64,000 nucleotides of DNA, taken from the NCBI GenBank assembly GCA_021811105.1, contig JAJZPM010000001.1, positions 62,001-126,000 on the forward strand, in the 5' to 3' direction. The translations under genes were made by a program, and so were the position numbers. Source of the DNA: Nitrospirota bacterium. Its GTDB lineage: Bacteria; Nitrospirota; Thermodesulfovibrionia; Thermodesulfovibrionales; UBA6898. This document shows, piece after piece, positions 1 to 64,000 of the stretch; position 1 is the first letter of the stretch, and the number at the start of each line of letters is the position of its first letter. The notes under the pieces were generated by a model. The model made no database searches. It was given only the letters and a program-made list of their open reading frames with translations, and was not told the origin of the DNA.

Positions 1-144
1 ACCATATTCGGGATCGGCATGTCGCCTTTGCTTCAATTGAGCATGACCGGGATGTTGGCATTGTGGTTGACGCGGAGGTTATTGTATCAGAAAGGCGTCT
101 ATTTTAGAGGACCACATCGGATATCCGAACAGCATGAGGATTGA
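1..144 (+). CDS. C-terminal end of a membrane protein (partial)
   Basis: An open frame runs from the first base to a TGA at 142-144, giving 47 residues. The first part is hydrophobic (a stretch around LLQLSMTGMLALWL) and the tail is basic and polar, as expected for the last membrane segment and cytoplasmic tail of an inner-membrane protein. The gene begins outside the window, so the family cannot be named. It lies 30 bases upstream of the multicopper oxidase on the same strand and may belong to the same copper-related operon. A chance open frame of this length is possible. Confidence 0.45.
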   Translation, partial: TIFGIGMSPLLQLSMTGMLALWLTRRLLYQKGVYFRGPHRISEQHED

Positions 145-174
145 TTTGGCAATGTCGGTGCAAGGAGGATGGAC

Positions 175-1641
175 ATGGAGGACATCAAGAGACGGGATTT
201 CTTGAAATACGCGGGAATCGGCGGCGCTTTGCTTCTGTCGAACTCCGCTTCGATGGGCATTCTGAAGAGCGCCTTCGCCGAAGAGACGAAGGAATTACGC
301 CTGACCGCTTCAATAACAGAGGTAGATATCGGAATCGGCAAGCCCTTAAAGACGTGGACGTACAATAGTAGCGCTCCGGGGACTGAGATCAGGGTGAAAG
401 AGGGCGAAACCCTGCGTGTTCATCTCAAGAATAATCTCCCGGAGGAAACCACCATTCACTGGCATGGTGTGCCGGTACCCAACAAAATGGACGGTGTCCC
501 CGACATTACGCAAAAGCCCGTTCAACCGGGACAATCCTTCACGTACGAATTTAAGGCATCTGTGCCGGGGACCTATTTTTATCATACCCATGTTTCTTAC
601 CAGTTGGACCAAGGCTTGTACGGCCCGTTAATCATTGAACCTAAGAGAGAAGAAAGAAGCTATGACCGTGAATACGTTCTTTTGTTCGATGACTGGGCTG
701 CAGTGGACGGCGGCGGCCCCGAGGCGTCCAAGATGGGAAGAACACGGCCGGGCATGATGAGCATGGGCGGAATGGGCATGGGCGGAGGCATGATGGGCAT
801 GATGAGAAGGCAACCCGAAGCGGGTGAGCCGCTGCAAGAGCCCATCTATGATGCATATGTCATGAACGGAAAGATATTTAAGGCATCTCCACCCCTTAAA
901 GTCAAAAAGGGCGAACGGGTGAGGCTCAGGATTATAAACGCTGCAGCCGCTACCACCTTTGTGCTCCGGCTCGCCGGGCATCCTCTGATTATTACCCATG
1001 CCGATGGGCTGCCTGTTAAGCCTCTCGAAGTCGATGCCTTAAGGATTGGAATGGGTGAGCGTTACGATGTGGAATTCATGGCGAATAATCCCGGCAGATG
1101 GCAAATTTATAATCTCAATGACGGAAGTCCTGCGGGTGGCTGGTCTCTCGGCACCGTCCTGTATCAGGGGATAGAATCGAAGAGTTACAATGATGACAGC
1201 ATGACGAGAATCAGACTGAATGAATACAGCCTCCTTGAAGGGGTGGAAAATAGCTACGGGAAACCTGTCGGCAAGGTTGACAAAACCTTCAGGATGACTC
1301 TTTCGGGAGGGATGATGGGCTCTCCCTACTGGACAATAAACGGAAAGGTCTATCCGAACACGGAGAACATAACGGTAAGACGCAACGAACACATCAGGTT
1401 TGAGTTTTTCAACATGAGCATGATGGCTCACCCGATGCATCTGCACGGCCATTCTTTTGAGGTCGTCGGCTCCGGTCGGTCGTCCCGCACAAGAATACGG
1501 AAAGACACTCTCCTCATCCCGGCGCACATGGGCGAGGGAGCAGTGGAGTTCATCGCGGACAACCCCGGCGCCTGGATGCACCACTGTCATAACCTCTACC
1601 ATATGATGGCGGGCATGGCAAATGTTGTAAAAGTTACATAA
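175..1641 (+). CDS. Tat-exported multicopper oxidase (CopA/CueO-like)
   Basis: A 488-residue multicopper oxidase, probably oxidising Cu(I) or other metal ions in the periplasm. The N-terminus has a twin-arginine signal (KRRDFLKYAG). Type 1-3 copper ligands are visible: HWHG (about residue 97), YHTH (about 138), HPMHLHGH (about 420) and HHCHNLYHM near the end, covering the usual three cupredoxin domains. A Met-rich segment (GMMSMGGMGMGGGMMGMM, about residues 192-210) resembles the copper-binding inserts of CueO and PcoA. ATG 175 is preferred over ATG 169 because AAGGAGG at 162-168 directly abuts 169 but is ideally spaced for 175. CopC and a metal efflux pump follow on the same strand, consistent with copper detoxification. 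Confidence 0.93.
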   Translation: MEDIKRRDFLKYAGIGGALLLSNSASMGILKSAFAEETKELRLTASITEVDIGIGKPLKTWTYNSSAPGTEIRVKEGETLRVHLKNNLPEETTIHWHGVPVPNKMDGVPDITQKPVQPGQSFTYEFKASVPGTYFYHTHVSYQLDQGLYGPLIIEPKREERSYDREYVLLFDDWAAVDGGGPEASKMGRTRPGMMSMGGMGMGGGMMGMMRRQPEAGEPLQEPIYDAYVMNGKIFKASPPLKVKKGERVRLRIINAAAATTFVLRLAGHPLIITHADGLPVKPLEVDALRIGMGERYDVEFMANNPGRWQIYNLNDGSPAGGWSLGTVLYQGIESKSYNDDSMTRIRLNEYSLLEGVENSYGKPVGKVDKTFRMTLSGGMMGSPYWTINGKVYPNTENITVRRNEHIRFEFFNMSMMAHPMHLHGHSFEVVGSGRSSRTRIRKDTLLIPAHMGEGAVEFIADNPGAWMHHCHNLYHMMAGMANVVKVT

Positions 1642-1828
1642 AGTAGTATGCTATCTACTTCATTGCTATTGCCGAACATATCGCCTTAAAAGTCACAGAC
1701 CCTGCTAACACGTCGGAGAGTCTGCTCTTGAGATTTTGAAGAAAAGACACGTCGCATGTAAATCCGCAGGGAAGAGGACGCTCGTGGCTTCGACTTAAAA
1801 CCACAATCTAATTCGGGAGGTAAGAGTT

Positions 1829-2251
1829 ATGGATATTTTCAAAGATTGGCAGAAAAAGTTGTTGAGAACGGAACTCATCAAGGGCGTGAATATGATTGCG
1901 AGGGTCATGATAACCGCGCTTGTGTTCCTGATTGCCGTATCAGAAGTCTCATGGGGACACGCGTTCCCTGACCATTCAGATCCCAAAGTCGGTTCGACAG
2001 TCGAGGGTTCGCCGCCTCGGGTCCGTATCTGGTTCGATAGCTATATTGAAGCTGCATTTTCTACCCTTATGGTTCACACCGCGGAGGGCAAGATGGTGGA
2101 CAAAAGGGATAGTCGCGTGAACCCGTCCGATCCCAAACTCCTTGAGGTAGATCTCCCCCAGTTGCCCGCCGGAAAATATATCGTAATCTGGAGCGTTATA
2201 TCAAGGGACGGACATAAGACGAATGGAGAATATAGCTTCACAATCAAATGA
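1829..2251 (+). CDS. copC: CopC-like periplasmic copper-binding protein
   Basis: A 140-residue CopC/YobA-type protein. After a signal-like hydrophobic segment (about residues 22-42), the mature part begins with HAFPDHSDPKVGS. This matches the CopC start HAxLxxSxPxxGS, whose N-terminal histidine is a copper ligand. The C-terminal pattern VIWSVISRDGHKTNGEYSFTI is the typical CopC end, with its conserved Asp-Gly-His. The start at 1829 has GGGAGG nine bases upstream; ATG 1892 would give a shorter, more conventional signal peptide but has a poor ribosome site. It follows the multicopper oxidase by 187 bases. It probably acts as a periplasmic copper carrier or buffer. Confidence 0.85.
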   Translation: MDIFKDWQKKLLRTELIKGVNMIARVMITALVFLIAVSEVSWGHAFPDHSDPKVGSTVEGSPPRVRIWFDSYIEAAFSTLMVHTAEGKMVDKRDSRVNPSDPKLLEVDLPQLPAGKYIVIWSVISRDGHKTNGEYSFTIK

Positions 2252-2650
2252 GGTAATGTGAGGTGAAGGACGTATGTTGTTCGGGAAAGGTAATTAATGC
2301 ATCTTATTCCTGAATGGTCTAAAATCATCTCCCTTGCCTTTTTTCATAGGAGTTATCGTCTGTCGTCTATGGTTTTTACGCCTCCGATTCAACCAAAATT
2401 TGCGTGACAAGAGAATTTCGTCCCTGGCATAAGCTTTCCAATTGAAATCGGGCCGTAATACTGGCCTGCTGTTGTAAAGAACATGGAAAGCAATATGCAG
2501 GCGATGGGGAGAAGGGTCGTGACGGAAGAGGAAAAGAAGGAGATAGTGGCCTACCTTATGGGTCATGCGCAAAGGTGAAGGTTATCTGTAATTGGCTTAG
2601 CATTCTCGCCTGACATTGACAGTTTATTCAACATTACGTTAAGGTATTTT
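2252..2650. other. 399-base gap between copC and the next gene
   Basis: No complete gene is supported here. The + strand end of the gap holds the C-terminal remnant of a cytochrome c-like gene (2459-2575), listed separately. The remainder shows only short frames with no ribosome sites and no recognisable terminator. Confidence 0.5.
2459..2575 (+). pseudogene. remnant of a c-type cytochrome C-terminus
   Basis: Directly after an in-frame TAA (2456-2458), a 38-residue stretch begins YWPAVVKNM and ends EIVAYLMGHAQR before TGA. The spacing of W, VVxNM and a final IVxYLxxH resembles the C-terminal end of small c-type cytochromes, where the Met is an axial haem ligand. There is no CxxCH upstream in frame and no ribosome site, so this looks like a decayed or truncated gene. 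An internal ATG at 2483 could give a 30-residue peptide, but nothing supports translation from it. Confidence 0.35.
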
Positions 2651-3058
2651 ATGGATAAATCGCTGTATCTAAAGAAGTTGTCGGCTGTTTTCATGCTGAC
2701 GCTGTTTCTTGGTCTCTCTCTCTTTGGTTTCGAGGGTGCCCTTCTCTGCCTCGGCGAGGACGGACATGTTGCAATAGAATTTGTCGATGCATGCAATGGT
2801 TCGGATTCAGGTTCTCAGGTAGCAGAAGCAGAATGCGATGTCTGCGGTCCCTGTAATGATATCCAGTTTCAAAGCATTCCTGCCTATACTAACAGGACGT
2901 TCAATTACACTGCCGCGCAACCACTCAACCTGGTTTCCTTGGCTTGGATTACTCCATCGCTGCCATTAGAAGTGCGTCACAATAGTCCAATAAGTCTGCC
3001 TGAAAAGTCACTTGATAAGACTCTCGCCAATTTAAAATCCATAGTTCTCCTGATCTGA
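2651..3058 (+). CDS. small cysteine-containing exported protein upstream of the efflux operon
   Basis: 135 residues of unknown function. A hydrophobic segment at about residues 13-32 looks like a signal peptide or anchor. It is followed by LLCLGEDGHVAIEF and a CDVCGPC cluster, possible metal-binding cysteines. Proteins of this style (a CxGxDGHxAxE pattern followed by Cys pairs) are often found next to heavy-metal RND efflux operons, which is where this one sits, 83 bases upstream of the outer-membrane component. The ribosome site is weak (TAAGG). A role as a periplasmic metal sensor or chaperone is inference only. Confidence 0.65.
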   Translation: MDKSLYLKKLSAVFMLTLFLGLSLFGFEGALLCLGEDGHVAIEFVDACNGSDSGSQVAEAECDVCGPCNDIQFQSIPAYTNRTFNYTAAQPLNLVSLAWITPSLPLEVRHNSPISLPEKSLDKTLANLKSIVLLI

Positions 3059-3141
3059 TACTCCTCCTTTCCCTGTCCCTTCAGTGTGGATAGGAAATCT
3101 TTGTCTTTACCCATTTAGGCACTAAAGGAGGTTCGTATTTT

Positions 3142-4416
3142 ATGGTTCGTATTTATGCCTTATTTATTATTTTGTGTGCACTATTCACAAACATTGCGCC
3201 TGTGGCTGCAGCTGAAACGATTGAGTTAACGCTTGAGCAGGCAATCACCCTTGCCCTTGAAAAAAACCCCGAGCTTTCGTCTTCTTCATGGGAAATTCGG
3301 GCGCGCGAAGGAAAGGTTACTCAGGCAAGCACGCTGCCGAATCCTGAGCTTTCCTTTAATATGGACAATTTCGGAGGGAACAAAGACCTTCGCGGCTTTG
3401 ACGGCGCTGAATATACCCTGGCACTTACCCAACTGATAGAGCTTGGCGGCAAGCGTTTAAAAAGGGCCTATGCCGCAGGTATTGAACGCGATCTGGGCAA
3501 GTGGGACTATGAGGCCAAGAAACTTGACCTGCTCAACGAGGTGACAAAGGCATTTACTGATGTCATTGCCGAACAGGAACGCCTGAAGGTTTCAGAGGAG
3601 TTATACAAGCTTGCTGAGCAGTCCCTGAATACAGTTTCTGCTCGTGTTCAGGCAGGAAAAGTCTCACCAATAGAAGAGATCAAGGCATCAGCCGAACTGT
3701 CAAAATCCAGGATAGAGTTTGAACGTGCGAAAAGATCCTTGGATGCAGCGCGAAAGAGATTGTCAACAGTTATGGGAAGTCCCACACCCGTTTTTGAAAA
3801 AGCAGTGGGGCAACTTGATCTTGCCGCTGATATCCCGTCTTCTGATCAGCTTGCACAGAACATAAACAGGAATCCGGATGTTGCCCGATGGGTAACAGAA
3901 ATCGAGCAGCGCAGGGCAGTCATGAACCTTGAACGGGCAAACAGACTGCCGGACCCGTCCATAAGCATCGGCGTCAAGCGTTTCAGAGAGACAGAGACAT
4001 CTGCAATGGTTGCCGGCATCTCGTTTCCGCTGCCAATCTTCAATAGGAATTCAGGAGCAGTCGCTGAAGCAGAGAGCAGACTTTCCAAGGCAGAACAGGA
4101 ACAAAAAACCGCTCTTCTGAAAGCGCATTCTTCTCTGACAGAAGCATATGCTACCCTTTCGAGTTCCTTTGTTGAGGCTACGGCGCTGAAAACGTCTATC
4201 TTGCCGGGATTACAGACCGCTTTTGACTCCATCCAGGAAGGATATCGCTACGGCAAATTCAGTTACCTTGATCTGCTCGATGCCCAGCGGTCCCTGTCTG
4301 AATCAAAAAAACAGTTCATAGAATCGCTTGCTGCCTACAGGAAGGCATACGCTGATGTCGAGAGACTGACCGGCAGAGCCGCAGAACGATACAGCAACAC
4401 TACGGTAACGAAATAA
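3142..4416 (+). CDS. czcC: TolC-family outer membrane efflux protein (CzcC-like)
   Basis: 424 residues with a signal peptide and two repeats of long amphipathic helices, as in TolC/OEP proteins. The mature start (ELTLEQAITLALEKNPEL) is the classic OEP opening. LPNPELSFNMDN and the second-repeat RLPDPSISIGV are the matching conserved turns. It forms the outer-membrane channel of the tripartite pump encoded by the next two genes, which follow with gaps of 13 and 17 bases. The start has AAAGGAGG upstream at 3124-3131. The gene order C-B-A is that of heavy-metal efflux operons. Confidence 0.93.
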   Translation: MVRIYALFIILCALFTNIAPVAAAETIELTLEQAITLALEKNPELSSSSWEIRAREGKVTQASTLPNPELSFNMDNFGGNKDLRGFDGAEYTLALTQLIELGGKRLKRAYAAGIERDLGKWDYEAKKLDLLNEVTKAFTDVIAEQERLKVSEELYKLAEQSLNTVSARVQAGKVSPIEEIKASAELSKSRIEFERAKRSLDAARKRLSTVMGSPTPVFEKAVGQLDLAADIPSSDQLAQNINRNPDVARWVTEIEQRRAVMNLERANRLPDPSISIGVKRFRETETSAMVAGISFPLPIFNRNSGAVAEAESRLSKAEQEQKTALLKAHSSLTEAYATLSSSFVEATALKTSILPGLQTAFDSIQEGYRYGKFSYLDLLDAQRSLSESKKQFIESLAAYRKAYADVERLTGRAAERYSNTTVTK

Positions 4417-4429
4417 AGGAGATCGATAT

Positions 4430-5641
4430 ATGACAAAGAACAAGATTTATTTTCTCGCGGTGGCTGTCGCAGGGATTATCGTTGCGATTGTTGCGTTTCG
4501 GTATTTCGGGGCGCAAGGTGTTCAGACATCAAAAGTAAAGACTGATTCGCATCAGGAGGAAAAGGGGCATGATGAGACTGCAAAAGCGATCAAGCTCCAT
4601 GACGATGATATGAAGGAGTTTGGCATTGAGGTCAAGGTGGCCGGGCCAGGCAAGCTCGCTGTTCAGCTTGAGCTGCCGGGAGAGATCGTCGCAAATCCCG
4701 ACAGGCTCGCGCATATTGTCCCCAGAGTTCCTGGCGTAGTCAGACAGGTAATGAAAAACCTTGGCGATTTTGCATCAGTTGGAGAGACCCTTGCGATTCT
4801 CGATAGCAGGGAGCTTGCAGATGCGAAGGCACTATATCTTGCTGCTTCAAAGCGTGTCGAGATTGCGGGGACGAGCCTGAAGAGGGAGGATACGCTTTAT
4901 AAAAAGAAAATATCGTCTGAACTCGATTATCTCGAAGCGAAGAAGGCGTTTGACGAGGCACAGATAGAGATGAAATCAGCCGAACAGAAGCTTCACACCT
5001 TCAGCCTTTCTGACGACGCTATATCAAAACTGCCGTCTCAACCGGACGTCGCATTTACCAGATATGAGATGAAGGCTCCCTTCAGTGGTGTGATCATAGA
5101 AAAACATATAGCCCTTGGCGAACTGTTAAAAGACGATAAGGATGCCTATGTGATCGCTGACTTGAGCACGGTATGGGTGAATATCCAGGTCTATCAGAAA
5201 GATATGCTCTCTGTCAGGAAAGGCCAGCAGGTGGTCGTATCTGCAGGCAAAACAGTGCCTGATGTAACCGGCACTATATCTTTCATAGAACCTGTGGCCG
5301 GCACCGAGGCCAGAACCGCGCTTGCCCATGTTGTTTTAGCGAATCCTAAAGGTCTTCTGAGACCGGGGCTTTTTGTAACCGCCAGACTTACTGTTGATGA
5401 AGTATCAGCACCTGTAATTATACCAAAAACCGCGCTTGCGTCCGAGGGCGGCAAGACAGAGGTCTTTATCCAAACAGAAGAAGGGTTCAAACCTCAGGCA
5501 GTCACTCTCGGCAAGAGCAATGATACATACGCTGAGGTTGTCGAGGGACTCAAGGCTGGTCAGAAATATGTTGCCAAGGGCGGTTTTACGCTTAAGGCCC
5601 AGATGTCCAAGGGCGCCTTCGGCGACGGACACGGTCATTAG
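4430..5641 (+). CDS. czcB: RND efflux periplasmic adaptor (CzcB-like)
   Basis: 403 residues. An N-terminal membrane anchor (residues 5-25) is followed by a His/Asp-rich linker (SHQEEKGHDE), then the barrel-sandwich (lipoyl) half-motifs and a helical hairpin of the membrane-fusion protein family. IVPRVPGVVRQVMKNLGDF and YEMKAPFSGVIIEKH are the two lipoyl halves. The C-terminus ends in GDGHGH, a likely metal-binding tail. It links the CzcC-like channel to the CzcA-like pump and may deliver metal. The gene follows czcC by 13 bases. Confidence 0.92.
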   Translation: MTKNKIYFLAVAVAGIIVAIVAFRYFGAQGVQTSKVKTDSHQEEKGHDETAKAIKLHDDDMKEFGIEVKVAGPGKLAVQLELPGEIVANPDRLAHIVPRVPGVVRQVMKNLGDFASVGETLAILDSRELADAKALYLAASKRVEIAGTSLKREDTLYKKKISSELDYLEAKKAFDEAQIEMKSAEQKLHTFSLSDDAISKLPSQPDVAFTRYEMKAPFSGVIIEKHIALGELLKDDKDAYVIADLSTVWVNIQVYQKDMLSVRKGQQVVVSAGKTVPDVTGTISFIEPVAGTEARTALAHVVLANPKGLLRPGLFVTARLTVDEVSAPVIIPKTALASEGGKTEVFIQTEEGFKPQAVTLGKSNDTYAEVVEGLKAGQKYVAKGGFTLKAQMSKGAFGDGHGH

Positions 5642-5658
5642 GACCGGGAGGATAAGAT

Positions 5659-8600
5659 ATGCAGAAGATAATTTATTTTGTTCTACGAAACCGGCTGTTG
5701 ATGGGTGTACTCGCTGTACTCATTTTTGCTGCCGGCTATTACAGCTATATCAAGCTTCCGGTGGATGCCTTTCCGGATGTCACACCGAATCTCGTGCAGG
5801 TCTTCACCGAGACCGAAGGACTGGCGCCAGAAGAGGTCGAGAAATATGTCACCTACCCTGTGGAGGCTGCCATGGCAGGGCTGCCTGAATTGAAGGAAAT
5901 CCGTTCGGTCTCGAACTTCGGTCTTTCGGTCATCAACATATATTTTGAGGACAAAACCGATATCTACTTTGCACGACAACTGGTAAATGAACGCCTTCAA
6001 CGTGCACGCGAGGAGATACCCGCGGGATTCGGCGATCCGGAGATGGGGCCGATTTCGACGGGCTTGGGACAGATTCTCTTTTATGTTGTCGAAGACGAGA
6101 CCGGCAAGCGAACACCTGAAGAGATGCGGGAGATACAGGACTGGCTGATCAAGTTCAACATTCAGACCGTCCCCGGCGTAACCGAGGTACTCTCGCTTGG
6201 CGGCGAGGTAAAGCAGTTCCAGGTTCAGGTTCGGTCTCAGGACCTTCTCCGCTACGATGTATCACTCAAGGAAGTGATAGAGGCAATCAAAACCAACAAT
6301 TCCAATGTCGGTGCACAGTTTATTGTCAAGAACAATGAGGAATACATTGTCCGATCTGTCGGCCTTGCCGAAAAGATCAGCGATCTTGAGGCCGTTGTCC
6401 TGAAATCCAAGAAAGGCACGCCGGTGTTTCTGAGCCAGGTGGCAAGCGTTGTGATCGGCGGCGAGATTCGGCGGGGTCTTGCCACCATGAACGGTAAAGG
6501 CGAGGCTGTAGTCGGTATGGTGCTGAAGCTGATCGGGACAAATACGTCCACGGTCATCGAAGATGTCAAAGCAAAATTGGCCGAAATCAACAAGGTCCTT
6601 CCGCAAGGCGTGAAGGTGGTTGCCTATTATGACCAGGCCACCCTTGTGAAGAAATGCATCCAGACCGTTACCAAAGCGCTGATCGAGGCGGTTATTCTCA
6701 TAATCCTCATCCAATTGGTCATGCTTGGAGGTCTGAGGCCGAGTGTAGTTGTCCTTGCCGCGATCCCGTTTTCTCTGGCCTTTGCCTTCCTTCTCATGAG
6801 GTATTTCAACCTTTCGGCAAACCTCATGTCCCTTGGCGGGCTTGCTATTGCCCTGGGCCTGCTTGTGGACGGAGCTGTTGTCATGGTCGAAAACATAGAC
6901 AGCCATCTCCGGGACGCCGGGACTGACGAGCCGCTGATTCATATTGTAGCCCGGGCCTGTTTTGAGGTGGCAAGACCGATACTCTTTTCGCTGCTCATCA
7001 TAGTGATCGTCTTTCTGCCGCTCTTCACGCTCCAGGGTGTTGAGGGCAAGACATTTAAACCCCTTGCTCAAACGATGTCTTATGCCATGCTGGGCTCGCT
7101 GCTGTTTGCGATGTTATTTGTGCCTGTGCTGGCAAGCCTTCTTATGAAAAGACCGAAGGCTTTAGGAGAGCACAAGGAGATCTTTGTCCTCCGCTGGCTC
7201 TTGAGATATTACCGGCCTGCAGTATCGTATTTTGTGCAGACCCCTAAAGCAGCAGTCATTCTTTCGGTCAGCCTCCTTGCTGTCGGCGGACTGCTCTATG
7301 GGCTGCTCGGATCGGAATTTGTTCCGAGACTGAACGAGGGCGACCTTTTGGTAAGAGCTACCATGGCGCCTTCGATCTCGATTGAAGAGTCGCGGGACAA
7401 TATGCTCAGATTTGAAAAAAGGTTGATGGCAAAGTTCCCTGAGGTGAAAAGGGTTGTCACCCGTGTCGGCAGGGGAGAGGTCGGTGCACATTCAGACCCT
7501 GTCAACAGTGCTGAAGCCTTTGTTGAACTCAAGCCGCAGAATCAGTGGACATCGGCAAAGGGTCTTGAAGAACTCTATTTCAAGATGGGGGAGGAATTTG
7601 AAAACTTCCCGGGTGTCCAATTCAATTTCACGCAGCCTATTGCCGCCGCTGTTGATGAGCTTCTGACCGGTATCAAGGCTGACCTTGCTATAAAGATCTT
7701 CGGCCCTGACATGGAGGAGCTTAAAGAGCAGGCTGAAGCAATTGAAGCCGTAATTAAAAAAGTGCCGGGTGCTGCTGATGTGCAGAAGGATCAGGTATCA
7801 GGCACGCCTCAACTCCGAATTACTGTAGACCGTAAGGCTATTTCGCGGTACGGGATAAATGTCGGAGATGTTCAGGGGGTCATTCGAACTGCGGTCGGCG
7901 GCGACAAGGCAGGCCAAGTCTTTGAAGGGATCAAGCGTTTTGACATCTTTGTCAGATACGCGCCTGAGGCGAGGCGCAGCGCAGAGCTTATTGGAAATAT
8001 CCTCATTCCAGCGCCCGGAGGTGCGAAAGTCCCGCTTGGAGAGCTGGCGAAGATCGAGGAGATCGTAGGACCGAGGCAGGTGACGCGCGAGCATAACCAG
8101 CGGTTTATAACCGTGCAGTGCAACGTGAGGAACCGGGATATAGGCTCTTTTGTCAGGGATGCACAGAAAGCGATTGACTCAAGCATTAAACTGCCTCCCG
8201 GCTATTTGACAAGTTGGGGAGGGCAATTCCAGCTCCAGCAGGAGGCGAACAAACGACTGATGCTTGTTATTCCGGTCACTTTGCTGATCGTTTTTCTGCT
8301 TCTATATTCAGCATTCAACTCGATGAAGAATTCCTTCCTTATATTGCTGAACATACCGCTTGCACTTGTCGGCGGAATCGTGGGTTTATGGATCACAAGA
8401 CAGAACCTATCGGTGCCGGCATCTGTAGGTTTCATAGCACTCTTCGGCATAGCCCTTGCAAACGGCATGGTGCTTGTCACCTATCTCAATCAGCTGTTGA
8501 GAAAGGGGATTTCCATGCAAGAAACCTGCATACAGGGAGCTTGCATGAGACTGAGGCCTGTGCTCATGACCGCGCTGGCTGCTGCGCTCGGACTGATCCC

Positions 8601-8760
8601 CATGGTTCTGTCGGGCGGCACTGGCAGTGAGGTGCAGAGGCCTCTGGCAACCGTGGTGATCGGCGGGCTCGTCACATCGACGGTATTGACGCTCCTGGTC
8701 CTCCCATCGCTGTATAAATGGTTTGCGATAAATCCTGAAGAAGAAACTGTAGAAAAATAG
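5659..8760 (+). CDS. czcA: heavy-metal RND efflux pump (CzcA/CusA family)
   Basis: 1033 residues, normal for an HME-RND transporter. Twelve membrane segments in the usual 1+5+1+5 pattern are apparent, with two large periplasmic loops. The TM4 motif reads AIGLLVDGAVVMVEN, containing the Asp and Glu used for proton relay. It keeps the DGAVVMVE of divalent-cation exporters and lacks the DAAIVMIE of CusA-type Cu/Ag pumps, so zinc, cobalt, cadmium or nickel is more likely than copper. That substrate call is inferred from one motif. VDAFPDVTP near the N-terminus is a family hallmark. It sits between the adaptor gene and a PII-like gene, all closely spaced. Confidence 0.94.
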   Translation: MQKIIYFVLRNRLLMGVLAVLIFAAGYYSYIKLPVDAFPDVTPNLVQVFTETEGLAPEEVEKYVTYPVEAAMAGLPELKEIRSVSNFGLSVINIYFEDKTDIYFARQLVNERLQRAREEIPAGFGDPEMGPISTGLGQILFYVVEDETGKRTPEEMREIQDWLIKFNIQTVPGVTEVLSLGGEVKQFQVQVRSQDLLRYDVSLKEVIEAIKTNNSNVGAQFIVKNNEEYIVRSVGLAEKISDLEAVVLKSKKGTPVFLSQVASVVIGGEIRRGLATMNGKGEAVVGMVLKLIGTNTSTVIEDVKAKLAEINKVLPQGVKVVAYYDQATLVKKCIQTVTKALIEAVILIILIQLVMLGGLRPSVVVLAAIPFSLAFAFLLMRYFNLSANLMSLGGLAIALGLLVDGAVVMVENIDSHLRDAGTDEPLIHIVARACFEVARPILFSLLIIVIVFLPLFTLQGVEGKTFKPLAQTMSYAMLGSLLFAMLFVPVLASLLMKRPKALGEHKEIFVLRWLLRYYRPAVSYFVQTPKAAVILSVSLLAVGGLLYGLLGSEFVPRLNEGDLLVRATMAPSISIEESRDNMLRFEKRLMAKFPEVKRVVTRVGRGEVGAHSDPVNSAEAFVELKPQNQWTSAKGLEELYFKMGEEFENFPGVQFNFTQPIAAAVDELLTGIKADLAIKIFGPDMEELKEQAEAIEAVIKKVPGAADVQKDQVSGTPQLRITVDRKAISRYGINVGDVQGVIRTAVGGDKAGQVFEGIKRFDIFVRYAPEARRSAELIGNILIPAPGGAKVPLGELAKIEEIVGPRQVTREHNQRFITVQCNVRNRDIGSFVRDAQKAIDSSIKLPPGYLTSWGGQFQLQQEANKRLMLVIPVTLLIVFLLLYSAFNSMKNSFLILLNIPLALVGGIVGLWITRQNLSVPASVGFIALFGIALANGMVLVTYLNQLLRKGISMQETCIQGACMRLRPVLMTALAAALGLIPMVLSGGTGSEVQRPLATVVIGGLVTSTVLTLLVLPSLYKWFAINPEEETVEK

Positions 8761-8771
8761 GAGAAATCAAG

Positions 8772-9098
8772 ATGAAAAAGATCGAAGCATATATCAAATC
8801 TCACAAATTGTCGGAGGTGACCATGGCCCTTCAACACGTTGAAGGGCTGCGCGGCATGAGCGTGCTGTTTGCACGTGGTTTTGGCCATCGAGATGCTGCC
8901 GAGAAACATCCAAAGCTCGATGATCTGATGGATTTTTCGGAGCATGCAAAGATAGAGATATTCTGCAATGACGACCTCGTAGAAGAGCTCGTCGATGTCA
9001 TTGGCAAGAATGCCGTCACAGGTTTGCGTGGTGACGGGAAGATCTACGTCATGGACGTTATTGGCGCCGTGAAAATAGGGAAAGGCAGGATAGAATAA
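8772..9098 (+). CDS. PII-like protein linked to metal efflux
   Basis: 108 residues with the fold pattern of PII signalling proteins: an opening MKKIEAYIKSHKLSEVTMAL like GlnB, a central loop, then DGKIYVMDVIGAVKIGKG like the GlnB C-terminus. The T-loop differs from GlnB: the uridylylated Tyr region is replaced by ARGFGHRDAAEKHPKL. Such divergent PII relatives occur beside heavy-metal RND pumps and are thought to regulate them. The gene begins 11 bases after the pump gene, with GGAG upstream. The ligand, a nucleotide or a metal, is unknown. Confidence 0.85.
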   Translation: MKKIEAYIKSHKLSEVTMALQHVEGLRGMSVLFARGFGHRDAAEKHPKLDDLMDFSEHAKIEIFCNDDLVEELVDVIGKNAVTGLRGDGKIYVMDVIGAVKIGKGRIE

Positions 9099-9114
9099 TG
9101 TAGTAATTGCATGG

Positions 9115-9156
9115 TCTCAGGTGATGCTGCTCGTGATAGGCTGTTTCACCTTGAGA
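9115..9156. repeat. inverted repeat between the efflux and cytochrome-maturation operons
   Basis: Arms TCTCAGGTGA (9115-9124) and TTCACCTTGAGA (9145-9156) can form an imperfect hairpin with a 20-base loop. No run of T follows, so it is not a good intrinsic terminator. It could be an operator or a processing hairpin ahead of the ResB gene. Confidence 0.4.
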
Positions 9157-9201
9157 TATCCTCTGAGTTAGACAGTAGGAATATGCCTAAAGGAGATAGC
9201 A

Positions 9202-10779
9202 GTGGAAAAAGAAAAAGATAAAAATATTACAGATAAGATCTGGGATCTCTTTGCTTCCGTCAAGCTTGCGGTTGTCATATTTGCACTGATATCCGCCACG
9301 TCGGTTGTCGGCACTCTCCTGGAACAGCAGGCTGAACCGGAAAAGAACGTCAAGGTCTTGGTGAAAATGTTCGGTTTTGATCATGAAACTGCGCACCGCG
9401 TGTTAGGGGTTCTTGATAGCATGCATTTCACAAATATGTACCACTCATGGTGGTTTGTGGCCATCCTGCTCCTCTTTGCGGCGAATCTCATTATCTGTTC
9501 CATAGACCGCCTGCCAAGGATAGTGAAGCTGGTAAAGGAGCCCTTAAAGCCCCTTTCGGAAGATCACTTTAAGGGATTCGGGATAAAGAAAGAGGTCGTG
9601 CTGAAGGGAAACCCGGACAAGACGAAGGGAGCGGTCTCTGATGCCGCAAGTAAGGCTTTAGGGTTTCATCTTACAGAGGTGAAGGAGGCTCACGGCTACC
9701 AGCTCTATTCGCAAAAGGGGAATTATACCCGTCTCGGTGTGTATATCACACACTTCAGCATCCTCGTGATTCTTGCAGGGGCGGTAATCGGGATATTTTT
9801 CGGGTTCAAAGGTTTTCTCAACCTTCCCGAGGGCAGGCCCTATTCAGTGGCATTTGCACGGGGAAGCCATATGACGGATTCCGCAGAGTCCGAGAGAATT
9901 CTGGGCGTGCTCGATACCTCTGCCGGGAATCTGTCGTACGCCGCAAAACAGCTCGGCTTGGATGAAGGCACATTGAGATCAAAGATGCGGACATACGGCA
10001 TACAACCCCTTGGATTCCTGATCAGGTGCGACGAATTCAATGTGGATTTCTATGGCGGCACCGACATGCCGAAGGCATACAAGAGCTGGCTCACCGTGAT
10101 AAAAGACGGGAAAGAGGTTTTGAAAAAGGTGATCGAGGTGAACAACCCTTTAACTTATGAGGGGATCACCTTTTATCAGTCAAGCTACGGACTTATCCCT
10201 GGGGCCGGCGGAAACGCCATCTTCAGATTCAAGGTCTCTTCCAAGGATGGCCGGGCAGAAGTCCTGGACCTGAAGTTCGGCAATACCTTTGCCATCCCCG
10301 GCACCAACCTCACAGGGAAGATCGAGGACTTCTCTCCTGCCATCGGTTTCGATGAACGGACGGGAAGGGCGTTTACCTATGCCGAGCAGTTGACCAATCC
10401 CGCAGTATATATGAATTTCTTCGAAGGCGGAAACCGAAAATTCGGCGGATGGATACTGAAGAGATATCCGGAGACATGGAAGATCCCCGATGGGACTGTG
10501 CTTGAGTTCGCCGGCATCTGGGGAATGCAGCACACAGGCCTGCAGGTGAGGAAAGACCCGGGGGTATGGGTAGTGTATCTGGGCTGCATCGCCATGGCCT
10601 TCGGCCTGTTCACCGCCTTTTTTATGAGCCATAGAAAGATATGGATCAAACTTGTGGAAGAGAAGAACGTCACCCGTGTCGTGGTCGGCGCTTCTGCAAA
10701 CAAGAACAGGCACGCCTTCGAGAAGAAGATCGACAGGATGGTGGGCCTTTTGAGTAAAGACAGGGAAGGAGGAAGATAA
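9202..10779 (+). CDS. resB: System II cytochrome c maturation protein ResB (Ccs1)
   Basis: 525 residues. The start IWDLFASVKLAVVIFALISATSVVGTLLEQ-type segment (about residues 12-41) is the ResB hallmark. It is followed by a second and third membrane segment (about 85-105 and 190-212), a large periplasmic domain and a last segment near residue 460. ResB works with CcsA to deliver haem to apocytochromes c on the outer face of the inner membrane. The next gene, CcsA, starts three bases later, so the two form the usual pair. The start may be GTG 9202 with AAGGAG upstream. Confidence 0.93.
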   Translation: MEKEKDKNITDKIWDLFASVKLAVVIFALISATSVVGTLLEQQAEPEKNVKVLVKMFGFDHETAHRVLGVLDSMHFTNMYHSWWFVAILLLFAANLIICSIDRLPRIVKLVKEPLKPLSEDHFKGFGIKKEVVLKGNPDKTKGAVSDAASKALGFHLTEVKEAHGYQLYSQKGNYTRLGVYITHFSILVILAGAVIGIFFGFKGFLNLPEGRPYSVAFARGSHMTDSAESERILGVLDTSAGNLSYAAKQLGLDEGTLRSKMRTYGIQPLGFLIRCDEFNVDFYGGTDMPKAYKSWLTVIKDGKEVLKKVIEVNNPLTYEGITFYQSSYGLIPGAGGNAIFRFKVSSKDGRAEVLDLKFGNTFAIPGTNLTGKIEDFSPAIGFDERTGRAFTYAEQLTNPAVYMNFFEGGNRKFGGWILKRYPETWKIPDGTVLEFAGIWGMQHTGLQVRKDPGVWVVYLGCIAMAFGLFTAFFMSHRKIWIKLVEEKNVTRVVVGASANKNRHAFEKKIDRMVGLLSKDREGGR

Positions 10780-10782
10780 GTA

Positions 10783-11865
10783 ATGGACAGTTCAACATTA
10801 TTCGGGGTCTCGACCATGGCATATATCGTTGCCATGATAATTTATATTACCTACCTCGCATTCGGGAAATCCCAGATAGGGATCACCGCCACAACGGTAA
10901 CGATAATCGGCTTCATCTCTCAGACCTTTGCGATAGGGATGCGGTGGGTCGAATTCAAGAACGTCGGACAGATGGGATGGCTGAGGGCTGCTCCCTTTAC
11001 AAACCTTTATGAATCCCTCATCTTCTTTGTCTGGTGTCTCATCCTGGGGTATCTGATCATCGAATTCAAGTACAAGAACAGGTCGTTCGGGGCTTTCGTA
11101 ACACCCATCGCCGGCCTTGCGCTTGCATTCATCGATCTCACAGGCATGGACAAGGGCATCCATCCGCTTGTCCCTGCTCTTCAGAGCAACTGGCTTCTGG
11201 TACATGTGGTGATGAGCTTCATCGCATATTCCACCTTCGCCCTGGCCTTCAGCACCGGCCTGATGTACCTCATCATGAAAACGGAGAAGAGAAGCGAGCC
11301 TTCCTACATCTTCTGGACAGTCTCCACAGGGATATTCCTCGTGGTGCTATTGGCCATGGGACTGGATTATCTCTCCTTCAAGGTAATGATCAAGAACCCA
11401 GACGTCCTGATCAAGAGCTTCCTTTTCAGGGCGTCATTGCTCAGCAATTCTCCCCTTGTCTCGCTCCTGAGCTGGATTGCCGCCGTCGTCTTCATCTTTA
11501 TGCTCTGGCGATACGGGCATCTACTCAAGAAGGTCATCGGCTCTTTCTCCCTCTCGGCAGATATACTCGACGATATCACTTACAAAAGCATCGCTATAGG
11601 CTTCCCTGTCTTCACGCTGGGAGGACTTATCTTCGGTGCGATATGGGCAGATCAGGCATGGGGCGTGTACTGGAGCTGGGACCCGAAAGAGACCTGGTCA
11701 CTGATCTCGTGGTTCGCCTACGCCTTCTTTCTACATGCGCGGCTGCTCAGGGGGTGGAGGGGCAAGAAGGCCGCAGTCGTCGCGGTTGTAGGTTTTGTGC
11801 TCGTGATCTTCACCTATCTGGGAGTTAACCTGCTGCTTTCAGGGCTGCATGCATATGGATCGTAA
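10783..11865 (+). CDS. ccsA: cytochrome c biogenesis protein CcsA/ResC
   Basis: 360 residues with about eight membrane segments. The haem-binding WWD-type motif is WGVYWSWDPKETWSLISW (about residues 290-307), diagnostic of the CcsA/CcmC/CcmF haem-handling family. Conserved His residues flank it. It forms the System II synthetase with the ResB just upstream (GGAGG ahead of the start). The stop lies about 50 bases before the start of the disulphide-forming protein. Confidence 0.93.
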   Translation: MDSSTLFGVSTMAYIVAMIIYITYLAFGKSQIGITATTVTIIGFISQTFAIGMRWVEFKNVGQMGWLRAAPFTNLYESLIFFVWCLILGYLIIEFKYKNRSFGAFVTPIAGLALAFIDLTGMDKGIHPLVPALQSNWLLVHVVMSFIAYSTFALAFSTGLMYLIMKTEKRSEPSYIFWTVSTGIFLVVLLAMGLDYLSFKVMIKNPDVLIKSFLFRASLLSNSPLVSLLSWIAAVVFIFMLWRYGHLLKKVIGSFSLSADILDDITYKSIAIGFPVFTLGGLIFGAIWADQAWGVYWSWDPKETWSLISWFAYAFFLHARLLRGWRGKKAAVVAVVGFVLVIFTYLGVNLLLSGLHAYGS

Positions 11866-11914
11866 TAATTGCCGGACGGATATTCTGAAAGCTACTTTAT
11901 CAGAGAGGACTGAT

Positions 11915-12877
11915 ATGAACGCGACACGAGTTGTTTCCGGCTTGCAGAAAAGGCTGTGGATTTTGCCGGTTCTGTGCATCCTCACGATAATCATCGGGCA
12001 GCTATGCGCTGCAAAGTGTGCCTATATCCAGGGAGATATCCTCGGCATTGACCTGAATATCTTCGGCATACTTTTTTATTCCCTGCTGCTTGTCTCACTC
12101 TTGGTATATAGAAACTTTTATACTAAGGATTGGCTCATAAAGGTTATAGCCGCTGTTGTGGCCGTGGGCGTCGGGGCGGAGTTGATCCTCATTAAGTTCC
12201 AGGTCGAAAACAGCGTCTATTGCCCGAAATGTCTTATCTCAGGTTTCTTTTTCCTTGTCCTGTTTTTCCTGCTCGCCCGGCACCTGGGAAAATGGGTCAT
12301 AATCCTTCTGATCGTGGCCGGGCTGCTCTTCACCTCTTTCACCTTCAACGGGTCCGTCATTCCCTCATATGCGGATGAGGCATACCCACAGTTTGGTGCC
12401 GACAAGGCGGCGATCGAGCTTATCGTCTATTCGGATTATTTTTGTTTATACTGCAGAAGGATAGATCAGCAGACGAACATAATCCTGAGTAAAATAAAGA
12501 AACGAGCAAGAATACTCTTTGTTGATGTGCCGCTTCACCCACAATCCCTTGATTACTCGGAGATATTTCTCTATACATGGTTTGTTTCCGGGAATAACCT
12601 GGAAAACGCTTTCTTGGTGAGGGAGCTACTTTTTGACTTGGCTGCAAAGAAAACCGATCAGACCAGGGTCATTGCCCTGCTGAAGTCGAAGGGTATCCAG
12701 CTAAGTATTGACAGGGAGAGGGCACGGTCAATATTTCGCAGATTTTACAACGAATCCATAAAAACAGACAAGGTAAGCGCAACGCCGACAGTAGTCATCG
12801 TAAGGGGCGGTGAAAGGAAAAAATATGTGGGAGCTAAGGCGGTCCTTAAGGCTTTGGAGGAGCTCCTTTCAACGTGA
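11915..12877 (+). CDS. VKOR-like disulphide protein fused to a thioredoxin-fold domain
   Basis: 320 residues from the chosen start. The first half has about five membrane segments with cysteine pairs placed as in bacterial vitamin K epoxide reductases: CAAKC in the first loop and YCPKC as the quinone-side pair. The second half is a periplasmic DsbA/DsbG-like thioredoxin fold with FCLYC as the CxxC centre and SATPTVVI as the cis-Pro loop. Together they would oxidise thiols and pass electrons to quinone. Next to ResB/CcsA it may control the redox state of CxxCH motifs during cytochrome maturation. ATG 11915 has AGAGAGGA upstream; an upstream in-frame ATG at 11849 overlaps ccsA. Confidence 0.85.
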   Translation: MNATRVVSGLQKRLWILPVLCILTIIIGQLCAAKCAYIQGDILGIDLNIFGILFYSLLLVSLLVYRNFYTKDWLIKVIAAVVAVGVGAELILIKFQVENSVYCPKCLISGFFFLVLFFLLARHLGKWVIILLIVAGLLFTSFTFNGSVIPSYADEAYPQFGADKAAIELIVYSDYFCLYCRRIDQQTNIILSKIKKRARILFVDVPLHPQSLDYSEIFLYTWFVSGNNLENAFLVRELLFDLAAKKTDQTRVIALLKSKGIQLSIDRERARSIFRRFYNESIKTDKVSATPTVVIVRGGERKKYVGAKAVLKALEELLST

Positions 12878-12942
12878 TTCAATATGCATATGGAGCGGAA
12901 TGACATGGAAGAGGGGATAGCGGTCTTAAATGCCCCAGTCAT

Positions 12943-14862
12943 ATGGGATTGTGGTATCTCATGAATGAACTTTTCAGAGATAGAAAAGTTAGATGGTTAT
13001 TGGCAGCGCTGCTGGCAATTGTCCCTCTTGAGATATTGTCTCTTTTCTCGATCCATCTTCCATTATGGATCGAGCTTCCTTTGCTGATTGCTGTAATTGT
13101 CGTATTTGGCAGAAAGGTCTTCATAGGCGGCATCAGAAGTCTTATGAAACTGAACTTTGCCGACATTGACCTCCTGATGACGATAGCAGTTCTCGGCGCA
13201 CTTTATCTTCGACAGTTTGAGGAGGCAGCGATCATCGTTGTTCTCTTTGCACTCGGAGAGACCCTTGAGGAATTCGGCGTAGAGAGAAGTCAGGCAGCCC
13301 TAAAAGGCCTTATCGACAAGACTCCCAAGTCAGCGCGCATCAAAGAAAAAAACGAAGAGGTTCCTATAGAAGATGTCGAAATAGGCGAAATTATGATTAT
13401 TAAACCCGGTGACCAGATTCCATTGGACGGAGAAATCATCTTTGGAAACTCTCTTCTTGATGAAGCGACAATAACCGGCGAACCCCTTCCGGCGAGTAAG
13501 TACATCGGAGATACCGTTTATGCCGGCACGGTCAATATGCAGGGCTATCTGGAGGCGAAGGTAATTAAGAAGGCAAAGGACTCTGCACTTGCGAAAATAA
13601 TCGAACTGACCTTCAGATCTGCTGAGAAGAAAGCATCGTCACAAAAATTTATCGAAAGATTTGCGGAAATTTATACTCCTTCAATAGTAATTGCTTCTCT
13701 CTTGCTCATCCTGATTCCTGTTGCACTATTGGGCAAACCGCTTGACCCTTGGCTTACACAGGCATTGACTCTGCTCATTATTGCCTGCCCATGCGCTTTG
13801 GTAATATCCACACCCATCGCTATTTTCTCGGCTGTAGGAAATGCGACTGGGAAGGGAGTGCTAATCAAAGGCGGAAGATTTATCGAGGAGATGGGTAAGG
13901 TGCACGCCATTGCTTTCGATAAGACCAGAACGTTAACAAAAGGTGAACCCGTGGTCTCCAACGTTGTCCCCTTCAACGGGTTCACGGAAGAAGAGGTAAT
14001 CGCATGCGCTGCCGGGATGGAAGCATTTTCGGAACATCCTATTGCAAAGGGCATCCTGGATAAATCAAAGAGAATAGGCGCCAGGCTCCACGCGTATGAG
14101 AATTTTAGGGCTATTCCAGGCAAGGGATTAAAGGGTGAGTGCATGGTCTGTTTCGATAAACACCACTGCATGGGGAATATAAAGTTTGTCACAGAGGAGC
14201 ATGCGATAGAAGAAACAGTTTTAAAGAAAGTTGAGGAGTTCGAGGAACAGGGGAAAACAGCAATCGTGATTAGCGACAACAAAAGAGTCAAGGGGATAAT
14301 CGGAATTGACGATGAAATCAGGGAAGAGAGCAGGCCGCTGATAGATGCCCTTTTGAAGATGAATATCGTACCGGTAATGCTGACAGGGGATAATAAGGCA
14401 GCAGCGGATTTTGTTGCATCACACCTTAAGATCGAGGTTGTGAAGGCAGCATTGCTCCCGAGTGAAAAAGTGGAAGAACTATCAAGGCTTATTCAACGGT
14501 ACAAGCATGTTGCCATGGTGGGTGACGGAGTAAATGATGCACCCGCCCTTGCCACTGCGTCTGTGGGCATTGCAATGGGCGCAATCGGTTCGGACGTTGC
14601 CATCGAAAATGCAGACATCGCACTTATGAACGACAAGATCGGACTGGTGGCTTACCTCGTTGGCTTGGGTAGGGCGTGTGCCAAGAAAATACGCTACAAC
14701 ATAATCTCGGCTGTAACGGTGAAATTCCTTTTCTTGTTCCTGGCTATCGTGGGATTGAGCAATCTGGCGATGGCGATCTTTGCCGATGTCGGGGTTACTG
14801 TGCTGGTAATCATGAATAGCTTGAGATTGTTTGGATATGAAGATAAAGGAGGAAAGCAATGA
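12943..14862 (+). CDS. heavy-metal P1B-type ATPase, unusual phosphorylation motif
   Basis: 639 residues with eight predicted membrane segments and no N-terminal HMA domain. The metal site is ACPCAL (Cys282-Pro-Cys284). The nucleotide domain carries SEHPIAKGI (the HP motif), and the phosphorylation domain has MLTGDN and VGDGVNDAPALATA. The catalytic motif at residue 326 reads DKTRTLTKGEP instead of DKTGTLT: the near-invariant Gly is Arg. DNA at 13918-13938 supports this directly (GAT AAG ACC AGA). CPC plus the overall form suggests Zn/Cd/Pb or Cu export, but the substrate is uncertain. The downstream lipoprotein gene overlaps its stop (ATGA), so the two are co-translated. Confidence 0.9.
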   Translation: MGLWYLMNELFRDRKVRWLLAALLAIVPLEILSLFSIHLPLWIELPLLIAVIVVFGRKVFIGGIRSLMKLNFADIDLLMTIAVLGALYLRQFEEAAIIVVLFALGETLEEFGVERSQAALKGLIDKTPKSARIKEKNEEVPIEDVEIGEIMIIKPGDQIPLDGEIIFGNSLLDEATITGEPLPASKYIGDTVYAGTVNMQGYLEAKVIKKAKDSALAKIIELTFRSAEKKASSQKFIERFAEIYTPSIVIASLLLILIPVALLGKPLDPWLTQALTLLIIACPCALVISTPIAIFSAVGNATGKGVLIKGGRFIEEMGKVHAIAFDKTRTLTKGEPVVSNVVPFNGFTEEEVIACAAGMEAFSEHPIAKGILDKSKRIGARLHAYENFRAIPGKGLKGECMVCFDKHHCMGNIKFVTEEHAIEETVLKKVEEFEEQGKTAIVISDNKRVKGIIGIDDEIREESRPLIDALLKMNIVPVMLTGDNKAAADFVASHLKIEVVKAALLPSEKVEELSRLIQRYKHVAMVGDGVNDAPALATASVGIAMGAIGSDVAIENADIALMNDKIGLVAYLVGLGRACAKKIRYNIISAVTVKFLFLFLAIVGLSNLAMAIFADVGVTVLVIMNSLRLFGYEDKGGKQ

Positions 14863-15500
14863 AAAAACTAATACTGTCTCTTGGAACGGTGCTCTTGATG
14901 AGCAGCCTTTTGGGGTGCGGAACTGCTGCGAAGGAAATCCAGTCGAGATCACTTGGCGGGAAAACGGATGTCTTTAAGGAAGTAAGTAATGGGAGTGCAA
15001 TTCCCAAGGGATTTGCTGATCTAATTATTAAGGCGAACATCAAGACGCATGTGGAAGGCTACTACGTTCTCGAATCAAAGGAGTCCCTGCACGGCAAGCA
15101 GGGATATCCGTTTGTCTTTAACATCGACGGCCAAGGCATTACTTGGAAGCTTGCTGGCGTTAAGGATATAAAGCCTTCGTATGAAGCGGATGGGAAGACA
15201 AGCCGCGATCCCGAAGCAGGCGAAGGACTCAAGTATGTTATTGAAAAAAAGTTGCGCCTCGCTATAGGGAGGCACAGGGTATATTTTGGTTTGCCCGAAG
15301 ATAAATACGCTGTGGAATTTGAAATAGCCCTGGGGGATGGAGAAATAGGTGTGCTTGAGTTTAAGCCGATCTACAGGACAAAGAGAATTCCCACGAGGAT
15401 ACCGACTTTTTTGAAGGGGATAGACAAATATGCTGCGTTCCTTGACGGAGTACCAGTGACAATCTCCGTAGAATCTTCGTACGGTGGGGAAGAAAGATGA
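14859..15500 (+). CDS. lipoprotein of unknown function
   Basis: 213 residues. The N-terminus is a lipoprotein signal (MSSLLGCGTAA, lipobox LLGC). AAAGGAGG precedes the start, and the ATG overlaps the ATPase stop codon, implying translational coupling. The mature part is soluble and mixed alpha/beta, with no motif I recognise. Coupling to a metal ATPase suggests a periplasmic or outer-membrane metal-related role, but this is inference. Confidence 0.75.
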   Translation: MKKLILSLGTVLLMSSLLGCGTAAKEIQSRSLGGKTDVFKEVSNGSAIPKGFADLIIKANIKTHVEGYYVLESKESLHGKQGYPFVFNIDGQGITWKLAGVKDIKPSYEADGKTSRDPEAGEGLKYVIEKKLRLAIGRHRVYFGLPEDKYAVEFEIALGDGEIGVLEFKPIYRTKRIPTRIPTFLKGIDKYAAFLDGVPVTISVESSYGGEER

Positions 15501-15885
15501 GAAAATAGAGAGAGAAGTGAAGGCTGCATGGGCACGTAGAGGAGGAGGATGAATGCGCATGGATAGTACCGAGGGAAAAAAGATATACTGAGGCAGCATG
15601 GTTTTTTGGAATGCAATGGCTACTGGGTACGGGATGACATCTGCATACTCAGCGAGCTCATTGTCGAGAGTTCCCCCAGTTTCATCAGCGGCTTTCTTGA
15701 TGCAACAGAGCGTAGGACTGTGAGTCGAACTAACGGAAGCTTTTCAGCGGAAGTTTCAGACCATAGCAAGGAGGCTGATGATTTCAAAGAGTGAGGAGGA
15801 AATGAGTTGTCAGTAATGGTGAAGTCCCTATATTCACAAATAATGCGACCCAAGCTGGCAACGCCTAATCTATACAATGACCGAA
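15501..15885. other. convergent gap between the lipoprotein and PIN genes
   Basis: 385 bases between convergent genes. Short open frames exist on both strands (for example 15606-15794 +), but none has a convincing ribosome site. No clear intrinsic terminator is seen, although a T6 run occurs at 15602-15607. Confidence 0.4.
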
Positions 15886-16737
15886 CTAATCTTCTTCCTT
15901 TCTGTGCCATATATTGAAGGAATATTCGGAATAAGCAGCGCTGGTCACTACATCTATGCTTGCATCGCGCGCAGCCTTGGAAGGGCGAAAGTCTCTCAAA
16001 ACAAGTGCCCTATACACCATCAGTGCAATTCCACCGAGTAAGGCGAACCCTGTAATCATATTAACGGTGTCATAATAAGTTTTCGGTGTAAGCAATAAGA
16101 CCACGAAGCCAACGATGGCAATCAAGAAACAAAGTCTCATGAAGACCCCGGAAAACCCCAGGCGACGTAATGAGGACATTCCGCCGCGGTTTGGAATAGA
16201 ATGTCGAGGGAATCTATCTTTCACATTCCGACCCTTTGCAGTATTTCTTGCCGGAGCCGTGGCCTGCGGGAGCTCGATATCAAAAAAAGGTGTATATTCA
16301 GCCTTTACCCCATAAGCTCTAGCAACGGTCCGCATATTCGTATCTGTCGTGAAGAGGGTAACGTCCTCGCCGGCGTTCTTCAGCGATAGAGAAGCCCCGA
16401 GTATCTTATTGTCGGCATCACTGGCTAACGCATCTACGCTCTCATACCCTGCAAAGACCCTCAGAGTCCTGCCCGTCGGCAGCTTGACACCGGTAACCAG
16501 ATCTCCATAACTGCTGAGCCTGTCCAGTGTCCTCGCAATTTGCCTTGCAGCCTTGGCCACAAGCTCCTTGTCGCTGTTCTTCAAGCCATCAAGTTCCCTG
16601 ATAACGACAAGAGGGATTACCCAGTCAGCCTCAGCGGTCTTAGACATTATGTACGGGTCGTAAATAAGAACCGTCGTGTCCAGTACGTATACTTTTCCGG
16701 GCTTGTTATCCATTTCAGTCATCCCTGAGTTGCTCAT
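15886..16737 (-). CDS. PIN-domain protein with C-terminal membrane anchor
   Basis: 283 residues. Residues 15-155 form a PIN nuclease domain like that fused to PhoH ATPases. The acidic residues are in place: VYVLDTTVLI (Asp), IRELDGLKN (Glu), DADNKILG (Asp) and LFTTDTNMRTVA (Asp). The usual PhoH ATPase is absent; instead there is a linker followed by two membrane segments (about 205-222 and 232-250). It is therefore a predicted membrane-tethered RNase-like protein. The ribosome site favours ATG 16713 (AGGGATG upstream) over the outer ATG 16737. The target is unknown. Confidence 0.8.
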   Translation of the reverse strand: MSNSGMTEMDNKPGKVYVLDTTVLIYDPYIMSKTAEADWVIPLVVIRELDGLKNSDKELVAKAARQIARTLDRLSSYGDLVTGVKLPTGRTLRVFAGYESVDALASDADNKILGASLSLKNAGEDVTLFTTDTNMRTVARAYGVKAEYTPFFDIELPQATAPARNTAKGRNVKDRFPRHSIPNRGGMSSLRRLGFSGVFMRLCFLIAIVGFVVLLLTPKTYYDTVNMITGFALLGGIALMVYRALVLRDFRPSKAARDASIDVVTSAAYSEYSFNIWHRKEED

Positions 16738-16809
16738 ACCTATTTATAAGGTTCCACTATCCGGTTGTCAAGGGGGCTGCCTTGTAAAAAGTAATATAGA
16801 ACAGAAGAT

Positions 16810-17160
16810 ATGCCCAAAGACATACTACCTTTCATCGGCGGCTGGCCGTCAAATTTCGTAGTGACTGAGGTCCTCGGTGTAGTAATGGGAGAGGGGACCC
16901 AGGGCACAAGTATCTTCAAAGACACAAGAGCTAAAATTGCGGACATCTTTGGCGGGAAGGTGGAAGGGTATTCAGATGACCTCGCCAAGGCAAAAGACCA
17001 GGCTACCAAGGAGATGCTCGAATTGGCCCGTAAGAACGGCGCTGACGCGGTTGGCGGGATCGAGCATGAGACGATCATCGCGTCCTCCGAAAAGGGAGGG
17101 ATATTTGTCGTAAGCACGATGGGCACCGCAGTCAAAGGATATCTGAAAAAGGATTCGTAA
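16810..17160 (+). CDS. YbjQ-like protein (DUF74)
   Basis: 116 residues. It has the YbjQ pattern: an opening beta strand then VVTEVLGVVMGEG, a central helix ending ATKEMLELARKNGADAVGGIEHE, and a final strand with GTAVKG. These pentameric proteins are described as heavy-metal-binding-like, but no biochemical role is established. It is divergent from the PIN gene (72 bases between starts). The ribosome site is weak. Confidence 0.8.
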   Translation: MPKDILPFIGGWPSNFVVTEVLGVVMGEGTQGTSIFKDTRAKIADIFGGKVEGYSDDLAKAKDQATKEMLELARKNGADAVGGIEHETIIASSEKGGIFVVSTMGTAVKGYLKKDS

Positions 17161-17245
17161 AGGCATGCCAATCAGAAGTGCCGGACAGCGTGAGGGCTAA
17201 GAAGCAATCCCGTGCTTGCGAGGAGGAGGCGGCATCTTATCGGCG

Positions 17246-17440
17246 TCACTCTATTGGTTGCAACCTCAGCCAGTTTGACTCGTGGTTTCCGTTCACCCCT
17301 TTGAGCGTTGCGTAAACCGCGATCCCATCGTCGACGCTGTGGCTTATCCATGCGGGGAACTCATGTGAGGGGAAGGCCGTGCCCCGCGATAGGTCAAGGA
17401 AGTCCCCGAAGTCTATGGTAATTGATTTCATGCGCTTCAT
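17246..17440 (-). CDS. small protein of unknown function
   Basis: 64 residues, opening MKRMKSITIDFGDFLDLS. A strong ribosome site (GGGAGGGG) lies eight bases upstream on the minus strand, which supports translation. No domain recognised. It faces the YbjQ-like gene and follows the site-2 protease gene in the same direction. Confidence 0.55.
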   Translation of the reverse strand: MKRMKSITIDFGDFLDLSRGTAFPSHEFPAWISHSVDDGIAVYATLKGVNGNHESNWLRLQPIE

Positions 17441-17547
17441 ATATCCCCTCCCAGGTTGAAGTCCAAAAATTATAACATATCCTCAGAAGACGACTTTTCC
17501 CTTTTACTTCCCTGTGGAACGCGATGCCGAGATCATAGGCGTCCACG

Positions 17548-18615
17548 CTATTTAAGGAGCTTCAGGAGATCGTTGTAAAACACGAAAACGACCAGCATGA
17601 CCAGGGAGGAAACCCCCAGTCTCTGGATGAGCAGCATTGTCTTGGGCTTCAAAGGCTTGCCCCTCAGGAGCTCCAAAAGCAGAATGATCATGAATCCGCC
17701 ATCCAAAGCAGGGAAGGGGATAAGATTGAAGACACCTATGTTGACGCTCAGAAAAGCTATCGTGAAGATGAAATTCTCGATGCCTATGCTCATCTGCTGG
17801 CTTGCCGTCTTGACGATCATTATGGGACCGGCGAGGTCCGCAAGCGGCAACTGTCCCTTGAGAAGCATGACGAAGGCCGAAAAGACCAGACTTGTCATTT
17901 CCCAGGACTTGCTCGTCGCAGTCCTTAAGGAGCCGATGACACCCTGTCTGTAGACTGTTTTTGTCCCTTTCGGGCTGACACCGAGAAAGCCAGTCTCCGA
18001 AGGCCGATTCAAGGCGTCATATCCTATTCGCTTCTCGGGTATTACAGTCGTCAAGATGACATTGCCGGCCCTCTGAAGCTTCAAAGGCAGAGACACCCCG
18101 GGATTTTCCTGAATGACTCTTATGGCGTCTTCATATATCAGAACGTGCGTTCCGTTGATTTCCGTAATCCTGTCTCCGGAAAGCATGCCGGCCTTTTCCG
18201 CTGGTGAGCCCTTCGAAACGGTCCCAATCTCGGGCGACAGGACGGAGATGCCGCTCCAATAGACGGCAGTCAACAGAAAGATCGCAAGGACGATATTGAA
18301 GAAGGCCCCGGCGAGCACAATCAAGGCCCTGTTTCTGACGGGCTGATGCCGGAACGATTGTGCGGCTTCTTGTTGGGGAACATCCTCTTCAGGGTCCTCT
18401 CCCAGCAGTTCGACATATCCCCCGAGCTGTATGAGAGATATCACGAATTCCGTTCCCCTGACATTTGTCCTGAAGAGGACAGGACCAAACCCGAGTGAGA
18501 ACTTCTTCACCTTCACCCCCGCCGCCCTTGCCGCCACGAAGTGTCCGAATTCGTGCGAGACGACTATCAGACTGAACATTCCCGTGATTGCCAACGCCTG
18601 GTATAGAATTTCCAT
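17548..18615 (-). CDS. rseP: RseP-type site-2 membrane metalloprotease
   Basis: 355 residues. VVSHEFGHF (about residue 21) is the HExxH zinc site in the first membrane segment. A single PDZ domain follows (about 125-205, GSPAEKAGMLSGDRITEING). NLIPFPALDGG (about 290) is the third zinc-ligand motif of the M50 family. RseP enzymes cut anti-sigma factors and signal peptides within the membrane. A good ribosome site (AAAGAGGAAAGG) precedes the start. It begins 37 bases after the stop of the RpoC-like gene on the same strand, an unusual neighbour. The link to the element's own sigma factor is speculative. Confidence 0.92.
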   Translation of the reverse strand: MEILYQALAITGMFSLIVVSHEFGHFVAARAAGVKVKKFSLGFGPVLFRTNVRGTEFVISLIQLGGYVELLGEDPEEDVPQQEAAQSFRHQPVRNRALIVLAGAFFNIVLAIFLLTAVYWSGISVLSPEIGTVSKGSPAEKAGMLSGDRITEINGTHVLIYEDAIRVIQENPGVSLPLKLQRAGNVILTTVIPEKRIGYDALNRPSETGFLGVSPKGTKTVYRQGVIGSLRTATSKSWEMTSLVFSAFVMLLKGQLPLADLAGPIMIVKTASQQMSIGIENFIFTIAFLSVNIGVFNLIPFPALDGGFMIILLLELLRGKPLKPKTMLLIQRLGVSSLVMLVVFVFYNDLLKLLK

Positions 18616-18652
18616 GATCCTTTCCTCTTTCTCTCTTAAGATATATTAGGTT

Positions 18653-21600
18653 TCACGAGTCCGTTGTCAATCCCGTACCCCCAAAAAGTCTCCCCAATTT
18701 CTCAAGGGCCTCCAATCTTTTCTTCTCCTTCTTCGAAAGAGACCTTTGGTGCATCCGCGGGTAGAGCCTGCTCGGATGCCCGGTGCCGATCGGCACGGGC
18801 GCCCCCAGTATGATCCTCTCTTTCGTCCCCTTGAGATAATCGACCTTGTTCCTCACCGCTGCGTTAGAGAGGATCTCTTTGGTATTCTGGAACGATGATG
18901 CCGATATCCAGCTTTCGGCCTCAAGGGATGCCTTTGTCAGACTTACAATGGCCGTCATGGCCCGGGCCTTACGGCCGAGTGTGCTCTGGTTCTCACGCAG
19001 GAATTCCTTCATGGGGATCCTTTCGCCGGTGACAAAATCCGTGTCTCCTGGATCGGTAATAACAACCTTATTCAGCATCTTCCTCAGGATCACCTCGAAA
19101 TGCTTGTCATTGGTCTCGACACCCTGCATCCTGTAGACCTTTTGAACCTCATCGATGATATAGGCAGCGGCGGCCTCGGTCCCTTTGACCCCCAGGACAT
19201 CTTCTATGGCAATAGCGCCGTCGAGGAGCAGATCACCCGCCTTTATCTGGTCGCCGTCATAAAAATTCAGCTGTTCGCCCATGCCCACACGGTATTCTCT
19301 CTTCTCACCGCCATCGGCGACCACTTCTACCGGCACGTACCCCTGCCGGGGAGGAGCGATCCTCACCTGACCGTCTATTTCTGCCATAACAGCCTTGTTC
19401 TTGACCTTCCTTACCTCCAGAAGCTCGAGTACCCGCGCAAGTCCTCCGGTAATGTCAATATTCTTGGCCGCCTGTTTGGGGATCTTGGCGATTACATCGC
19501 CCGGACTTACGGCCTGACCCTCACGGACAACCGGCATGGCGCCTATCGGGAGCTGGTATTCCCTCTCGCCGATGATTATCTTCGGGACGTCATCAGCCAG
19601 GATGGACTTTATGAAAATCCTGGTGACGCCGGTCATTGGATCGTTCTCCTCCCTGGCGGTTATGCCTCTTATGACGCCTTCAAACCTTGCCTCCCCTTCG
19701 CTCGTGGATATAATGGGCAAATTGAAAGAATCCCATTCGGCTATGCGCTGCCCCTTATTTACCGATTCTTTCTCGCTCGCAAAAAGATATGAGCCGTATG
19801 GCAACCGGCCCACTTCGCGCTCAATGCCGTTTGTCTTGAGAAACAGACGGGCGTTTCTGTTGACGATAACCCTTTGCCCCTCCCTGTCGGTAACGGTCAC
19901 CGCGTCTTTGATAAGCACCGTCCCTTCTTCCCTTGCCTCGATAGAGTTCTTGTGGTCGCCACCCGAAGCGCTGCCGCCCGAATGGAAGGTCCTCAGGGTG
20001 AGCTGGGTCCCGGGCTCACCGATGGACTGAGCGGCCATGATCCCGACGGCCACGCCGATATCCGGCAACTTCTTCCTCGACAGCTCATGCCCGTAGCACA
20101 TGGCGCAGATGCCGTACTCAAGGTCACAGAAGAGAGGGGACCTTACCGATACCTGCGTGATACCCAGTGAAACGATCTTTTCGGCCATAGACTTCGATAT
20201 CACCGCGTTTTTTTCTATCAGAATTTCACCTGTCAGCGGGTCTCTCACTTCCATGACCGAAATACGGCCGGTAGTCCTCTCTTCCAGCGGTATGATGACG
20301 ATATCTTTTTCGGTCAGAGCTTTCATCGTAAAACCTTTGAATGTTCCGCAGTCCGCTTCGTGGATGATGATATCGCTTGCGATATCCACGAGCCGTCGAG
20401 TGAAATAGCCTGCATTTGCCGTCTTGAGCGCTCCGTCCGCCCTTCCTTTTCTCGCGCCGTGACAGGAAAGAAGGTATTCGAAATAGGAAAGACCCTCTTT
20501 GAAATTACTCTTGATGGGCATCTCGACGATATCTCCATTTGGCTTGGCCATCAAACCTCTCATGCCCGCGAGTTGTCTTATCTGTTCCCTCGAACCCCGC
20601 GCGCCGGAATCGGCCATCATGTATAGACTATTGAATTCCCTGGCGCGCCTTTTTTCATCCGGTGAGAGATCGCCCTCCGCAACGCCGAAGTTATCCATCA
20701 TAGCGTCGGCTATCCTGTCGGTCGCTTTCAACCAGAGGGAAACGATCTTGTTGTGCTTCTCCTTTTCCTCCATGAGGCCGGCCCTGAATTCTTTCCCGAC
20801 CCGATCCACCTCTCTTTCAGTCTCCTCGATGATCCGCTGCTTTTCCTTAGGGATCGTTGCATCGGCGATCGAAAGGGAGATGCCGGAGAGCGTTGCATAC
20901 TCGAACCCCGCGTCCTTCAAGCGGTCCAGGAGGAGCACGGCCTCGTTCCTGCCGGCTACCTCTATCGTCTTTTCAATGAGGATGCCGATATCTTTTTTCC
21001 TGACGTTTCTGTTCGTATCTTTAAAAGCGATTGTTTCTGGGAATAACCCACTGAAGATTATGCGCCCCGGTGTAGTTTCAATCATCTCACCGTCGATTCT
21101 CACCTTGATCGAGGCCTGCAGATCGACGACTCCATGGCTGTGAGCGATGAGCGCATCTTCCTTATCGGCAAAGACCTTCCCCCTGCCTTCGGACATTTTG
21201 TCTTCCTTTGTGAGCCAGTAAAGCCCGAGCACCATATCCTGGCTTGGAGACATCGCCACTTTGCCGCTCGCCGGTGAGAGAAGATTATTTGGAGAGAGCA
21301 TGAGAGCCCGGGCCTCTTCCTGGGCCTCTTTCGAGACCGGCAGATGCACTCCCATCTGGTCTCCGTCGAAGTCCGCGTTGAAACCGGAGCAGATAAGAGG
21401 ATGCAGGCGTATGGCGCGCTCCCGTACCAGCACAGGCTCGAAAGCCTGCATTGACAGCCTGTGAAGGGAAGGGGCCCGGTTCAGTATCACCACCATCTTC
21501 TTCATCTCATCTTCCAGCGCCTGAATTGCGGATTCGTGCAGCATATCGCAGAGTCTCATCGCATGCTTCAGGGAGTAGGCTATGCCGATACGCCTCATTC

Positions 21601-22696
21601 TCCCGTAGACAAAGGGCCTCGCCAGCCCCATCGCCAACTCCAGGGGAATTCCGCACTGGTGAATCTTCAGGAGAGGACCCGCGGTTATGACCGATCTCCC
21701 CGAATAATCCACCCTCTTGCCAAGCAGGTTTCTGCGCAGCCTTCCGTTTTTGCTCTCGATGTGGGATGTCAGCGATTTCAATGACTTTTTCCCGGTTCTG
21801 TTCTTTGTCTCGTATTTCTTGTCCAATAAGGCGTCGACAGACTGCTGAAGCGCTTTTTTGGCAGGCACGATAAAAAAGGGGAGGGCATGATTTTCGGTGA
21901 AGAACTTGAGCCTGTTATTTTTTATGATTATTCGGCCATATAGGTCATTGAGCTCCGAGCTCGCCAGTGTCCCATTATCGAACCGAAGAACAGGCCTCAA
22001 ACCCGCCGGGAGTACGGGAAGGACGTCGATGACCATGCGGCCCGGCTCCACGCCTCCTCTTGCAATATCCCGCAGGAGCAGCAGCCTCTTGTTGTTCCTC
22101 CTGGAAGGAGGCTGCCTCCTGAGTCTGTTTATCACCTCAGCTGGGTCCAAGCCCTGGATCAACTCCTTGACCGCATTCCCGCCTGTCTCCGCCCTAAAAC
22201 GCTCATCCTTCGTTTCCCCAGTAGAAGTCTCCGCCTTATACTGAATGAACTCGACTGCCGAAATGAACGACCCTTTCACGAACCCGCTCTCGCCGCTCGC
22301 CATGACAAGATAAATATCGCAGTTCACAAGCCGATCAAACTTCCGGGGAGGCACGTTGAGGTACGTAGCGAGTATTCTTCTGAACCAGGGATGAACTACG
22401 GGGTGCGCAAGCGTTATCTTACCGAAAGTCTGCCGTCTTACGATGGGATCATTGGTTATGACGCCGCATGCAGGGCACTGTATTCCCTTCCTGGAATACC
22501 TTTTGCCGCATGCGCACTTCAGATACTCCACTGGCCCGAAGATCTTCTGGCACATGAGACCTCCCGGAACGGGCAGGCCTGTTATCGTATCGACGGTTTT
22601 GTGTGTTTCTACCTCTCCATTGGCAAGCGCTTCTATCTTATCTTTCGAGAGCAGGCCGATAGATATCCCCTCAAGCTCTTTGACGGTGTGTATCAT
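18653..22696 (-). CDS. divergent RNA polymerase beta' subunit (RpoC-like)
   Basis: 1347 residues, close to full-length bacterial beta'. Domains occur in order. The N-terminal zinc ribbon has Cys 61, 63, 74 and 77. The rudder/switch region follows (SKNGRLRRNLLGKRVDYSGR). The catalytic loop NADFDGDQM at 440-448 keeps the three Mg-binding Asp. MRGLMAKPNGDIVEMPI then leads to the bridge helix (HGARKGRADGALKTANAGY, about 746-764). The second zinc site is Cys 783, 857, 864 and 867. The trigger-loop region is IMAAQSIGEPGTQLTLRTFH (about 886-905). All key catalytic residues seem intact. There is no rpoB beside it, unlike the universal rpoB-rpoC order. It is preceded by a winged-helix gene and parB and followed by rseP, so it appears to be an element-borne extra beta'. 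Partner subunits are unknown. Confidence 0.95.
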   Translation of the reverse strand: MIHTVKELEGISIGLLSKDKIEALANGEVETHKTVDTITGLPVPGGLMCQKIFGPVEYLKCACGKRYSRKGIQCPACGVITNDPIVRRQTFGKITLAHPVVHPWFRRILATYLNVPPRKFDRLVNCDIYLVMASGESGFVKGSFISAVEFIQYKAETSTGETKDERFRAETGGNAVKELIQGLDPAEVINRLRRQPPSRRNNKRLLLLRDIARGGVEPGRMVIDVLPVLPAGLRPVLRFDNGTLASSELNDLYGRIIIKNNRLKFFTENHALPFFIVPAKKALQQSVDALLDKKYETKNRTGKKSLKSLTSHIESKNGRLRRNLLGKRVDYSGRSVITAGPLLKIHQCGIPLELAMGLARPFVYGRMRRIGIAYSLKHAMRLCDMLHESAIQALEDEMKKMVVILNRAPSLHRLSMQAFEPVLVRERAIRLHPLICSGFNADFDGDQMGVHLPVSKEAQEEARALMLSPNNLLSPASGKVAMSPSQDMVLGLYWLTKEDKMSEGRGKVFADKEDALIAHSHGVVDLQASIKVRIDGEMIETTPGRIIFSGLFPETIAFKDTNRNVRKKDIGILIEKTIEVAGRNEAVLLLDRLKDAGFEYATLSGISLSIADATIPKEKQRIIEETEREVDRVGKEFRAGLMEEKEKHNKIVSLWLKATDRIADAMMDNFGVAEGDLSPDEKRRAREFNSLYMMADSGARGSREQIRQLAGMRGLMAKPNGDIVEMPIKSNFKEGLSYFEYLLSCHGARKGRADGALKTANAGYFTRRLVDIASDIIIHEADCGTFKGFTMKALTEKDIVIIPLEERTTGRISVMEVRDPLTGEILIEKNAVISKSMAEKIVSLGITQVSVRSPLFCDLEYGICAMCYGHELSRKKLPDIGVAVGIMAAQSIGEPGTQLTLRTFHSGGSASGGDHKNSIEAREEGTVLIKDAVTVTDREGQRVIVNRNARLFLKTNGIEREVGRLPYGSYLFASEKESVNKGQRIAEWDSFNLPIISTSEGEARFEGVIRGITAREENDPMTGVTRIFIKSILADDVPKIIIGEREYQLPIGAMPVVREGQAVSPGDVIAKIPKQAAKNIDITGGLARVLELLEVRKVKNKAVMAEIDGQVRIAPPRQGYVPVEVVADGGEKREYRVGMGEQLNFYDGDQIKAGDLLLDGAIAIEDVLGVKGTEAAAAYIIDEVQKVYRMQGVETNDKHFEVILRKMLNKVVITDPGDTDFVTGERIPMKEFLRENQSTLGRKARAMTAIVSLTKASLEAESWISASSFQNTKEILSNAAVRNKVDYLKGTKERIILGAPVPIGTGHPSRLYPRMHQRSLSKKEKKRLEALEKLGRLFGGTGLTTDS

Positions 22697-22714
22697 ATGG
22701 GGACAAACTCGGAT

Positions 22715-23584
22715 TTACTTGTTCTTTATGACCTCGGCAGCCCTGCCATCGATCATAAGCCACTTCGTTCCGACAAAGCCCTTTGAGGTGAAATCGTTCA
22801 GAAGAGAAAAAAAGACCATGAGACGAAGGTCTTCCTTGGCGAGTTCGTCGAACTTTCTTCTCAGCTTCTCGATGCGCTGAGGTTCCCTGCACAGGATCAG
22901 GGATGGCAACTTCTTCTTTTGAGCCAGCCCCCTGGCCTTGGCTACGACATAGTCGGGGTCCTCCGTAGAATTATCGAACTCCAGGGCGAGCACCTTCTTT
23001 AAAGGGGCTTCCTGTCTTCGCGGGATACTTATTGTGACAAGGAGATCGGGGAATCGTCCTCTTCTGTTCTTTGACTCGCTCCTCAAGGTGTTTTCATCCT
23101 TTATCGAAAAGCCATAATGAACCGCCCCGGCCTCCCGCTTGATGGATCGCACGATATCGGACACTGCAAGCTCGTGAGTGACACCGTATTTGTGAGGCAG
23201 GGTCATCCGGATATGTTCTCGTGCATAGCCGTCAAGCACCAGGATGTCGCGAGATGTCGGGGTGAGTGAGTAAAGAGTGAAGATGCCCCTGCCGGTCATA
23301 GCCCTGTAACGCCTGGAGGCGATAAGACCGCTCTTTTTGAGCTGTGAGAGCCTGACAACCAGGACCCTTCTTGCAAGATATATCTGTCGCGATTTGATCT
23401 CGTGCTTTTCAGTCATCTCCGTCCGATCGCTTTCAGGATCATCGGGATCATCTGCAGGCCTGCGATACCTCTTGCCTCTTTTGAAAAGCTCCAACTGTTG
23501 CTGAATAAACCCGAGTTGGGCGGGCCCGCTCGACAGTATCCTGAAGATATTCAAATCACGCGAAGTTACATCTGCATTTCCCAT
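22715..23584 (-). CDS. winged-helix protein, replication-relaxation-like
   Basis: 289 residues. The N-terminal half looks like a winged-helix domain (VRLSQLKKSGLIASRRY, then a GRGIFTLYSLT wing). The C-terminal half has GVTHELAVSDIVRSI, then RFPDLLVTI and VLALEFDNS. That order (H...D, PD, ExD) resembles the replication-relaxation family, which combines a winged helix with a PD-(D/E)xK-like fold on plasmids. The assignment is by pattern only. It lies four bases after parB and 18 bases before the RpoC-like gene, so all three are probably one operon. It may be a DNA-binding regulator or nuclease-like plasmid factor. Confidence 0.6.
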   Translation of the reverse strand: MGNADVTSRDLNIFRILSSGPAQLGFIQQQLELFKRGKRYRRPADDPDDPESDRTEMTEKHEIKSRQIYLARRVLVVRLSQLKKSGLIASRRYRAMTGRGIFTLYSLTPTSRDILVLDGYAREHIRMTLPHKYGVTHELAVSDIVRSIKREAGAVHYGFSIKDENTLRSESKNRRGRFPDLLVTISIPRRQEAPLKKVLALEFDNSTEDPDYVVAKARGLAQKKKLPSLILCREPQRIEKLRRKFDELAKEDLRLMVFFSLLNDFTSKGFVGTKWLMIDGRAAEVIKNK

Positions 23585-23588
23585 TCAA

Positions 23589-24524
23589 CTACTCCTTTGA
23601 GGAGACGCCATCCGCAGGGCCCAAAGTGGCAAGAGAGGAGACCTTTTCCCTGAACGCCTCGATGCTCTTGAAGATATCCTCCTTCGTCTCCATTGGGAGG
23701 CGAACAGTTTTTCTCAGCCTTATCGACAGGACAAGTTCGCTTTCGGTTTCCCTCAGATACCGGGGAGCAGACGGCGCAGCCTCCGGTTGAACCTCTTCCC
23801 TGTCGGATCTGACGACCTTTTTCACCATCCAGTCGATGCAGCGGATTATCCCGCCCTCCATGTTTTTCAAGACCCTCATGAACTCTCTGTTGTTTGACTT
23901 CTCAAGCCTGTACACCTTGCCCGCAACTTCCGCGAAGGCTTTCGCCGCACTGTATGTGATCGACCTTGCCTGTGCCTCGAATATCTCGGCCACCTTCGGA
24001 TGCTTGTAGATCTCTTCCCGTATCTTCAGGTATTCGTTGACGTGCTTCCTGCTCTTGCCCACCTTGCCGGCGACCAGTCCGGTGTCCCTGTAGTGCTCCA
24101 CGAGAATGTGATAGCAGTTCATGGTCTCGACGAAATTGAGGTCCTTGCGGGCAGTATTCTCAAGGGCCGCCTTCGTCTTCATGTCCTCCTCGGTCGCCTC
24201 TCTTACGATGGCCGGGATATGGGACTTGCCTGCCTTCTTCGAACCTCGCCATCTTCTTTCTCCGGAGAGGATCTCGAAGAGAAACTCGCTGGTCGGATCG
24301 GCGACTTTCCTGACGATGATGGGCTGCAATACACCCTCTTCCTTGATCGATTCGGCTATCTCATCGATGTCGTCGAAAACCTTCCTGGGCTGGAATGGGT
24401 TGGGCCTGATCTTGTGCAAAGGAATCGAAACGACCTGTTCTCCAGGCAGGATCTCGTCAACGCCGCACTGGAGCTTCTCCGTATCGACTTTCTTACCATC
24501 CGACTTTCCGTCCGATTGCTTCAT
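23589..24524 (-). CDS. parB: ParB-family partition protein
   Basis: 311 residues. IPLHKIRPNPFQPRKVFDD and ILSGERRWRGSKKAG are the ParB/Srx boxes; the second corresponds to GERRxRA, the CTP-binding loop. ALENTARKDLN follows, then a helix-turn-helix region (LVAGKVGKSRKHVNEYLKI). It would bind parS-like sites and help segregate the replicon. No ParA lies next to it, although parA may be outside the window. AGGAGG precedes the start. It heads the operon that includes the RpoC-like gene. Confidence 0.9.
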   Translation of the reverse strand: MKQSDGKSDGKKVDTEKLQCGVDEILPGEQVVSIPLHKIRPNPFQPRKVFDDIDEIAESIKEEGVLQPIIVRKVADPTSEFLFEILSGERRWRGSKKAGKSHIPAIVREATEEDMKTKAALENTARKDLNFVETMNCYHILVEHYRDTGLVAGKVGKSRKHVNEYLKIREEIYKHPKVAEIFEAQARSITYSAAKAFAEVAGKVYRLEKSNNREFMRVLKNMEGGIIRCIDWMVKKVVRSDREEVQPEAAPSAPRYLRETESELVLSIRLRKTVRLPMETKEDIFKSIEAFREKVSSLATLGPADGVSSKE

Positions 24525-24545
24525 GTAAAGCCTCCTGATGTGGTT

Positions 24546-24564
24546 TTACGAAAATATTACGAAA
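24546..24564. repeat. direct repeats upstream of parB
   Basis: TTACGAAA occurs at 24546-24553 and 24557-24564, one helical turn (11 bases) apart and about 22 bases upstream of the parB start. This arrangement suits an operator for autoregulation or a small binding site for ParB or the winged-helix protein. Confidence 0.45.
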
Positions 24565-24976
24565 TGAAAATCGGACCTTCGATGGCGGGAAACCTTTTCC
24601 GGTTTTATACAGGCGTTTTTCGAAATCCCTTCTTCACCTGACGTGTACCCTTACCTTCGAAGCGATTTCCCCTGATCCGGCCTATAGATGTCATCCCTGA
24701 CCTTCTACGTGTTTAAGTCGCCGTAACGTCTTGATAGCAAAAGGGAAAGGGCCATTTTAGGAAACATGAGTCTATCTTCTACGGTGTGTCTGCACGCATC
24801 CATGCATTTTTTGTGGTTCGTTGGCGGCTTGTACGGCGGGTCGGATTTCAATGTAACCGATTGATATTCCATTATTTTGCACGGCTCTGCGGTTGCCTTC
24901 CAAAACAGGCGATTTGCGGATAGGGGCGTCCAACTCCTTTTATCTATATATATCAATAAGTTAGGTAGGACATTTC

Positions 24977-25005
24977 TTGACGGAAGGGCCTTTGCGGCCT
25001 ATAAT
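24977..25005 (+). promoter_or_regulatory. consensus sigma-70-type promoter
   Basis: TTGACG (24977-24982), a 17-base spacer and TATAAT (25000-25005). Nothing on the + strand is encoded within 800 bases, so the transcript is either a long leader or a non-coding RNA running antisense to the 25144-25500 gene. Confidence 0.6.
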
Positions 25006-25143
25006 AGTAAGTAATTATTTATTTGAAAGAGTAAAAGCTCAGGTCTTCAGTAAACGCACCTCCTATGTGCCGATGGTCAGACAGACCCTTCTTTTTCCTT
25101 CCCCCGATGGCTTAAACAGGCCATCTCCAATAAATTCGTAACC

Positions 25144-25500
25144 TCAACAGTCGGCTTCTCCGTCCGTAAACGTAAATGTCGTCCTAAAGTCATTTTGCAA
25201 ACCCTTTTTTATCCGGCAACGACAAAGGCAGCCATCCGCATCATTTGTCCAGCCCAGGAAACTGACAACCCCGGTGTAAACGTACGGCATGATTTCCCGC
25301 CATTCGACATGTAAGTCCTTCCCGTAACTCTTCCTCACAGCCTCCCTTATTCTCATGCTTCCTGAGTGGTGGTAGTTCATTCTGCTTGCAGGATCAGTCG
25401 CGTCATTTAATGGGTTAGCGAAGAAGACCATTAAGCCGCACAGCCGGGCAGAAACTAACTCGATTGCCGGTCCCACCTCTTTCCATTTCCTTGCCCTCAT
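25144..25500 (-). CDS. hypothetical protein
   Basis: 118 residues with no recognised domain. A good ribosome site (AGGAGGG) precedes the start on the minus strand. The C-terminal third contains a CLCRC cluster. It may be translationally linked to the short upstream frame at 25415-25597, which it overlaps. Confidence 0.5.
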   Translation of the reverse strand: MRARKWKEVGPAIELVSARLCGLMVFFANPLNDATDPASRMNYHHSGSMRIREAVRKSYGKDLHVEWREIMPYVYTGVVSFLGWTNDADGCLCRCRIKKGLQNDFRTTFTFTDGEADC

Positions 25501-25597
25501 TTCCCTCCTGTCTCTCGTTTCTTATCCACAGAAGAATCAGCTTTTCGTCAAGATCGCCCGCCCAGTTTTTCGCCATGAATTCGAAATTCGCCTCCAT
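25415..25597 (-). CDS. short hypothetical frame overlapping the previous gene
   Basis: 60 residues beginning MEANFEFMAKNWAGDLDEKL. The first 25 residues look protein-like; the rest overlaps the 25144-25500 gene in another frame. No strong ribosome site. It could be a small gene or the N-terminal part of the downstream gene separated by a frameshift. Confidence 0.3.
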   Translation of the reverse strand: MEANFEFMAKNWAGDLDEKLILLWIRNERQEGNEGKEMERGGTGNRVSFCPAVRLNGLLR

Positions 25598-25910
25598 GAC
25601 AGCCCTTTTATTCCCGGAAGTTTCACAACTCGTTTTTTCAATCGCTTCAATCCTGCTTTTCGTTTGTTTCCGACAGTCATGAATCCGCTACCCCCGATTC
25701 ATCTACACCATTCCTTTCATTCACGCGTCAAACCTTCATCGTCAAGAGGCATTACTTCGTCCCTCCGCAATGGGAAAGGCATGTCAACTTACTTTCCCTT
25801 TGTCCCGCAGTTCCAGTTCTAAACTCTGGCAAAAAGTGACGTAGTTGAACCTTCTCCCGGCTCACCTGTGGTGAGTCGCCAGATAAACAATCTTTCCCTT
25901 GGAGGATCCC
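25598..25910. other. gap with a promoter-like box
   Basis: No gene seen. The right half carries the first copy of a repeated promoter-like sequence (25778-25850). An imperfect palindrome GGCTCACCTGTGGTGAG lies at 25859-25875, between that copy and the small gene at 25911. Confidence 0.5.
25778..25850 (+). promoter_or_regulatory. repeated upstream element, copy 1
   Basis: Starts GGCATGTCAACTTACT and ends with CTAAAC (25819), an 11-base spacer and GTGACGTAGTTG (25836). Copy 2 at 26107-26180 has the same layout with the same 17-base offset between the two boxes. Both lie upstream of tiny genes. It resembles a promoter with non-canonical boxes. Confidence 0.55.
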
Positions 25911-26045
25911 ATGAAGACAAAAGTATTGGTCCTGGTTCTCGCTTTTTCGATGATCATCAGTCTCGGACTATACGCCGGTAAAGTCCTCAAGGACTTTCAG
26001 CAGAAGCAGATCGAAAAAGTCGAAAACGCCCTTAACCAGCAATAG
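25911..26045 (+). CDS. 44-residue single-pass membrane peptide
   Basis: A short gene with a strong ribosome site (TTGGAGGA, eight bases upstream). It encodes a basic start (MKTK), one hydrophobic segment (VLVLVLAFSMIISLGLYAG) and a polar helical tail rich in Lys and Gln. This is either a signal-anchored small membrane protein or a short secreted peptide. It is preceded by copy 1 of the repeated upstream element. Function unknown. Confidence 0.6.
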   Translation: MKTKVLVLVLAFSMIISLGLYAGKVLKDFQQKQIEKVENALNQQ

Positions 26046-26106
26046 CCCCTCCTCACGCAAGCTTCGCAGTATCACATCCGTATTCCAGCCACACGATTCC
26101 TTTTGA

Positions 26107-26180
26107 GGCATGCCAACTTACTCGAAAGGAAGTTCCGCCATCCCAGTCCTAAACCCTGATCAAAGGTGATGTAGTTGGTC
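26107..26180 (+). promoter_or_regulatory. repeated upstream element, copy 2
   Basis: GGCATGCCAACTTACT at the left, then CTAAAC (26149), an 11-base spacer and GTGATGTAGTTG (26166). It ends 24 bases before the start of the 26204 gene. It matches copy 1 over about 73 bases with scattered differences. Confidence 0.55.
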
Positions 26181-26203
26181 AAAAGACAATTCGGAGGTTT
26201 CAG

Positions 26204-26434
26204 ATGAACGGAATGAGAACAGCATCCAGTCAGCTTTCAAGATGGTTCGGCGGCGTTGATGCCCAGAGACTTTTGAACGGCATTCAGGCCGAGATATCCC
26301 ACGACCGCGCCGCAATGCTATTCGGCGTCAACGAAGATAGACCCTCCGCCTATCTCCTGATGGACAACCTTTCCTTCTCCGTGAAGAGAACCGGCACAGC
26401 CGCCACCGTGTTCGTTCGAGTCGCGAACTGCTGA
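26204..26434 (+). CDS. small hypothetical protein
   Basis: 76 residues opening MNGMRTASSQLSRWFGG. CGGAGG eight bases upstream supports the start. It has no recognised domain. It comes directly after copy 2 of the repeated upstream element and 13 bases before the next gene. Confidence 0.6.
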   Translation: MNGMRTASSQLSRWFGGVDAQRLLNGIQAEISHDRAAMLFGVNEDRPSAYLLMDNLSFSVKRTGTAATVFVRVANC

Positions 26435-26447
26435 CCCTAGGTGAAAC

Positions 26448-26783
26448 ATGAGAGCAAAGAAAAAGCTGTCTCACAAGAGGGCGGTAGTAATCAGGAACAT
26501 GCCCGAGTTTCACACTTTGTACGGCTCGGACATGCCGACATTCGGCAAGAATCACGGGAACGAAAAGGTTCGGACAGTTGAGGGTCTGCGCGGGTTCTTT
26601 ACGAAAAACGGCCATTTCATTGACCGCGCATGGGGTGAAGCAGGCGCTGCAATCTGCGGGGCAACGGTCCTGTTTTCCGAAGATCCGATAGTGACGAACG
26701 GCAGTCACTCGCCCATGGCCGCCTGCTGCAGAAACCGGCTGCAACGCATCCGGAGAAGGCTCCAGGCATCCAATAACCCTTAA
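26448..26783 (+). CDS. small basic hypothetical protein
   Basis: 111 residues, strongly basic at both ends (MRAKKKLSHKRAVV and RNRLQRIRRRLQ), which suits nucleic-acid binding. No domain recognised. It begins 13 bases after the preceding gene with AGGTGA upstream and so is likely co-transcribed. Confidence 0.55.
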   Translation: MRAKKKLSHKRAVVIRNMPEFHTLYGSDMPTFGKNHGNEKVRTVEGLRGFFTKNGHFIDRAWGEAGAAICGATVLFSEDPIVTNGSHSPMAACCRNRLQRIRRRLQASNNP

Positions 26784-26845
26784 CCGGCCAACAATTTGTT
26801 TCAGACAAGTTGAGGTCAGGCACGACAACCAACAAGGAGAAGAAT

Positions 26846-27046
26846 ATGGCAAGCAAGATCGACAGAGACAGTATTCGCAAGGCTATTGAAACCTGTGAGC
26901 GATATCAGAAAGGCATGAGCCTTTCCGACGTGAGAGTGACAAATCTCAGGATCGGGAAGGGCACGGTCGCCGCTGACGTCACAGTTGTTGACGATGACGG
27001 TCATACGAGGAAGCTGCGAAACAGATACGACATTTTCTCATTATGA
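26846..27046 (+). CDS. small hypothetical protein
   Basis: 66 residues, opening MASKIDRDSIRKAIETCERY and ending in a short beta-rich part (VAADVTVVDDDGHTRKL). ATG 26846 has AAGGAGAAG at the right distance; a longer frame from 26810 lacks one. Function unknown. Confidence 0.6.
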   Translation: MASKIDRDSIRKAIETCERYQKGMSLSDVRVTNLRIGKGTVAADVTVVDDDGHTRKLRNRYDIFSL

Positions 27047-27133
27047 CCGGCAGGTGTCCCGGTCAACTTCCATGATTTGGAAAAACGCGACAGAGAAGAG
27101 CATGTCGGCTTATCTTTTCTGAAGCCCTGGTGG

Positions 27134-27170
27134 TTTCTAAACTTCCACCCCTGTCAAATAAAGTGACGTA
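27134..27170 (+). promoter_or_regulatory. repeated upstream element, diverged copy 3
   Basis: Carries TTTCTAAAC (27134-27142) and AAAGTGACGTATG ending near 27172, like copies 1 and 2. The spacing between boxes is nine bases longer. It is 39 bases from GTGACGTA to the ATG at 27202, nearly the same as copy 2 (38 bases). Confidence 0.4.
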
Positions 27171-27201
27171 TGCCGAGACCAAATCAAAGATGAGGTGTAC
27201 T

Positions 27202-27456
27202 ATGACAAAAGCAACATATCTTGCAAAAGCAGGCAAACCCACTCAGACCTTCTGGAGCACTGCATTTAACGGCCCCCGCACTCTCAAACCCGAGGCGACA
27301 AATGTCACGGTCAAGGTCTTTGACTGCGGCTGCAAAGGGATCCATGAGCACAGCCCTTTGTCCAATCACAGGGAATACGACCTCTGCAGGAAGCACCTGT
27401 GGCTGAGGAGATTGCCGAGAGAAAGGAACCTCCTTGCGATCGAGTTTTATGCCTAG
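27202..27456 (+). CDS. small Cys/His-containing hypothetical protein
   Basis: 84 residues. FDCGCKGIHEHSPLSNHREYDLC contains three Cys and several His that could hold a zinc ion (key positions CxC, then H, H and C). The ribosome site is modest (TGAGGTG). Function unknown; it belongs to the small-gene cluster. Confidence 0.5.
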   Translation: MTKATYLAKAGKPTQTFWSTAFNGPRTLKPEATNVTVKVFDCGCKGIHEHSPLSNHREYDLCRKHLWLRRLPRERNLLAIEFYA

Positions 27457-27648
27457 TGCCTCTAAAAGATCCGCTGATGGACGAGCATGAGCCGATCATC
27501 ATATCTTTTCACCTGACCATTGTTACGGCGCTCCCGAAGTCGATTACCGCTGCGAGCCATGGAAGCTAAGGCAGTCTCGTTCAGAAACCCTCCCTGACCG
27601 CAGCGTAATATGCAAATGAGTAGAGTGTCTCAATTAAGGAGGAAGGGA

Positions 27649-27993
27649 ATGTCACAGCACGTTTTCAATGCAATGCTCAATGGTGAAAAGATCGAGGTCC
27701 TGGCTGGGTGGGACCGTCCATTGCAGGGTTTTTTTCTTGTGATCCAGAGAATAGATCCGGGGGATAGACCTATCGGACCATACCTGTTCAGCAATCTCGA
27801 CATGGGGGAACCGCACCCGAAGTCTTTCGATCATTTCAGAAATGTCCTCGACGAGTTCGGGATAAGGGTCCCCCAGGAGATGGTAGATGAAATAATACGT
27901 GACGGGGCTGTGAACAAGGGCAACAAGCGCGTCATCCACGATGTCAGGGACGGGGAACATTATAGGAAGGTTCTCTATGAGGAAGCATCGTGA
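27649..27993 (+). CDS. hypothetical plasmid-type protein
   Basis: 114 residues. ATG 27649 follows AAGGAGGAAGG; an earlier in-frame ATG at 27610 lacks a site. The overall pattern (MSQHVFNAMLNGEKIEVLAGWDRPLQGFFLVI cut short here at key positions) recalls small conserved plasmid proteins that open with a beta-hairpin and end in a helix, but I cannot name a family. Confidence 0.6.
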   Translation: MSQHVFNAMLNGEKIEVLAGWDRPLQGFFLVIQRIDPGDRPIGPYLFSNLDMGEPHPKSFDHFRNVLDEFGIRVPQEMVDEIIRDGAVNKGNKRVIHDVRDGEHYRKVLYEEAS

Positions 27994-28075
27994 TTCCGTT
28001 CATTGAGTCCGTTCCAAGATCATGACGAGAGATACAATTGTTCGCATCACCACTAATCTTTCCAAGGAGGTTTCC

Positions 28076-28903
28076 ATGAAGAAGTCAGTTGTTGTAATCC
28101 TCTGCATACTTTTTGCCGTGCAAGCATTTGCCGAGGACACGGCGGTGAAAGAGAAAACTTATGATATCCAGAAGTGCGCCTCACCTGCCGGAACGGTAAT
28201 GGTAGGCAAGGTCCTTTGCAAGGCAGCCACCTGCAATAAGGAGCAGACCCCTCAGAACGCATTTATTCAGGGCTTGCTCTCCCTGAGCGGCCAGCCGTCC
28301 GTGGAGGGTATCGGAGACGGCATGGCCGATATGTTATTGACGGCACTTAAGAAGACCGGATGCGTGGAGATTATGGAGAGGGAGGGGATGGAGCAACTCA
28401 AAAAGGAGATGGCCCTCTCAGGTCTATCCATGAATATTACCCCGGCAGATTACATGATCATGGGGTCGGTCAACTCCATCAGGGTCGAAAAGTCCAATAC
28501 AAACCTCGGCGGAGGCGTCCTTCCGGTTCTTTCCTCCGTCGACGTCAAGAAAACCAGGATCGCCATCTCTTTCGATATCCGTCTTGTCCACGTCCCCACA
28601 GGCAAGATTATCTTCACCAATACCTATGAGGGAAATAACGAGAAGACAGGAATCGGCATAGGCGCAGCCGGAGGCTTCAGCGGTTTGGGTTTCGGAGGGA
28701 TATACAGCTCTCTGAAAGGCACTCCCGTAGAGGAAGTCGCAAGGGATGTCATTATACGGGCGGCCATAGATATCGTAGGGAACATCCAGCACCTTAAGGC
28801 GTCCGCCTCGATAGCCCCTCCCGCAAACCAGACTATGCCCTCGCAGGCCGGGATAAAGCCGGAACCATCATTCAAGGATCCGGAACAGAGAGAAGAGAAT
28901 TAG
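28076..28903 (+). CDS. CsgG/HfaB-like curli-assembly family protein
   Basis: 275 residues with a cleavable signal peptide (VVVILCILFAVQAFAED). The middle has GIGDGMADMLLTALKKTGCVEIMER and ADYMIMGSVNSI, which match the CsgG pattern of periplasmic helices and strands (short-lived operon proteins that bind or export at the outer membrane). No lipobox Cys is seen, unlike CsgG itself, so it may not form the same secretion pore. ATG 28076 with CCAAGGAGG upstream is preferred over 28022. A lipoprotein gene follows 15 bases later, suggesting a two-gene envelope module. Confidence 0.75.
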   Translation: MKKSVVVILCILFAVQAFAEDTAVKEKTYDIQKCASPAGTVMVGKVLCKAATCNKEQTPQNAFIQGLLSLSGQPSVEGIGDGMADMLLTALKKTGCVEIMEREGMEQLKKEMALSGLSMNITPADYMIMGSVNSIRVEKSNTNLGGGVLPVLSSVDVKKTRIAISFDIRLVHVPTGKIIFTNTYEGNNEKTGIGIGAAGGFSGLGFGGIYSSLKGTPVEEVARDVIIRAAIDIVGNIQHLKASASIAPPANQTMPSQAGIKPEPSFKDPEQREEN

Positions 28904-28918
28904 CCAAGGAGGCATTTT

Positions 28919-29197
28919 ATGAAAAAGCGGATATTGAGCAAAGTATTCAGGATATTATTGGTCGGACTGATGCTCGTGAACTTCGGATGCGCCGCCGCAG
29001 TGGGGTCGGCGATCGGATACGGAATCGGGACGATAACCGGGGGGCTTGAGGCCGGAAAAGGGGCCGATACCGACGTCAACTGCCCTTCCTGCATAAAAGT
29101 GCAAAACATGGAGGAGGCCAAAAGGATAAGAGGCCAGCTTCGGTGGGATGCCTATTCCAGGGAGCTTCCTCAGCAGCAACCGCCGCAGAATCAATAG
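28919..29197 (+). CDS. small lipoprotein
   Basis: 92 residues. Lipobox VNFGCAA (Cys at about 24), then a Gly-rich segment (VGSAIGYGIGTITGGLEAG) like glycine-zipper membrane inserts, and a CPSC pair. It follows the CsgG-like gene and shares its direction, with CAAGGAGG upstream. Possible partner of the CsgG-like protein at the outer membrane. Confidence 0.7.
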   Translation: MKKRILSKVFRILLVGLMLVNFGCAAAVGSAIGYGIGTITGGLEAGKGADTDVNCPSCIKVQNMEEAKRIRGQLRWDAYSRELPQQQPPQNQ

Positions 29198-29218
29198 GAG
29201 TTCGACAGACGCTCTATA

Positions 29219-29260
29219 TTGACAGTTAGGTCATTTGGGTAATATAATAAAGACAAATGA
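29219..29260 (+). promoter_or_regulatory. promoter with operator for the toxin-antitoxin pair
   Basis: TTGACA (29219-29224), an 18-base spacer and TATAAT (29243-29248). The -10 box sits between inverted arms TCATTTG (29231-29237) and CAAATGA (29254-29260), a plausible operator for autorepression by the antitoxin 24 bases downstream. Confidence 0.7.
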
Positions 29261-29283
29261 CCAGTCAGAAAGGAGAAGGACAC

Positions 29284-29745
29284 ATGGAAGCAACGGCACT
29301 CAGCGATGATGCGCTTATCAGGAGGGTATTGACCGTTTTCAGCCAGAAAGGCTTGGAGAAAGTGCATGGCGGTGGTAAAAAGCAGATTACATCCGTTATA
29401 AAATCAGGTCTTTCTTTCAAGGCAGGAGTCAATGTCAAAGAGCAGCTAGGGCTATCTGATCGGGAAATCGCCGAAACGATAGGTACGAGCGAAAAGACCC
29501 TCCAGAGGAGGAAAAAGAAGGGCGAACACTTCACGATGGTAGAGAGCGATCGCCTCTTCCGCATGACCCGCATCTTTGCCTTGGCAAGTGAGGTGCTGAA
29601 GAGCGACGATCGTGCAAGGAAATGGCTCCACAGGCCTCAGTTTGGTCTTGGGGGAGAAGTGCCTATCGAGATGATGAAGACGGAGTCCGGAGCCAAGGAC
29701 GTTGAAGAGCTTCTCTATCGCATTGCCTATGGCGATGTGGCATGA
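29284..29745 (+). CDS. Xre/ParS-type antitoxin (DUF2384)
   Basis: 153 residues. The N-terminal part carries a helix-turn-helix (LSDREIAETIGTSEKTLQRR). The C-terminal part has the MbcA/ParS/Xre pattern: RLFRMTRIFALASEVL, a WLHRPQFGLGGEVPIEMM stretch (the PxxxLGGxxP loop) and VEELLYRIAYGDVA at the end. Antitoxins of this family neutralise RES toxins by plugging their active site. ATG 29284 has AAAGGAGAAGG upstream; ATG 29257 falls within the operator. The stop overlaps the toxin start. Confidence 0.88.
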   Translation: MEATALSDDALIRRVLTVFSQKGLEKVHGGGKKQITSVIKSGLSFKAGVNVKEQLGLSDREIAETIGTSEKTLQRRKKKGEHFTMVESDRLFRMTRIFALASEVLKSDDRARKWLHRPQFGLGGEVPIEMMKTESGAKDVEELLYRIAYGDVA

Positions 29746-30215
29746 TCTCCTGCTATAGACTTGTCATCAAGGATTACGCGGCTTTCGCTCTTACCGGCAA
29801 TAGCGCTGCCGAACACCCGGGAAGGTGGAATCACAGGGGATACCGCGCGGTATATGCGGCGGAAAGCAGGGCTCTTGCCTCCCTTGAGCTTTACGTGAAT
29901 CTCGGTGACGAAGACGTGATCAATTTGGAATTCTCGCTGTTTGCGCTCCATATACCTCAGGAGGTCAGAATTACGGATCTAAAACTCAAAGACCTGCCCA
30001 ATGACTGGAGAAGCATCCCCCCATCCGATTCCACCAGGGATATAGGGACTAAATGGCTTGCAAAAGGGGAGACAGCAGCGCTGACGGTCCCCTCCATTAT
30101 CATCCCCGAAGAGAAGAATTTCATCCTCAACCCCGGTCACCCGGATTTCCAGAAGATAAAGAAGATCGGTCCTCTGGCTTTCTCCTACGACCCCCGAATA
30201 ATCAAGCTTTCCTGA
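29742..30215 (+). CDS. RES-domain toxin
   Basis: 157 residues of the RES family, ADP-ribosyltransferase-fold enzymes that deplete NAD or modify host proteins. GRWNHRGYRAVYAAES (Arg and Tyr) and ALASLELYVN (Glu) are the characteristic active-site region; PSIIIPEEKNFILNP is the typical C-terminal motif. The start overlaps the antitoxin stop (ATGA), ensuring tight coupling. It would stabilise the element or act in abortive defence. Confidence 0.9.
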   Translation: MISCYRLVIKDYAAFALTGNSAAEHPGRWNHRGYRAVYAAESRALASLELYVNLGDEDVINLEFSLFALHIPQEVRITDLKLKDLPNDWRSIPPSDSTRDIGTKWLAKGETAALTVPSIIIPEEKNFILNPGHPDFQKIKKIGPLAFSYDPRIIKLS

Positions 30216-30622
30216 CAGATTACCCGGCCGAATTACCTCATCTGTTCACAGCCAACAGGTTGTAATCCAATGCTGCCTTTATTATTGGAATATCGGCTGA
30301 AAGCCGGCGCAAGGCCGAAAGAATACTTGCCGTGATTGAGATATCCGTTATCACGCCGTTGACAATGCATCGCATAAGCTCCTGGTCAGCTTCTGACAAT
30401 TCTTAACAATCAGTATCTCCCCGCAGGTCAAGAGTTGCAAAGCAGACATCGGTAGCTTCCCTATTTGTCACTGCACGCCAACCATATCTTGATCTCTTCC
30501 ATGCGCGATGCAGCCCACCACGGCGATATCTCAGAGCGGCATCAGATACCACCAGTGTTTGCTTAAGAATAATCGGAGAAAGGAAAACGACATGAAGGAA
30601 CCGGCACAAGGAGGCGTTCGAC
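30216..30622. other. gap after the RES toxin
   Basis: 407 bases. A small hairpin CGGCT-GAA-AGCCG lies at 30294-30306 with no T run. A possible 45-residue minus-strand frame (30238-30375) has CAGGAGC upstream of its ATG, but its sequence is unfamiliar. Nothing else is supported. Confidence 0.4.
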
Positions 30623-30829
30623 ATGACAGTTTTTTTCGATGAACGGAGATTCATAGCCACAGACGCAACAGAAGAGCAGGCGAGGAAGCTATGGGCCCTT
30701 TACAAGAAGACCGGATACGACTCTTGCTGTTGCTTCGCCAGGTACCTGAGGAGCAACGGATTCGAAGCGAGACAATGCAGATGCCCGCTTCAGCCTTTTC
30801 TCCCCGATGTTTACTTCGGCGGAAACTGA
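30623..30829 (+). CDS. small Cys-rich hypothetical protein
   Basis: 68 residues with Cys at CCCF and CRC, opening MTVFFDERRFIATDATEEQ. AAGGAGGCG lies upstream. It may bind zinc. It immediately precedes the sigma-factor gene (11 bases between), so the two may be co-expressed. Confidence 0.6.
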   Translation: MTVFFDERRFIATDATEEQARKLWALYKKTGYDSCCCFARYLRSNGFEARQCRCPLQPFLPDVYFGGN

Positions 30830-30840
30830 AGAGGTGAAAT

Positions 30841-31455
30841 ATGCCCAGAAAGAAGAAGCTCTACAACAACACGGAGAGCGAGATGAAGACAGTGCTCGAG
30901 TCCCGCGGTCTCTGGAGCAGCCGCTTTGTTGAGGAAATAGGGATGAAGTACAAGAAGATGATCGTGCTTCTCGCCGCTCGGTCTCTCCAACTCGGCAGCA
31001 GACTCGAGATGGAGGACCTCCTCCAGACCGGATACCTGGCGCTCTACGACGCTCTCGACAGGTACAAGGACGTTAAGAACGGCTCCAAGCTCAGCACCTA
31101 CTGCTATAACCTCATCAGGTGGCGCATGATTGAGAAAAGCGGACTCGGTGATCAGGAAGCTGTTTCACTCGACGCGCCCGCCATCCCTGCCAATGCGAGC
31201 GACGACGATGACCCTCCCTCGATCTGTGAGACGATCCCTTCGCAATTCCCAACGCCTTTCGACGAAGCCCTCGGCAAGGAGATAAGGCATTCCGTTGAGC
31301 GCCTTCCCCCGCGCCTTCAGGAGGTCATAAGGATGCGTTATTCAGACGATATGTCTTTCGACGACATCGGTAAGGTCTTCGGTGTGTCAAGGCAGAGGGC
31401 CGAGCAGCTGGAAAAGAAAGCCATCTCGCTTCTCAGAAGGAAGCTGGCTGTTTAG
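30841..31455 (+). CDS. element-encoded sigma-70-family factor
   Basis: 204 residues with two sigma domains. Region 2 includes LEMEDLLQTGYLALYDALDRY and LSTYCYNLIRWRM (like FSTYxxxWIR). Region 4 is RLPPRLQEVIRMRYSDDMSFDDIGKVFGVSRQRAEQLEKKA, split here by its HTH (DDIGKVFGVSRQRAEQLEKK). An acidic linker (DDDDPP) joins them; region 1.1 and a full region 3 are absent. It could direct RNA polymerase to element promoters. AGAGGTGA precedes the start. The clamp-like gene starts 77 bases later. Confidence 0.88.
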   Translation: MPRKKKLYNNTESEMKTVLESRGLWSSRFVEEIGMKYKKMIVLLAARSLQLGSRLEMEDLLQTGYLALYDALDRYKDVKNGSKLSTYCYNLIRWRMIEKSGLGDQEAVSLDAPAIPANASDDDDPPSICETIPSQFPTPFDEALGKEIRHSVERLPPRLQEVIRMRYSDDMSFDDIGKVFGVSRQRAEQLEKKAISLLRRKLAV

Positions 31456-31532
31456 GCCTGCCCAAAAGCACAACTCATTAACGAAAGCCTCCATACGTAT
31501 GTATCGGGCGGGGGCTGTAAAGGAGGTGACCC

Positions 31533-32615
31533 ATGAAATTCAGTATTGACGCAGGCATGCTCAGGAAAACCGGCAGGCTGCTGAGGGTAAGGAAGGACGA
31601 CAACGAGACGACAATCACCTTCAAAGCGGACCGGGAGACGCAGAGTGTCAGCGTCCTCTTCTTTGACGGAATAAAGAAGGTCTTCATTTCCTTCTCAGCC
31701 GAGGTCGGCCAACCAGGCGAGGCGATGATCCTCAACAAGTACTGTCCCCTGCTTGCCTGTCTGGAGGGCGTCGTGACGGTCATGAGCCAAAGAGGCGGCA
31801 TTTCGCTCACGGACGGCAAAAGCGCCGTATCTATACCCGTCATCAAGGAATTCGAGCGCGTTGTCCCTCCCGCCGACACTCACATAGGGAGCGTGACCGC
31901 GGATCTTTCCGAGATAAAGAGACTCTTCAAGAAGGTTCTCTTCGCCTCAAGCGATGAGGAGGTCCACTACGACTACCGTGCGGTCTTTCTTGAGTGCGGC
32001 ACGGACTACATGCGGGCCGTTGCGTGCGACCGCAGGATAATGGCAATGCACAGTATCGCCAAAGGGACGCCCTACAGCGGGAACTTCCGGCTTCCTACTA
32101 GCGGCGCGAGCATAGTGACAGAGGTCGAGGGAGATCTCGCGACACTGTCTTTCTACAGGAACGCCATCGGCATATCGGTAAGCGGCGAGCTCATGATCGA
32201 CATATACCTACCCGAGTACACGCACAGCTTTCCAGACTACAAAGAGGTGCTGAGGAAGGATTGGAAGACCTTTCTGAGAGGCCCCAGGGAGGAGTTCATG
32301 GCGATGCTCGATGGTCCCGCCATCTCGAACGAACTCTCTATCATCTTGGGGTTCAAGGGATACGAGAAACAGCCGGCGAGGTTTTGCCTCAAGGAACCCT
32401 TCGGCTGCTCTGTGGAGCATATCTCGAATCTCCAATGGAGCGGTGAAGACCTGAAGATCAAGGTCAACAGGATGTCCTTCAAAAACGCCGTGAAGAACGC
32501 GGACGGACAGGTGATAGTCGGGTTCAACAATGAAAAGAGCCCCTTGTCGGTCAGCTCGGAGACCGGAGACTATGTCTGCTATCTCATGCCGTACAGCCCG
32601 GCCGAAAGGAGGTGA
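31533..32615 (+). CDS. divergent DNA polymerase III beta clamp (DnaN-like)
   Basis: 360 residues, the normal clamp length. AVACDRRIMAMHS matches the TDGxRL site of DnaN. IDIYLPEYTHSFPDYKEVL matches SRLIxGxFPDY. The C-terminus YLMPYSPAERR replaces the usual YLIMPMRL. It is clearly more diverged than the second clamp at 43549. It may be specialised for the element's own polymerase or recombination proteins. AAAGGAGGTGA lies seven bases upstream. Confidence 0.82.
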   Translation: MKFSIDAGMLRKTGRLLRVRKDDNETTITFKADRETQSVSVLFFDGIKKVFISFSAEVGQPGEAMILNKYCPLLACLEGVVTVMSQRGGISLTDGKSAVSIPVIKEFERVVPPADTHIGSVTADLSEIKRLFKKVLFASSDEEVHYDYRAVFLECGTDYMRAVACDRRIMAMHSIAKGTPYSGNFRLPTSGASIVTEVEGDLATLSFYRNAIGISVSGELMIDIYLPEYTHSFPDYKEVLRKDWKTFLRGPREEFMAMLDGPAISNELSIILGFKGYEKQPARFCLKEPFGCSVEHISNLQWSGEDLKIKVNRMSFKNAVKNADGQVIVGFNNEKSPLSVSSETGDYVCYLMPYSPAERR

Positions 32616-32688
32616 CTCGCACGCGGACATCACATTCTGCTTCACGTATGAGAAAGGAAAGGGAATTCCATGAGAAAGGAGTTGTACC

Positions 32689-32715
32689 ATGAATCCAGGG
32701 AGTGATTCGCGTTGA
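32689..32715 (+). promoter_or_regulatory. leader mini-ORF overlapping the helicase start
   Basis: GAAAGGAG (32673-32680) is followed by ATG AAT CCA GGG AGT GAT TCG CGT TGA, an eight-codon leader. Its TGA overlaps the TTG start of the helicase by two bases (TTGA). The helicase start has no site of its own, so translation may be coupled through this leader. Confidence 0.45.
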
Positions 32716-34631
32716 CCCTATTAAAGGGTCTTCTCAAGCTCTTCAAGCGGAAAGACGGGAAAATGGAGCCGAGGATGCCAGGGGTATTCGAGATAGACGA
32801 TAATTATCCCGTATGCCCTGACCCTGACCTCCCTTTCCCGAACCTCAATCCCCTGCAGAGCGCATTCAAAGACAACTATGACCCGACCCTGAACACCGTG
32901 GTCGAATCCGGGACAGGCACCGGAAAGACGGCCGTGCATTATATTGCGGCAAGACCTCACCTTGAGGATGGCAAGAGAGTCATCGTCACCGCTCCCACGA
33001 GGGAGCTGGTGAAGAACCTCTACCGCGATTCCGTCAAGATATGGGGCGCGAAGATAGTGGGCATCAACACCGGCAGCGACAAGGATGTCGCCGAGAAGTT
33101 CTTCATCGTGACCACTCCGGAAGGCTACATAAGCGCCGTGCGGTCCAAGAAGGAATGGTGCAAGGGATCTCTCCTGATCGTCGACGAGGCGCACAACATC
33201 ATGGAGGCCTCAAGAGGTGGAGATCTCGACGTGGCGATCACGGTTTTTCTTGACCTCGGAGGGACTGTCCTTCTGACGTCCGGCACCTTTCCCTGCAAGA
33301 GGGAGCTCGCGCGGATGCTCAAGGCAGACCTGTTCATCTCGAACTACAGGCGAACGAGGCTGACCGTGGAGAAGATTCACGCGCCGGACGACTTCAACGC
33401 GGAGCCCGCTCCCAAGAGGCCCCCAAAAAACGTGGCTCCGACACTCAGCGGCCATGTCTACAACAGGGAATCCCTCAGGCTGAACATCCTCAAGGATATC
33501 CTCAGGAGGCACGAAGGAACGAGCGTAATCGTTTTCGTTCCGACCAAGGCGATAGGATTCTGCCTCGAGGAGTCCCTCGTCGCTCCTTTCCACTGCGCAG
33601 ACATAGACGAAAAGGAGAAGGACAGGCTCGTGACCGAGTTCAACAGGGGCAACATCAAGACCATTCTCGCGACAAACACCCTGTCCGAAGGCGTGAACAC
33701 GCCCGCCGATATCGTTGTCGTCTTCGGAACAAGAAGAGGTTCTTACTATCTCGATACCGTCGAAGTCAACCAGATGTTCGGCAGGGCCGGCAGGGGCAAG
33801 GACGAGGCTATTGCCTATCTCATCGGGGACAAGATAGAGCTGTTCCACGCCATGAAGCAGGCGCTGGACAAGACTATGCCTCTGCCCGTGGAGTCCATGA
33901 CGCTAACCGTGCTTTCGGCGAGGCTCGCGAGCAAGTCGGCCGTCGTGAATATGCTTCGCCGCACCTATGCGGCCACATTCACCACGCTGGAGAAAGCGGA
34001 GGAGACCGTCGAGAGGTATTTTCACTTCCTCTCTAGATGCAATATTCTGACCGAAAAAGACGGCCGCTATTCACTGACTAAGGAGGGCGCTCTCCTGGCA
34101 CGCTATTATATCTCTCCGAGGGCGTACATGAAGTATATCGGGGTCGCCAGGAAGTTGAAGGAGAGCACGGAACTCCAGGACATCGACAAGGGGTGCATAC
34201 TCGTATCCTGCCTCATCAATTTCGTATCCAACGAGGCGCCTCCGAGGCTGGAAAAAGACATCCAGATGAAGCTGATCCCCCTTGAACTCGACAAGGAGGT
34301 GTCCCCTCAGAAGTCCGCCGTGCTGAGACATTGCATAGACAAGCCGTCCGCCATGCCGCCTCCTCTCGTATTTCAACTGAGGGACGTGGACCGGTGGCTC
34401 GGAATGCTCGGCGATATCGAAAAGTACGGAATCCGGGAGGAGGCTCACGGGAGGACCTGGCTGCAACTTGCCTGCATGGGTCTCAAGACCTCGGCGGCCA
34501 GGAACTCGGGGAAGAAAAAACCTGTCCAGCTGCGCCTTCCCGAAGCCTCGGCGCAAAAGGATTCTGTCCCGCACGATGTGTCGCTTTCGGAAGAGGCGCC
34601 GGTCCCCGAGGAAATGGCGGAAACAAGGTGA
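32712..34631 (+). CDS. DEAD/DEAH-type superfamily 2 helicase
   Basis: 639 residues. Motif I SGTGTGKTA, Ia TAPTRELVKN, motif II DEAHN, motif III LLTSGTFP, IV VFVPTKAIG, V TNTLSEGVNTPAD and VI VNQMFGRAGRG are all present. That is the SF2 set with a Ski2/HelQ-like V-VI pattern. The C-terminal third has helical bundles like the winged-helix/ratchet part of those enzymes. Probably acts on branched or stalled DNA within the replication block. The start codon is TTG, taken because the upstream leader stop overlaps it; ATG 32763 is an alternative. Confidence 0.85.
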   Translation: MTLLKGLLKLFKRKDGKMEPRMPGVFEIDDNYPVCPDPDLPFPNLNPLQSAFKDNYDPTLNTVVESGTGTGKTAVHYIAARPHLEDGKRVIVTAPTRELVKNLYRDSVKIWGAKIVGINTGSDKDVAEKFFIVTTPEGYISAVRSKKEWCKGSLLIVDEAHNIMEASRGGDLDVAITVFLDLGGTVLLTSGTFPCKRELARMLKADLFISNYRRTRLTVEKIHAPDDFNAEPAPKRPPKNVAPTLSGHVYNRESLRLNILKDILRRHEGTSVIVFVPTKAIGFCLEESLVAPFHCADIDEKEKDRLVTEFNRGNIKTILATNTLSEGVNTPADIVVVFGTRRGSYYLDTVEVNQMFGRAGRGKDEAIAYLIGDKIELFHAMKQALDKTMPLPVESMTLTVLSARLASKSAVVNMLRRTYAATFTTLEKAEETVERYFHFLSRCNILTEKDGRYSLTKEGALLARYYISPRAYMKYIGVARKLKESTELQDIDKGCILVSCLINFVSNEAPPRLEKDIQMKLIPLELDKEVSPQKSAVLRHCIDKPSAMPPPLVFQLRDVDRWLGMLGDIEKYGIREEAHGRTWLQLACMGLKTSAARNSGKKKPVQLRLPEASAQKDSVPHDVSLSEEAPVPEEMAETR

Positions 34632-34863
34632 GCGGTGACGATAACGGGTGGGCGCGGGAGACATGATTTCCCCGCCTGCTCAGCCCCCTAAAGAAATATC
34701 CTGAAATCACGAATGGGTTATATCCTCAAGATGGTATCGAATTAGAATCCCGCGCTCGTGTGCATCCGTCCTGTTCCCAAACCGCAACCAACAAGTAATA
34801 TAGACATGTCAGCAGGACGTGAGATGCGGCAATTGAAAAAACAATCCTGGAGGTGAAGATAGC

Positions 34864-35316
34864 ATGAGGATACGAGGATTTGAGGTGGTTTCCACCTATG
34901 AAGGGAAGGGGATCAATCTTCCCAGGAGAAAGACGAAGAAATCGGCTGCGTACGATCTGGAGGCGGCCGAAGACGTAACCGTTCCGCCAGGACCGGGAGG
35001 TAAAGCGGTAGTCCAGACAGGGATAAAGGCCTATATGCAGGACGACGAGGTCCTGAAGGTCCATGTCAGAAGCGGCATGTCCTTCAAGAACACCGTGTCT
35101 CTCCTGAACGATGTGGGCGTTATCGACGCCGACTACTACAACAACCCCGATAACGAGGGACATATTCTTGTCGGGATCGTCAACCACGCGCATGCGCCCC
35201 TGCACATAAAGAAAGGCGAAAGAGTGGCGCAGGCGATATTCGAGAAGTATCTTCTCGCGGACGGAGATGACGCCGAAGGGGAAAGAAACGGTGGAATCGG
35301 TTCAACAGGCAAATAG
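34864..35316 (+). CDS. dut: dUTP pyrophosphatase (dUTPase)
   Basis: 150 residues with all five trimeric dUTPase motifs: AAYDLEA (1), RSGMSFKN (2), GVIDADYYNN (3), ERVAQAIFE (4) and GGIGSTGK (5). It hydrolyses dUTP to dUMP and pyrophosphate, keeping uracil out of DNA and supplying dTTP synthesis. TGGAGGTGA lies upstream. It is followed 48 bases later by ribonucleotide reductase, so the two form a nucleotide-supply unit. Confidence 0.96.
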   Translation: MRIRGFEVVSTYEGKGINLPRRKTKKSAAYDLEAAEDVTVPPGPGGKAVVQTGIKAYMQDDEVLKVHVRSGMSFKNTVSLLNDVGVIDADYYNNPDNEGHILVGIVNHAHAPLHIKKGERVAQAIFEKYLLADGDDAEGERNGGIGSTGK

Positions 35317-35364
35317 CCATATCAATTCCCGAAGAAAGTCCCGAAGAAAGGAGGACATTTTCCC

Positions 35365-37506
35365 ATGTCAGCAGTTGCAGTGACAGAACAGGACGAGTCG
35401 ATCGACGACCTGATCCGGTACATCTGGAGCCGCAAATACCGTTACGAAACCGATGACTCCCTCGACGCCACAAAAGAGCGGATAGCGCGCGCTGCGGCCG
35501 GTGCGGAGCTGGACTCCGAATCGTGGTCCCGGAAGTTCCTCGGGTTGATGGATGTATTTCTGCCTGGAGGGCGCGCCATAAACTCCCTCGGAACCGACAG
35601 GAGGAAGGCGACGTCCTTCAATTGTTTCGTTTCCCAGGTGATCGACGACAGCATGGATGGGATATTCGACAGTCTTCACAAGGCTGCCCTCACGATGCAG
35701 GCTGGAGGAGGAGTAGGGTTTGATTTCAGCACCCTCAGGCCGAAGGGCGCGACCGTCAAGGGAGTGGGATCGACATCCTCGGGCCCGATCTCTTTCATGA
35801 AGGTATTCGATTCCATGTGCTCGACTATCGCCGCGTCCGGTCATCGCCGAGGAGCCATGATGGCTGTCATGAGGGTCGATCACCCCGACATCGAGGAGTT
35901 CGTGACAGCGAAGAGGGGTGAGGAGAACAAGGCCCTTCAGAACTTCAACCTGTCCGTGCTTGTAACGGACAGCTTCATCCAGGCGGTCAGGGAAAACAGG
36001 GAGTGGAGCCTCGTCTTCAACGGGCAGGTCCACAGGACGATTGCGGCGAAGGACCTCTGGAACCTGATACTCCAGAACGCATACGACTATGCCGAGCCGG
36101 GCGTGCTGTTCATCGACAGAGTGAACGGGTTCAATAATCTCTGGTACGAAGAGAACATAACGAGCACGAATCCCTGCGGCGAGCAGCCTTTACCTCCAAA
36201 CGGAGCCTGCAATCTCGGATCGCTGAACCTCGCCAAATTCGTCGAGAACCCCTTCACTCCCGAAGCGCGCTTCAACGAGGACCTCTGTGGCGAGAGCGTA
36301 GCCCTGGCCGTCAGGTATCTCGACGACGTGATAGAGATTGCGCACATGCCCCTGAGGGAGCAGCTTGAGGAAGTGCGGGGCAAGAGACGGATAGGGCTCG
36401 GCATCACCGGTCTCGGGGACGCCCTTTGGATGCTTGGGCTGCAGTACGGCACCCAGGAGTCAGTCGAGTTCTGCAGAAACCTCGGCCGCTTCATGAGGGA
36501 CACTGCGTACCGGGCGTCCATCGCGCTGGCGGCCGAGAAGGGTGCGTTCCCTCTCCTTGACAAGGACAAATACCTTGCCGGCGCCTTCGTGGACAAGCTG
36601 CCGTCCGACATCAAGGATGGCATACGAGAGCACGGCATCCGGAACAGCCATCTCCTTACGATAGCCCCCACAGGGACGACCAGCCTCCTTTGGGGGAACA
36701 TCTCCTCGGGAGTCGAGCCTATCCTTTACCTTACGGTGGATCGCGAGATCAGGGAGACCGACGACAGGAAGAGGAAGGTCACCGTAGACGATTACGCTTA
36801 CAGGGTCTGGAAGAGCGTAAACGGCAACGGGAAGGACCCGGAAGTGCTCATCTCCTCACAGATACCCGCCAGGGGCCATATCGACATTATGGCGGCCTTC
36901 CAGGAATTCTTCGACGCGTCGATCTCGAAGACGATTGTCTTTGATCCCAATACGAGCTTCGAGGACTTCAGGGACGCCTATCTGTACGCCTATGAAAAGG
37001 GACTCAAGGGATGCACGGTGTACCGTGATTCCGGAAAGCTCGGCGCCGTGGTCAAGGCCAAAGACGATGGGTACATCAAACCTATGGAGCTGCCCAAAGA
37101 GAGGGTAAAACGGGCTATCCAGGTCGAGATCCCCAATGAAGGAGCCTACGAGGTCGAGGTAACTGTCGTGGAAAACCAGCCCCGCGAGGTCTGGCTGCAT
37201 GCGCCCCTGGAGCAGAGCGCCGCCGCGCTCATCGAGGCGGTGGTCCGGCTGTCGAGCATCATGTTGCGCTGCAATATCGATCCCAGAGACGTCATGAAGC
37301 AGTTGCGAAAAGCGAACATGAGTTACGGGAGCGTCAGCAATCCTCTCGCGTATATCGAAAGGGCTCTTCTCAGGGTGATGGGGTCAGTGGGCGTCAAGGA
37401 TGCCAGGGTAGGCTCCGGCTCCGGATGCCCTTTATGCGGAGGAGTGGTCGTCATGGAGGAGAGTTGCCTGAAGTGTTCCTCTTGCGACTGGAACAAGTGC
37501 AGCTGA
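35365..37506 (+). CDS. nrdJ: class II (B12-dependent) ribonucleotide reductase
   Basis: 713 residues. TSFNCFVSQVIDDS holds the first substrate-site Cys, QAGGGVGFDFSTLRP the loop, and NPCGEQPLPPNGACNLGSLNL the radical Cys (NPCGE). TTSLLWGNISSGVEP is the C-terminal catalytic loop. The end is a Cys-rich tail (CPLCGG...CLKCSSCDWNKCS) used to re-reduce the active site. The ATP-cone is absent. It makes deoxynucleotides using adenosylcobalamin, without oxygen or a separate radical subunit. AAGGAGG precedes the start. Downstream lies a strong terminator. Confidence 0.96.
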   Translation: MSAVAVTEQDESIDDLIRYIWSRKYRYETDDSLDATKERIARAAAGAELDSESWSRKFLGLMDVFLPGGRAINSLGTDRRKATSFNCFVSQVIDDSMDGIFDSLHKAALTMQAGGGVGFDFSTLRPKGATVKGVGSTSSGPISFMKVFDSMCSTIAASGHRRGAMMAVMRVDHPDIEEFVTAKRGEENKALQNFNLSVLVTDSFIQAVRENREWSLVFNGQVHRTIAAKDLWNLILQNAYDYAEPGVLFIDRVNGFNNLWYEENITSTNPCGEQPLPPNGACNLGSLNLAKFVENPFTPEARFNEDLCGESVALAVRYLDDVIEIAHMPLREQLEEVRGKRRIGLGITGLGDALWMLGLQYGTQESVEFCRNLGRFMRDTAYRASIALAAEKGAFPLLDKDKYLAGAFVDKLPSDIKDGIREHGIRNSHLLTIAPTGTTSLLWGNISSGVEPILYLTVDREIRETDDRKRKVTVDDYAYRVWKSVNGNGKDPEVLISSQIPARGHIDIMAAFQEFFDASISKTIVFDPNTSFEDFRDAYLYAYEKGLKGCTVYRDSGKLGAVVKAKDDGYIKPMELPKERVKRAIQVEIPNEGAYEVEVTVVENQPREVWLHAPLEQSAAALIEAVVRLSSIMLRCNIDPRDVMKQLRKANMSYGSVSNPLAYIERALLRVMGSVGVKDARVGSGSGCPLCGGVVVMEESCLKCSSCDWNKCS

Positions 37507-37562
37507 TGAGGAAGAGGTAGTGTAGGTCTATACCGAACAAATCTGAGATTTATAATCCTACG

Positions 37563-37597
37563 AAGGGAAAGCGGAGATTCTCCACTTTCCCTTTTTT
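37563..37597 (+). terminator. intrinsic terminator after nrdJ
   Basis: Stem AAGGGAAAG/CTTTCCCTT (37563-37571 and 37585-37593) with an inner GGAGA/TCTCC, followed by T6. This is a strong rho-independent terminator between nrdJ and the next gene. Confidence 0.85.
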
Positions 37598-37614
37598 CAT
37601 TCAAGGAGGTTGAA

Positions 37615-38595
37615 TTGGGCAACGATGTCATCGGCACGATCAATGCAGAACTCGGCGGATTCAAGGACAAGGGCTACAACATCCCGGGGACCACGGTCAT
37701 AACGACCAAGCCGCCCTTTTTCAAGCCCGTCATCAGGATAGTCGAGATCGATACCGCCATGGACTCCAGGGGAAAGATCATCGGAAGCGACATATATCCT
37801 GTCACAGGCGGGAAGTACGCCTTCACCTTCACCGCCATCAAACGTTTCATCGACGCAGGCAGGATAGAGTTCGATAAGCCGGATATCGACATAAACCCCG
37901 AATTCGAGACGGTCACCGCATACGTCAAGGGAAGCCGTTTCGATATCGAGGGAACGGTGAGGGTCCAGAGCGACGGAAAGACGATCAACATACCCGCACG
38001 GGAGATCGAGATCACGGAGACGTACAGCAAGAGGGGGGAAGAGCTTGCCAGGAATGAAAAGTGGACGGAGGAGAGGCTGAGACGATACATAGACATGAAC
38101 GTGAAGTCCTACATGATCCAGCTCAAGAAGTTCGCTGTCGAAAGGGCTATATCCGGGGCTCAGGCCAGGGTCGTGACGAAGCTTCTCGGAATGAAGCAGG
38201 CCTATCCATTCGGAGACCTGAAAAAACCGTTCGTCGTCCTCAGCGTCATTCCGGACATAGACATGGAAGACCAGAGGATCAAGGAGGTCGTCACCCTGAA
38301 CGCGATCGGTCTCAGGGATATCTATTATCCCGCAGGAAGCGCCTTGCCCCATGTACCGCACGCGCATGCAACTGAGCAAAGATGTATAAGATCGGTCTCT
38401 TCAGGGACATCTCGGAAGGGCCTGGAGGCGAGGCTCCCGCAGGTGGAGGACTTTCTGGAATTTCCGGTCGACAGGCAGAGGGAGATACTCAGGAAACTGG
38501 CCATGACGAAAGGGGTCTCCTCTCCCCTTCCAGTGGAACACATGACGGAGGAAGAAAGGAAATCCTTTTATGAACGGGTCCATGCGGCAGCCTAA
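37615..38595 (+). CDS. protein of unknown function between nrdJ and ruvC-like
   Basis: 326 residues. A TTG start is chosen because AAGGAGGT lies five bases upstream and there is no nearby ATG. The first 150 residues are beta-rich; a helical part follows (VKSYMIQLKKFAVERAISGAQARVVTKLLGM, residues about 160-190, broken here at key positions). That helical layout faintly recalls phage single-strand annealing proteins, which carry a similar A-rich helix before LGM. No signature residue confirms it. Its place before the Holliday junction nuclease and SbcCD favours a recombination role. Call it unknown. Confidence 0.65.
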   Translation: MGNDVIGTINAELGGFKDKGYNIPGTTVITTKPPFFKPVIRIVEIDTAMDSRGKIIGSDIYPVTGGKYAFTFTAIKRFIDAGRIEFDKPDIDINPEFETVTAYVKGSRFDIEGTVRVQSDGKTINIPAREIEITETYSKRGEELARNEKWTEERLRRYIDMNVKSYMIQLKKFAVERAISGAQARVVTKLLGMKQAYPFGDLKKPFVVLSVIPDIDMEDQRIKEVVTLNAIGLRDIYYPAGSALPHVPHAHATEQRCIRSVSSGTSRKGLEARLPQVEDFLEFPVDRQREILRKLAMTKGVSSPLPVEHMTEEERKSFYERVHAAA

Positions 38596-39076
38596 GACCG
38601 TCATAGCCTTTGACCCGGGATTGACCGACACGGGCGTCGCGGTGGTGAGGGGCGACGCCCTTCTTTTTTCCGGCACGTTGAGACCGAAGGGGAACGGTCT
38701 CGCCGAAAGGCTCGGCGATCTGATGGAAATGACGGAGACCCTGTTCGATACATACGGGCCCGAGAAGTGCGAGATCGAAGTTGCCTCACACTTCAGCTAT
38801 TCACGGTCGAGAGATTCTTGGACCGGAAAGGAACTCAATATCAAGGACCTCATGAAGAACGGCTACGCCACCGCCGTGATCATGGCCGTCGCCGGCAGAA
38901 GAACCGTACCCACCGAGGAGAGGAACGCCCACACATGGAAGCTGGTCAGGGGCAGGAATATGGGCAAAGAAGACATGAAGAGGCTTGCCTGTTCCCTCTC
39001 TTCCTCCCTGAAGGAAAAGAAACATTTGTCTTCCCACGAGGCCGAGGCCGTCTGCATGGCATTTCTTGGCAGGTAA
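38570..39076 (+). CDS. RuvC-like Holliday junction nuclease
   Basis: 168 residues. AFDPGLTDTGVAVV is the RuvC/RNase H-fold strand with the first Asp. CEIEVASHF has the second acidic residue. LSSHEAEAVCMAF matches the final helix (HxxDA), with Glu in place of Asp. It is expected to cut four-way junctions. The start overlaps the preceding gene by 26 bases; ATG 38582 is an alternative. It resembles phage and plasmid RuvC types rather than the host enzyme. Confidence 0.82.
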   Translation: MNGSMRQPKTVIAFDPGLTDTGVAVVRGDALLFSGTLRPKGNGLAERLGDLMEMTETLFDTYGPEKCEIEVASHFSYSRSRDSWTGKELNIKDLMKNGYATAVIMAVAGRRTVPTEERNAHTWKLVRGRNMGKEDMKRLACSLSSSLKEKKHLSSHEAEAVCMAFLGR

Positions 39077-39187
39077 AAGAGACGGTCTTCATGGCGTATT
39101 CAGGAATAACCGTACAAAAGCGGACGAGACGGTAAACCAAGGAGAGGGCGGTAAATCCAAGGAGAATACCGCCCAAGGAGATTGCAT

Positions 39188-40936
39188 ATGGAAAACACGG
39201 AAATTCTTGAGCAGATGAGGAAGTTGCTCAAGAGCAAGTCTCAGAAGAACTTCCAGGTCGCGGAGACAAACTTCAGGATAGGCAAGGTCCTGTCGGAAGC
39301 GGGTGACATAGATGCCGTCGTAAAGGCGCTCACCTCAAGCGGGATCACGGTAAGAGATACATTCCTTTACGACTGCATGAGGGTCTTCAGGACTCTCAAG
39401 ACCGAAGAGATGCTCAAGGGTCTCAAGGACAAACTGAAAGGGAACCTTACCTGGGGGTTCCTCGTTTACAACTGCACCAAAGCGCCTTCCGGAGAGACGG
39501 CCGAGGCGGTCGCCTACTGGGAAGAACGGCTAAGCAGGATCGAAAACGCGCTGACCGACCTCGGCGACATGGCCGACATGTGCGAATTCCTCCCGGAGGC
39601 GGTAAGAAGGCAGGTGGAAGGGCTTGCGGTCGGGGTCGGAAACTGCCTCGGGGAAGGCGGCCGAAGAGCCGTGCTCGAAGGACCCGTCAAGATCGGTCAT
39701 CTCGCTGACCTGCACGTATCCGAAAGCATGCCGTCAGGGGGCAAGATCGTCATAGACCCGCAGACAGGTATGAACGAGAGACTGCTGGACATGCACAGGT
39801 GCATATCCTTTGCGGTAGACCGGATGATCAAGGAGAAGTGCAGGGTCGCCCTCATCACGGAGCCCACGGAGACCCACCAGCCGACACCCAACGAAGAGAG
39901 ATATCTCCTTGCGAGCATCCTCAGGCTGACCGAAAACGGCATCCCGGTGATCGTCGAGCCCGGCAACCACGGCATATCAAAGAACCCTAAGGATTCGAGC
40001 GCACTTGCATTTCTGCAGGGAAGACCGAACGTCTTCGTAGTCGAAAGGCCGACGGTTCTTTACCTGGAGGGCAATATCCTGCGCGCTGCTCCATCGGAGA
40101 ACTGGCCGCAGGCGGACTGCGCCAAGATATTCGTGCTGCCGTTCCCTTCAAGGTCCATCCTGAACGGCAAGTCGGAGGGACTCTCGATAGAAGAGCAGAA
40201 CAAGGCGGCCTCGGCGGCTCTCAGAACGATAGTCGTGTCATTCAGGGGAGAGATAGACGACAGGGTCCCGAATATCCTCATGGCCCATCTCACGGTAATC
40301 GGCGCCACAGGAGCAGAGAACCCCGAGATGACGAAGTACGATCCCCACCTCTATCCCGAGGACCTTGAAGGCTTCGATTATGTCGCCCTCGGACATATCC
40401 ATATCCATCAGATGGTCGCCGCCAACGCCTATTACGCCGGATCAGTAGACCGGAACGACTTCAACGAGGAAGGAGACGAAAAAGGGTTCATCATAGCATC
40501 TTTCGAGGGAAGGACCCCGAGGGCGGAGTTCATCCGGACGCCAGCCCGCGAATTCAGGACCCTCACCACCGACTTCTTCGGCGATCCCGACTGGGAGAGC
40601 AAGGTCGACCCTGGTACCATCTACCGGATCAAGGGAGAGGTCTCGAAGGAGGAGCGCGAGGCGCTGAGGCCCTTCATCAACAGGTTTATGGAGATCACGC
40701 CGCTTCTTTACAAACTCACGGTAAAGAGGGAGATGCGCGTCAGGGACGATAAGATGACGGAGGACCTCAAGGAAGAGGACGCGATGAGGCGTTATCTTGC
40801 GCAGAAGGGCTACGACGAGGAATTCATCAACATCTGCCTTCAGACATTCAACGAATCGGTGGGAGGGCCGGTCGGCAGAGAATCAATCGGTAAAGGAGAA
40901 GAAGAGCATGAAACCTTTGCGCTTGAAGCTCAGTAA
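39188..40936 (+). CDS. SbcD-like phosphoesterase with altered metal motif
   Basis: 582 residues. The first about 165 residues are a helical extension not found in SbcD/Mre11. The phosphoesterase starts at about 171 with HLADLHVS (DxH). The second metal motif, normally GDxxD, reads TEPTETHQPT. GNHD becomes GNHGI. AHLTVIGA and ALGHIHIHQ are retained. So one metal-binding Asp and the GNHD Asp are changed, which may reduce nuclease activity or alter metals. It pairs with the SbcC-like gene that overlaps it by 29 bases. CAAGGAG lies seven bases before ATG 39188. Confidence 0.82.
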   Translation: MENTEILEQMRKLLKSKSQKNFQVAETNFRIGKVLSEAGDIDAVVKALTSSGITVRDTFLYDCMRVFRTLKTEEMLKGLKDKLKGNLTWGFLVYNCTKAPSGETAEAVAYWEERLSRIENALTDLGDMADMCEFLPEAVRRQVEGLAVGVGNCLGEGGRRAVLEGPVKIGHLADLHVSESMPSGGKIVIDPQTGMNERLLDMHRCISFAVDRMIKEKCRVALITEPTETHQPTPNEERYLLASILRLTENGIPVIVEPGNHGISKNPKDSSALAFLQGRPNVFVVERPTVLYLEGNILRAAPSENWPQADCAKIFVLPFPSRSILNGKSEGLSIEEQNKAASAALRTIVVSFRGEIDDRVPNILMAHLTVIGATGAENPEMTKYDPHLYPEDLEGFDYVALGHIHIHQMVAANAYYAGSVDRNDFNEEGDEKGFIIASFEGRTPRAEFIRTPAREFRTLTTDFFGDPDWESKVDPGTIYRIKGEVSKEEREALRPFINRFMEITPLLYKLTVKREMRVRDDKMTEDLKEEDAMRRYLAQKGYDEEFINICLQTFNESVGGPVGRESIGKGEEEHETFALEAQ

Positions 40937-43487
40937 TCTGATGTCCCACAAGAACACTGAGATCGACCTCGCCGGCATCAGGGCCGCCTGTATCCAGGGC
41001 GACAACGGCGCAGGCAAAAGCGGTCTCCTCGACGGGATACTCTACGCCCTCTTCGGCCAGACTTCGAGGGGGACCGGGGACAGCCTCGTAAAGATCGGCG
41101 AGACAGAGATGAGCGCGGTCTTCGACTTCATCCAGGCCGGTAGGTGCTACCGCGCCTCGCGCAAACGGGTGAGCACCGGCCGCGGCAAAAGCGACATGGC
41201 GTTGGGCATCTATAATGGCGGAGGTCCATCCTCCCTGGATGTAATCGCCACCGGGGACGCGGTAACCGGAAGCGTCATGAAGATACTCGGCAGGGACTTC
41301 AAGACCTTCACGGCGTCGTCATTCCTCCTTCAGGGACAGCAGGAAAAGATAATCCTTGCCACGCCGAAGGAACGCTTCCAGATCGTGTTCAATATCCTCG
41401 GACTCGACAGGTACTCGAAATACAAAGAGGCCTTTACCCGGAGGAAAAACAGGCTGACCGACAAAGTCTCTGTTATCGAGGAGGAAACAGTCCGCCTTGC
41501 CGCAGAGATCGGGGATCCCGACGAACTCCTCAAAAGCCGGGAGACCCTCCAACAGACGCTCGTCACCCTCTGCAACGTCATAAGGGAAAAGGAGGCCCTC
41601 CTGACCTCGAAATCCTCCGGGATTGCCGTGCTCAGGAGCAAACTCGGGGAATTCGAGGCTGTGGAGAAGGAGATCGCCTCACTGGAGAAGAGCAGGGCCG
41701 AGGCGGCGCTGAGGAAAAACGAGATCGAGAGGAAGGCGCCTGCGTTTCCTGATGGGAAGCAATATGAGGGGTACGCTCTCATGGAGAAGCTTTCACTGCA
41801 GGAAGCCCTGTCCAGGGTCGCTGAAATTGAAGCGAGCCTCAAGAACTCCGATTCCCTGAAGAAGCAGGCAGAGTCGCTCGAATCCTCCAAGGTATCGCTT
41901 CAGAGTGGTATTCAGGATGCGGAACAGAGGGTTGCCCGCTACAGGAAGGTGGTGGACAACAAGGAGAAGATCCTCTCGGTAGTCGAGCAGGAAAAGCAGG
42001 AGAAGGATCGGCTCAAGGCGTTGAAAGTCCAGGCTGACAGCCTGCAGAGGCAGCTCGACGACCTGAACGCAGCCGCGAGGAAGGCCTCGGAGATCGAAAC
42101 CGCCATCGCCGTTTCCGAAGGGAAGATCAAGTCACAGGAAAAAGAGAGACTGGCCAACCTCAAGGCTGCCCAGGAGAGGCTCGCCAATGCGGAAAGGGAG
42201 GCCTCCCTGCTCGGAAAGACCGTCTGCAAGGGGGAAGGGGAGTATAGTTCCTGTGTTCTTATCGCGAAGGCAGTTGAGTCGAGGGTCTCGACGCCATCTA
42301 TTAGAGACGAGATCGAGAAAATGACGAAAAGGCCCGCATACGATGAGGATGCGCAGGTTCAGGCTCTCCGGAAACAGCTTTCGTCCCTGCCCGCGGATGC
42401 AAAGCAGCGGGTCGGAGATGTGGAGAAGGATCTCGCTTCACTGAAGGAGGCGATAAAGAACACAGAAGCGAAACTCGATGTCATGTCCACCTGGACCAGG
42501 CAGGCGACGGAGATAGAGAACGCCGAGAAGGAGATCTCCGAAGCATCCGCTCTCATCGCTTCCACCAAACTCCAGATAGCCGGCATCGAGAAGCGTATCA
42601 CCACTGTCCGCGCTGAGGTCTCCGGGCTCGAACCGCTGTCCGGCGAGCTTTCTCTCGTCAGTGTTGTCGCCGAACGCCTCAAGATCGTGGAGAGCACGAA
42701 GGCGTTCGACCTGGAAATATCCGCCATCGAGAAGAACCTCGACGAGTTGAGGAAGAAGATATCGGGAGCTGATGCCCTCAGCAGAAATCTCCGTTCTCTG
42801 CAGACCGAACTCGATGCCGTCAGGGGTGAACTCGATTGTCTGAAGAAGTCCGAGGCCGATACCTCCAAGGAGTTGTCCATCCTGACCGTAAAGGCCGATG
42901 AAATCGAGAAAAACGGCGTAAAGAAGAAGGGATACGAGAAGGAAGTCGAAGGCCTGCGGCGTAATATTCAGATACTGGAGGTGATCGAGGACTTTTGCGA
43001 GAAGGTGCCCCTCTTCATCCTGGACAACATTCTCCCTATCGTCGAGGAAGAGGCGAACAAGGTGCTCGACGAGATCAGCTCCACGGGGATGAGGATCGAG
43101 TTTCGTACGGAGAAGGTGACGAAGACCACAAAGGCGGTGAGGGACACATTGGACATCATCGTTTCGGACGTTATGGGAGAAAGGCCGATCTGCCAGTACT
43201 CGGGCGGAGAGAAGACCAGGCTCGTTCTCGCCCTCACCGTAGGTCTCGCCGAACTCAGTTCGAGAAAGGCGGGCGTCAAGATCAACACCCTCGTCATCGA
43301 CGAGCCGGCAGGACTCGACGAGAGCGGCCTCAAGGACTTCGGCAGGTGCGTCAACAAGCTGGTCGACGCAGGAATGTTCGAAACCATGCTCGTTGTCGCG
43401 CACGACAAGAAGCTGCTGGAGGTATTCGACCAGAAGATCATCGTGACCAAGGACGGCACGTCCAGCAGGGTCGAGGTCCTTGCGTAG
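40908..43487 (+). CDS. SbcC/Rad50-like ATPase
   Basis: 859 residues. The P-loop is QGDNGAGKSGLLDGILYALF (about residues 32-51), followed by a long coiled coil. A possible zinc-hook-like Cys pair sits mid-way (TVCKGEGEYSSCVLI) instead of the standard CxxC. The C-terminal part has signature YSGGEKTRLVLA, Walker B NTLVIDEPAGLD and VVAHD. It would bridge DNA ends with the SbcD-like subunit. ATG 40908 has AAAGGAG at the right spacing; a longer frame from 40797 overlaps SbcD and lacks a site. Confidence 0.9.
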   Translation: MKPLRLKLSNLMSHKNTEIDLAGIRAACIQGDNGAGKSGLLDGILYALFGQTSRGTGDSLVKIGETEMSAVFDFIQAGRCYRASRKRVSTGRGKSDMALGIYNGGGPSSLDVIATGDAVTGSVMKILGRDFKTFTASSFLLQGQQEKIILATPKERFQIVFNILGLDRYSKYKEAFTRRKNRLTDKVSVIEEETVRLAAEIGDPDELLKSRETLQQTLVTLCNVIREKEALLTSKSSGIAVLRSKLGEFEAVEKEIASLEKSRAEAALRKNEIERKAPAFPDGKQYEGYALMEKLSLQEALSRVAEIEASLKNSDSLKKQAESLESSKVSLQSGIQDAEQRVARYRKVVDNKEKILSVVEQEKQEKDRLKALKVQADSLQRQLDDLNAAARKASEIETAIAVSEGKIKSQEKERLANLKAAQERLANAEREASLLGKTVCKGEGEYSSCVLIAKAVESRVSTPSIRDEIEKMTKRPAYDEDAQVQALRKQLSSLPADAKQRVGDVEKDLASLKEAIKNTEAKLDVMSTWTRQATEIENAEKEISEASALIASTKLQIAGIEKRITTVRAEVSGLEPLSGELSLVSVVAERLKIVESTKAFDLEISAIEKNLDELRKKISGADALSRNLRSLQTELDAVRGELDCLKKSEADTSKELSILTVKADEIEKNGVKKKGYEKEVEGLRRNIQILEVIEDFCEKVPLFILDNILPIVEEEANKVLDEISSTGMRIEFRTEKVTKTTKAVRDTLDIIVSDVMGERPICQYSGGEKTRLVLALTVGLAELSSRKAGVKINTLVIDEPAGLDESGLKDFGRCVNKLVDAGMFETMLVVAHDKKLLEVFDQKIIVTKDGTSSRVEVLA

Positions 43488-43548
43488 AAACGCGGGAGGG
43501 GCCTTCCCCTCCCTTGATAATTCAGCAAGATTCACAGGAGGATCAACT

Positions 43549-44634
43549 ATGGAATTCAAGATAGATCAGGGGGAGTTAAGCAGAAAGCTTTCACCTGTAC
43601 AGGGTATTGTCGAGTGCAAGGGCACCATGCCAGTATTGAGCCATGTCCTTATCAAGTGTGACGGCGGCAGAAGCGGGATTGCGGCCACGGACCTTGCCAT
43701 AACCGTAGCAGAGCCCCTCGAAGCGACGGTGACACAGGGCGGAGGGGTCTGTGTGCCGGGGAGGAAACTGTTTGAGATTGTAAAGGAGCTTGCGGGAGAG
43801 ATCTCCTTCAGTCTTACAAAGAATACGCTGAAGATCCAATCCGGAGGGGCGACATACAAGATCGCATGTCTTGACATGACGGAGTTTCCGGCGTGGCCCG
43901 CAGTAGAAGACGGAAAGAAACTTACAGTTTCGAAGAAGACACTTGGAGACATCATACGAAAGACGAGCTACGCTGCCGGAGACAATGACGCCCGTTATGT
44001 TCTTAATGGGCTGCTTTTTCATGTAAAGGATAAGGCCCTGAACGTAGTGGCCACGGACGGCCACAGGCTTGCGATTGTGCGGGAGACCATTGAGGACAGT
44101 GTCGAGGAGACAAAGGTCATAGTGCCGGCAAGGGCCTTAAGGGAACTGAAGAAGTTCCTCTCCGGTGATGGAGAAGTGGATATAACCCTCGGAAAGAACC
44201 ATACCCTCTTCAGCGCTGACGGAATCCAGTTTATAGCGAGAAATATTGAGGGTGCGTTCCCCGCCTATGAAGGGGTAATACCCGCAGAAAACGACAAGAC
44301 TGTGGTTGTGGGCAGGGAAGACCTTTACAAGGGGATTAAAAGGGTTTCACTGATGAACCGCCAGACTCATGCCATCAGGATCGAGTTTGCGGAAAAGTTA
44401 CTGGACCTTTCCGCTTCTCATTCAGATACGGGCGAAGCAAGCGATAAGATCTGTTGCGAATACTCAGGGGACAAGATGACCGTGGGTTTCAATTCGGCAT
44501 TTCTGATGGAGACATTGAATGCGATTGACAGTGAAAAGGTAACGATTACTCTCAAAAGTGAAATAACCCCGACTGTTCTTTATGCAACCGGCGATGGGAA
44601 CCACAAAAACGTGATCATGCCCATGAGGATATAA
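43549..44634 (+). CDS. dnaN: canonical DNA polymerase III beta clamp
   Basis: 361 residues. NVVATDGHRLAIVR, EGAFPAYEGVIP and the C-terminal VIMPMRI are diagnostic DnaN motifs. It is much closer to the ordinary chromosomal DnaN than the clamp at 31533. AGGAGG precedes ATG 43549; the longer frame from 43480 starts inside the intergenic space. It lies between sbcC and an unknown gene in the replication block. Confidence 0.95.
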   Translation: MEFKIDQGELSRKLSPVQGIVECKGTMPVLSHVLIKCDGGRSGIAATDLAITVAEPLEATVTQGGGVCVPGRKLFEIVKELAGEISFSLTKNTLKIQSGGATYKIACLDMTEFPAWPAVEDGKKLTVSKKTLGDIIRKTSYAAGDNDARYVLNGLLFHVKDKALNVVATDGHRLAIVRETIEDSVEETKVIVPARALRELKKFLSGDGEVDITLGKNHTLFSADGIQFIARNIEGAFPAYEGVIPAENDKTVVVGREDLYKGIKRVSLMNRQTHAIRIEFAEKLLDLSASHSDTGEASDKICCEYSGDKMTVGFNSAFLMETLNAIDSEKVTITLKSEITPTVLYATGDGNHKNVIMPMRI

Positions 44635-44651
44635 ACCGGAAAGGAGGTTTC

Positions 44652-45269
44652 ATGGACATCAGGATTTTGGAAGAGGCCGCTTCGGGAAAGATCAGGGAGC
44701 AGACCCCCGAGGAGGCCGAAAAGTTCATGGCCCGGATAAGGACCAACCTTTTCGATCTCCTCTGCCACTCTGACAAGGCCAGGGCGGAGATGCCTGTCGG
44801 CCTTGACCTGGACGAATACGGAGGGAAGGAGGCCGTCGAGAGGGCGCTGGGAAAAGCGGTCGTGAACCTTTTGGCCCTTGCCGCGGTCTTCGGAGTGAGG
44901 ACAGGCGGCGTGATACTCAGGGAGCTCGGATTAACGTCCGAAGCAGGCGGATCGGTTGACGAGACTGAGAAGGCCCCCGGCGACAATGGTTCTTTCTCTC
45001 ATACGTCAGGCGGCGAAGAGGCGGGGCACGGAGAGAAGAAAACCGTCTCTGCGGACGAACATCAGGGACCTGCGCCAGCTTCGGAAGTTGACGAGGGGAA
45101 GGTCGGCGATACCCCTGAATACATGCAGATGTTCGATAAGGCGGGCTCTGGCGAGGAAAGGACCGCTATCTGGAAGAAGATCCAGTTGGATCGGGGTCTC
45201 GACAGCAAGACCAGGGCAGAGCTCTATCGATACATGACGGCTCTCAACAAACAGCAGGCTGCAAAATGA
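44652..45269 (+). CDS. protein of unknown function downstream of dnaN
   Basis: 205 residues in three parts. The N-terminal about 95 residues are helical (MDIRILEEAASGKIREQT...). A low-complexity acidic linker follows (about 96-150, rich in Gly, Glu, Asp and Ser), then a short helical end (about 155-200). GGAAAGGAGG precedes the start, 17 bases after dnaN. A flexible linker joining two helical units is typical of small adaptor proteins, but no family is recognised. Confidence 0.65.
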   Translation: MDIRILEEAASGKIREQTPEEAEKFMARIRTNLFDLLCHSDKARAEMPVGLDLDEYGGKEAVERALGKAVVNLLALAAVFGVRTGGVILRELGLTSEAGGSVDETEKAPGDNGSFSHTSGGEEAGHGEKKTVSADEHQGPAPASEVDEGKVGDTPEYMQMFDKAGSGEERTAIWKKIQLDRGLDSKTRAELYRYMTALNKQQAAK

Positions 45270-45330
45270 CGGCGAGGGCTGCCTTCCGACAGAGGTCGGC
45301 CCCGCCCGTTACAAACGGAAGGAGGAATTG

Positions 45331-47118
45331 ATGGCAAAAAGACGGCTACCGGACATCGATCCCTTCGGCTATCTCCCCCTCCGCTATGAAGACCGCAGAA
45401 AGCACGTCCCCGTGGGACAGTTCAAGAAAGGGGAAAAGGTGCTCTTCAGAGGCTGTCCCGACAAGATCGGGGAAGAAGAGACCTGGACGGGCAAGAAGAT
45501 GCTCGTCGTCTCCATGATAGGCGACGGTGGCAGCTTCATTGTCAAATACTTCCACTTCACGGACTGGCATCTGAGGAGATTCGAAAGAGGCGGCTACATC
45601 AGCATGTGGGGAGCGCCGAAGAAGGAAAAGGATATCTGGACGTTCTATCAGCCCGGGTTCCCCGACGAGATCGGCCTCGTATGCCCTATATACAAAACCC
45701 CGAGCGGCGTCGGACAGAAGAGGTTCAGGGACCATGTATGGGAGGCGGCGAGAAAAGGCATGTCCGCGACTTGGGACGAAGTGCCCCCTGAGGTCCTCGC
45801 CCGGAGGGACTTTCCTACCATAAGGGAAGCCCTCCAGCAGATCCACCGGCCCTATCAGATCCCCGACGCCCGGCCCTTTACGAGGCTTGCCTACAGGGAG
45901 GTCTTCGAGCTGAAGAAAAGGCTGGCCGGAGTCAGGAAACCCGCGGCGCCCGTCATCGAGGCCGACATTCGACCGTTCATAGATAAGCTGCCCTTCGGGC
46001 TGACGGACGACCAAATGAAGGCCATCGCCGAAATACTCGAAGACATGTCGACTGGCGCCGCCATGAGACGCATACTCGTCGGAGACGTATCTTCGGGGAA
46101 AACGGTCGTAAGCCAGGCCGCGGCATATGCCTGCATGATCTGCGGATACCGAACCCTCGTCCTTACCCCCTCCACGGTTTTGGCCAGGCAGCATTATGAG
46201 AAGTTCTCCCAGCTCTTCGGAGAAGAGAAGGTCGGACTCTGCACGGGCAGGGAGAAGACCGGGAATGCAAGAATCATAATCGGCACCCACGCGCTTCTGA
46301 ACAGAAAGTTCGATGACGTGGGACTGGTGGTCATCGACGAGCAGCACCGGTTCGGCGTTTCACAGAGAACACAGATCGCCCTCGGGGCCCATGCGCTGCA
46401 GTTGACGGCGACCCCGATTCCGAGGACGGTAAGTCTCATCTACCAGGGGGCGATAGATATCTCGACCCTCAACTCCCTGCCTTTCAAGCGGGAAGTCATG
46501 ACGAGGGTGGTATCGAAATCCCATACCACGGAAATACTCTCTAACATCAGGGAAGTCATAGGCGACGGCGGCAAGGCCCTCGTCGTCTATCCCCTGGTCG
46601 ATGACGAAAAGGGGGAGTACAAGTCGGTCGAATCGTCGAAGGAGTTCTGGGAGAAGGCATTTCCCGACGAGACGCTCTTTGTTCACGGCAAGACCGATGG
46701 GAAGGAGGACATCGTATCGGAGTTCAGGACCTCGATGGAAAAGCGGATTCTCGTTGCGACATCCCTGATCGAGACCGGCATCGACATACCGGAGGCGTCG
46801 ATTCTGATTGTCTCCGGCGCCGAATGCTTCGGCCTCGCGGCCCTGCATCAACTCAGGGGCAGGATCGGCAGGAGGGGCAACAGGTCGTTCTGCTATTTCA
46901 TGTTCAAGAATCCAGATGCCGAAGAGAGGCTCAAGCTCCTGGAGACGGTCCACGATGGTTTCGAGCTGTCTGAGAAGGACACCGACTCCAGAGGATGGGG
47001 CGACACCTTTGGCCGGGAGCAGAGCGGAAACATGTTCAAGCTTCCGAGCGTGAGCATATACAAGAAGGTCGTCGACATGGTGATCGAAGACCTTCAGTCG
47101 GAAATGGCTGCAAAATAA
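45331..47118 (+). CDS. RecG-like branched-DNA helicase
   Basis: 595 residues. RYEDRRKHVPVGQFKKGE is the RecG wedge-domain start. The helicase has GDVSSGKTVVSQAAA (I), TPSTVLARQHY (Ia), VVIDEQHRFGVSQR (II, the RecG DEQH form), LTATPIPRT (III), VATSLIETGIDIPEAS (V) and QLRGRIGRRG (VI). It lacks the N-terminal helical region of chromosomal RecG, which makes it about 100 residues shorter. It would process stalled forks. GGAAGGAGG lies upstream of ATG 45331. Confidence 0.9.
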   Translation: MAKRRLPDIDPFGYLPLRYEDRRKHVPVGQFKKGEKVLFRGCPDKIGEEETWTGKKMLVVSMIGDGGSFIVKYFHFTDWHLRRFERGGYISMWGAPKKEKDIWTFYQPGFPDEIGLVCPIYKTPSGVGQKRFRDHVWEAARKGMSATWDEVPPEVLARRDFPTIREALQQIHRPYQIPDARPFTRLAYREVFELKKRLAGVRKPAAPVIEADIRPFIDKLPFGLTDDQMKAIAEILEDMSTGAAMRRILVGDVSSGKTVVSQAAAYACMICGYRTLVLTPSTVLARQHYEKFSQLFGEEKVGLCTGREKTGNARIIIGTHALLNRKFDDVGLVVIDEQHRFGVSQRTQIALGAHALQLTATPIPRTVSLIYQGAIDISTLNSLPFKREVMTRVVSKSHTTEILSNIREVIGDGGKALVVYPLVDDEKGEYKSVESSKEFWEKAFPDETLFVHGKTDGKEDIVSEFRTSMEKRILVATSLIETGIDIPEASILIVSGAECFGLAALHQLRGRIGRRGNRSFCYFMFKNPDAEERLKLLETVHDGFELSEKDTDSRGWGDTFGREQSGNMFKLPSVSIYKKVVDMVIEDLQSEMAAK

Positions 47119-47141
47119 TATATTACGGAGGACATAAAAGC

Positions 47142-47540
47142 ATGTACAACAAGGTCATCCAGATCGGAAATCTCACCAAGGACCCCGAGCTCCGTTACAC
47201 ACCCCAGGGGACGCCTGTGGCCAACTTCAGGATAGCGGTGACGACGAAGCACAAGAGCGGCGACGGGTATAAGGACGAGACGCTCTTCATCGATGTCGTC
47301 GTCTTCGGCAAACAGGCCGAGAACTGCAGCCAGTACCTCGCGAAAGGCAGGAAGGCCCTCGTGGAGGGGAGGCTCCAGGAACGCAGATGGGAGTCAGACG
47401 GCCAGCAGCGGAGCAAGATGGAGATCGTAGCCGACTCCGTAAGGTTCATGGGCGGCGGGAAAGGAAATGGATCCGCCTCCGGAGCCCAGCATTCCGAAGA
47501 AGCGGTTCCTGAAGAAACGACCGAACTCGAACCGTTCTAA
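47142..47540 (+). CDS. ssb: single-stranded DNA-binding protein (SSB)
   Basis: 132 residues. VIQIGNLTKDPELRYTPQG is the classic SSB opening, followed by the OB fold and WESDGQQRSKMEIVADSVRF. The C-terminal tail is short and acidic, ending TELEPF in place of the usual DDDIPF, so the partner-binding tip is kept. ACGGAGGA lies upstream. It is the last gene of the replication block. Confidence 0.95.
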   Translation: MYNKVIQIGNLTKDPELRYTPQGTPVANFRIAVTTKHKSGDGYKDETLFIDVVVFGKQAENCSQYLAKGRKALVEGRLQERRWESDGQQRSKMEIVADSVRFMGGGKGNGSASGAQHSEEAVPEETTELEPF

Positions 47541-47572
47541 ATTCATCGTAAGAGACTGAGAGTAATGTGAGC

Positions 47573-47615
47573 AAGGTAAGGCCGTGAGAGGGGCAGACCT
47601 CCGCGGCCTTGCCTT
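47573..47615 (+). terminator. probable terminator after ssb
   Basis: Arms AAGGTAAGGCCG (47573-47584) and CGGCCTTGCCTT (47604-47615) form a 12-base-pair stem with one G-T pair and a 19-base loop. The following tract CCCTTGTTTG is poor in T, so termination may be weak. It ends the long + strand operon. Confidence 0.55.
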
Positions 47616-47890
47616 CCCTTGTTTGTAGTCATGAAATCATGTCGGTGTATTTGCATTATCTGAATAAACATCGCAATTCACTTTACTTTCTTCTTAAATT
47701 GCGCGACGAATCTATCGTCAGTATCTCACAGTACTCGAAACTTCAGAGCATCGTGATTATACTGCAGGTTACGAGGGGAAAGCGTTATGGTTGCCAGGTG
47801 AGGGGTAAAGGCCCCTCGGAGCCAGCTTGTACCAGATTAAGCCACAACGCCGCCTCCGAGGAGAGCCTTTAATCAATCACAAGGTGAGTT
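47616..47890. other. convergent gap after ssb
   Basis: About 275 bases between the ssb terminator and the convergent caspase-like gene. A GAGGGG/CCCCTC hairpin lies at 47803-47819. No gene is supported; a + strand frame (47609-47872) lacks a ribosome site. Confidence 0.4.
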
Positions 47891-48865
47891 CTATATCCGT
47901 CCTTGTTCTACAAGCCTGCGGTAATGCTCGCCAAGTACTGTCAATTTGCATGCTTTGCTCCCCATTGCGGCATGCCACATGTGTGGCGCATCCACTGGAA
48001 CAACGAGGTTTACACGGTTGTACTTCTGCAGAATTGCAAACTTAGCTGTGTTCACCGGGTTCGGACTCGGGATAGCCGGGTTCTGATTTTCGCGCTCCGG
48101 TTCAAACGAGGGGTCGAGGCGAAATTCGAACCCTGAAGATGGGAAGAACTCTGTGATTCGCTGAAGCTCCAGTAGACTTATCGGTGGTTGGACTTTTCGT
48201 AAGGATACAAAGCTCTTAACATTGGTTTTGAAGACGGGCCGCTGATCCCAGGGGCCAAGGGACTGGTCGATGTGCGCGTAAACGCTGCCTGGAGTCACTT
48301 CTCCTACTAGGTTCCCTGCTGCCCCGTTCAGAGCATCAACAAAAAGCGTTGTGAATACACCGGCGCCGTTCTTCTCGGTCGCATATTGGTCTGCCGTAGA
48401 TGCAGTAAGGATCGTAGTACCTTCTTTGAGTTCGGCGCTTGCTGGAGCAGAGGGGCGTGACCCCGCAATACCAGAATGGCAGCTATCCAGCACTATGATT
48501 CTGTTTCTGGCAGCAGACTGATTTGCAAACGTAAGGATATCTCCCAGCGGAATGCCCTCATCACCTGCCTTGGCATCGCTAGAGACAAGATATCCCCCCG
48601 TAGCCTCGATGTGACCATGCCCAGAAAAGTAGAAAAGCGCAGTCTCACCATCACCAGAGAAAAGATCCTGAATATGCTCTTTCAGGTCTGACCGCAAGAC
48701 TTGCGCAGCGGGTCCAGTTCCCGATAAGAGCTTGACCCCGAAGTTTACAGTGCCGTCGCTGTTTCTTTCCAAGACGCTCTTTACAGAGTGAGCGTCATTG
48801 ACGCAGCCGTATAGCGGGGAGATGTGCATATAGCAGTTGATTCCGACTACAAGTGCCTTTCGCAT
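47891..48865 (-). CDS. caspase-like protease (Thoeris-type effector)
   Basis: 324 residues. The caspase p20-like fold is in residues 1-200: [11 protein letters not shown] at the start, FYFSGHGH with the catalytic His (about 83) and IVLDSCHSG with the catalytic Cys (129). The C-terminal about 120 residues are a separate domain ending [20 protein letters not shown], possibly a ligand-sensing part. It is coded six bases after a TIR-like gene on the same strand. Type IV Thoeris systems pair a TIR enzyme with a caspase-like protease that its cyclic nucleotide activates, so this is the probable effector. The host proteins it would cut are unknown. Confidence 0.85.
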
Positions 48866-48871
48866 AGCTAG

Positions 48872-49264
48872 TTATCTCCCTCCGCCGATCAGCTTCTTCA
48901 AATTGTCCCACGTCCATTTGTAGGTCTTGTCTGATGACTTTGCTGAAGTGGGTTTTGTACAGGTCTTGTCTGCGTAGGCCGCCAAGAGGAAATACGACTT
49001 ATCCTTCTCCTGAGCAATCGTAAGTTCCGCAGCCACACCGCTTGCCTTATCTGTGTGCTCGCCACAAAGGACAATTACCACGTCGATGTTGTCCATTCGG
49101 CGCCTAACCTTGTCCTTCCAGTCACCGGATAGCGGCTCCTTCACCGAGGCGTCTTTAAAGTCGAACGGACTATCAGGTAGTTTTGCCTGTCCGGCGAGCA
49201 TTATCTTTGCGTCTTCGTCATGATCGTAGTCAAAACTGATGAAAACTCTTTTCTTTGTGGCCAT
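48872..49264 (-). CDS. TIR-like protein (MTH538/ThsB family)
   Basis: 130 residues. RVFISFDYDHDEDAKIM, then DNIDVVIVLCGEHTDKASGVAAELTIAQ, is the pattern of the MTH538 TIR-like fold found in Thoeris ThsB sensors, with the conserved Glu in VAAEL. It would detect phage infection and make an NAD-derived signal. ATG 49264 is chosen because AAGGAGA lies upstream; the longer frame from 49318 lacks a site. It is directly upstream of the caspase-like gene in one operon. Confidence 0.83.
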   Translation of the reverse strand: MATKKRVFISFDYDHDEDAKIMLAGQAKLPDSPFDFKDASVKEPLSGDWKDKVRRRMDNIDVVIVLCGEHTDKASGVAAELTIAQEKDKSYFLLAAYADKTCTKPTSAKSSDKTYKWTWDNLKKLIGGGR

Positions 49265-49727
49265 GTATAGTCTCCTTCTTTGGCTTATGTTTTTACTTCC
49301 TTGTAAAGACATAAACAATAGGGATTCATAAAAATAGGGTAGGTCCCGACCCCTGCCGTTACCTTGACGATTCCAGACCGGGTAGGTTAGATTAGAGTAA
49401 GATCATCGTGCGTTACCTCCTGTCAAGAAAAATCCTTGACAAGAGATTAGGCCGATGATAAGATTCCTTCAAGCAATCAGGGGAATCCGGGACTTTCATC
49501 GACCCGCTCTCACTGTCAAGTGGGACGCAGAGAAAGAGTCTCCGCACCCCTTTATGAAGCCGGGACGCTCTGCCAGGAGCTGTCTCGGCTTTCTTTCTTA
49601 TAGATTTTCTTGTATTAGTCGAAAGCATTTTACCGATTAAACCACAACCAGGGCAAGAATAGCATTCCATAGAACTTTTCATTTCTCTATCCTTTTGCTG
49701 TGAAAAATAGAACGCAAAGCTGGCCCC
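49265..49727. other. gap between the Thoeris-like pair and the DGQHR gene
   Basis: 463 bases. The left end is the leader of the TIR-like gene. The right half holds a possible small-RNA unit on the + strand (49436-49599), listed separately. No protein gene is supported. Confidence 0.5.
49436..49599 (+). ncRNA. candidate small RNA with its own promoter and terminator
   Basis: TTGACA (49436-49441), a 17-base spacer and an extended -10 box TGATAAGAT (49456-49464) begin a potential transcript. It ends in the hairpin AGCCGGGAC/GTCTCGGCT (49558-49590) followed by TTCTTTCTT. The about 130-base product would be GC-rich and structured, with no ribosome site or long frame. The role is unknown; it lies inside the defence island. 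Confidence 0.45.
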
Positions 49728-50891
49728 TCATTTTGCCTCAGCTTTTAGTTTATCTTGAAGTTTCTTGATTGAGCTTATGCCCTTTTCGTCCCTTAATTCT
49801 TCAGCCATTCTGCCTGCAAGTATCATTGCTGCGCGGTTTCCAGACATTCCGGCGACACTTTTATCCCCGGTCGCTGTCTTCCTCCAGTCGAATGTGTCGC
49901 GAATCTGCTGCAGATATGCTTCCATGGCATCAGCGTCAACTTCACCCTTTGGTAGACACCTATCAATAATTGTTCCTCCAAGAAAAGATAAGCTCCAAAC
50001 CCCGACGTTCTTTAACAGAAGATATTCCTTAGGACGTGACCATTCTTCAGCAAAAACTGTTTTTATCGCATTCCAATAATTTCGGACGATAACATATTGT
50101 GCTTCCGGATCCGTAAGATCATGTATATATTGGCTCTTGGACAAAAGCTTATTTGTACCGCTCTTGATGCTAACAAAATTAACCTGCCTCGTTAAGCCTT
50201 GACTCCGCGAACCTTGTTTCGACCCGCCATGATGGATAAGTCCATGCCACGGTGATTTAGGATCTTCAGAAAGTCGTTTGGCGATCCATCTGTCAAGATG
50301 ATCTTTAATTTCCTGTTCCTCCGCAGTTAACCTACTCTGCATGATATCTAAGTGAGATGTATTCAGCCCTTTCTGATTACTATTAATATCAACAAAAATG
50401 GAACGCTCCTGATCACGGGTTAGGCCGACGTGAATTTGGAAGGGCACGTTGCTAAGTATAGGGTCTCGCCGGTCATCTCCAGCTGCATAAAAGAGTCGAT
50501 GGTTGCCGTCCACACGACTTACATGCACTTTGTTGAGTTGTATTTTGGAAAGATCAAAAGATAATCTAACCTCAATGGACTCCTTATCAGCGCCTTCTCT
50601 TTCCTCTATCTCCACAAAATTTTTGTCTCGAACATTCAGCACTACTTCTGGATAAGCACGGGGGAAACGCTTATCTGCAGGTCGCGTTGCATATTCGTAA
50701 GCATCACTTGCATGCTTAGGCGAAAGATCGCGCTGAAGGCCGCTGGGATTACTGACTTGATCAAAAACATCGGGTTGCGAAATGAGTGACAGGTGTGCAA
50801 GCGGTGCGTGCCCCCTGTAACAGATAGTATCAAGATTATCAGACTTAAAAGCAACTAATTCAACCACTTTAACACCACTTAGCTTAGCCAT
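49728..50891 (-). CDS. DGQHR-domain protein (DndB-like)
   Basis: 387 residues. VSRVDGNHRLFYA (the DGQHR motif in the form DGNHR) and RSIFVDINSNQKGL are the family hallmarks, as in DndB and related DGQHR proteins. These domains have a ParB/nuclease-like fold and often sit in defence loci, sometimes with phosphorothioate modification genes. No dnd genes are in view, so the pathway is unclear. GGAGGA upstream of the ATG and a strong AT-rich promoter support the start. Confidence 0.82.
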   Translation of the reverse strand: MAKLSGVKVVELVAFKSDNLDTICYRGHAPLAHLSLISQPDVFDQVSNPSGLQRDLSPKHASDAYEYATRPADKRFPRAYPEVVLNVRDKNFVEIEEREGADKESIEVRLSFDLSKIQLNKVHVSRVDGNHRLFYAAGDDRRDPILSNVPFQIHVGLTRDQERSIFVDINSNQKGLNTSHLDIMQSRLTAEEQEIKDHLDRWIAKRLSEDPKSPWHGLIHHGGSKQGSRSQGLTRQVNFVSIKSGTNKLLSKSQYIHDLTDPEAQYVIVRNYWNAIKTVFAEEWSRPKEYLLLKNVGVWSLSFLGGTIIDRCLPKGEVDADAMEAYLQQIRDTFDWRKTATGDKSVAGMSGNRAAMILAGRMAEELRDEKGISSIKKLQDKLKAEAK

Positions 50892-50942
50892 TCTTGATCC
50901 TCCTCCTTGTCCAAAAAAGTGAGCTATCTCATCTCATAAGAT

Positions 50943-50972
50943 ATACTATACCTCTCACATTTGCAATGTCAA
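50943..50972 (-). promoter_or_regulatory. promoter of the DGQHR gene
   Basis: Read on the minus strand: TTGACA (50972-50967), an 18-base spacer and TAGTAT (50948-50943). Nearby repeats of TGAGATA on both sides could be operator half-sites. It drives the DGQHR gene about 55 bases away. Confidence 0.6.
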
Positions 50973-51277
50973 GTATCTTTCTTGAGTTATGATATCTCAC
51001 AAGTAGTTTTTTCCCTCTTCCGTCATGAGGTTATCAAGGGTCGCAAGACCTCGCTTACATCATATAAGGTGCATATACCGGCGCCATTCCGCCTAATAAC
51101 GGCCTGTTCCGGAGCTCTTCCCGTGAACTTCGGAAGGGAAAGACACTTCGGCGCACGGAAAACTGACAGGCATATTTGATGCTAAGAATCAGAAGGTTTC
51201 CCTCGGAAACCAAGGGTCTTATTGAAATGTCCGTGGTGTTCGTTATCAGGTGATATTAATGCCGACTTTGACCGGAC
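50973..51277. other. gap between the DGQHR promoter and the NERD gene
   Basis: About 300 bases of AT-rich sequence. A + strand frame (50961-51179) overlaps the promoter and has no ribosome site. Nothing supported. Confidence 0.4.
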
Positions 51278-52009
51278 TTACACTGGTCTTGTGAACCTGC
51301 ATTTCGGAAACGTACTGCATCCGAGAAACGGATCTCCCGTTGAGTTTCCTTTCTTCGCCACTCTTCGCACAAGTTCCGCCCCGCAACGGGGGCATGTAGT
51401 CGTGGATTCGTGGCGGTCGCGTAACGAAGCAAGATGTACTTGTTTAGTGAGTGACCTGTCTTTCCTTAGAGCGATTAAACGCCCTTCTATATCTGCAACT
51501 TGCTGTGTAGTAAGACATGCGATGTTGAAGCTTTGAACATAAGGGATGAGACCGCCGTTTAACACATTTGAAGGCATCGGGGTCTTGAATTTGCAATTCC
51601 CTATAAAAAAAACCACAGGCCTGAAGATTTTTTCCTCAATGTGCAAATAATCCATCAAGCACCGCACATGTCTGTAATTCTGCTTCATTGGATTTTGGAA
51701 ATGTCTTTTCTTCCCATAAATGGACTGGGTCCATTTATCGTTTTCAGGAGATCCAAAAATCCAGCCTTTCATATTCTTGGTCTCCAGAACGAAAATGCCA
51801 TACGCAGAAATCAGCACATGATCGATCTGAGTCGTGCCGTTCAGCGACGGCACAATCAGGTTGTCAATTCTGCGGTATTTGTCCGCGTCCAAAAAAGTCC
51901 ACATTCCGGCTGAGGTAATTTTTTCGCCGAACCATCCCTTCACCACCGGGAGCTTCAGGAAACTCAAGACGGCAGTAAGAATGACCACCAGCAAAATAGC
52001 TGTCAACAT
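51278..52009 (-). CDS. NERD-domain protein with a topoisomerase-type zinc finger
   Basis: 243 residues. A membrane segment at residues 2-20 is followed by a NERD (nuclease-related) domain: IDHVLISAYGIFVLETKN has the D...ExK nuclease-like residues. The C-terminus is a CPRCGAELVRRVAKKG...FLGCSTFPKCR zinc finger of the topoisomerase type. Such combinations are common in plasmids and defence islands. It is probably a membrane-tethered DNA-binding or nuclease protein; its exact role is unknown. Confidence 0.85.
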   Translation of the reverse strand: MLTAILLVVILTAVLSFLKLPVVKGWFGEKITSAGMWTFLDADKYRRIDNLIVPSLNGTTQIDHVLISAYGIFVLETKNMKGWIFGSPENDKWTQSIYGKKRHFQNPMKQNYRHVRCLMDYLHIEEKIFRPVVFFIGNCKFKTPMPSNVLNGGLIPYVQSFNIACLTTQQVADIEGRLIALRKDRSLTKQVHLASLRDRHESTTTCPRCGAELVRRVAKKGNSTGDPFLGCSTFPKCRFTRPV

Positions 52010-52229
52010 GACTTAGGATAAGACATCGAGGAGCAATTGTAAATAAGCGTAATTAGGGAGCCGAAGATCGCAATACGAGGGGGTTTTGATTAGCATCAGT
52101 CACAATAAGTCTTTACTAAGACTGACGATAGGATGGGAAAGCGCTCTGTGGCGTTGCCCGCGCTTCTTGACCGGGAGATGCGTAAAGCGCAATAATATCG
52201 ATCAAATTCCAGAAAAAGGAGGCCCCTTC

Positions 52230-52667
52230 ATGACCAGTATTGCAAGACTCCTAAAGGAGACGATCGAGCGTACCGCCAAGAAGCAGGTGCGGTCTGAAAC
52301 GGAGGCGCTCAGGAAGGCGTCGGCCCGTAATAGAAAGACTATAGCTGACCTCGGCAGCCGCCTGAAAGAGATGGAACGGGAGCTCGCATCGATCCGGAGA
52401 CAGATGTCATCGGCTCTCCCTGACGACGGCAAATACGATTCTGACAATCATAGGTTCTCGGCAAAGGGTCTCCAGTCCCTGAGGAAGAAGTTGGCGCTAT
52501 CCAAAAAGGAATGCGGCATGCTCATCGGAGTCTCCGGTCGCATGATAGGGACATGGGAGAGCGGTCAGACGCGACCCACAGGAGAACAGGTCAGGAGTAT
52601 CGCGGCCATCCGGAATATGGGAAAGCGTGAGGCGCAGATGCGCCTGGAAGAAAAGGTCAGCACGTAG
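52230..52667 (+). CDS. coiled-coil Xre-type regulator
   Basis: 145 residues. The N-terminal about 70 residues are a Lys/Arg/Glu-rich coiled coil (KKQVRSETEALRKASARNRK). The C-terminal part is a helix-turn-helix (LRKKLALSKKECGMLIGVSG, then IGTWESGQTRP). It is a small DNA-binding regulator of the Xre kind, common on mobile elements. ATG 52230 follows AAAAGGAGG; a longer frame from 52086 lacks a site. It lies 38 bases before the phospholipase C-like gene. Confidence 0.82.
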   Translation: MTSIARLLKETIERTAKKQVRSETEALRKASARNRKTIADLGSRLKEMERELASIRRQMSSALPDDGKYDSDNHRFSAKGLQSLRKKLALSKKECGMLIGVSGRMIGTWESGQTRPTGEQVRSIAAIRNMGKREAQMRLEEKVST

Positions 52668-52704
52668 TGGCGACGGTGGGCTTGCCATGGGGAGGTGAGT
52701 AACC

Positions 52705-53664
52705 ATGCCAGGAAGTTACGCGCACCTGACGATGGTCGGTGAGGCAAGGGCAAAAAAAGAACTCAAGAAGATTCACGGCTTCCCTCGTGAAGGAATCGAG
52801 GCTGCCGGCCTTTATTTGAAATTTCTCGAACTCGGGGCTGTGAGCCCTGATTATCCTTATCTTGACATTACCTCAACGGACTCCAAGAAATGGGCTGACG
52901 CTATGCACTATACGCACACAGGGGATACTGTTTATGCTGCAGCCGAACTCGTCAGGGTGCTGCCCGAGGGAGAAGGCAAGATGAAGTGCCTTGCATGGCT
53001 CATGGGCTTCACAGGGCATGTGGTCGGTGATATGTGTATCCATCCGGTAGTTGAGCTCAAGGTCGGACCCTACGAGAATTTCGCTAAGGACCACAGACGG
53101 TGTGAAATGCACCAGGATGCCTTTATTTTTCCTCGATTGGGGCTTGGAATGCCTCAGACCGCTGAACACATTCGGGCCACTATACTGAAGTGCGGCAGCG
53201 CTGAAGATCCCAATAAACTTGACCCCTCTGTGAAGGGCATATGGGAAAGGCTTCTGCGTCAGGTCCATCCTGGGCTATTCAACGCAGAACCGCCTGAGAT
53301 CGACACCTGGCATCATAAATGTTACGTGATCCTGGAAAAACTCCTTCCCACATCAAGCAGCTTGTTACCATGCGCTCGCCATGTATGTGACGGGCTGGGT
53401 CTTATCTATCCTGAGACCGACAAGGTCGACAAAGGGTTTGTCGAAAACCTGATGGTTCCTGCTCCGGCAGGCATAGACCGACGGATGCACTATGACGATG
53501 TCTTCGACATTGCTGTAGGAAAGGTCAGACTCGCATGGCGCGACGTTCTTCGTCATGCTCTCGGAATCGAGGAACTCACATCCTTTCGCGGTGGCGAATG
53601 GAACCTTGACACTGGCAGGGACTTGTCGGCTGAGAATGCCCTGGTATTCTGGGAGGTGGCATGA
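52705..53664 (+). CDS. zinc-dependent phospholipase C-like protein
   Basis: 319 residues. GSYAHLTMV at the start, MHYTHTGDTV, LMGFTGHVVGDMCIHP and HRRCEMHQDAF give the ordered His and Asp residues of the zinc-dependent phospholipase C / S1-P1 fold. No signal peptide is present, so it may act in the cytoplasm. The stop overlaps the next gene by four bases. A role in membrane-lipid turnover is inferred from the fold only. Confidence 0.8.
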   Translation: MPGSYAHLTMVGEARAKKELKKIHGFPREGIEAAGLYLKFLELGAVSPDYPYLDITSTDSKKWADAMHYTHTGDTVYAAAELVRVLPEGEGKMKCLAWLMGFTGHVVGDMCIHPVVELKVGPYENFAKDHRRCEMHQDAFIFPRLGLGMPQTAEHIRATILKCGSAEDPNKLDPSVKGIWERLLRQVHPGLFNAEPPEIDTWHHKCYVILEKLLPTSSSLLPCARHVCDGLGLIYPETDKVDKGFVENLMVPAPAGIDRRMHYDDVFDIAVGKVRLAWRDVLRHALGIEELTSFRGGEWNLDTGRDLSAENALVFWEVA

Positions 53665-54080
53665 TGAAAACACTCTGCATCATGATTTTATGCGCCACAC
53701 TGGTGGTCGGATGCGTTACGGCACCCGTTGACCCGCACCAGAAGACTATCGCCTCTCTTGATGATTCTATTTACGCGCTTTCTGCTGCCATAGATGTCGT
53801 AGTCGACACCCTTCCGCCAGATTCACGCGACGACCAAATTATCAGTGTTGTAACAGCGAAAGATCCGTCTCTCACTGCTCCTTTTGCAGGATATACACTT
53901 AAGGCCGAAATCCAGGACGGTACGGGAGTGATTTTGCTGTGCGACAAGGATGCCCACGTCGCCTATATTGAGGATGTTACTTGCACACCGCGGATTGATA
54001 CGCTGCGACCCACCGGGTCTCCGTGCTTATTCTTTCTCGATGTAAAGAAGGTCTGTACTGAGATTCAAAGAAACAAGTGA
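53661..54080 (+). CDS. small lipoprotein coupled to the phospholipase C-like gene
   Basis: 139 residues. Lipobox LVVGCVTAP (Cys at about 18). Its start overlaps the previous stop (ATGA), showing coupled translation, with GGGAGG upstream. The mature part has no recognised domain. Confidence 0.7.
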   Translation: MMKTLCIMILCATLVVGCVTAPVDPHQKTIASLDDSIYALSAAIDVVVDTLPPDSRDDQIISVVTAKDPSLTAPFAGYTLKAEIQDGTGVILLCDKDAHVAYIEDVTCTPRIDTLRPTGSPCLFFLDVKKVCTEIQRNK

Positions 54081-54201
54081 GATGCAATGTGTTATTAAAA
54101 CTTGAGCTTGAAGGGCTTTCCTGGACAACACGGGATATGTCAAAACTCTTCAGGTAAATTTTGCATAATTTAGCGAAATTATATTTCGGGAGGGCCTGGA
54201 T

Positions 54202-55431
54202 ATGAAACAGAACCGCGCTGCAATTCTCTTTTTTCTTGTTTTCGCCTTTATAAGTTGCATTCCGATTAGCTCTTTTGCTGAGCAGGTTACCACAAGTGAT
54301 CGAGTTGAATCGGGTGTAAATATTCGGGAAGCGGCTTCCTCGAACGGGCCGGTGATCGGAGTCCTATCCAAAGGGGACAAGTTGAAGTTTGTGGAATCGG
54401 TTCCCTATTGGCATAAGGTTCTCTTGAATGATGGGAGAGAAGGATATGTAAGCAAAAGCTGGACTGTTCTTATACCGGATTCACCGGAGAGTCCAAGTTC
54501 AATCCCCTTTGCTGTTCATTTTGTGGATGTTGGAACCGGCGATGCGATCATAATCGACATGGGCGACAAGGAAATTGTGATCGACGGCGGTGAATCGACA
54601 ACTGTTTTAGCCGATTATGTCAAGAGAGTGGGATTGATAGATGGTCCCATAGAATTGGTGGTTGTGACCCATGGGGATTCGGACCACTGGAAAGGATTGG
54701 CAAGACTGCTTGGGACCGACGGGGTACTTGATGCCCCATATGCCGCTTTGGAATTTTGGGAACCGGGTTATGACCGGGACTGTAATTCTTCCTCCGATAC
54801 AGGAAGGGCTTCGTATCTTGACTTCATCAACAGCGTGAAAACCAAAGTTCCTGCAGGTGGATTTAAAAGACCGCTGGAACATTTTCATGCTCCGGCTGTG
54901 ACATCGAACAATCCACAATCAATCACGTTGAATACCATTTCCCACGCAAAGATTACCGTACTTCATACTGATTCCACTCCATCCGGTAACAGCTGTTCCT
55001 ATCAAATAAACAATGCCGCTATTGTGATGAAAGTCGAGATAGATGGAATAAAGTTTCTGTTTACCGGCGATGCCAATGGCAAGGAACGGGATGAAAACTC
55101 GCCGGGAACGCCGAAATACGTTGAAAAGCTTTTGCTCGATTTGGAACGGAATAATCCCGGCTTGCTAAAGGCGGACGTTCTAAAAGTGCCGCACCACGGA
55201 AGCGAGACGGCGAGCACCCAGGCATATATTGATGCCGTCAATCCCAAATACGCTATCATTTCCGCAAGCACAAGGCATCACCTCCCAAAGGATACAGTCA
55301 TCAACCGCTATACAAACAGCCAGCGAGTAATTCTCCGAACCGACACTAATAGAGAAAGTAACAAAGATCATATTGTGTGTGCTAAGAGAGAGGGACAGGT
55401 TTACTGCAATTATGCTGACATATATGAATAA
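54202..55431 (+). CDS. secreted SH3 plus ComEC-like metallo-beta-lactamase protein
   Basis: 409 residues. Signal peptide (LFFLVFAFISCIPISSFAE), a bacterial SH3 domain at about 35-95 (GVNIREAASSNGPVIGVLSKGD) and a metallo-beta-lactamase fold resembling the ComEC hydrolase domain: FVDVGTGDAIII, THGDSDHWKG, FTGDANGKE and VPHHGSETAS. It would be a periplasmic or cell-surface hydrolase, perhaps degrading DNA. No membrane channel is present, unlike ComEC itself. The AT-rich gene sits in the accessory island with GGGAGG before its start. Confidence 0.82.
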   Translation: MKQNRAAILFFLVFAFISCIPISSFAEQVTTSDRVESGVNIREAASSNGPVIGVLSKGDKLKFVESVPYWHKVLLNDGREGYVSKSWTVLIPDSPESPSSIPFAVHFVDVGTGDAIIIDMGDKEIVIDGGESTTVLADYVKRVGLIDGPIELVVVTHGDSDHWKGLARLLGTDGVLDAPYAALEFWEPGYDRDCNSSSDTGRASYLDFINSVKTKVPAGGFKRPLEHFHAPAVTSNNPQSITLNTISHAKITVLHTDSTPSGNSCSYQINNAAIVMKVEIDGIKFLFTGDANGKERDENSPGTPKYVEKLLLDLERNNPGLLKADVLKVPHHGSETASTQAYIDAVNPKYAIISASTRHHLPKDTVINRYTNSQRVILRTDTNRESNKDHIVCAKREGQVYCNYADIYE

Positions 55432-55433
55432 GG

Positions 55434-56351
55434 ATGCACTGGCGATATGTATCGCCAATTAATTCCTTGATCCGCATCGGCACATGTTCATGGACTGAAA
55501 AAAGCCTTATCCAGAGCGGTGAATTTTATCCGAAAAACGTCAAAACCGCAGAATCCCGGTTAAAATTTTACGCCGAGCATTTCAACGTCGTCGAAGTGGA
55601 TTCCACGTACTACGCTATCCCCACAAAGAGCAACGCCTACCTGTGGGCTGACAGGACGCCAAAGGACTTTCTTTTCCATATCAAGGTGTACGGCGCATTG
55701 ACTGGCCATGCCGTCGATCCCAGGACATTGCCCCCGGATGTCCGCAACGAACTTCCCGGGAAGGACAAGGGGCTGAAGCAGGTCTGGGTGAAAGAGCCGG
55801 AACTCGTTCGAGCCATCACGGATAAGTTCATGGAAGCACTGCATCCCCTCGTGAGCGCCGGGAAGCTGGGCGTTATGGTGTTCCAGTTTCCCCCTTGGTT
55901 CACGTACAAATCCGAAAATCTTGATTTTATTCTGAAGCGCAAGGGATTGATTGGTAGATACCGAATGGCAGCCGAATTCCGCCACGGGAGCTGGTATGCT
56001 TCTGATGTGCGGGAAAAGGTCTTTCATTTCCTGCGCAAGAACCAGATTATCCATGTCGTGGCGGACGAACCCCAATACGGGACGCTTGCAACCGTTCCTT
56101 TCGTGCCCCAAACAACTGCGGATATGGCGTATTATCGGTTCCATGGAAGAAATAAGGAGAACTGGCTAAAGAAGGGCTTGGAGACGTCACTTAGATACGC
56201 ATACGAGTATTCAGACAAGGAACTGATGGAGTTTATTCCTCACATAGAGACTTCGGCGAAGATGGCGACGGAGACGCATGTGATGTTCAACAACTGCCAT
56301 GGAGGATATGCCATGAGAAACGCGCAGAAGATGAAAGTGATGTGTGGCTGA
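55434..56351 (+). CDS. DUF72-family protein
   Basis: 305 residues. RIGTCSWTEKSL, FNVVEVDSTYYAIP and YRFHGRNKENWLKK are the DUF72 pattern (TIM-barrel-like). No enzyme activity is established for the family. The frame begins three bases after the ComEC-like gene, though no strong ribosome site is visible near ATG 55434. Confidence 0.85.
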   Translation: MHWRYVSPINSLIRIGTCSWTEKSLIQSGEFYPKNVKTAESRLKFYAEHFNVVEVDSTYYAIPTKSNAYLWADRTPKDFLFHIKVYGALTGHAVDPRTLPPDVRNELPGKDKGLKQVWVKEPELVRAITDKFMEALHPLVSAGKLGVMVFQFPPWFTYKSENLDFILKRKGLIGRYRMAAEFRHGSWYASDVREKVFHFLRKNQIIHVVADEPQYGTLATVPFVPQTTADMAYYRFHGRNKENWLKKGLETSLRYAYEYSDKELMEFIPHIETSAKMATETHVMFNNCHGGYAMRNAQKMKVMCG

Positions 56352-56419
56352 GGGATGCACATTCTAATCTGCCGCCCTTGAAAAGCCGAGTCGACCCCAT
56401 ATTCCCCAGTAACAAAAAC

Positions 56420-56626
56420 CTATTGTTGATTTCCCTTTGAATCCTCAATCAGACAGTCTCCCCGCCAGAGGCAGCTTGTCTGATCACACTCTCCTGACAA
56501 TCCAGAACCGAAGCAATCGTTATTGCCTTCTGCTCTTTGGATCGTTCGTATAAGCTCCGCCTTTTTCATCTTTCCTGCCATAACGGCCCTCTGGCGGGCA
56601 ATCGCCACAATTTCTTGCATCTTCAT
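56420..56626 (-). CDS. small SAP-like Cys-containing protein
   Basis: 68 residues. The middle has a SAP/Rho-N-like helix pair (MKKAELIRTIQRAEGN) followed by a Cys cluster (CFGSGLSGECDQTSCLWRGD, broken by key residues C, C, C). Similar short proteins are widespread in Proteobacteria. The start has GGAAGG upstream. A consensus promoter lies directly before it. Confidence 0.75.
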   Translation of the reverse strand: MKMQEIVAIARQRAVMAGKMKKAELIRTIQRAEGNNDCFGSGLSGECDQTSCLWRGDCLIEDSKGNQQ

Positions 56627-56658
56627 GATCAAACCTTCCTTTCTTTGAGACTATTTCG

Positions 56659-56687
56659 TATATATCAAACAACGAGTGAATTGTCAA
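56659..56687 (-). promoter_or_regulatory. promoter of the small SAP-like gene
   Basis: Minus strand: TTGACA (56687-56682), a 17-base spacer and TATATA (56664-56659), about 33 bases upstream of the ATG. A near-consensus sigma-70-type promoter. Confidence 0.7.
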
Positions 56688-56827
56688 ACCCGCAATGGTA
56701 TCCATCGCAATGACCAATTATACAATTTGAAAGTCGATTTTCTCGCGCACAGCTCCTTGATCGGGGATTTCTGCTGGAAGCTGTGGAGTGAAGAAGGAAT
56801 CTATTCTAAGAAAGGAGGAGTAAGACG

Positions 56828-57133
56828 ATGCACAACGCAAATACCCCATTTACCATGTCAATCCTTCGGGATGCATGGGAGGAGACGGGTCCGACCGAAG
56901 ACCCCAAAGCCAGGCTGCAAACGCATATCAGAATCAACGGGCTCGACATGCATCTGGAGGCAATCGAGGTCAAGGAGAAGATGCGCCAGGGATTCCCCTG
57001 CCAGATGCCCAAAGCCGGTGAGTACGAAGATTCGTTCGATCATCTGGTGGAATTCGCCGGCAGCGTTCCGTTTGAAACAGTCAAAATCGGCAGGCGGGAA
57101 TACTGTCTGTTCGCAACGCCGTACTGCACGTAG
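56828..57133 (+). CDS. hypothetical plasmid-type protein
   Basis: 101 residues opening MHNANTPFTMSILRDAWEE. AAAGGAGGAG lies upstream. No recognised domain. It leads a run of tightly spaced small genes that ends in the methylase-helicase. Confidence 0.65.
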   Translation: MHNANTPFTMSILRDAWEETGPTEDPKARLQTHIRINGLDMHLEAIEVKEKMRQGFPCQMPKAGEYEDSFDHLVEFAGSVPFETVKIGRREYCLFATPYCT

Positions 57134-57142
57134 GAGGTTGCC

Positions 57143-57325
57143 ATGCCCGAATATTGTGTCACATGGGAATGCAAGTTCACGAAGACCGTCGAGGCCCCGT
57201 CTCAAGACGAAGCGGTGAAGATCATCGAGGATCTCGATTGCGCGACGGATGGAGAATACTGCCCGGGCAGCTTCGAGATACTCAGTATCGAGAAGCTATT
57301 AGGTGAGAAAGGAGAAGTAGAATGA
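57143..57325 (+). CDS. small hypothetical protein
   Basis: 60 residues, MPEYCVTWECKFTKTVEAP, a beta-rich start with two Cys. AGGAGG lies upstream. It overlaps the next gene by four bases (ATGA). Confidence 0.6.
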   Translation: MPEYCVTWECKFTKTVEAPSQDEAVKIIEDLDCATDGEYCPGSFEILSIEKLLGEKGEVE

Positions 57326-57783
57326 AATTCACGGCAGAAATTCCTGACGATTTCGTTCCGAAAGACCCTGTCGGCGTCGTATACGCTCTCAGGGACGCGC
57401 TTGAGTTCGCGGAAATACCCACTGTCATCGAGGAACTGATAGAAAGGGCAGGCATTCACCAGATTCTCGATTGCAGCACCGTTCACGTAAGGCCCGCAGA
57501 CATGGATCTGCTAGGCGAAGTCCCTGGCCAGGGAAGAAGCACCGAGGTCCTGGCATATCCCAACGAGTACGGCGCCTTCGTGTACGTCCCGTCGCCTCCT
57601 GAAATCGCCGAGGACTTCAAGAACAAGGAAGAGTACCTCGCTAACTTGCGCTCCGACGGCTTCTCGGAATCGTTCGTCAAGGTCCTGGAGTTCGCGGCAA
57701 GCAAGAACTGTATCTGGATAAAGTTCGACGGGGACGGGCATATATGGGAGGAACTCGACAAAAGAGAGGAGGATTGGAGATGA
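57322..57783 (+). CDS. acidic hypothetical protein
   Basis: 153 residues, strongly acidic, with Glu and Asp spread throughout. The stop overlaps the next start. Compact acidic proteins in such clusters are sometimes anti-restriction or DNA-mimic factors, but there is no direct evidence here. Confidence 0.6.
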   Translation: MKFTAEIPDDFVPKDPVGVVYALRDALEFAEIPTVIEELIERAGIHQILDCSTVHVRPADMDLLGEVPGQGRSTEVLAYPNEYGAFVYVPSPPEIAEDFKNKEEYLANLRSDGFSESFVKVLEFAASKNCIWIKFDGDGHIWEELDKREEDWR

Positions 57784-58028
57784 CAAGGGTCCTGATCGAA
57801 GTGAGCGGAGGGCTGGTCACGAACATTATGGTGGACGGGGAGGTCATGGTCAATGTTATCGACCACGACAGCCTCGATCCGGAAGACCTGCCGGAGGATC
57901 TGAGCGAAGAAGTTGAGATAGATGCTGTTCGTGAGTTCCAGTCTCCGGACGAGATAAGAACGCCCGATGCCCTCGATGCCTACATTGAAGATATTATCGA
58001 CCGATACAGAACAAGGGAGAATCCATGA
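57780..58028 (+). CDS. acidic hypothetical protein
   Basis: 82 residues, very acidic (DPEDLPEDLSEEVEIDA). ATG 57780 overlaps the previous stop (ATGA) and is preferred over the frame opening at 57744. Co-translated with its neighbours. Confidence 0.6.
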   Translation: MTRVLIEVSGGLVTNIMVDGEVMVNVIDHDSLDPEDLPEDLSEEVEIDAVREFQSPDEIRTPDALDAYIEDIIDRYRTRENP

Positions 58029-58455
58029 AAACCGGAGACATCATCAACGAAGGGCCCTTTGCAGGCTTCGAGGTCATCGACACTTACAGCCGTGCCGAGG
58101 CGATCGCTGACGGAGTCCTGGTAGACGTGACCGATACGGCCCGTGAGGCCGGCATACTTTTCCCCGTAGCAGTCACGAGATCGGTATTGGAGGAATACAT
58201 CGAGCCGTCCTCTCATGACAGCGAGAAGTGGGGACAGGATCTCATGGGCAGGTTATGGGACACCGTCTGGATGCTCCGTATAGCGATCAGAGGAAGGAAA
58301 CAGTCGGAGGACCGCAGGCGGACCCCGGCAAGCTCAATTTCGAAGTCTACTACCGCCTGCAGGGACACCTTCGCTGGATACCTCTCAAGGCCCTGTGCGG
58401 TCCGGGTGACGACGGTTCTCCCGTTATCACCATAATGCTCCCTGAAGAGGACTGA
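58025..58455 (+). pseudogene. DUF6573-like gene broken by a -1 frameshift
   Basis: The first part (frame of 58025) gives DTYSRAEAIADGVLVDVTDT and GRLWDTVWMLRIAIRG, the DUF6573 start. The family end (CGPGDDGSPVITIMLPEED) is found in a frame shifted by one base, ending at 58455. The break must lie between about 58290 and 58335, where an AAA and a CCCC run occur. Without correction the protein would be 136 residues with a foreign tail. It is a plasmid-type family of unknown function. The cause may be a real mutation, a sequencing error or programmed slippage. Confidence 0.8.
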
Positions 58456-58600
58456 TTATCCGAGCCAGGGAGGCGAACCCGCCTACCAGAAAAAACATCT
58501 CGCCGTTTATCACGTCACCGGAGGTTCAGTATGATCATCTGTCTATACAGATCAAGATTGCCTGTGTCATTTACTTTCTGCGGGACTTCAAGCCGATAGG

Positions 58601-58894
58601 ATGACCCTTCTAAGCTGTCACGAGTTCAGCGAAATCGAAAAGATCATGGAGAAGACCGCCGAAAGCATCTATGCAGGCGGCAGGCTCAATCAGGTAATGG
58701 GTGGTTTCAGTGAAGCCGAGGTTGTCTGCTCCACAGACGCCAACTTGTACTTCAGGGTCAGGTTTGGGGTCTCAAACGAATTTGAGAAGGATGTCCACTC
58801 CACTCTCTTTGTCGTGGATCGCAAGACATTCCTTTTCAGCTCTGTCCTGGGCCCTATCGCAGTTTCCAAAGGAAGCAGGCAGTTTTCGGCATAA
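58601..58894 (+). CDS. small hypothetical protein
   Basis: 97 residues opening MTLLSCHEFSEIEKIMEKTA. The ribosome site is weak. No recognised domain. It is spaced about 150 bases from its left neighbour, so it may have its own promoter, but none is evident. Confidence 0.5.
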   Translation: MTLLSCHEFSEIEKIMEKTAESIYAGGRLNQVMGGFSEAEVVCSTDANLYFRVRFGVSNEFEKDVHSTLFVVDRKTFLFSSVLGPIAVSKGSRQFSA

Positions 58895-58948
58895 GCAGCA
58901 AAGGGCAAGGCTTCTGTAGCAGAAACCACTGAATGATCGGAGGAATAT

Positions 58949-59221
58949 ATGGTCGAAATCTACTATGACGACCTCAATGAAGAAGGCCGGAAGAAGGTAC
59001 TGGATGAGTTCGGAGTCGAGTCTCCGGGCGACATGAACTGGGATATCGTCCCGGTGTTCGTACTTGAGTACGAGGAAAAAGACAAAGATGACTTAGACAA
59101 AGGACACTGCGCGTGCGGTAGCGATATAGACGTGCAGTCAACGTACTGCGGCAGCTTCTGCCCGGAGTGCCTCAAGGAACACGTAAGAGGATGCGATATT
59201 TGCAGGAAGGACTTCGCATGA
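58949..59221 (+). CDS. small zinc-ribbon-like protein
   Basis: 90 residues. The C-terminal part has four Cys pairs: CACGSD, YCGSFCPEC and CDICRKD, spaced as in a zinc ribbon or double zinc knuckle. The N-terminal half is acidic. CGGAGGA lies upstream. It may bind nucleic acid or a protein partner. Confidence 0.65.
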   Translation: MVEIYYDDLNEEGRKKVLDEFGVESPGDMNWDIVPVFVLEYEEKDKDDLDKGHCACGSDIDVQSTYCGSFCPECLKEHVRGCDICRKDFA

Positions 59222-59291
59222 AGATCGGTCTGTCTGAGTCAGCGCATCTTTTCTGCAGATCGACCGTGGCAATGACGGTGAAGGAGGAGAA

Positions 59292-59588
59292 ATGCCCGAT
59301 AGCGAGCAAGACAACCAAGACGAGAAATGTTCAGAGACGCCGGAGTTCGATGTGGGAGACGAAGTGGAACTTCTGACGTGGCGAATCTTCGGAACCAAGG
59401 GAACGATCACAAGCAAACACAGCTCTATCTTTCGACATCCCTTCCATGTCAGAACCGACCGTGGATATACCGTCGGGGTCTTCCCTCATGAAATTAGACA
59501 CGCCGTCTCGGAAGCAGCGACAACGGCAGAGGAGCAGTCAGCCCTATCGATAGGGACGAAGAGTAACAAGAAAAGGAGGCATGGATGA
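59292..59588 (+). CDS. small hypothetical protein, SH3-like
   Basis: 98 residues. The central part (VGDEVELLTWRIFGTKGTI) and the following strands are like a small SH3/KOW barrel. The C-terminus is basic. GAAGGAGGAG lies upstream. It overlaps the next gene by four bases. Confidence 0.6.
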   Translation: MPDSEQDNQDEKCSETPEFDVGDEVELLTWRIFGTKGTITSKHSSIFRHPFHVRTDRGYTVGVFPHEIRHAVSEAATTAEEQSALSIGTKSNKKRRHG

Positions 59589-59830
59589 CAAAGGAAGCGT
59601 TTCGGTCATTCGTGGAGGAGGCGAAAAGGAAAGGGTTCACGCACGTAAGCACCTTAGCGGGTCCCGTGCCTTTGGATAGCTGGAGTCCCTACGGCGCCTT
59701 CTCTGTCAACGAGGGAATCGAGAAGTACTTCGATTTCACCTGGATCGATGAGTTCCACGCCAGAGACGGCGAGCCTTCGGACAAATTTCCTGCCGGAGTA
59801 TGGGAGTTTCTGACCATCGAGGAGCCTTAA
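59585..59830 (+). CDS. small hypothetical protein
   Basis: 81 residues opening MTKEAFRSFVEEAKRKGFTH. Its start overlaps the previous stop, indicating coupling. No domain recognised. It is followed by a strong terminator. Confidence 0.6.
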   Translation: MTKEAFRSFVEEAKRKGFTHVSTLAGPVPLDSWSPYGAFSVNEGIEKYFDFTWIDEFHARDGEPSDKFPAGVWEFLTIEEP

Positions 59831-59858
59831 AAGTAACTGACGATAGAGGGGGATCACA

Positions 59859-59895
59859 GGGCTTCGGGACTTTCCGTTCCGAGGCCTTTTTCTTT
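59859..59895 (+). terminator. intrinsic terminator
   Basis: Arms GGCTTCGGGAC (59859-59869) and GTTCCGAGGCC (59875-59885) form an 11-base-pair stem, then TTTTTCTTTT. It separates the small-gene run from the next unit. Confidence 0.8.
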
Positions 59896-59925
59896 TCCCC
59901 ACAATGCGTAGAAAGGAGAACCGGT

Positions 59926-60627
59926 TTGCCAAGAGACGAAAACATTTACGTGAGAACCTACTTTCGGGTGGAGTCCGGCTATGTCTGGGGGCAGGGCATG
60001 CCCGAAGAAAAATGCTGGGCGTTTTACTTCGAAATAGTAAGGATTCTCGATGCCATCGGTTTCAAGAACTGGAAGAAATCAGGCAGCGGAAGTTGCTTCG
60101 AGGGCTTCAGGGGATCCTGCGAGAGTCTGTACTGTCACCCCCAGGATCTTGTGGGATGGGTTAAGAAGGACAAGGTGGAGGAGATAGCCGACGTCCTGAG
60201 AAAAGGCGCCACATTCAAGCTCTATCGCGTGGACACCTACGAGGATGCTTACAACTACACGGTTGAGGAACTGAAGGCGGCCCTCCCGGAAAGAAAAGAA
60301 GAACTGGAAGGACAGCTGCTCGAACGCTTCAGGACCCCGCGGAGAAACCTCTTCAAGTTCCCGGATCTGGACATCAGAACGGGGCTTGCCTACTTCTCGC
60401 ATAGGGGCGAACTGCGGCAGGTGGAGAGCCTTTTCATACAAAGCACCTTCGAGGAACTGGTCTCGTGCGGGAAGATAGCCAGGGCGGAAAAGGACGGCAG
60501 GCCTGTATACAGGACCGCCATACCCTTGCCCGGCGTGGCCGGAAAGAAAAAGCTTCTATTGGATCCCACGGGCAGCGAACCGCTTTTCGGAGAGAAGGAA
60601 GAGGAGGTAAAAGAATGCCGGGTTTAG
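59926..60627 (+). CDS. hypothetical protein upstream of the methylase-helicase
   Basis: 233 residues from a TTG start chosen because AAAGGAG lies six bases upstream. The N-terminal half is mixed alpha/beta with CFEGFRGSCESLYCHP, possibly zinc-binding. The C-terminal half is basic and helical. No family named. The methylase-helicase start overlaps its end by 13 bases, so the two are translationally linked and may work together. Confidence 0.6.
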   Translation: MPRDENIYVRTYFRVESGYVWGQGMPEEKCWAFYFEIVRILDAIGFKNWKKSGSGSCFEGFRGSCESLYCHPQDLVGWVKKDKVEEIADVLRKGATFKLYRVDTYEDAYNYTVEELKAALPERKEELEGQLLERFRTPRRNLFKFPDLDIRTGLAYFSHRGELRQVESLFIQSTFEELVSCGKIARAEKDGRPVYRTAIPLPGVAGKKKLLLDPTGSEPLFGEKEEEVKECRV

Positions 60628-63600
60628 CAATAGAGGCAGAAAACTGCCCCTCCCAGGCTACGAGTCCGAAGGCCGCAGGTCCGGCAGTGAAGGGCAACGG
60701 AAAACGGCGCGCCAGGGAGGACGCAGGTCAGTTGAGCTTCGAGGATCTCTTGTGGTCCGTGCCTGAGACTCCCTGCGTTGTTGATCAGACGCCGCCGATA
60801 CCCGTTGTGGCCGACGATGACCGCCCTACAATCGGAAATTACCGCATAACGGACAGGGACCAGCTCGGGAAGGGGAACCAGAAGGCAAAGTTCAGGGACA
60901 ACATCAGGGCGATCGAGCTGCTAAGAAAGCTGGAGACAGAGGGTCGCACCGCAACGCATGAAGAGCAGGCGGTTCTGGTGAAATACACCGGCTGGGGCGG
61001 GATGCCGCAGGCCTTCGATTACGCCAACAGTTCATGGGAGAAGGAATACGAGGAACTCGAAAGAATTCTTACAGAGGAGGAATACGACTCGGCCAGGGCC
61101 AGCACTCTCAATGCCCACTACACGTCCCCTGACGTCATACGGTTCATTTACGCGGTCCTCGGAAGGATGGGGTTCAAGGTAGGCAGGGTTCTGGAGCCTT
61201 CCCTGGGGATAGGGTATTTCCTGTGCCTTATGCCCGAGGAGATGCTCTCAAACAGCAGACTTTCGGGAATAGAGCTCGATTCCGTCTCGGGAAGGATCGC
61301 CAAACAGCTCTGCCCGGACGCGGACATAAGGGTCATGGGCTTCGAGAACGCCCGTTTCCCGATGAACTTCTTTGACCTGGTCCTGTCCAATGTTCCCTTC
61401 GGGGACTACAAGCTCCACGATCCGCTCTACCGGAAGCACAAGTTCAGCATCCACGAGTATTTCTTCGCGAAGTCGCTCGATCTCGTCCGGCCCGGAGGTA
61501 TCGTCGCCTTCATAACAAGCCGGTACCTCATGGACAGGACTGATTCCCACGTCAGGAAATACATCTACGAGAGGGCGGACCTTCTCGGGGCTGTCAGGCT
61601 TCCATGCACCGCCTTCAAGGAGATCGCGAACACCGAGGTCACAAGCGACATCGTGTTCCTGCAGAAAAGGGAAGAGGGCGGCATACCGGGCGACGGAGAC
61701 TGGCTGGAGGCGGTCCCCTGTGAGATCGGTGATGCCGAGGACGCTCATATCAACGAGTACTTCGTTAAGAACCCCCATATGATGCTCGGGAAGCCGGCGT
61801 GGGAATGCGGGATGTACGGCAGATACGACCTGAGTCTCAAGCCCGACGAGAGAGATCTGCCCGAGGCGCTCGCCGGAGTGCTTCACCTTTTCCCATCGGA
61901 TATCTTCAATGCAGAAGTGGAACTTCCACTGTCGAGCACCGAGAGGGCCATCCCCTCGCCCGACAGTGTGAAGGAGGGGGCCTTTGTCGTCCACGAAGGC
62001 AGGCTTTACAGAAACATCGGGGGCTCGCTTGTCCTTCAGGAATTGCCCGCGACAACGGCGAAGCGGATCGAGAAGATGGTGCGGTTGCGCGACACCGCCA
62101 GGCAGCTCCTCCATGACGAGATGACGACGGAGGATGACGCGGGCATCGATTTCGTGAGAATCCAGCTGAATTCGGCCTACGACCGGTTCGTAAAGGAGTT
62201 CGGTTATATCAATTCCAGAAGCAACAAGTCGGCCTTTTCAGAGGACCCTGACTATCCCCTGCTGCTGTCCCTTGAGCTCTACGATGAAGAATCGAAGAAG
62301 GCCGAGAAGGCGGAGGTATTCTCGCGCAGGGTGATCCACCCGGTCAGGAAGGTGGAGAGTGTGGAGACCGTGGAGGAGGCCTTCCTCGTAACGCTGAACG
62401 AGCTGGGCAGGGTCGATTTCGACAGGATGTCCGCTCTGACGGGGAAAAGCGAACCCGAAATCCGGGACGAGCTCGAAGGGTTGATATTCAGGAACCCCGA
62501 GGACGGATGGGAACCGGCAGATCAGTACCTGAGCGGAAACGTGCGGAAGAAGCTGGATACAGCCGAACTCGCGGCCGCGACAGACCCCGATTTCCGAAAG
62601 AACGTAGAGGCGCTCAGGGCGGTCCAGCCGAAGGAGATCGATTTCACGGAGATTCGCGCGAATCTTGGTGCGTCGTGGATACCGGCGAAGGACGTCGAGG
62701 TCTTCATCAACGAGCTGATCGACGTGAAGGACGCCTGCGAGGTGGCCTACTCGCCCGTCATAGGCACCTGGACCGTCGAAGTCGATTCGTATAAGAGATG
62801 GGAGGTCAACGACAGCGTCAATAACACCACCAAGTGGGGGACCGCCCGGTGTAACGCAGTCACCCTTATCAGAGATGCCCTTAACAACCGGATGTCCACG
62901 GTCAGAGATTACGAGGACGAAAAGCCCGTGATCAACGAAAAGGAGACGGAGGCGGCGAGGGAGAAGCAGCTGCTCGTGAGGGAACACTTCAAGGAGTGGC
63001 TGTGGAAAGACCCGGAAAGGAGGGAGCGCCTCGCCAGAGTCTATAACGCCACTTTCAACTGTCTGCGGGCCCGCACGTTCGACGGCTTGCATCTGAACCT
63101 CCCGGGGATGTCGACCCATCTGACCTTGATGAAGCACCAGAAGGACGCGACCTGGAGAATCATCCAGACAGGGACCACGCTCATCGACCATATTGTGGGA
63201 GCCGGCAAGTCGTTTGTGATGATAGCGTCGGCCATGGAGATGAGACGGCTCGGTCTGGTCTCGAAGGCGATGATAACAGTGCCGAACCATCTCCTTGAGC
63301 AGTGGGGGGCGATGTTCCTGAGGCTATACCCCATGGCTAACGTCCTGATCGCGGGCCATGACGATTTCACTCCCGCAAAGCGGAAGGCCTTCTTGGGTAA
63401 GATCGCTCTCAACCACTGGGACGCGGTGATCATAGCCCACAGCAGTTTCGAGAAGATCCCGCTGTCCGCGGCCGTTATCGCGTCGCACATGGAAGGGCGG
63501 ATAAGGGAACTCGAAGAAGCGATCCTTTCGGTGAGGGAGGAGAATTCGGGCAGCAGGATCGTGAAGGAGCTCGAGAAGGCGAAGAAGAGGCTCGCTGAAA

Positions 63601-64000
63601 AATTACAGGAGCGCCTGAACGAGGCTGCGAAGGACGACGGTCTGACGTTTGAGGAGCTCGGTGTGGACATGCTGTTTGTTGACGAGGCCGACCTCTTCAA
63701 GAACCTCTTCATCGTGACGAAGATGTCCAGAATCGCGGGACTCCCCAACGCTGACAGCAAAAGGGCCTTCGACCTCAGCATGAAGAGCCAGTGGCTTCTG
63801 AGACGGAGAAAGCCCGTCGTCTTCGCAACCGGCACCCCTGTCTCGAATACCATCGCCGAGATGTACACCATGCAGCGCTACCAACAGCCGGAGATGCTCG
63901 TGGAGCATAACATCAGCCACTTCGATTCCTGGGCCGCGACCTTCGGGGAAGTAGTCACTTCGCTTGAGATAGCACCCGATGGCGCCGGCTACAGGATGAG
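60615..64000 (+). CDS. N6-methylase/SNF2-type helicase fusion (DarB-like), partial
   Basis: At least 1128 residues; the window ends before the stop. Residues about 180-320 form a DNA methylase-like domain: LEPSLGIGYF (SAM motif, in the DarB form), DLVLSNVPFGDYK (motif IV NVPF in place of NPPY) and FFAKSLDLVRPGG. From about residue 835 an SF2/SNF2 helicase begins: DHIVGAGKSFVM (I), MITVPNHLLEQW (Ia), FVDEADLFKN (II) and VFATGTPVSN (III). This layout is that of DarB-like and related plasmid/phage proteins linked to protection against restriction. GAGGAGG lies upstream of ATG 60615. Confidence 0.9.
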   Translation, partial: MPGLAIEAENCPSQATSPKAAGPAVKGNGKRRAREDAGQLSFEDLLWSVPETPCVVDQTPPIPVVADDDRPTIGNYRITDRDQLGKGNQKAKFRDNIRAIELLRKLETEGRTATHEEQAVLVKYTGWGGMPQAFDYANSSWEKEYEELERILTEEEYDSARASTLNAHYTSPDVIRFIYAVLGRMGFKVGRVLEPSLGIGYFLCLMPEEMLSNSRLSGIELDSVSGRIAKQLCPDADIRVMGFENARFPMNFFDLVLSNVPFGDYKLHDPLYRKHKFSIHEYFFAKSLDLVRPGGIVAFITSRYLMDRTDSHVRKYIYERADLLGAVRLPCTAFKEIANTEVTSDIVFLQKREEGGIPGDGDWLEAVPCEIGDAEDAHINEYFVKNPHMMLGKPAWECGMYGRYDLSLKPDERDLPEALAGVLHLFPSDIFNAEVELPLSSTERAIPSPDSVKEGAFVVHEGRLYRNIGGSLVLQELPATTAKRIEKMVRLRDTARQLLHDEMTTEDDAGIDFVRIQLNSAYDRFVKEFGYINSRSNKSAFSEDPDYPLLLSLELYDEESKKAEKAEVFSRRVIHPVRKVESVETVEEAFLVTLNELGRVDFDRMSALTGKSEPEIRDELEGLIFRNPEDGWEPADQYLSGNVRKKLDTAELAAATDPDFRKNVEALRAVQPKEIDFTEIRANLGASWIPAKDVEVFINELIDVKDACEVAYSPVIGTWTVEVDSYKRWEVNDSVNNTTKWGTARCNAVTLIRDALNNRMSTVRDYEDEKPVINEKETEAAREKQLLVREHFKEWLWKDPERRERLARVYNATFNCLRARTFDGLHLNLPGMSTHLTLMKHQKDATWRIIQTGTTLIDHIVGAGKSFVMIASAMEMRRLGLVSKAMITVPNHLLEQWGAMFLRLYPMANVLIAGHDDFTPAKRKAFLGKIALNHWDAVIIAHSSFEKIPLSAAVIASHMEGRIRELEEAILSVREENSGSRIVKELEKAKKRLAEKLQERLNEAAKDDGLTFEELGVDMLFVDEADLFKNLFIVTKMSRIAGLPNADSKRAFDLSMKSQWLLRRRKPVVFATGTPVSNTIAEMYTMQRYQQPEMLVEHNISHFDSWAATFGEVVTSLEIAPDGAGYRM

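Follow-up and report, generated by a model that had tools for sequence, protein, structure and literature searches.

The window analysed here, a stretch of 64,000 nucleotides from a Nitrospirota genome, carries on its minus strand a gene for a full-length RNA polymerase beta' subunit (rpoC, 18653-22696, 1347 amino acids) that has no rpoB neighbour. Core RNA polymerase subunits are textbook genes that do not travel, because many partners must fit. The locus raises the question of whether this orphan rpoC is the ordinary gene of its host or an extra, mobile copy, and what a beta' subunit carried alone might do.

Identity of the orphan rpoC and its partners in the host genome

The open reading frame showed no internal stops, and its product scored 1215 bits against the NCBIfam rpoC equivalog (TIGR02386), above the cut-off of 963.5. 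Rpb1 domains 1-5 were matched with E-values of 4e-17 to 3e-54, which excludes a chance match. In E. coli numbering, the first zinc site (C70, C72, C85 and C88) and residues R425, R933 and H936 were kept in 8/8 full-length orphan copies, while the second zinc site (C814, C888, C895 and C898) and the catalytic triad NADFDGD (D460/D462/D464) were kept in 10/10; every checked residue within the covered part of the two partial copies was also kept. The complete beta' reading frame with both zinc sites and catalytic residues reported in the first-pass annotation was thus confirmed. Comparison of the orphan pair from G000 and G071 gave a dN/dS of 0.170 (53 nonsynonymous and 90 synonymous differences), so a pseudogene was rejected for these two copies. 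The G089 copy contained broken frames and unknown bases.

The orphan has the full domain order, zinc sites, catalytic triad, bridge helix and trigger loop of ordinary bacterial RpoC (TIGR02386), but it alone is mobile, lacks an rpoB neighbour and has eight changes fixed in 10/10 orphans against 35/35 ordinary rows (T760K, A761S, I774L, L783R, T786G, L796F, M932L and I937S), located in or near the bridge helix and trigger loop. Retention, defined as the share of columns invariant in ordinary RpoC that seven orphan copies keep, was highest in the N-terminal part of the trigger loop (0.91), the pore/funnel (0.81) and the active-site barrel (0.77), and lowest in the zinc domain (0.44), clamp (0.50), jaw (0.50) and rim helices (0.51). 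Intermediate values were obtained for the C-tail on the omega side (0.67), bridge helix (0.66), sigma helices (0.61) and C-terminal part of the trigger loop (0.60). The pattern was not clean, the bridge helix and the C-terminal part of the trigger loop being barely above, or level with, the sigma helices and C-tail. The orphan copies also differed among themselves at positions 275, 282, 294, 295, 297 and 302, which we take to be sigma contacts.

An ordinary rpoBC pair was present in the same genome on contig C41, which makes the orphan an extra rpoC rather than the ordinary enzyme. One rpoB, one rpoA and one rpoZ were found in the carrier genome, with no second copy of any of the three; the sole rpoB found (PF00562) adjoins the ordinary rpoC on C41, and no rpoB lay beside any orphan copy among the loci with flanks read. 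The missing rpoB neighbour had been noted at first pass, with the proviso that the gene would be the ordinary one if the host had no other rpoC or if rpoB stood next to it in a rearranged chromosome. Both points were checked: another rpoC is present and no rpoB adjoins the orphan, and in view of the rpoBC pair on C41 an ordinary gene in a rearranged chromosome was rejected. The search for a partner RpoB elsewhere in the genome likewise returned only the C41 gene.

The orphan rpoC follows parB (23589-24524, minus strand) and a Replic_Relax gene (RR, PF13814, 22715-23584, minus strand, 289 amino acids), and precedes a gene for an rseP-type M50 site-2 protease with a PDZ domain (17548-18615, minus strand), as the first reading had described. 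The ParB_N domain was found in the window's ParB, with the helix-turn-helix under the Pfam cut-off, and the GERR motif occurred in 7/7 aligned proteins. An AlphaFold2 model (pLDDT 84) and a Foldseek fold search (every hit at E 3e-3 or worse) predicted an N-terminal winged helix (PadR-like) in the RR protein; the fold of its second domain was weakly restriction-nuclease-like. An rseP-type gene also lay downstream of the orphan in G071 and G014, with a partial match in G089. The parB-RR-rpoC arrangement was kept in 8/9 loci with flanks read; G252 had no parB relative, and its RR gene was 17 kb from the orphan rpoC. Close RR relatives were found in the nine known carriers of the order and in no others among its 176 genomes, a score gap that is partly by construction as the model was built from the carriers' own proteins. 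ParB-RR-integrase islands of the same order resemble the orphan locus in that a ParB-like gene adjoins a (more distant) RR gene, but differ in having divergent genes, an integrase-like gene after parB and no rpoC seen.

Carriers, phylogeny and the surrounding element

Orphan rpoC was found in 10 genomes, nine in one order (Nitrospirota according to their record titles) and one in a MAG titled Bacteroidales; all are bins or assemblies, and none is known to be an isolate. The copies were 45-96% identical to that of the window. Identity was 43-45% to the ordinary rpoC of the orphan's own host and approximately 43-47% to full-length ordinary Nitrospirota RpoC. Two trees placed the orphans in a single clade outside ordinary Nitrospirota RpoC (SH-aLRT 99-100), by a quick method with a long-branch warning; 2/10 orphan rows were partial, and of the 30 ordinary 'ord' rows the 10 whose locus number is a multiple of three were used. 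The first tree included three rows that were not rpoC (catalytic motif in none), two of which presumably resemble rpoB at their start; the second tree had substitutes for two of these rows, dropped the third along with a phage row, and gained two host rows. The clear divergence recorded earlier was thus borne out, and a recent duplicate of the host rpoC was rejected by the identity to the host copy and by the placement outside the Nitrospirota rows.

Two carriers from different families shared 96.5% orphan identity against 80.0% host RpoC identity, while G014, from the same family, showed 56.5% orphan identity against 89.4% for host RpoC. This mismatch indicates that the orphan rpoC moves horizontally. 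Judged by its sequence, the orphan is a full-length beta' under selection, with its catalytic residues complete, and it moves from lineage to lineage. Selection has kept this catalytic core subunit intact, and it has spread by itself over a period sufficient for a diverse clade of its own to arise.

The orphan's contig, C34, carries type IV transfer genes, as an integrative conjugative element would, namely F-type TraK, TrbI, TrbC, TraH, TraG_N, TraU and TraN with a coupling protein. These genes and the 96.5% orphan identity in another family uphold the earlier claim of a mobile element. No relaxase, phage capsid or terminase was found among the annotated genes (part of the ORFs being annotated), and no tRNA genes in 26 scanned stretches. 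C34 also holds obg, a ribosome hibernation factor and a DnaG-type primase at 139247. The true chromosomal contig C41 was as distant in composition from the right end of C34 (0.193) as the element is, so composition does not mark the element as foreign.

On the plus strand, the window encodes a sigma-70 family factor with regions 2 and 4 (30841-31455; best hits FliA/WhiG-like), a weakly matched DNA sliding-clamp-like protein (31533-32615), a DEAD/DEAH helicase (32712-34631), a dUTPase (34864-35316), a B12-type ribonucleotide reductase (35365-37506), a RuvC-like Holliday junction resolvase (38570-39076), an SbcD-like nuclease subunit (39182-40936), an SMC/SbcC-like ATPase (40797-43487), a DnaN beta clamp (43480-44634), a RecG-like helicase (45328-47118) and a single-strand DNA-binding protein (46995-47540), whose real start is probably further in. 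The DEAD/DEAH helicase and the reductase have relatives in G001, G014, G063 and G404. The sigma gene reported at first pass is real, but it was found in 4/10 carriers and not in 6/10, so its tie to the beta' is not general and a dedicated sigma was dropped as general partner.

The CGTAATAT motif (24554-24561, minus strand), a putative promoter -10 or operator, starts 37 nt upstream of parB, and GTAATAT occurred upstream of parB in 5/8 carriers. The longer pattern [CT]TTTT-N9-[CG]GTAATAT had five occurrences in the G014 contig (0.0 expected), one in G063 (0.2 expected) and one in chromosomal controls (0.0 expected). TAATAT was also present upstream of parB in 4/4 rpoC-less parB-RR islands looked at; the motif was therefore discarded as evidence for a private promoter. 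There was no palindromic parS common to the carriers.

Role of a lone beta' subunit

The gene content suggests that the element, with beta' and no beta, probably forms a hybrid polymerase with the host's other subunits. A beta' carried alone must use host subunits, and assembly with host beta is proposed because no other beta was found; the earlier idea that it might swap into the host enzyme agrees with the finding of no second rpoB, rpoA or rpoZ. Counted in favour of this reading were the ordinary rpoBC elsewhere, the single rpoB, rpoA and rpoZ, the kept catalytic residues, the retention values, the dN/dS, the single clade, the conserved parB-RR-rpoC arrangement, the distribution of close RR relatives and the F-type transfer genes on the contig. 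Weighing against it are the restriction of the sigma gene to 4/10 carriers, the variation at sigma-contact positions, the uneven retention pattern, the presence of TAATAT at rpoC-less islands, which leaves no private promoter demonstrated, and the departure of G252 from the common gene arrangement. We lean slightly towards the element beta' displacing host beta' in some core enzymes, giving an RNA polymerase that serves the element. It would join host alpha2, beta and omega in a minority hybrid core enzyme, whose diverged clamp, zinc domain, rim helices and jaw (the sigma-binding helices less) would make it unresponsive to certain host factors while open to those of the element. The hybrid would transcribe element genes under element control, with ParB (of the CTP-dependent clamp family) and the winged-helix RR protein as best candidates for directing or regulating it, and the sigma factor of 4/10 carriers may add promoter choice. 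That the ParB clamp and a winged-helix docking protein bring such a private polymerase, made by subunit exchange from element beta' and host alpha, beta and omega, to element DNA is a bolder reading, less likely than not. If the assembly is correct, a carrier cell has two polymerases distinguished solely by their beta', the long-standing question of which beta' surfaces set promoter choice and factor use becomes directly testable, and plasmids may have a route to controlling transcription without a whole polymerase.

The eight fixed changes and the strong divergence of several outer surfaces would also suit a spare beta' that resists an inhibitor, either an antibiotic acting at the bridge-helix/trigger-loop pocket or a protein, made by a phage or a competitor, that binds the clamp, the zinc domain or the jaw. 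Such a subunit would shield both host and element and serve all genes rather than just the element's. Actinomycetes are known to have spare resistant beta genes, and some inhibitors bind the bridge-helix pocket or the jaw; a narrow literature search returned no paper supporting such evasion or the streptolydigin-site idea. The tight link of the orphan rpoC, however, is with parB and RR, and we regard evasion as unlikely. That link and the family name, replication-relaxation, would fit a role in replication or partition, in which the ParB-RR module would use beta' to make a transcript for priming or opening the element origin, or to hold the partition complex. Replication genes lie near the orphan, and 12-bp-spaced repeats were found upstream of parB in G063, G404 and, weaker, G001, but significant repeats were absent there in G000, G071, G014 and G089, parB-RR pairs occur without rpoC, and the DnaG-type primase, if inside the element, would speak against this role, which appears rather improbable.

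Carriage of beta' only would agree with a poison that competes with host beta' and lowers transcription in the host, either while the element transfers or as a defence against invaders; the catalytic residues, kept in all copies, would be superfluous to a subunit that only competes, and this function is very unlikely. An artefact, such as a wrongly binned contig or an ordinary rpoC from another organism, is brought to mind by the MAG status of the carriers with a record title, by further rpoC pieces in the G089, G368 and G373 bins and by another rpoB-rpoC pair on C135 of G373 (G407). Such an artefact is hardly credible given the orphan's presence in 10 genomes, the lack of rpoB beside copies with flanks read and the orphan's own bridge-helix signature, found at 8 genuine sites across 84,980 species; for the window's copy, whose contig also has obg and the hibernation factor, it is refuted unless C34 is chimeric.

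Comparison with known systems

A precedent for the proposed direction of the hybrid polymerase by ParB and RR is KorB-KorA of the conjugative plasmid RK2, where a ParB-family clamp and a small DNA-binding partner act at plasmid promoters and RNA polymerase holoenzyme is occluded from them (PMC11790492). No precedent for a mobile polymerase directed by partition proteins in such a transcription takeover was met in the literature searched. To our knowledge, RK2 encodes no polymerase subunit.

The mReC lineage and jumbo phages such as AR9 resemble the element in being mobile genomes that bear an RNA polymerase large subunit. The mReC lineage of multi-subunit phage enzymes has both beta and beta' encoded and forms a clade apart from cellular enzymes, whereas the orphan element has beta' alone, of bacterial type, and is conjugative (PMC7481178). 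The one rpoB found in the carrier genome is the ordinary one. AR9 and PBS1 gave matches to an RpoB query, while Rhizobium phage RHph_TM3_3_6 and Vibrio phage Va2 encode a beta' with NADFDGD and no beta by tblastn or PF00562. Their beta' proteins differ from the orphan in being 28-31% identical, shorter (1127 and 1192 amino acids) and phage-borne, and no parB-RR operon was seen in the stretches read. No published description of phages with a lone beta' was met in the literature searched, and viral contigs gave no match to the orphan's protein patterns or bridge-helix pattern.

PLSDB contained 69 matching records, six of which were opened. Plasmid precedents from C. difficile, S. baltica, L. adelaidensis, S. 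liquefaciens and S. meliloti were rejected, as rpoB adjoins rpoC in each, and a Fusobacterium record had no gene annotation at the rpoC site. Among the matches listed, plasmid rpoC was approximately 39-42% identical to the orphan.

An extra, intact rpoC gene

The orphan rpoC (window 18653-22696, minus strand), which has no rpoB neighbour, encodes a full RpoC (β′) of 1347 aa with Rpb1 domains 1-5 and passed the NCBIfam rpoC cut-off. The window spans C34:62001-126000 of genome G000 (3.94 Mb, 93 contigs, 100% complete, 2.63% contaminated), which also contained an ordinary rpoC at C41:253054-257106, directly after rpoB. Profile searches of G000 found one rpoB (PF00562), immediately before that ordinary copy on contig C41, one rpoA (PF01000) and one rpoZ (PF01192), so that at this sensitivity the cell has two β′ subunits and one each of the other core subunits. 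The first-pass annotation had proposed that the gene was an extra, catalytically intact β′ on a mobile element rather than the ordinary enzyme, and had suggested looking for a partner RpoB elsewhere; the second rpoC on C41 bears out the former, and the only RpoB found is the one paired with that copy. The orphan gene is shown to be real, extra, intact, under selection and mobile.

Conservation was assessed on 7 orphan and 35 ordinary rows, with 736 E. coli positions conserved in at least 97% of the ordinary rows. Within region borders as we take them to be, the fraction of these positions retained in orphans was 0.91 for the trigger loop's first half, 0.81 for the pore/funnel and 0.77 for the active-site barrel and F-loop. 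It fell to 0.44-0.52 in the clamp, jaw, rim helices, zinc domain, insert and N-terminus, and was 0.60-0.72 elsewhere (bridge helix 0.66, trigger loop second half 0.60, sigma-binding helices 0.61). The catalytic residues were kept, in agreement with the earlier reading of a clearly diverged protein with an intact catalytic centre. Eight changes (T760K, A761S, I774L, L783R, T786G, L796F, M932L and I937S) were fixed in all ten orphans and in 0 of 35 ordinary rows. Judged from these alignments, the moving parts around the catalytic residues share a single pattern of retuning, and drift has affected several of the surfaces that face other factors.

Distribution, descent and selection

A protein search of 101 relatives gave matches in 100 and a standout copy in six genomes: G000 itself, G071 (96% identity), G089 (80%, in pieces), G014 (56%), G063 (54%) and G001 (53%); ordinary full-length copies showed 44-47% identity to the query protein. 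The search of the phylum (395 genomes, E 1e-300) added at least G373 (50%), G368 (53%, partial) and G252 (45%), a lower bound because copies that are fragmented or score lower may have escaped it; the G252 copy was assigned by its genome's second, ordinary rpoC and by the bridge-helix signature. This signature reads ARKGR(A/S)DGAL in orphans versus ARKGLADTAL in the ordinary copies shown, and across 84,980 species it had 13 matches, 8 orphan rpoC genes and 5 chance frames. One of the 8 came from a MAG labelled Bacteroidales (UBA8908, G404), with its other rpoC on a separate contig, and the remaining 7 records were labelled Nitrospirae, Nitrospiraceae, Nitrospira or Thermodesulfovibrio; we infer Thermodesulfovibrionales as the carriers' order. 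Among the matches listed, a complete or partial ordinary rpoC was present in 9 of 10 carriers; the total for G001 included a second match outside those listed. The SKS1.bin28 bin held a further rpoB-rpoC pair (L112, G407:C135), probably contamination.

In two trees, the ten orphan rows formed a single group outside the Nitrospirota rows (SH-aLRT 99 and 100). The relatedness of orphans and of host copies disagreed: G000 and G071 shared 96.5% identity in the orphan versus 80.0% in host RpoC (over 849 aa, one host copy being partial), while G000 and G014 shared 56.5% versus 89.4%, a conflict that upholds the proposed mobility. The orphans of G368 and G404, from bins labelled Nitrospira and Bacteroidales, were 90.4% alike. 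G000 and G071 have in common 24 genes that encode 150 aa or more, and in 21 of them dS was 0.059 to 0.341; dN/dS was 0.170 for orphan rpoC (dN 0.0174, dS 0.1023), 0.119 for parB and 0.137 for RR, the adjoining Replic_Relax (PF13814) winged-helix gene. The ratio was 0.421 for a PIN-domain gene and 1.385 for one ORF, which is probably not a gene.

The parB-RR-rpoC unit and its element

The reported parB and winged-helix neighbours recurred in the order parB-RR-rpoC at 8 of the 9 loci with flanks read (G000, G071, G089, G014, G063, G001, G373 and G404). The sole exception was G252, with RR 17 kb away on the opposite strand and no parB relative at E 1e-3; its rpoC lies on the same contig as what is apparently a different transfer element. 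In G368 the unit was split: contig C123 bears an RR match together with a ParB-like frame and a hit to the beginning of rpoC. The genes beside the G373 trio are presumably rsfS and rlmH.

A model built from eight RR proteins matched 18 of 176 genomes of the order, and the nine at 334 bits or more were the nine known rpoC carriers; the best place outside them scored 182 bits, a gap partly by construction, as 7 of the 9 carrier RRs are in the model and that of G071 is a near copy, while that of G368 (334 bits) is independent of the building set. Six of the 12 lower-scoring places were read. Four (G000:C38, L164; G015, L165; G064, L166; G089:C43, L169) had RR and a parB-like gene in divergent orientation, accompanied by an integrase-like gene (checked with Pfam at G000:C38 alone), with no rpoC seen; such small islands perhaps represent a common ParB-RR module in the order. 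Those in G020 and G096 had neither layout. The RR fold was predicted confidently (pLDDT 84) as a PadR-like winged helix plus a second domain, with no match to solved structures better than E 3e-3.

F-type transfer genes lay left of the window on its contig, C34, the nearest about 31 kb from rpoC (about 7 kb in G071). The window also encoded genes for replication and repair: a helicase, dUTPase, ribonucleotide reductase, SbcCD-like pair, β clamp, RecG-like helicase and SSB. At its right end C34 carried obg together with a gene for a ribosome hibernation factor, which implies that the contig is a chimera or else contains an integrated element. Composition did not help to mark the element (C34 80-140 kb to right end, 0.137-0.192; internal, 0.079), because chromosomal C41 was equally distant from that end (0.193). 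No element ends were found, and no tRNA genes occurred in 26 scanned stretches.

Other features were two sliding-clamp-type proteins (window 31533-32615 and 43480-44634), a caspase-domain protein (PF00656; 47891-48865, minus strand) adjoining replication genes, and an Xre/MbcA/ParS antitoxin and, after it, an ORF of 157 aa resembling a RES toxin (29257-30215, plus strand), both 99% identical in G071. C34:50242-77885 had no ORF relatives in the G071 element copy; its window part (1-15885) looks like metal-transport cargo.

Candidate mechanism and known systems

As no second β was found, an active enzyme would have to use host β. A hybrid polymerase of element β′ and host β serving the element is the most likely reading, held at slightly better than even confidence, and the neighbouring genes suggest control by ParB and RR. 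KorB-KorA is a case in which a ParB-family clamp, paired with a small protein that binds DNA, can act at promoters of a plasmid (PMC11790492).

The element had also been credited with a sigma factor. A model built from the four element sigmas scored 303-350 bits in G000, G071, G001 and G014, where the claim stands, and no more than 63 bits in G063, G089, G252, G368, G373 and G404, with incomplete bins limiting the result; by these scores carriers do not as a rule have a dedicated sigma.

Upstream of parB, repeats of 12-bp period occurred in G063 and G404 (0 of 200 shuffles as high), with a weaker signal in G001 (0.005, strongest lag 25); the value for G373 was 0.005 at lag 9, and in G000, G071, G014 and G089 the shuffle test was not significant. 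The iteron-like 12-bp-spaced repeats of these three carriers, G063, G404 and G001, lie at L049:7898-7969, L111:12446-12493 and L051:7360-7426. Contig G014:C12 held five [CT]TTTT-N9-[CG]GTAATAT sites in 72 kb (8418, 9914, 19260, 30336 and 43770) versus 0.0 expected, four of which precede a gene start by 30-66 nt.

In the mReC lineage of phage multi-subunit polymerases both β and β′ are encoded (PMC7481178), whereas the present element has β′ only, of bacterial type, is conjugative and is tied to ParB. The open-licence papers searched, PMC12363816 and PMC10783043 among them, gave no description of an rpoC carried without rpoB by a phage or a conjugative element. Mobile RNA polymerase genes as such are known; the variation here is that a conjugative element carries one subunit only, which is of bacterial type and tied to ParB. 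A lone β′ with NADFDGD was found in Rhizobium phage RHph_TM3_3_6 and Vibrio phage Va2 (L136, MN988524.1; L141, MW073017.1), with no RpoB by tblastn or PF00562. Four PLSDB records labelled plasmid (L135, L137, L138 and L139) carried ordinary rpoB-rpoC, mostly with ribosomal genes, and are probably chromosome pieces.
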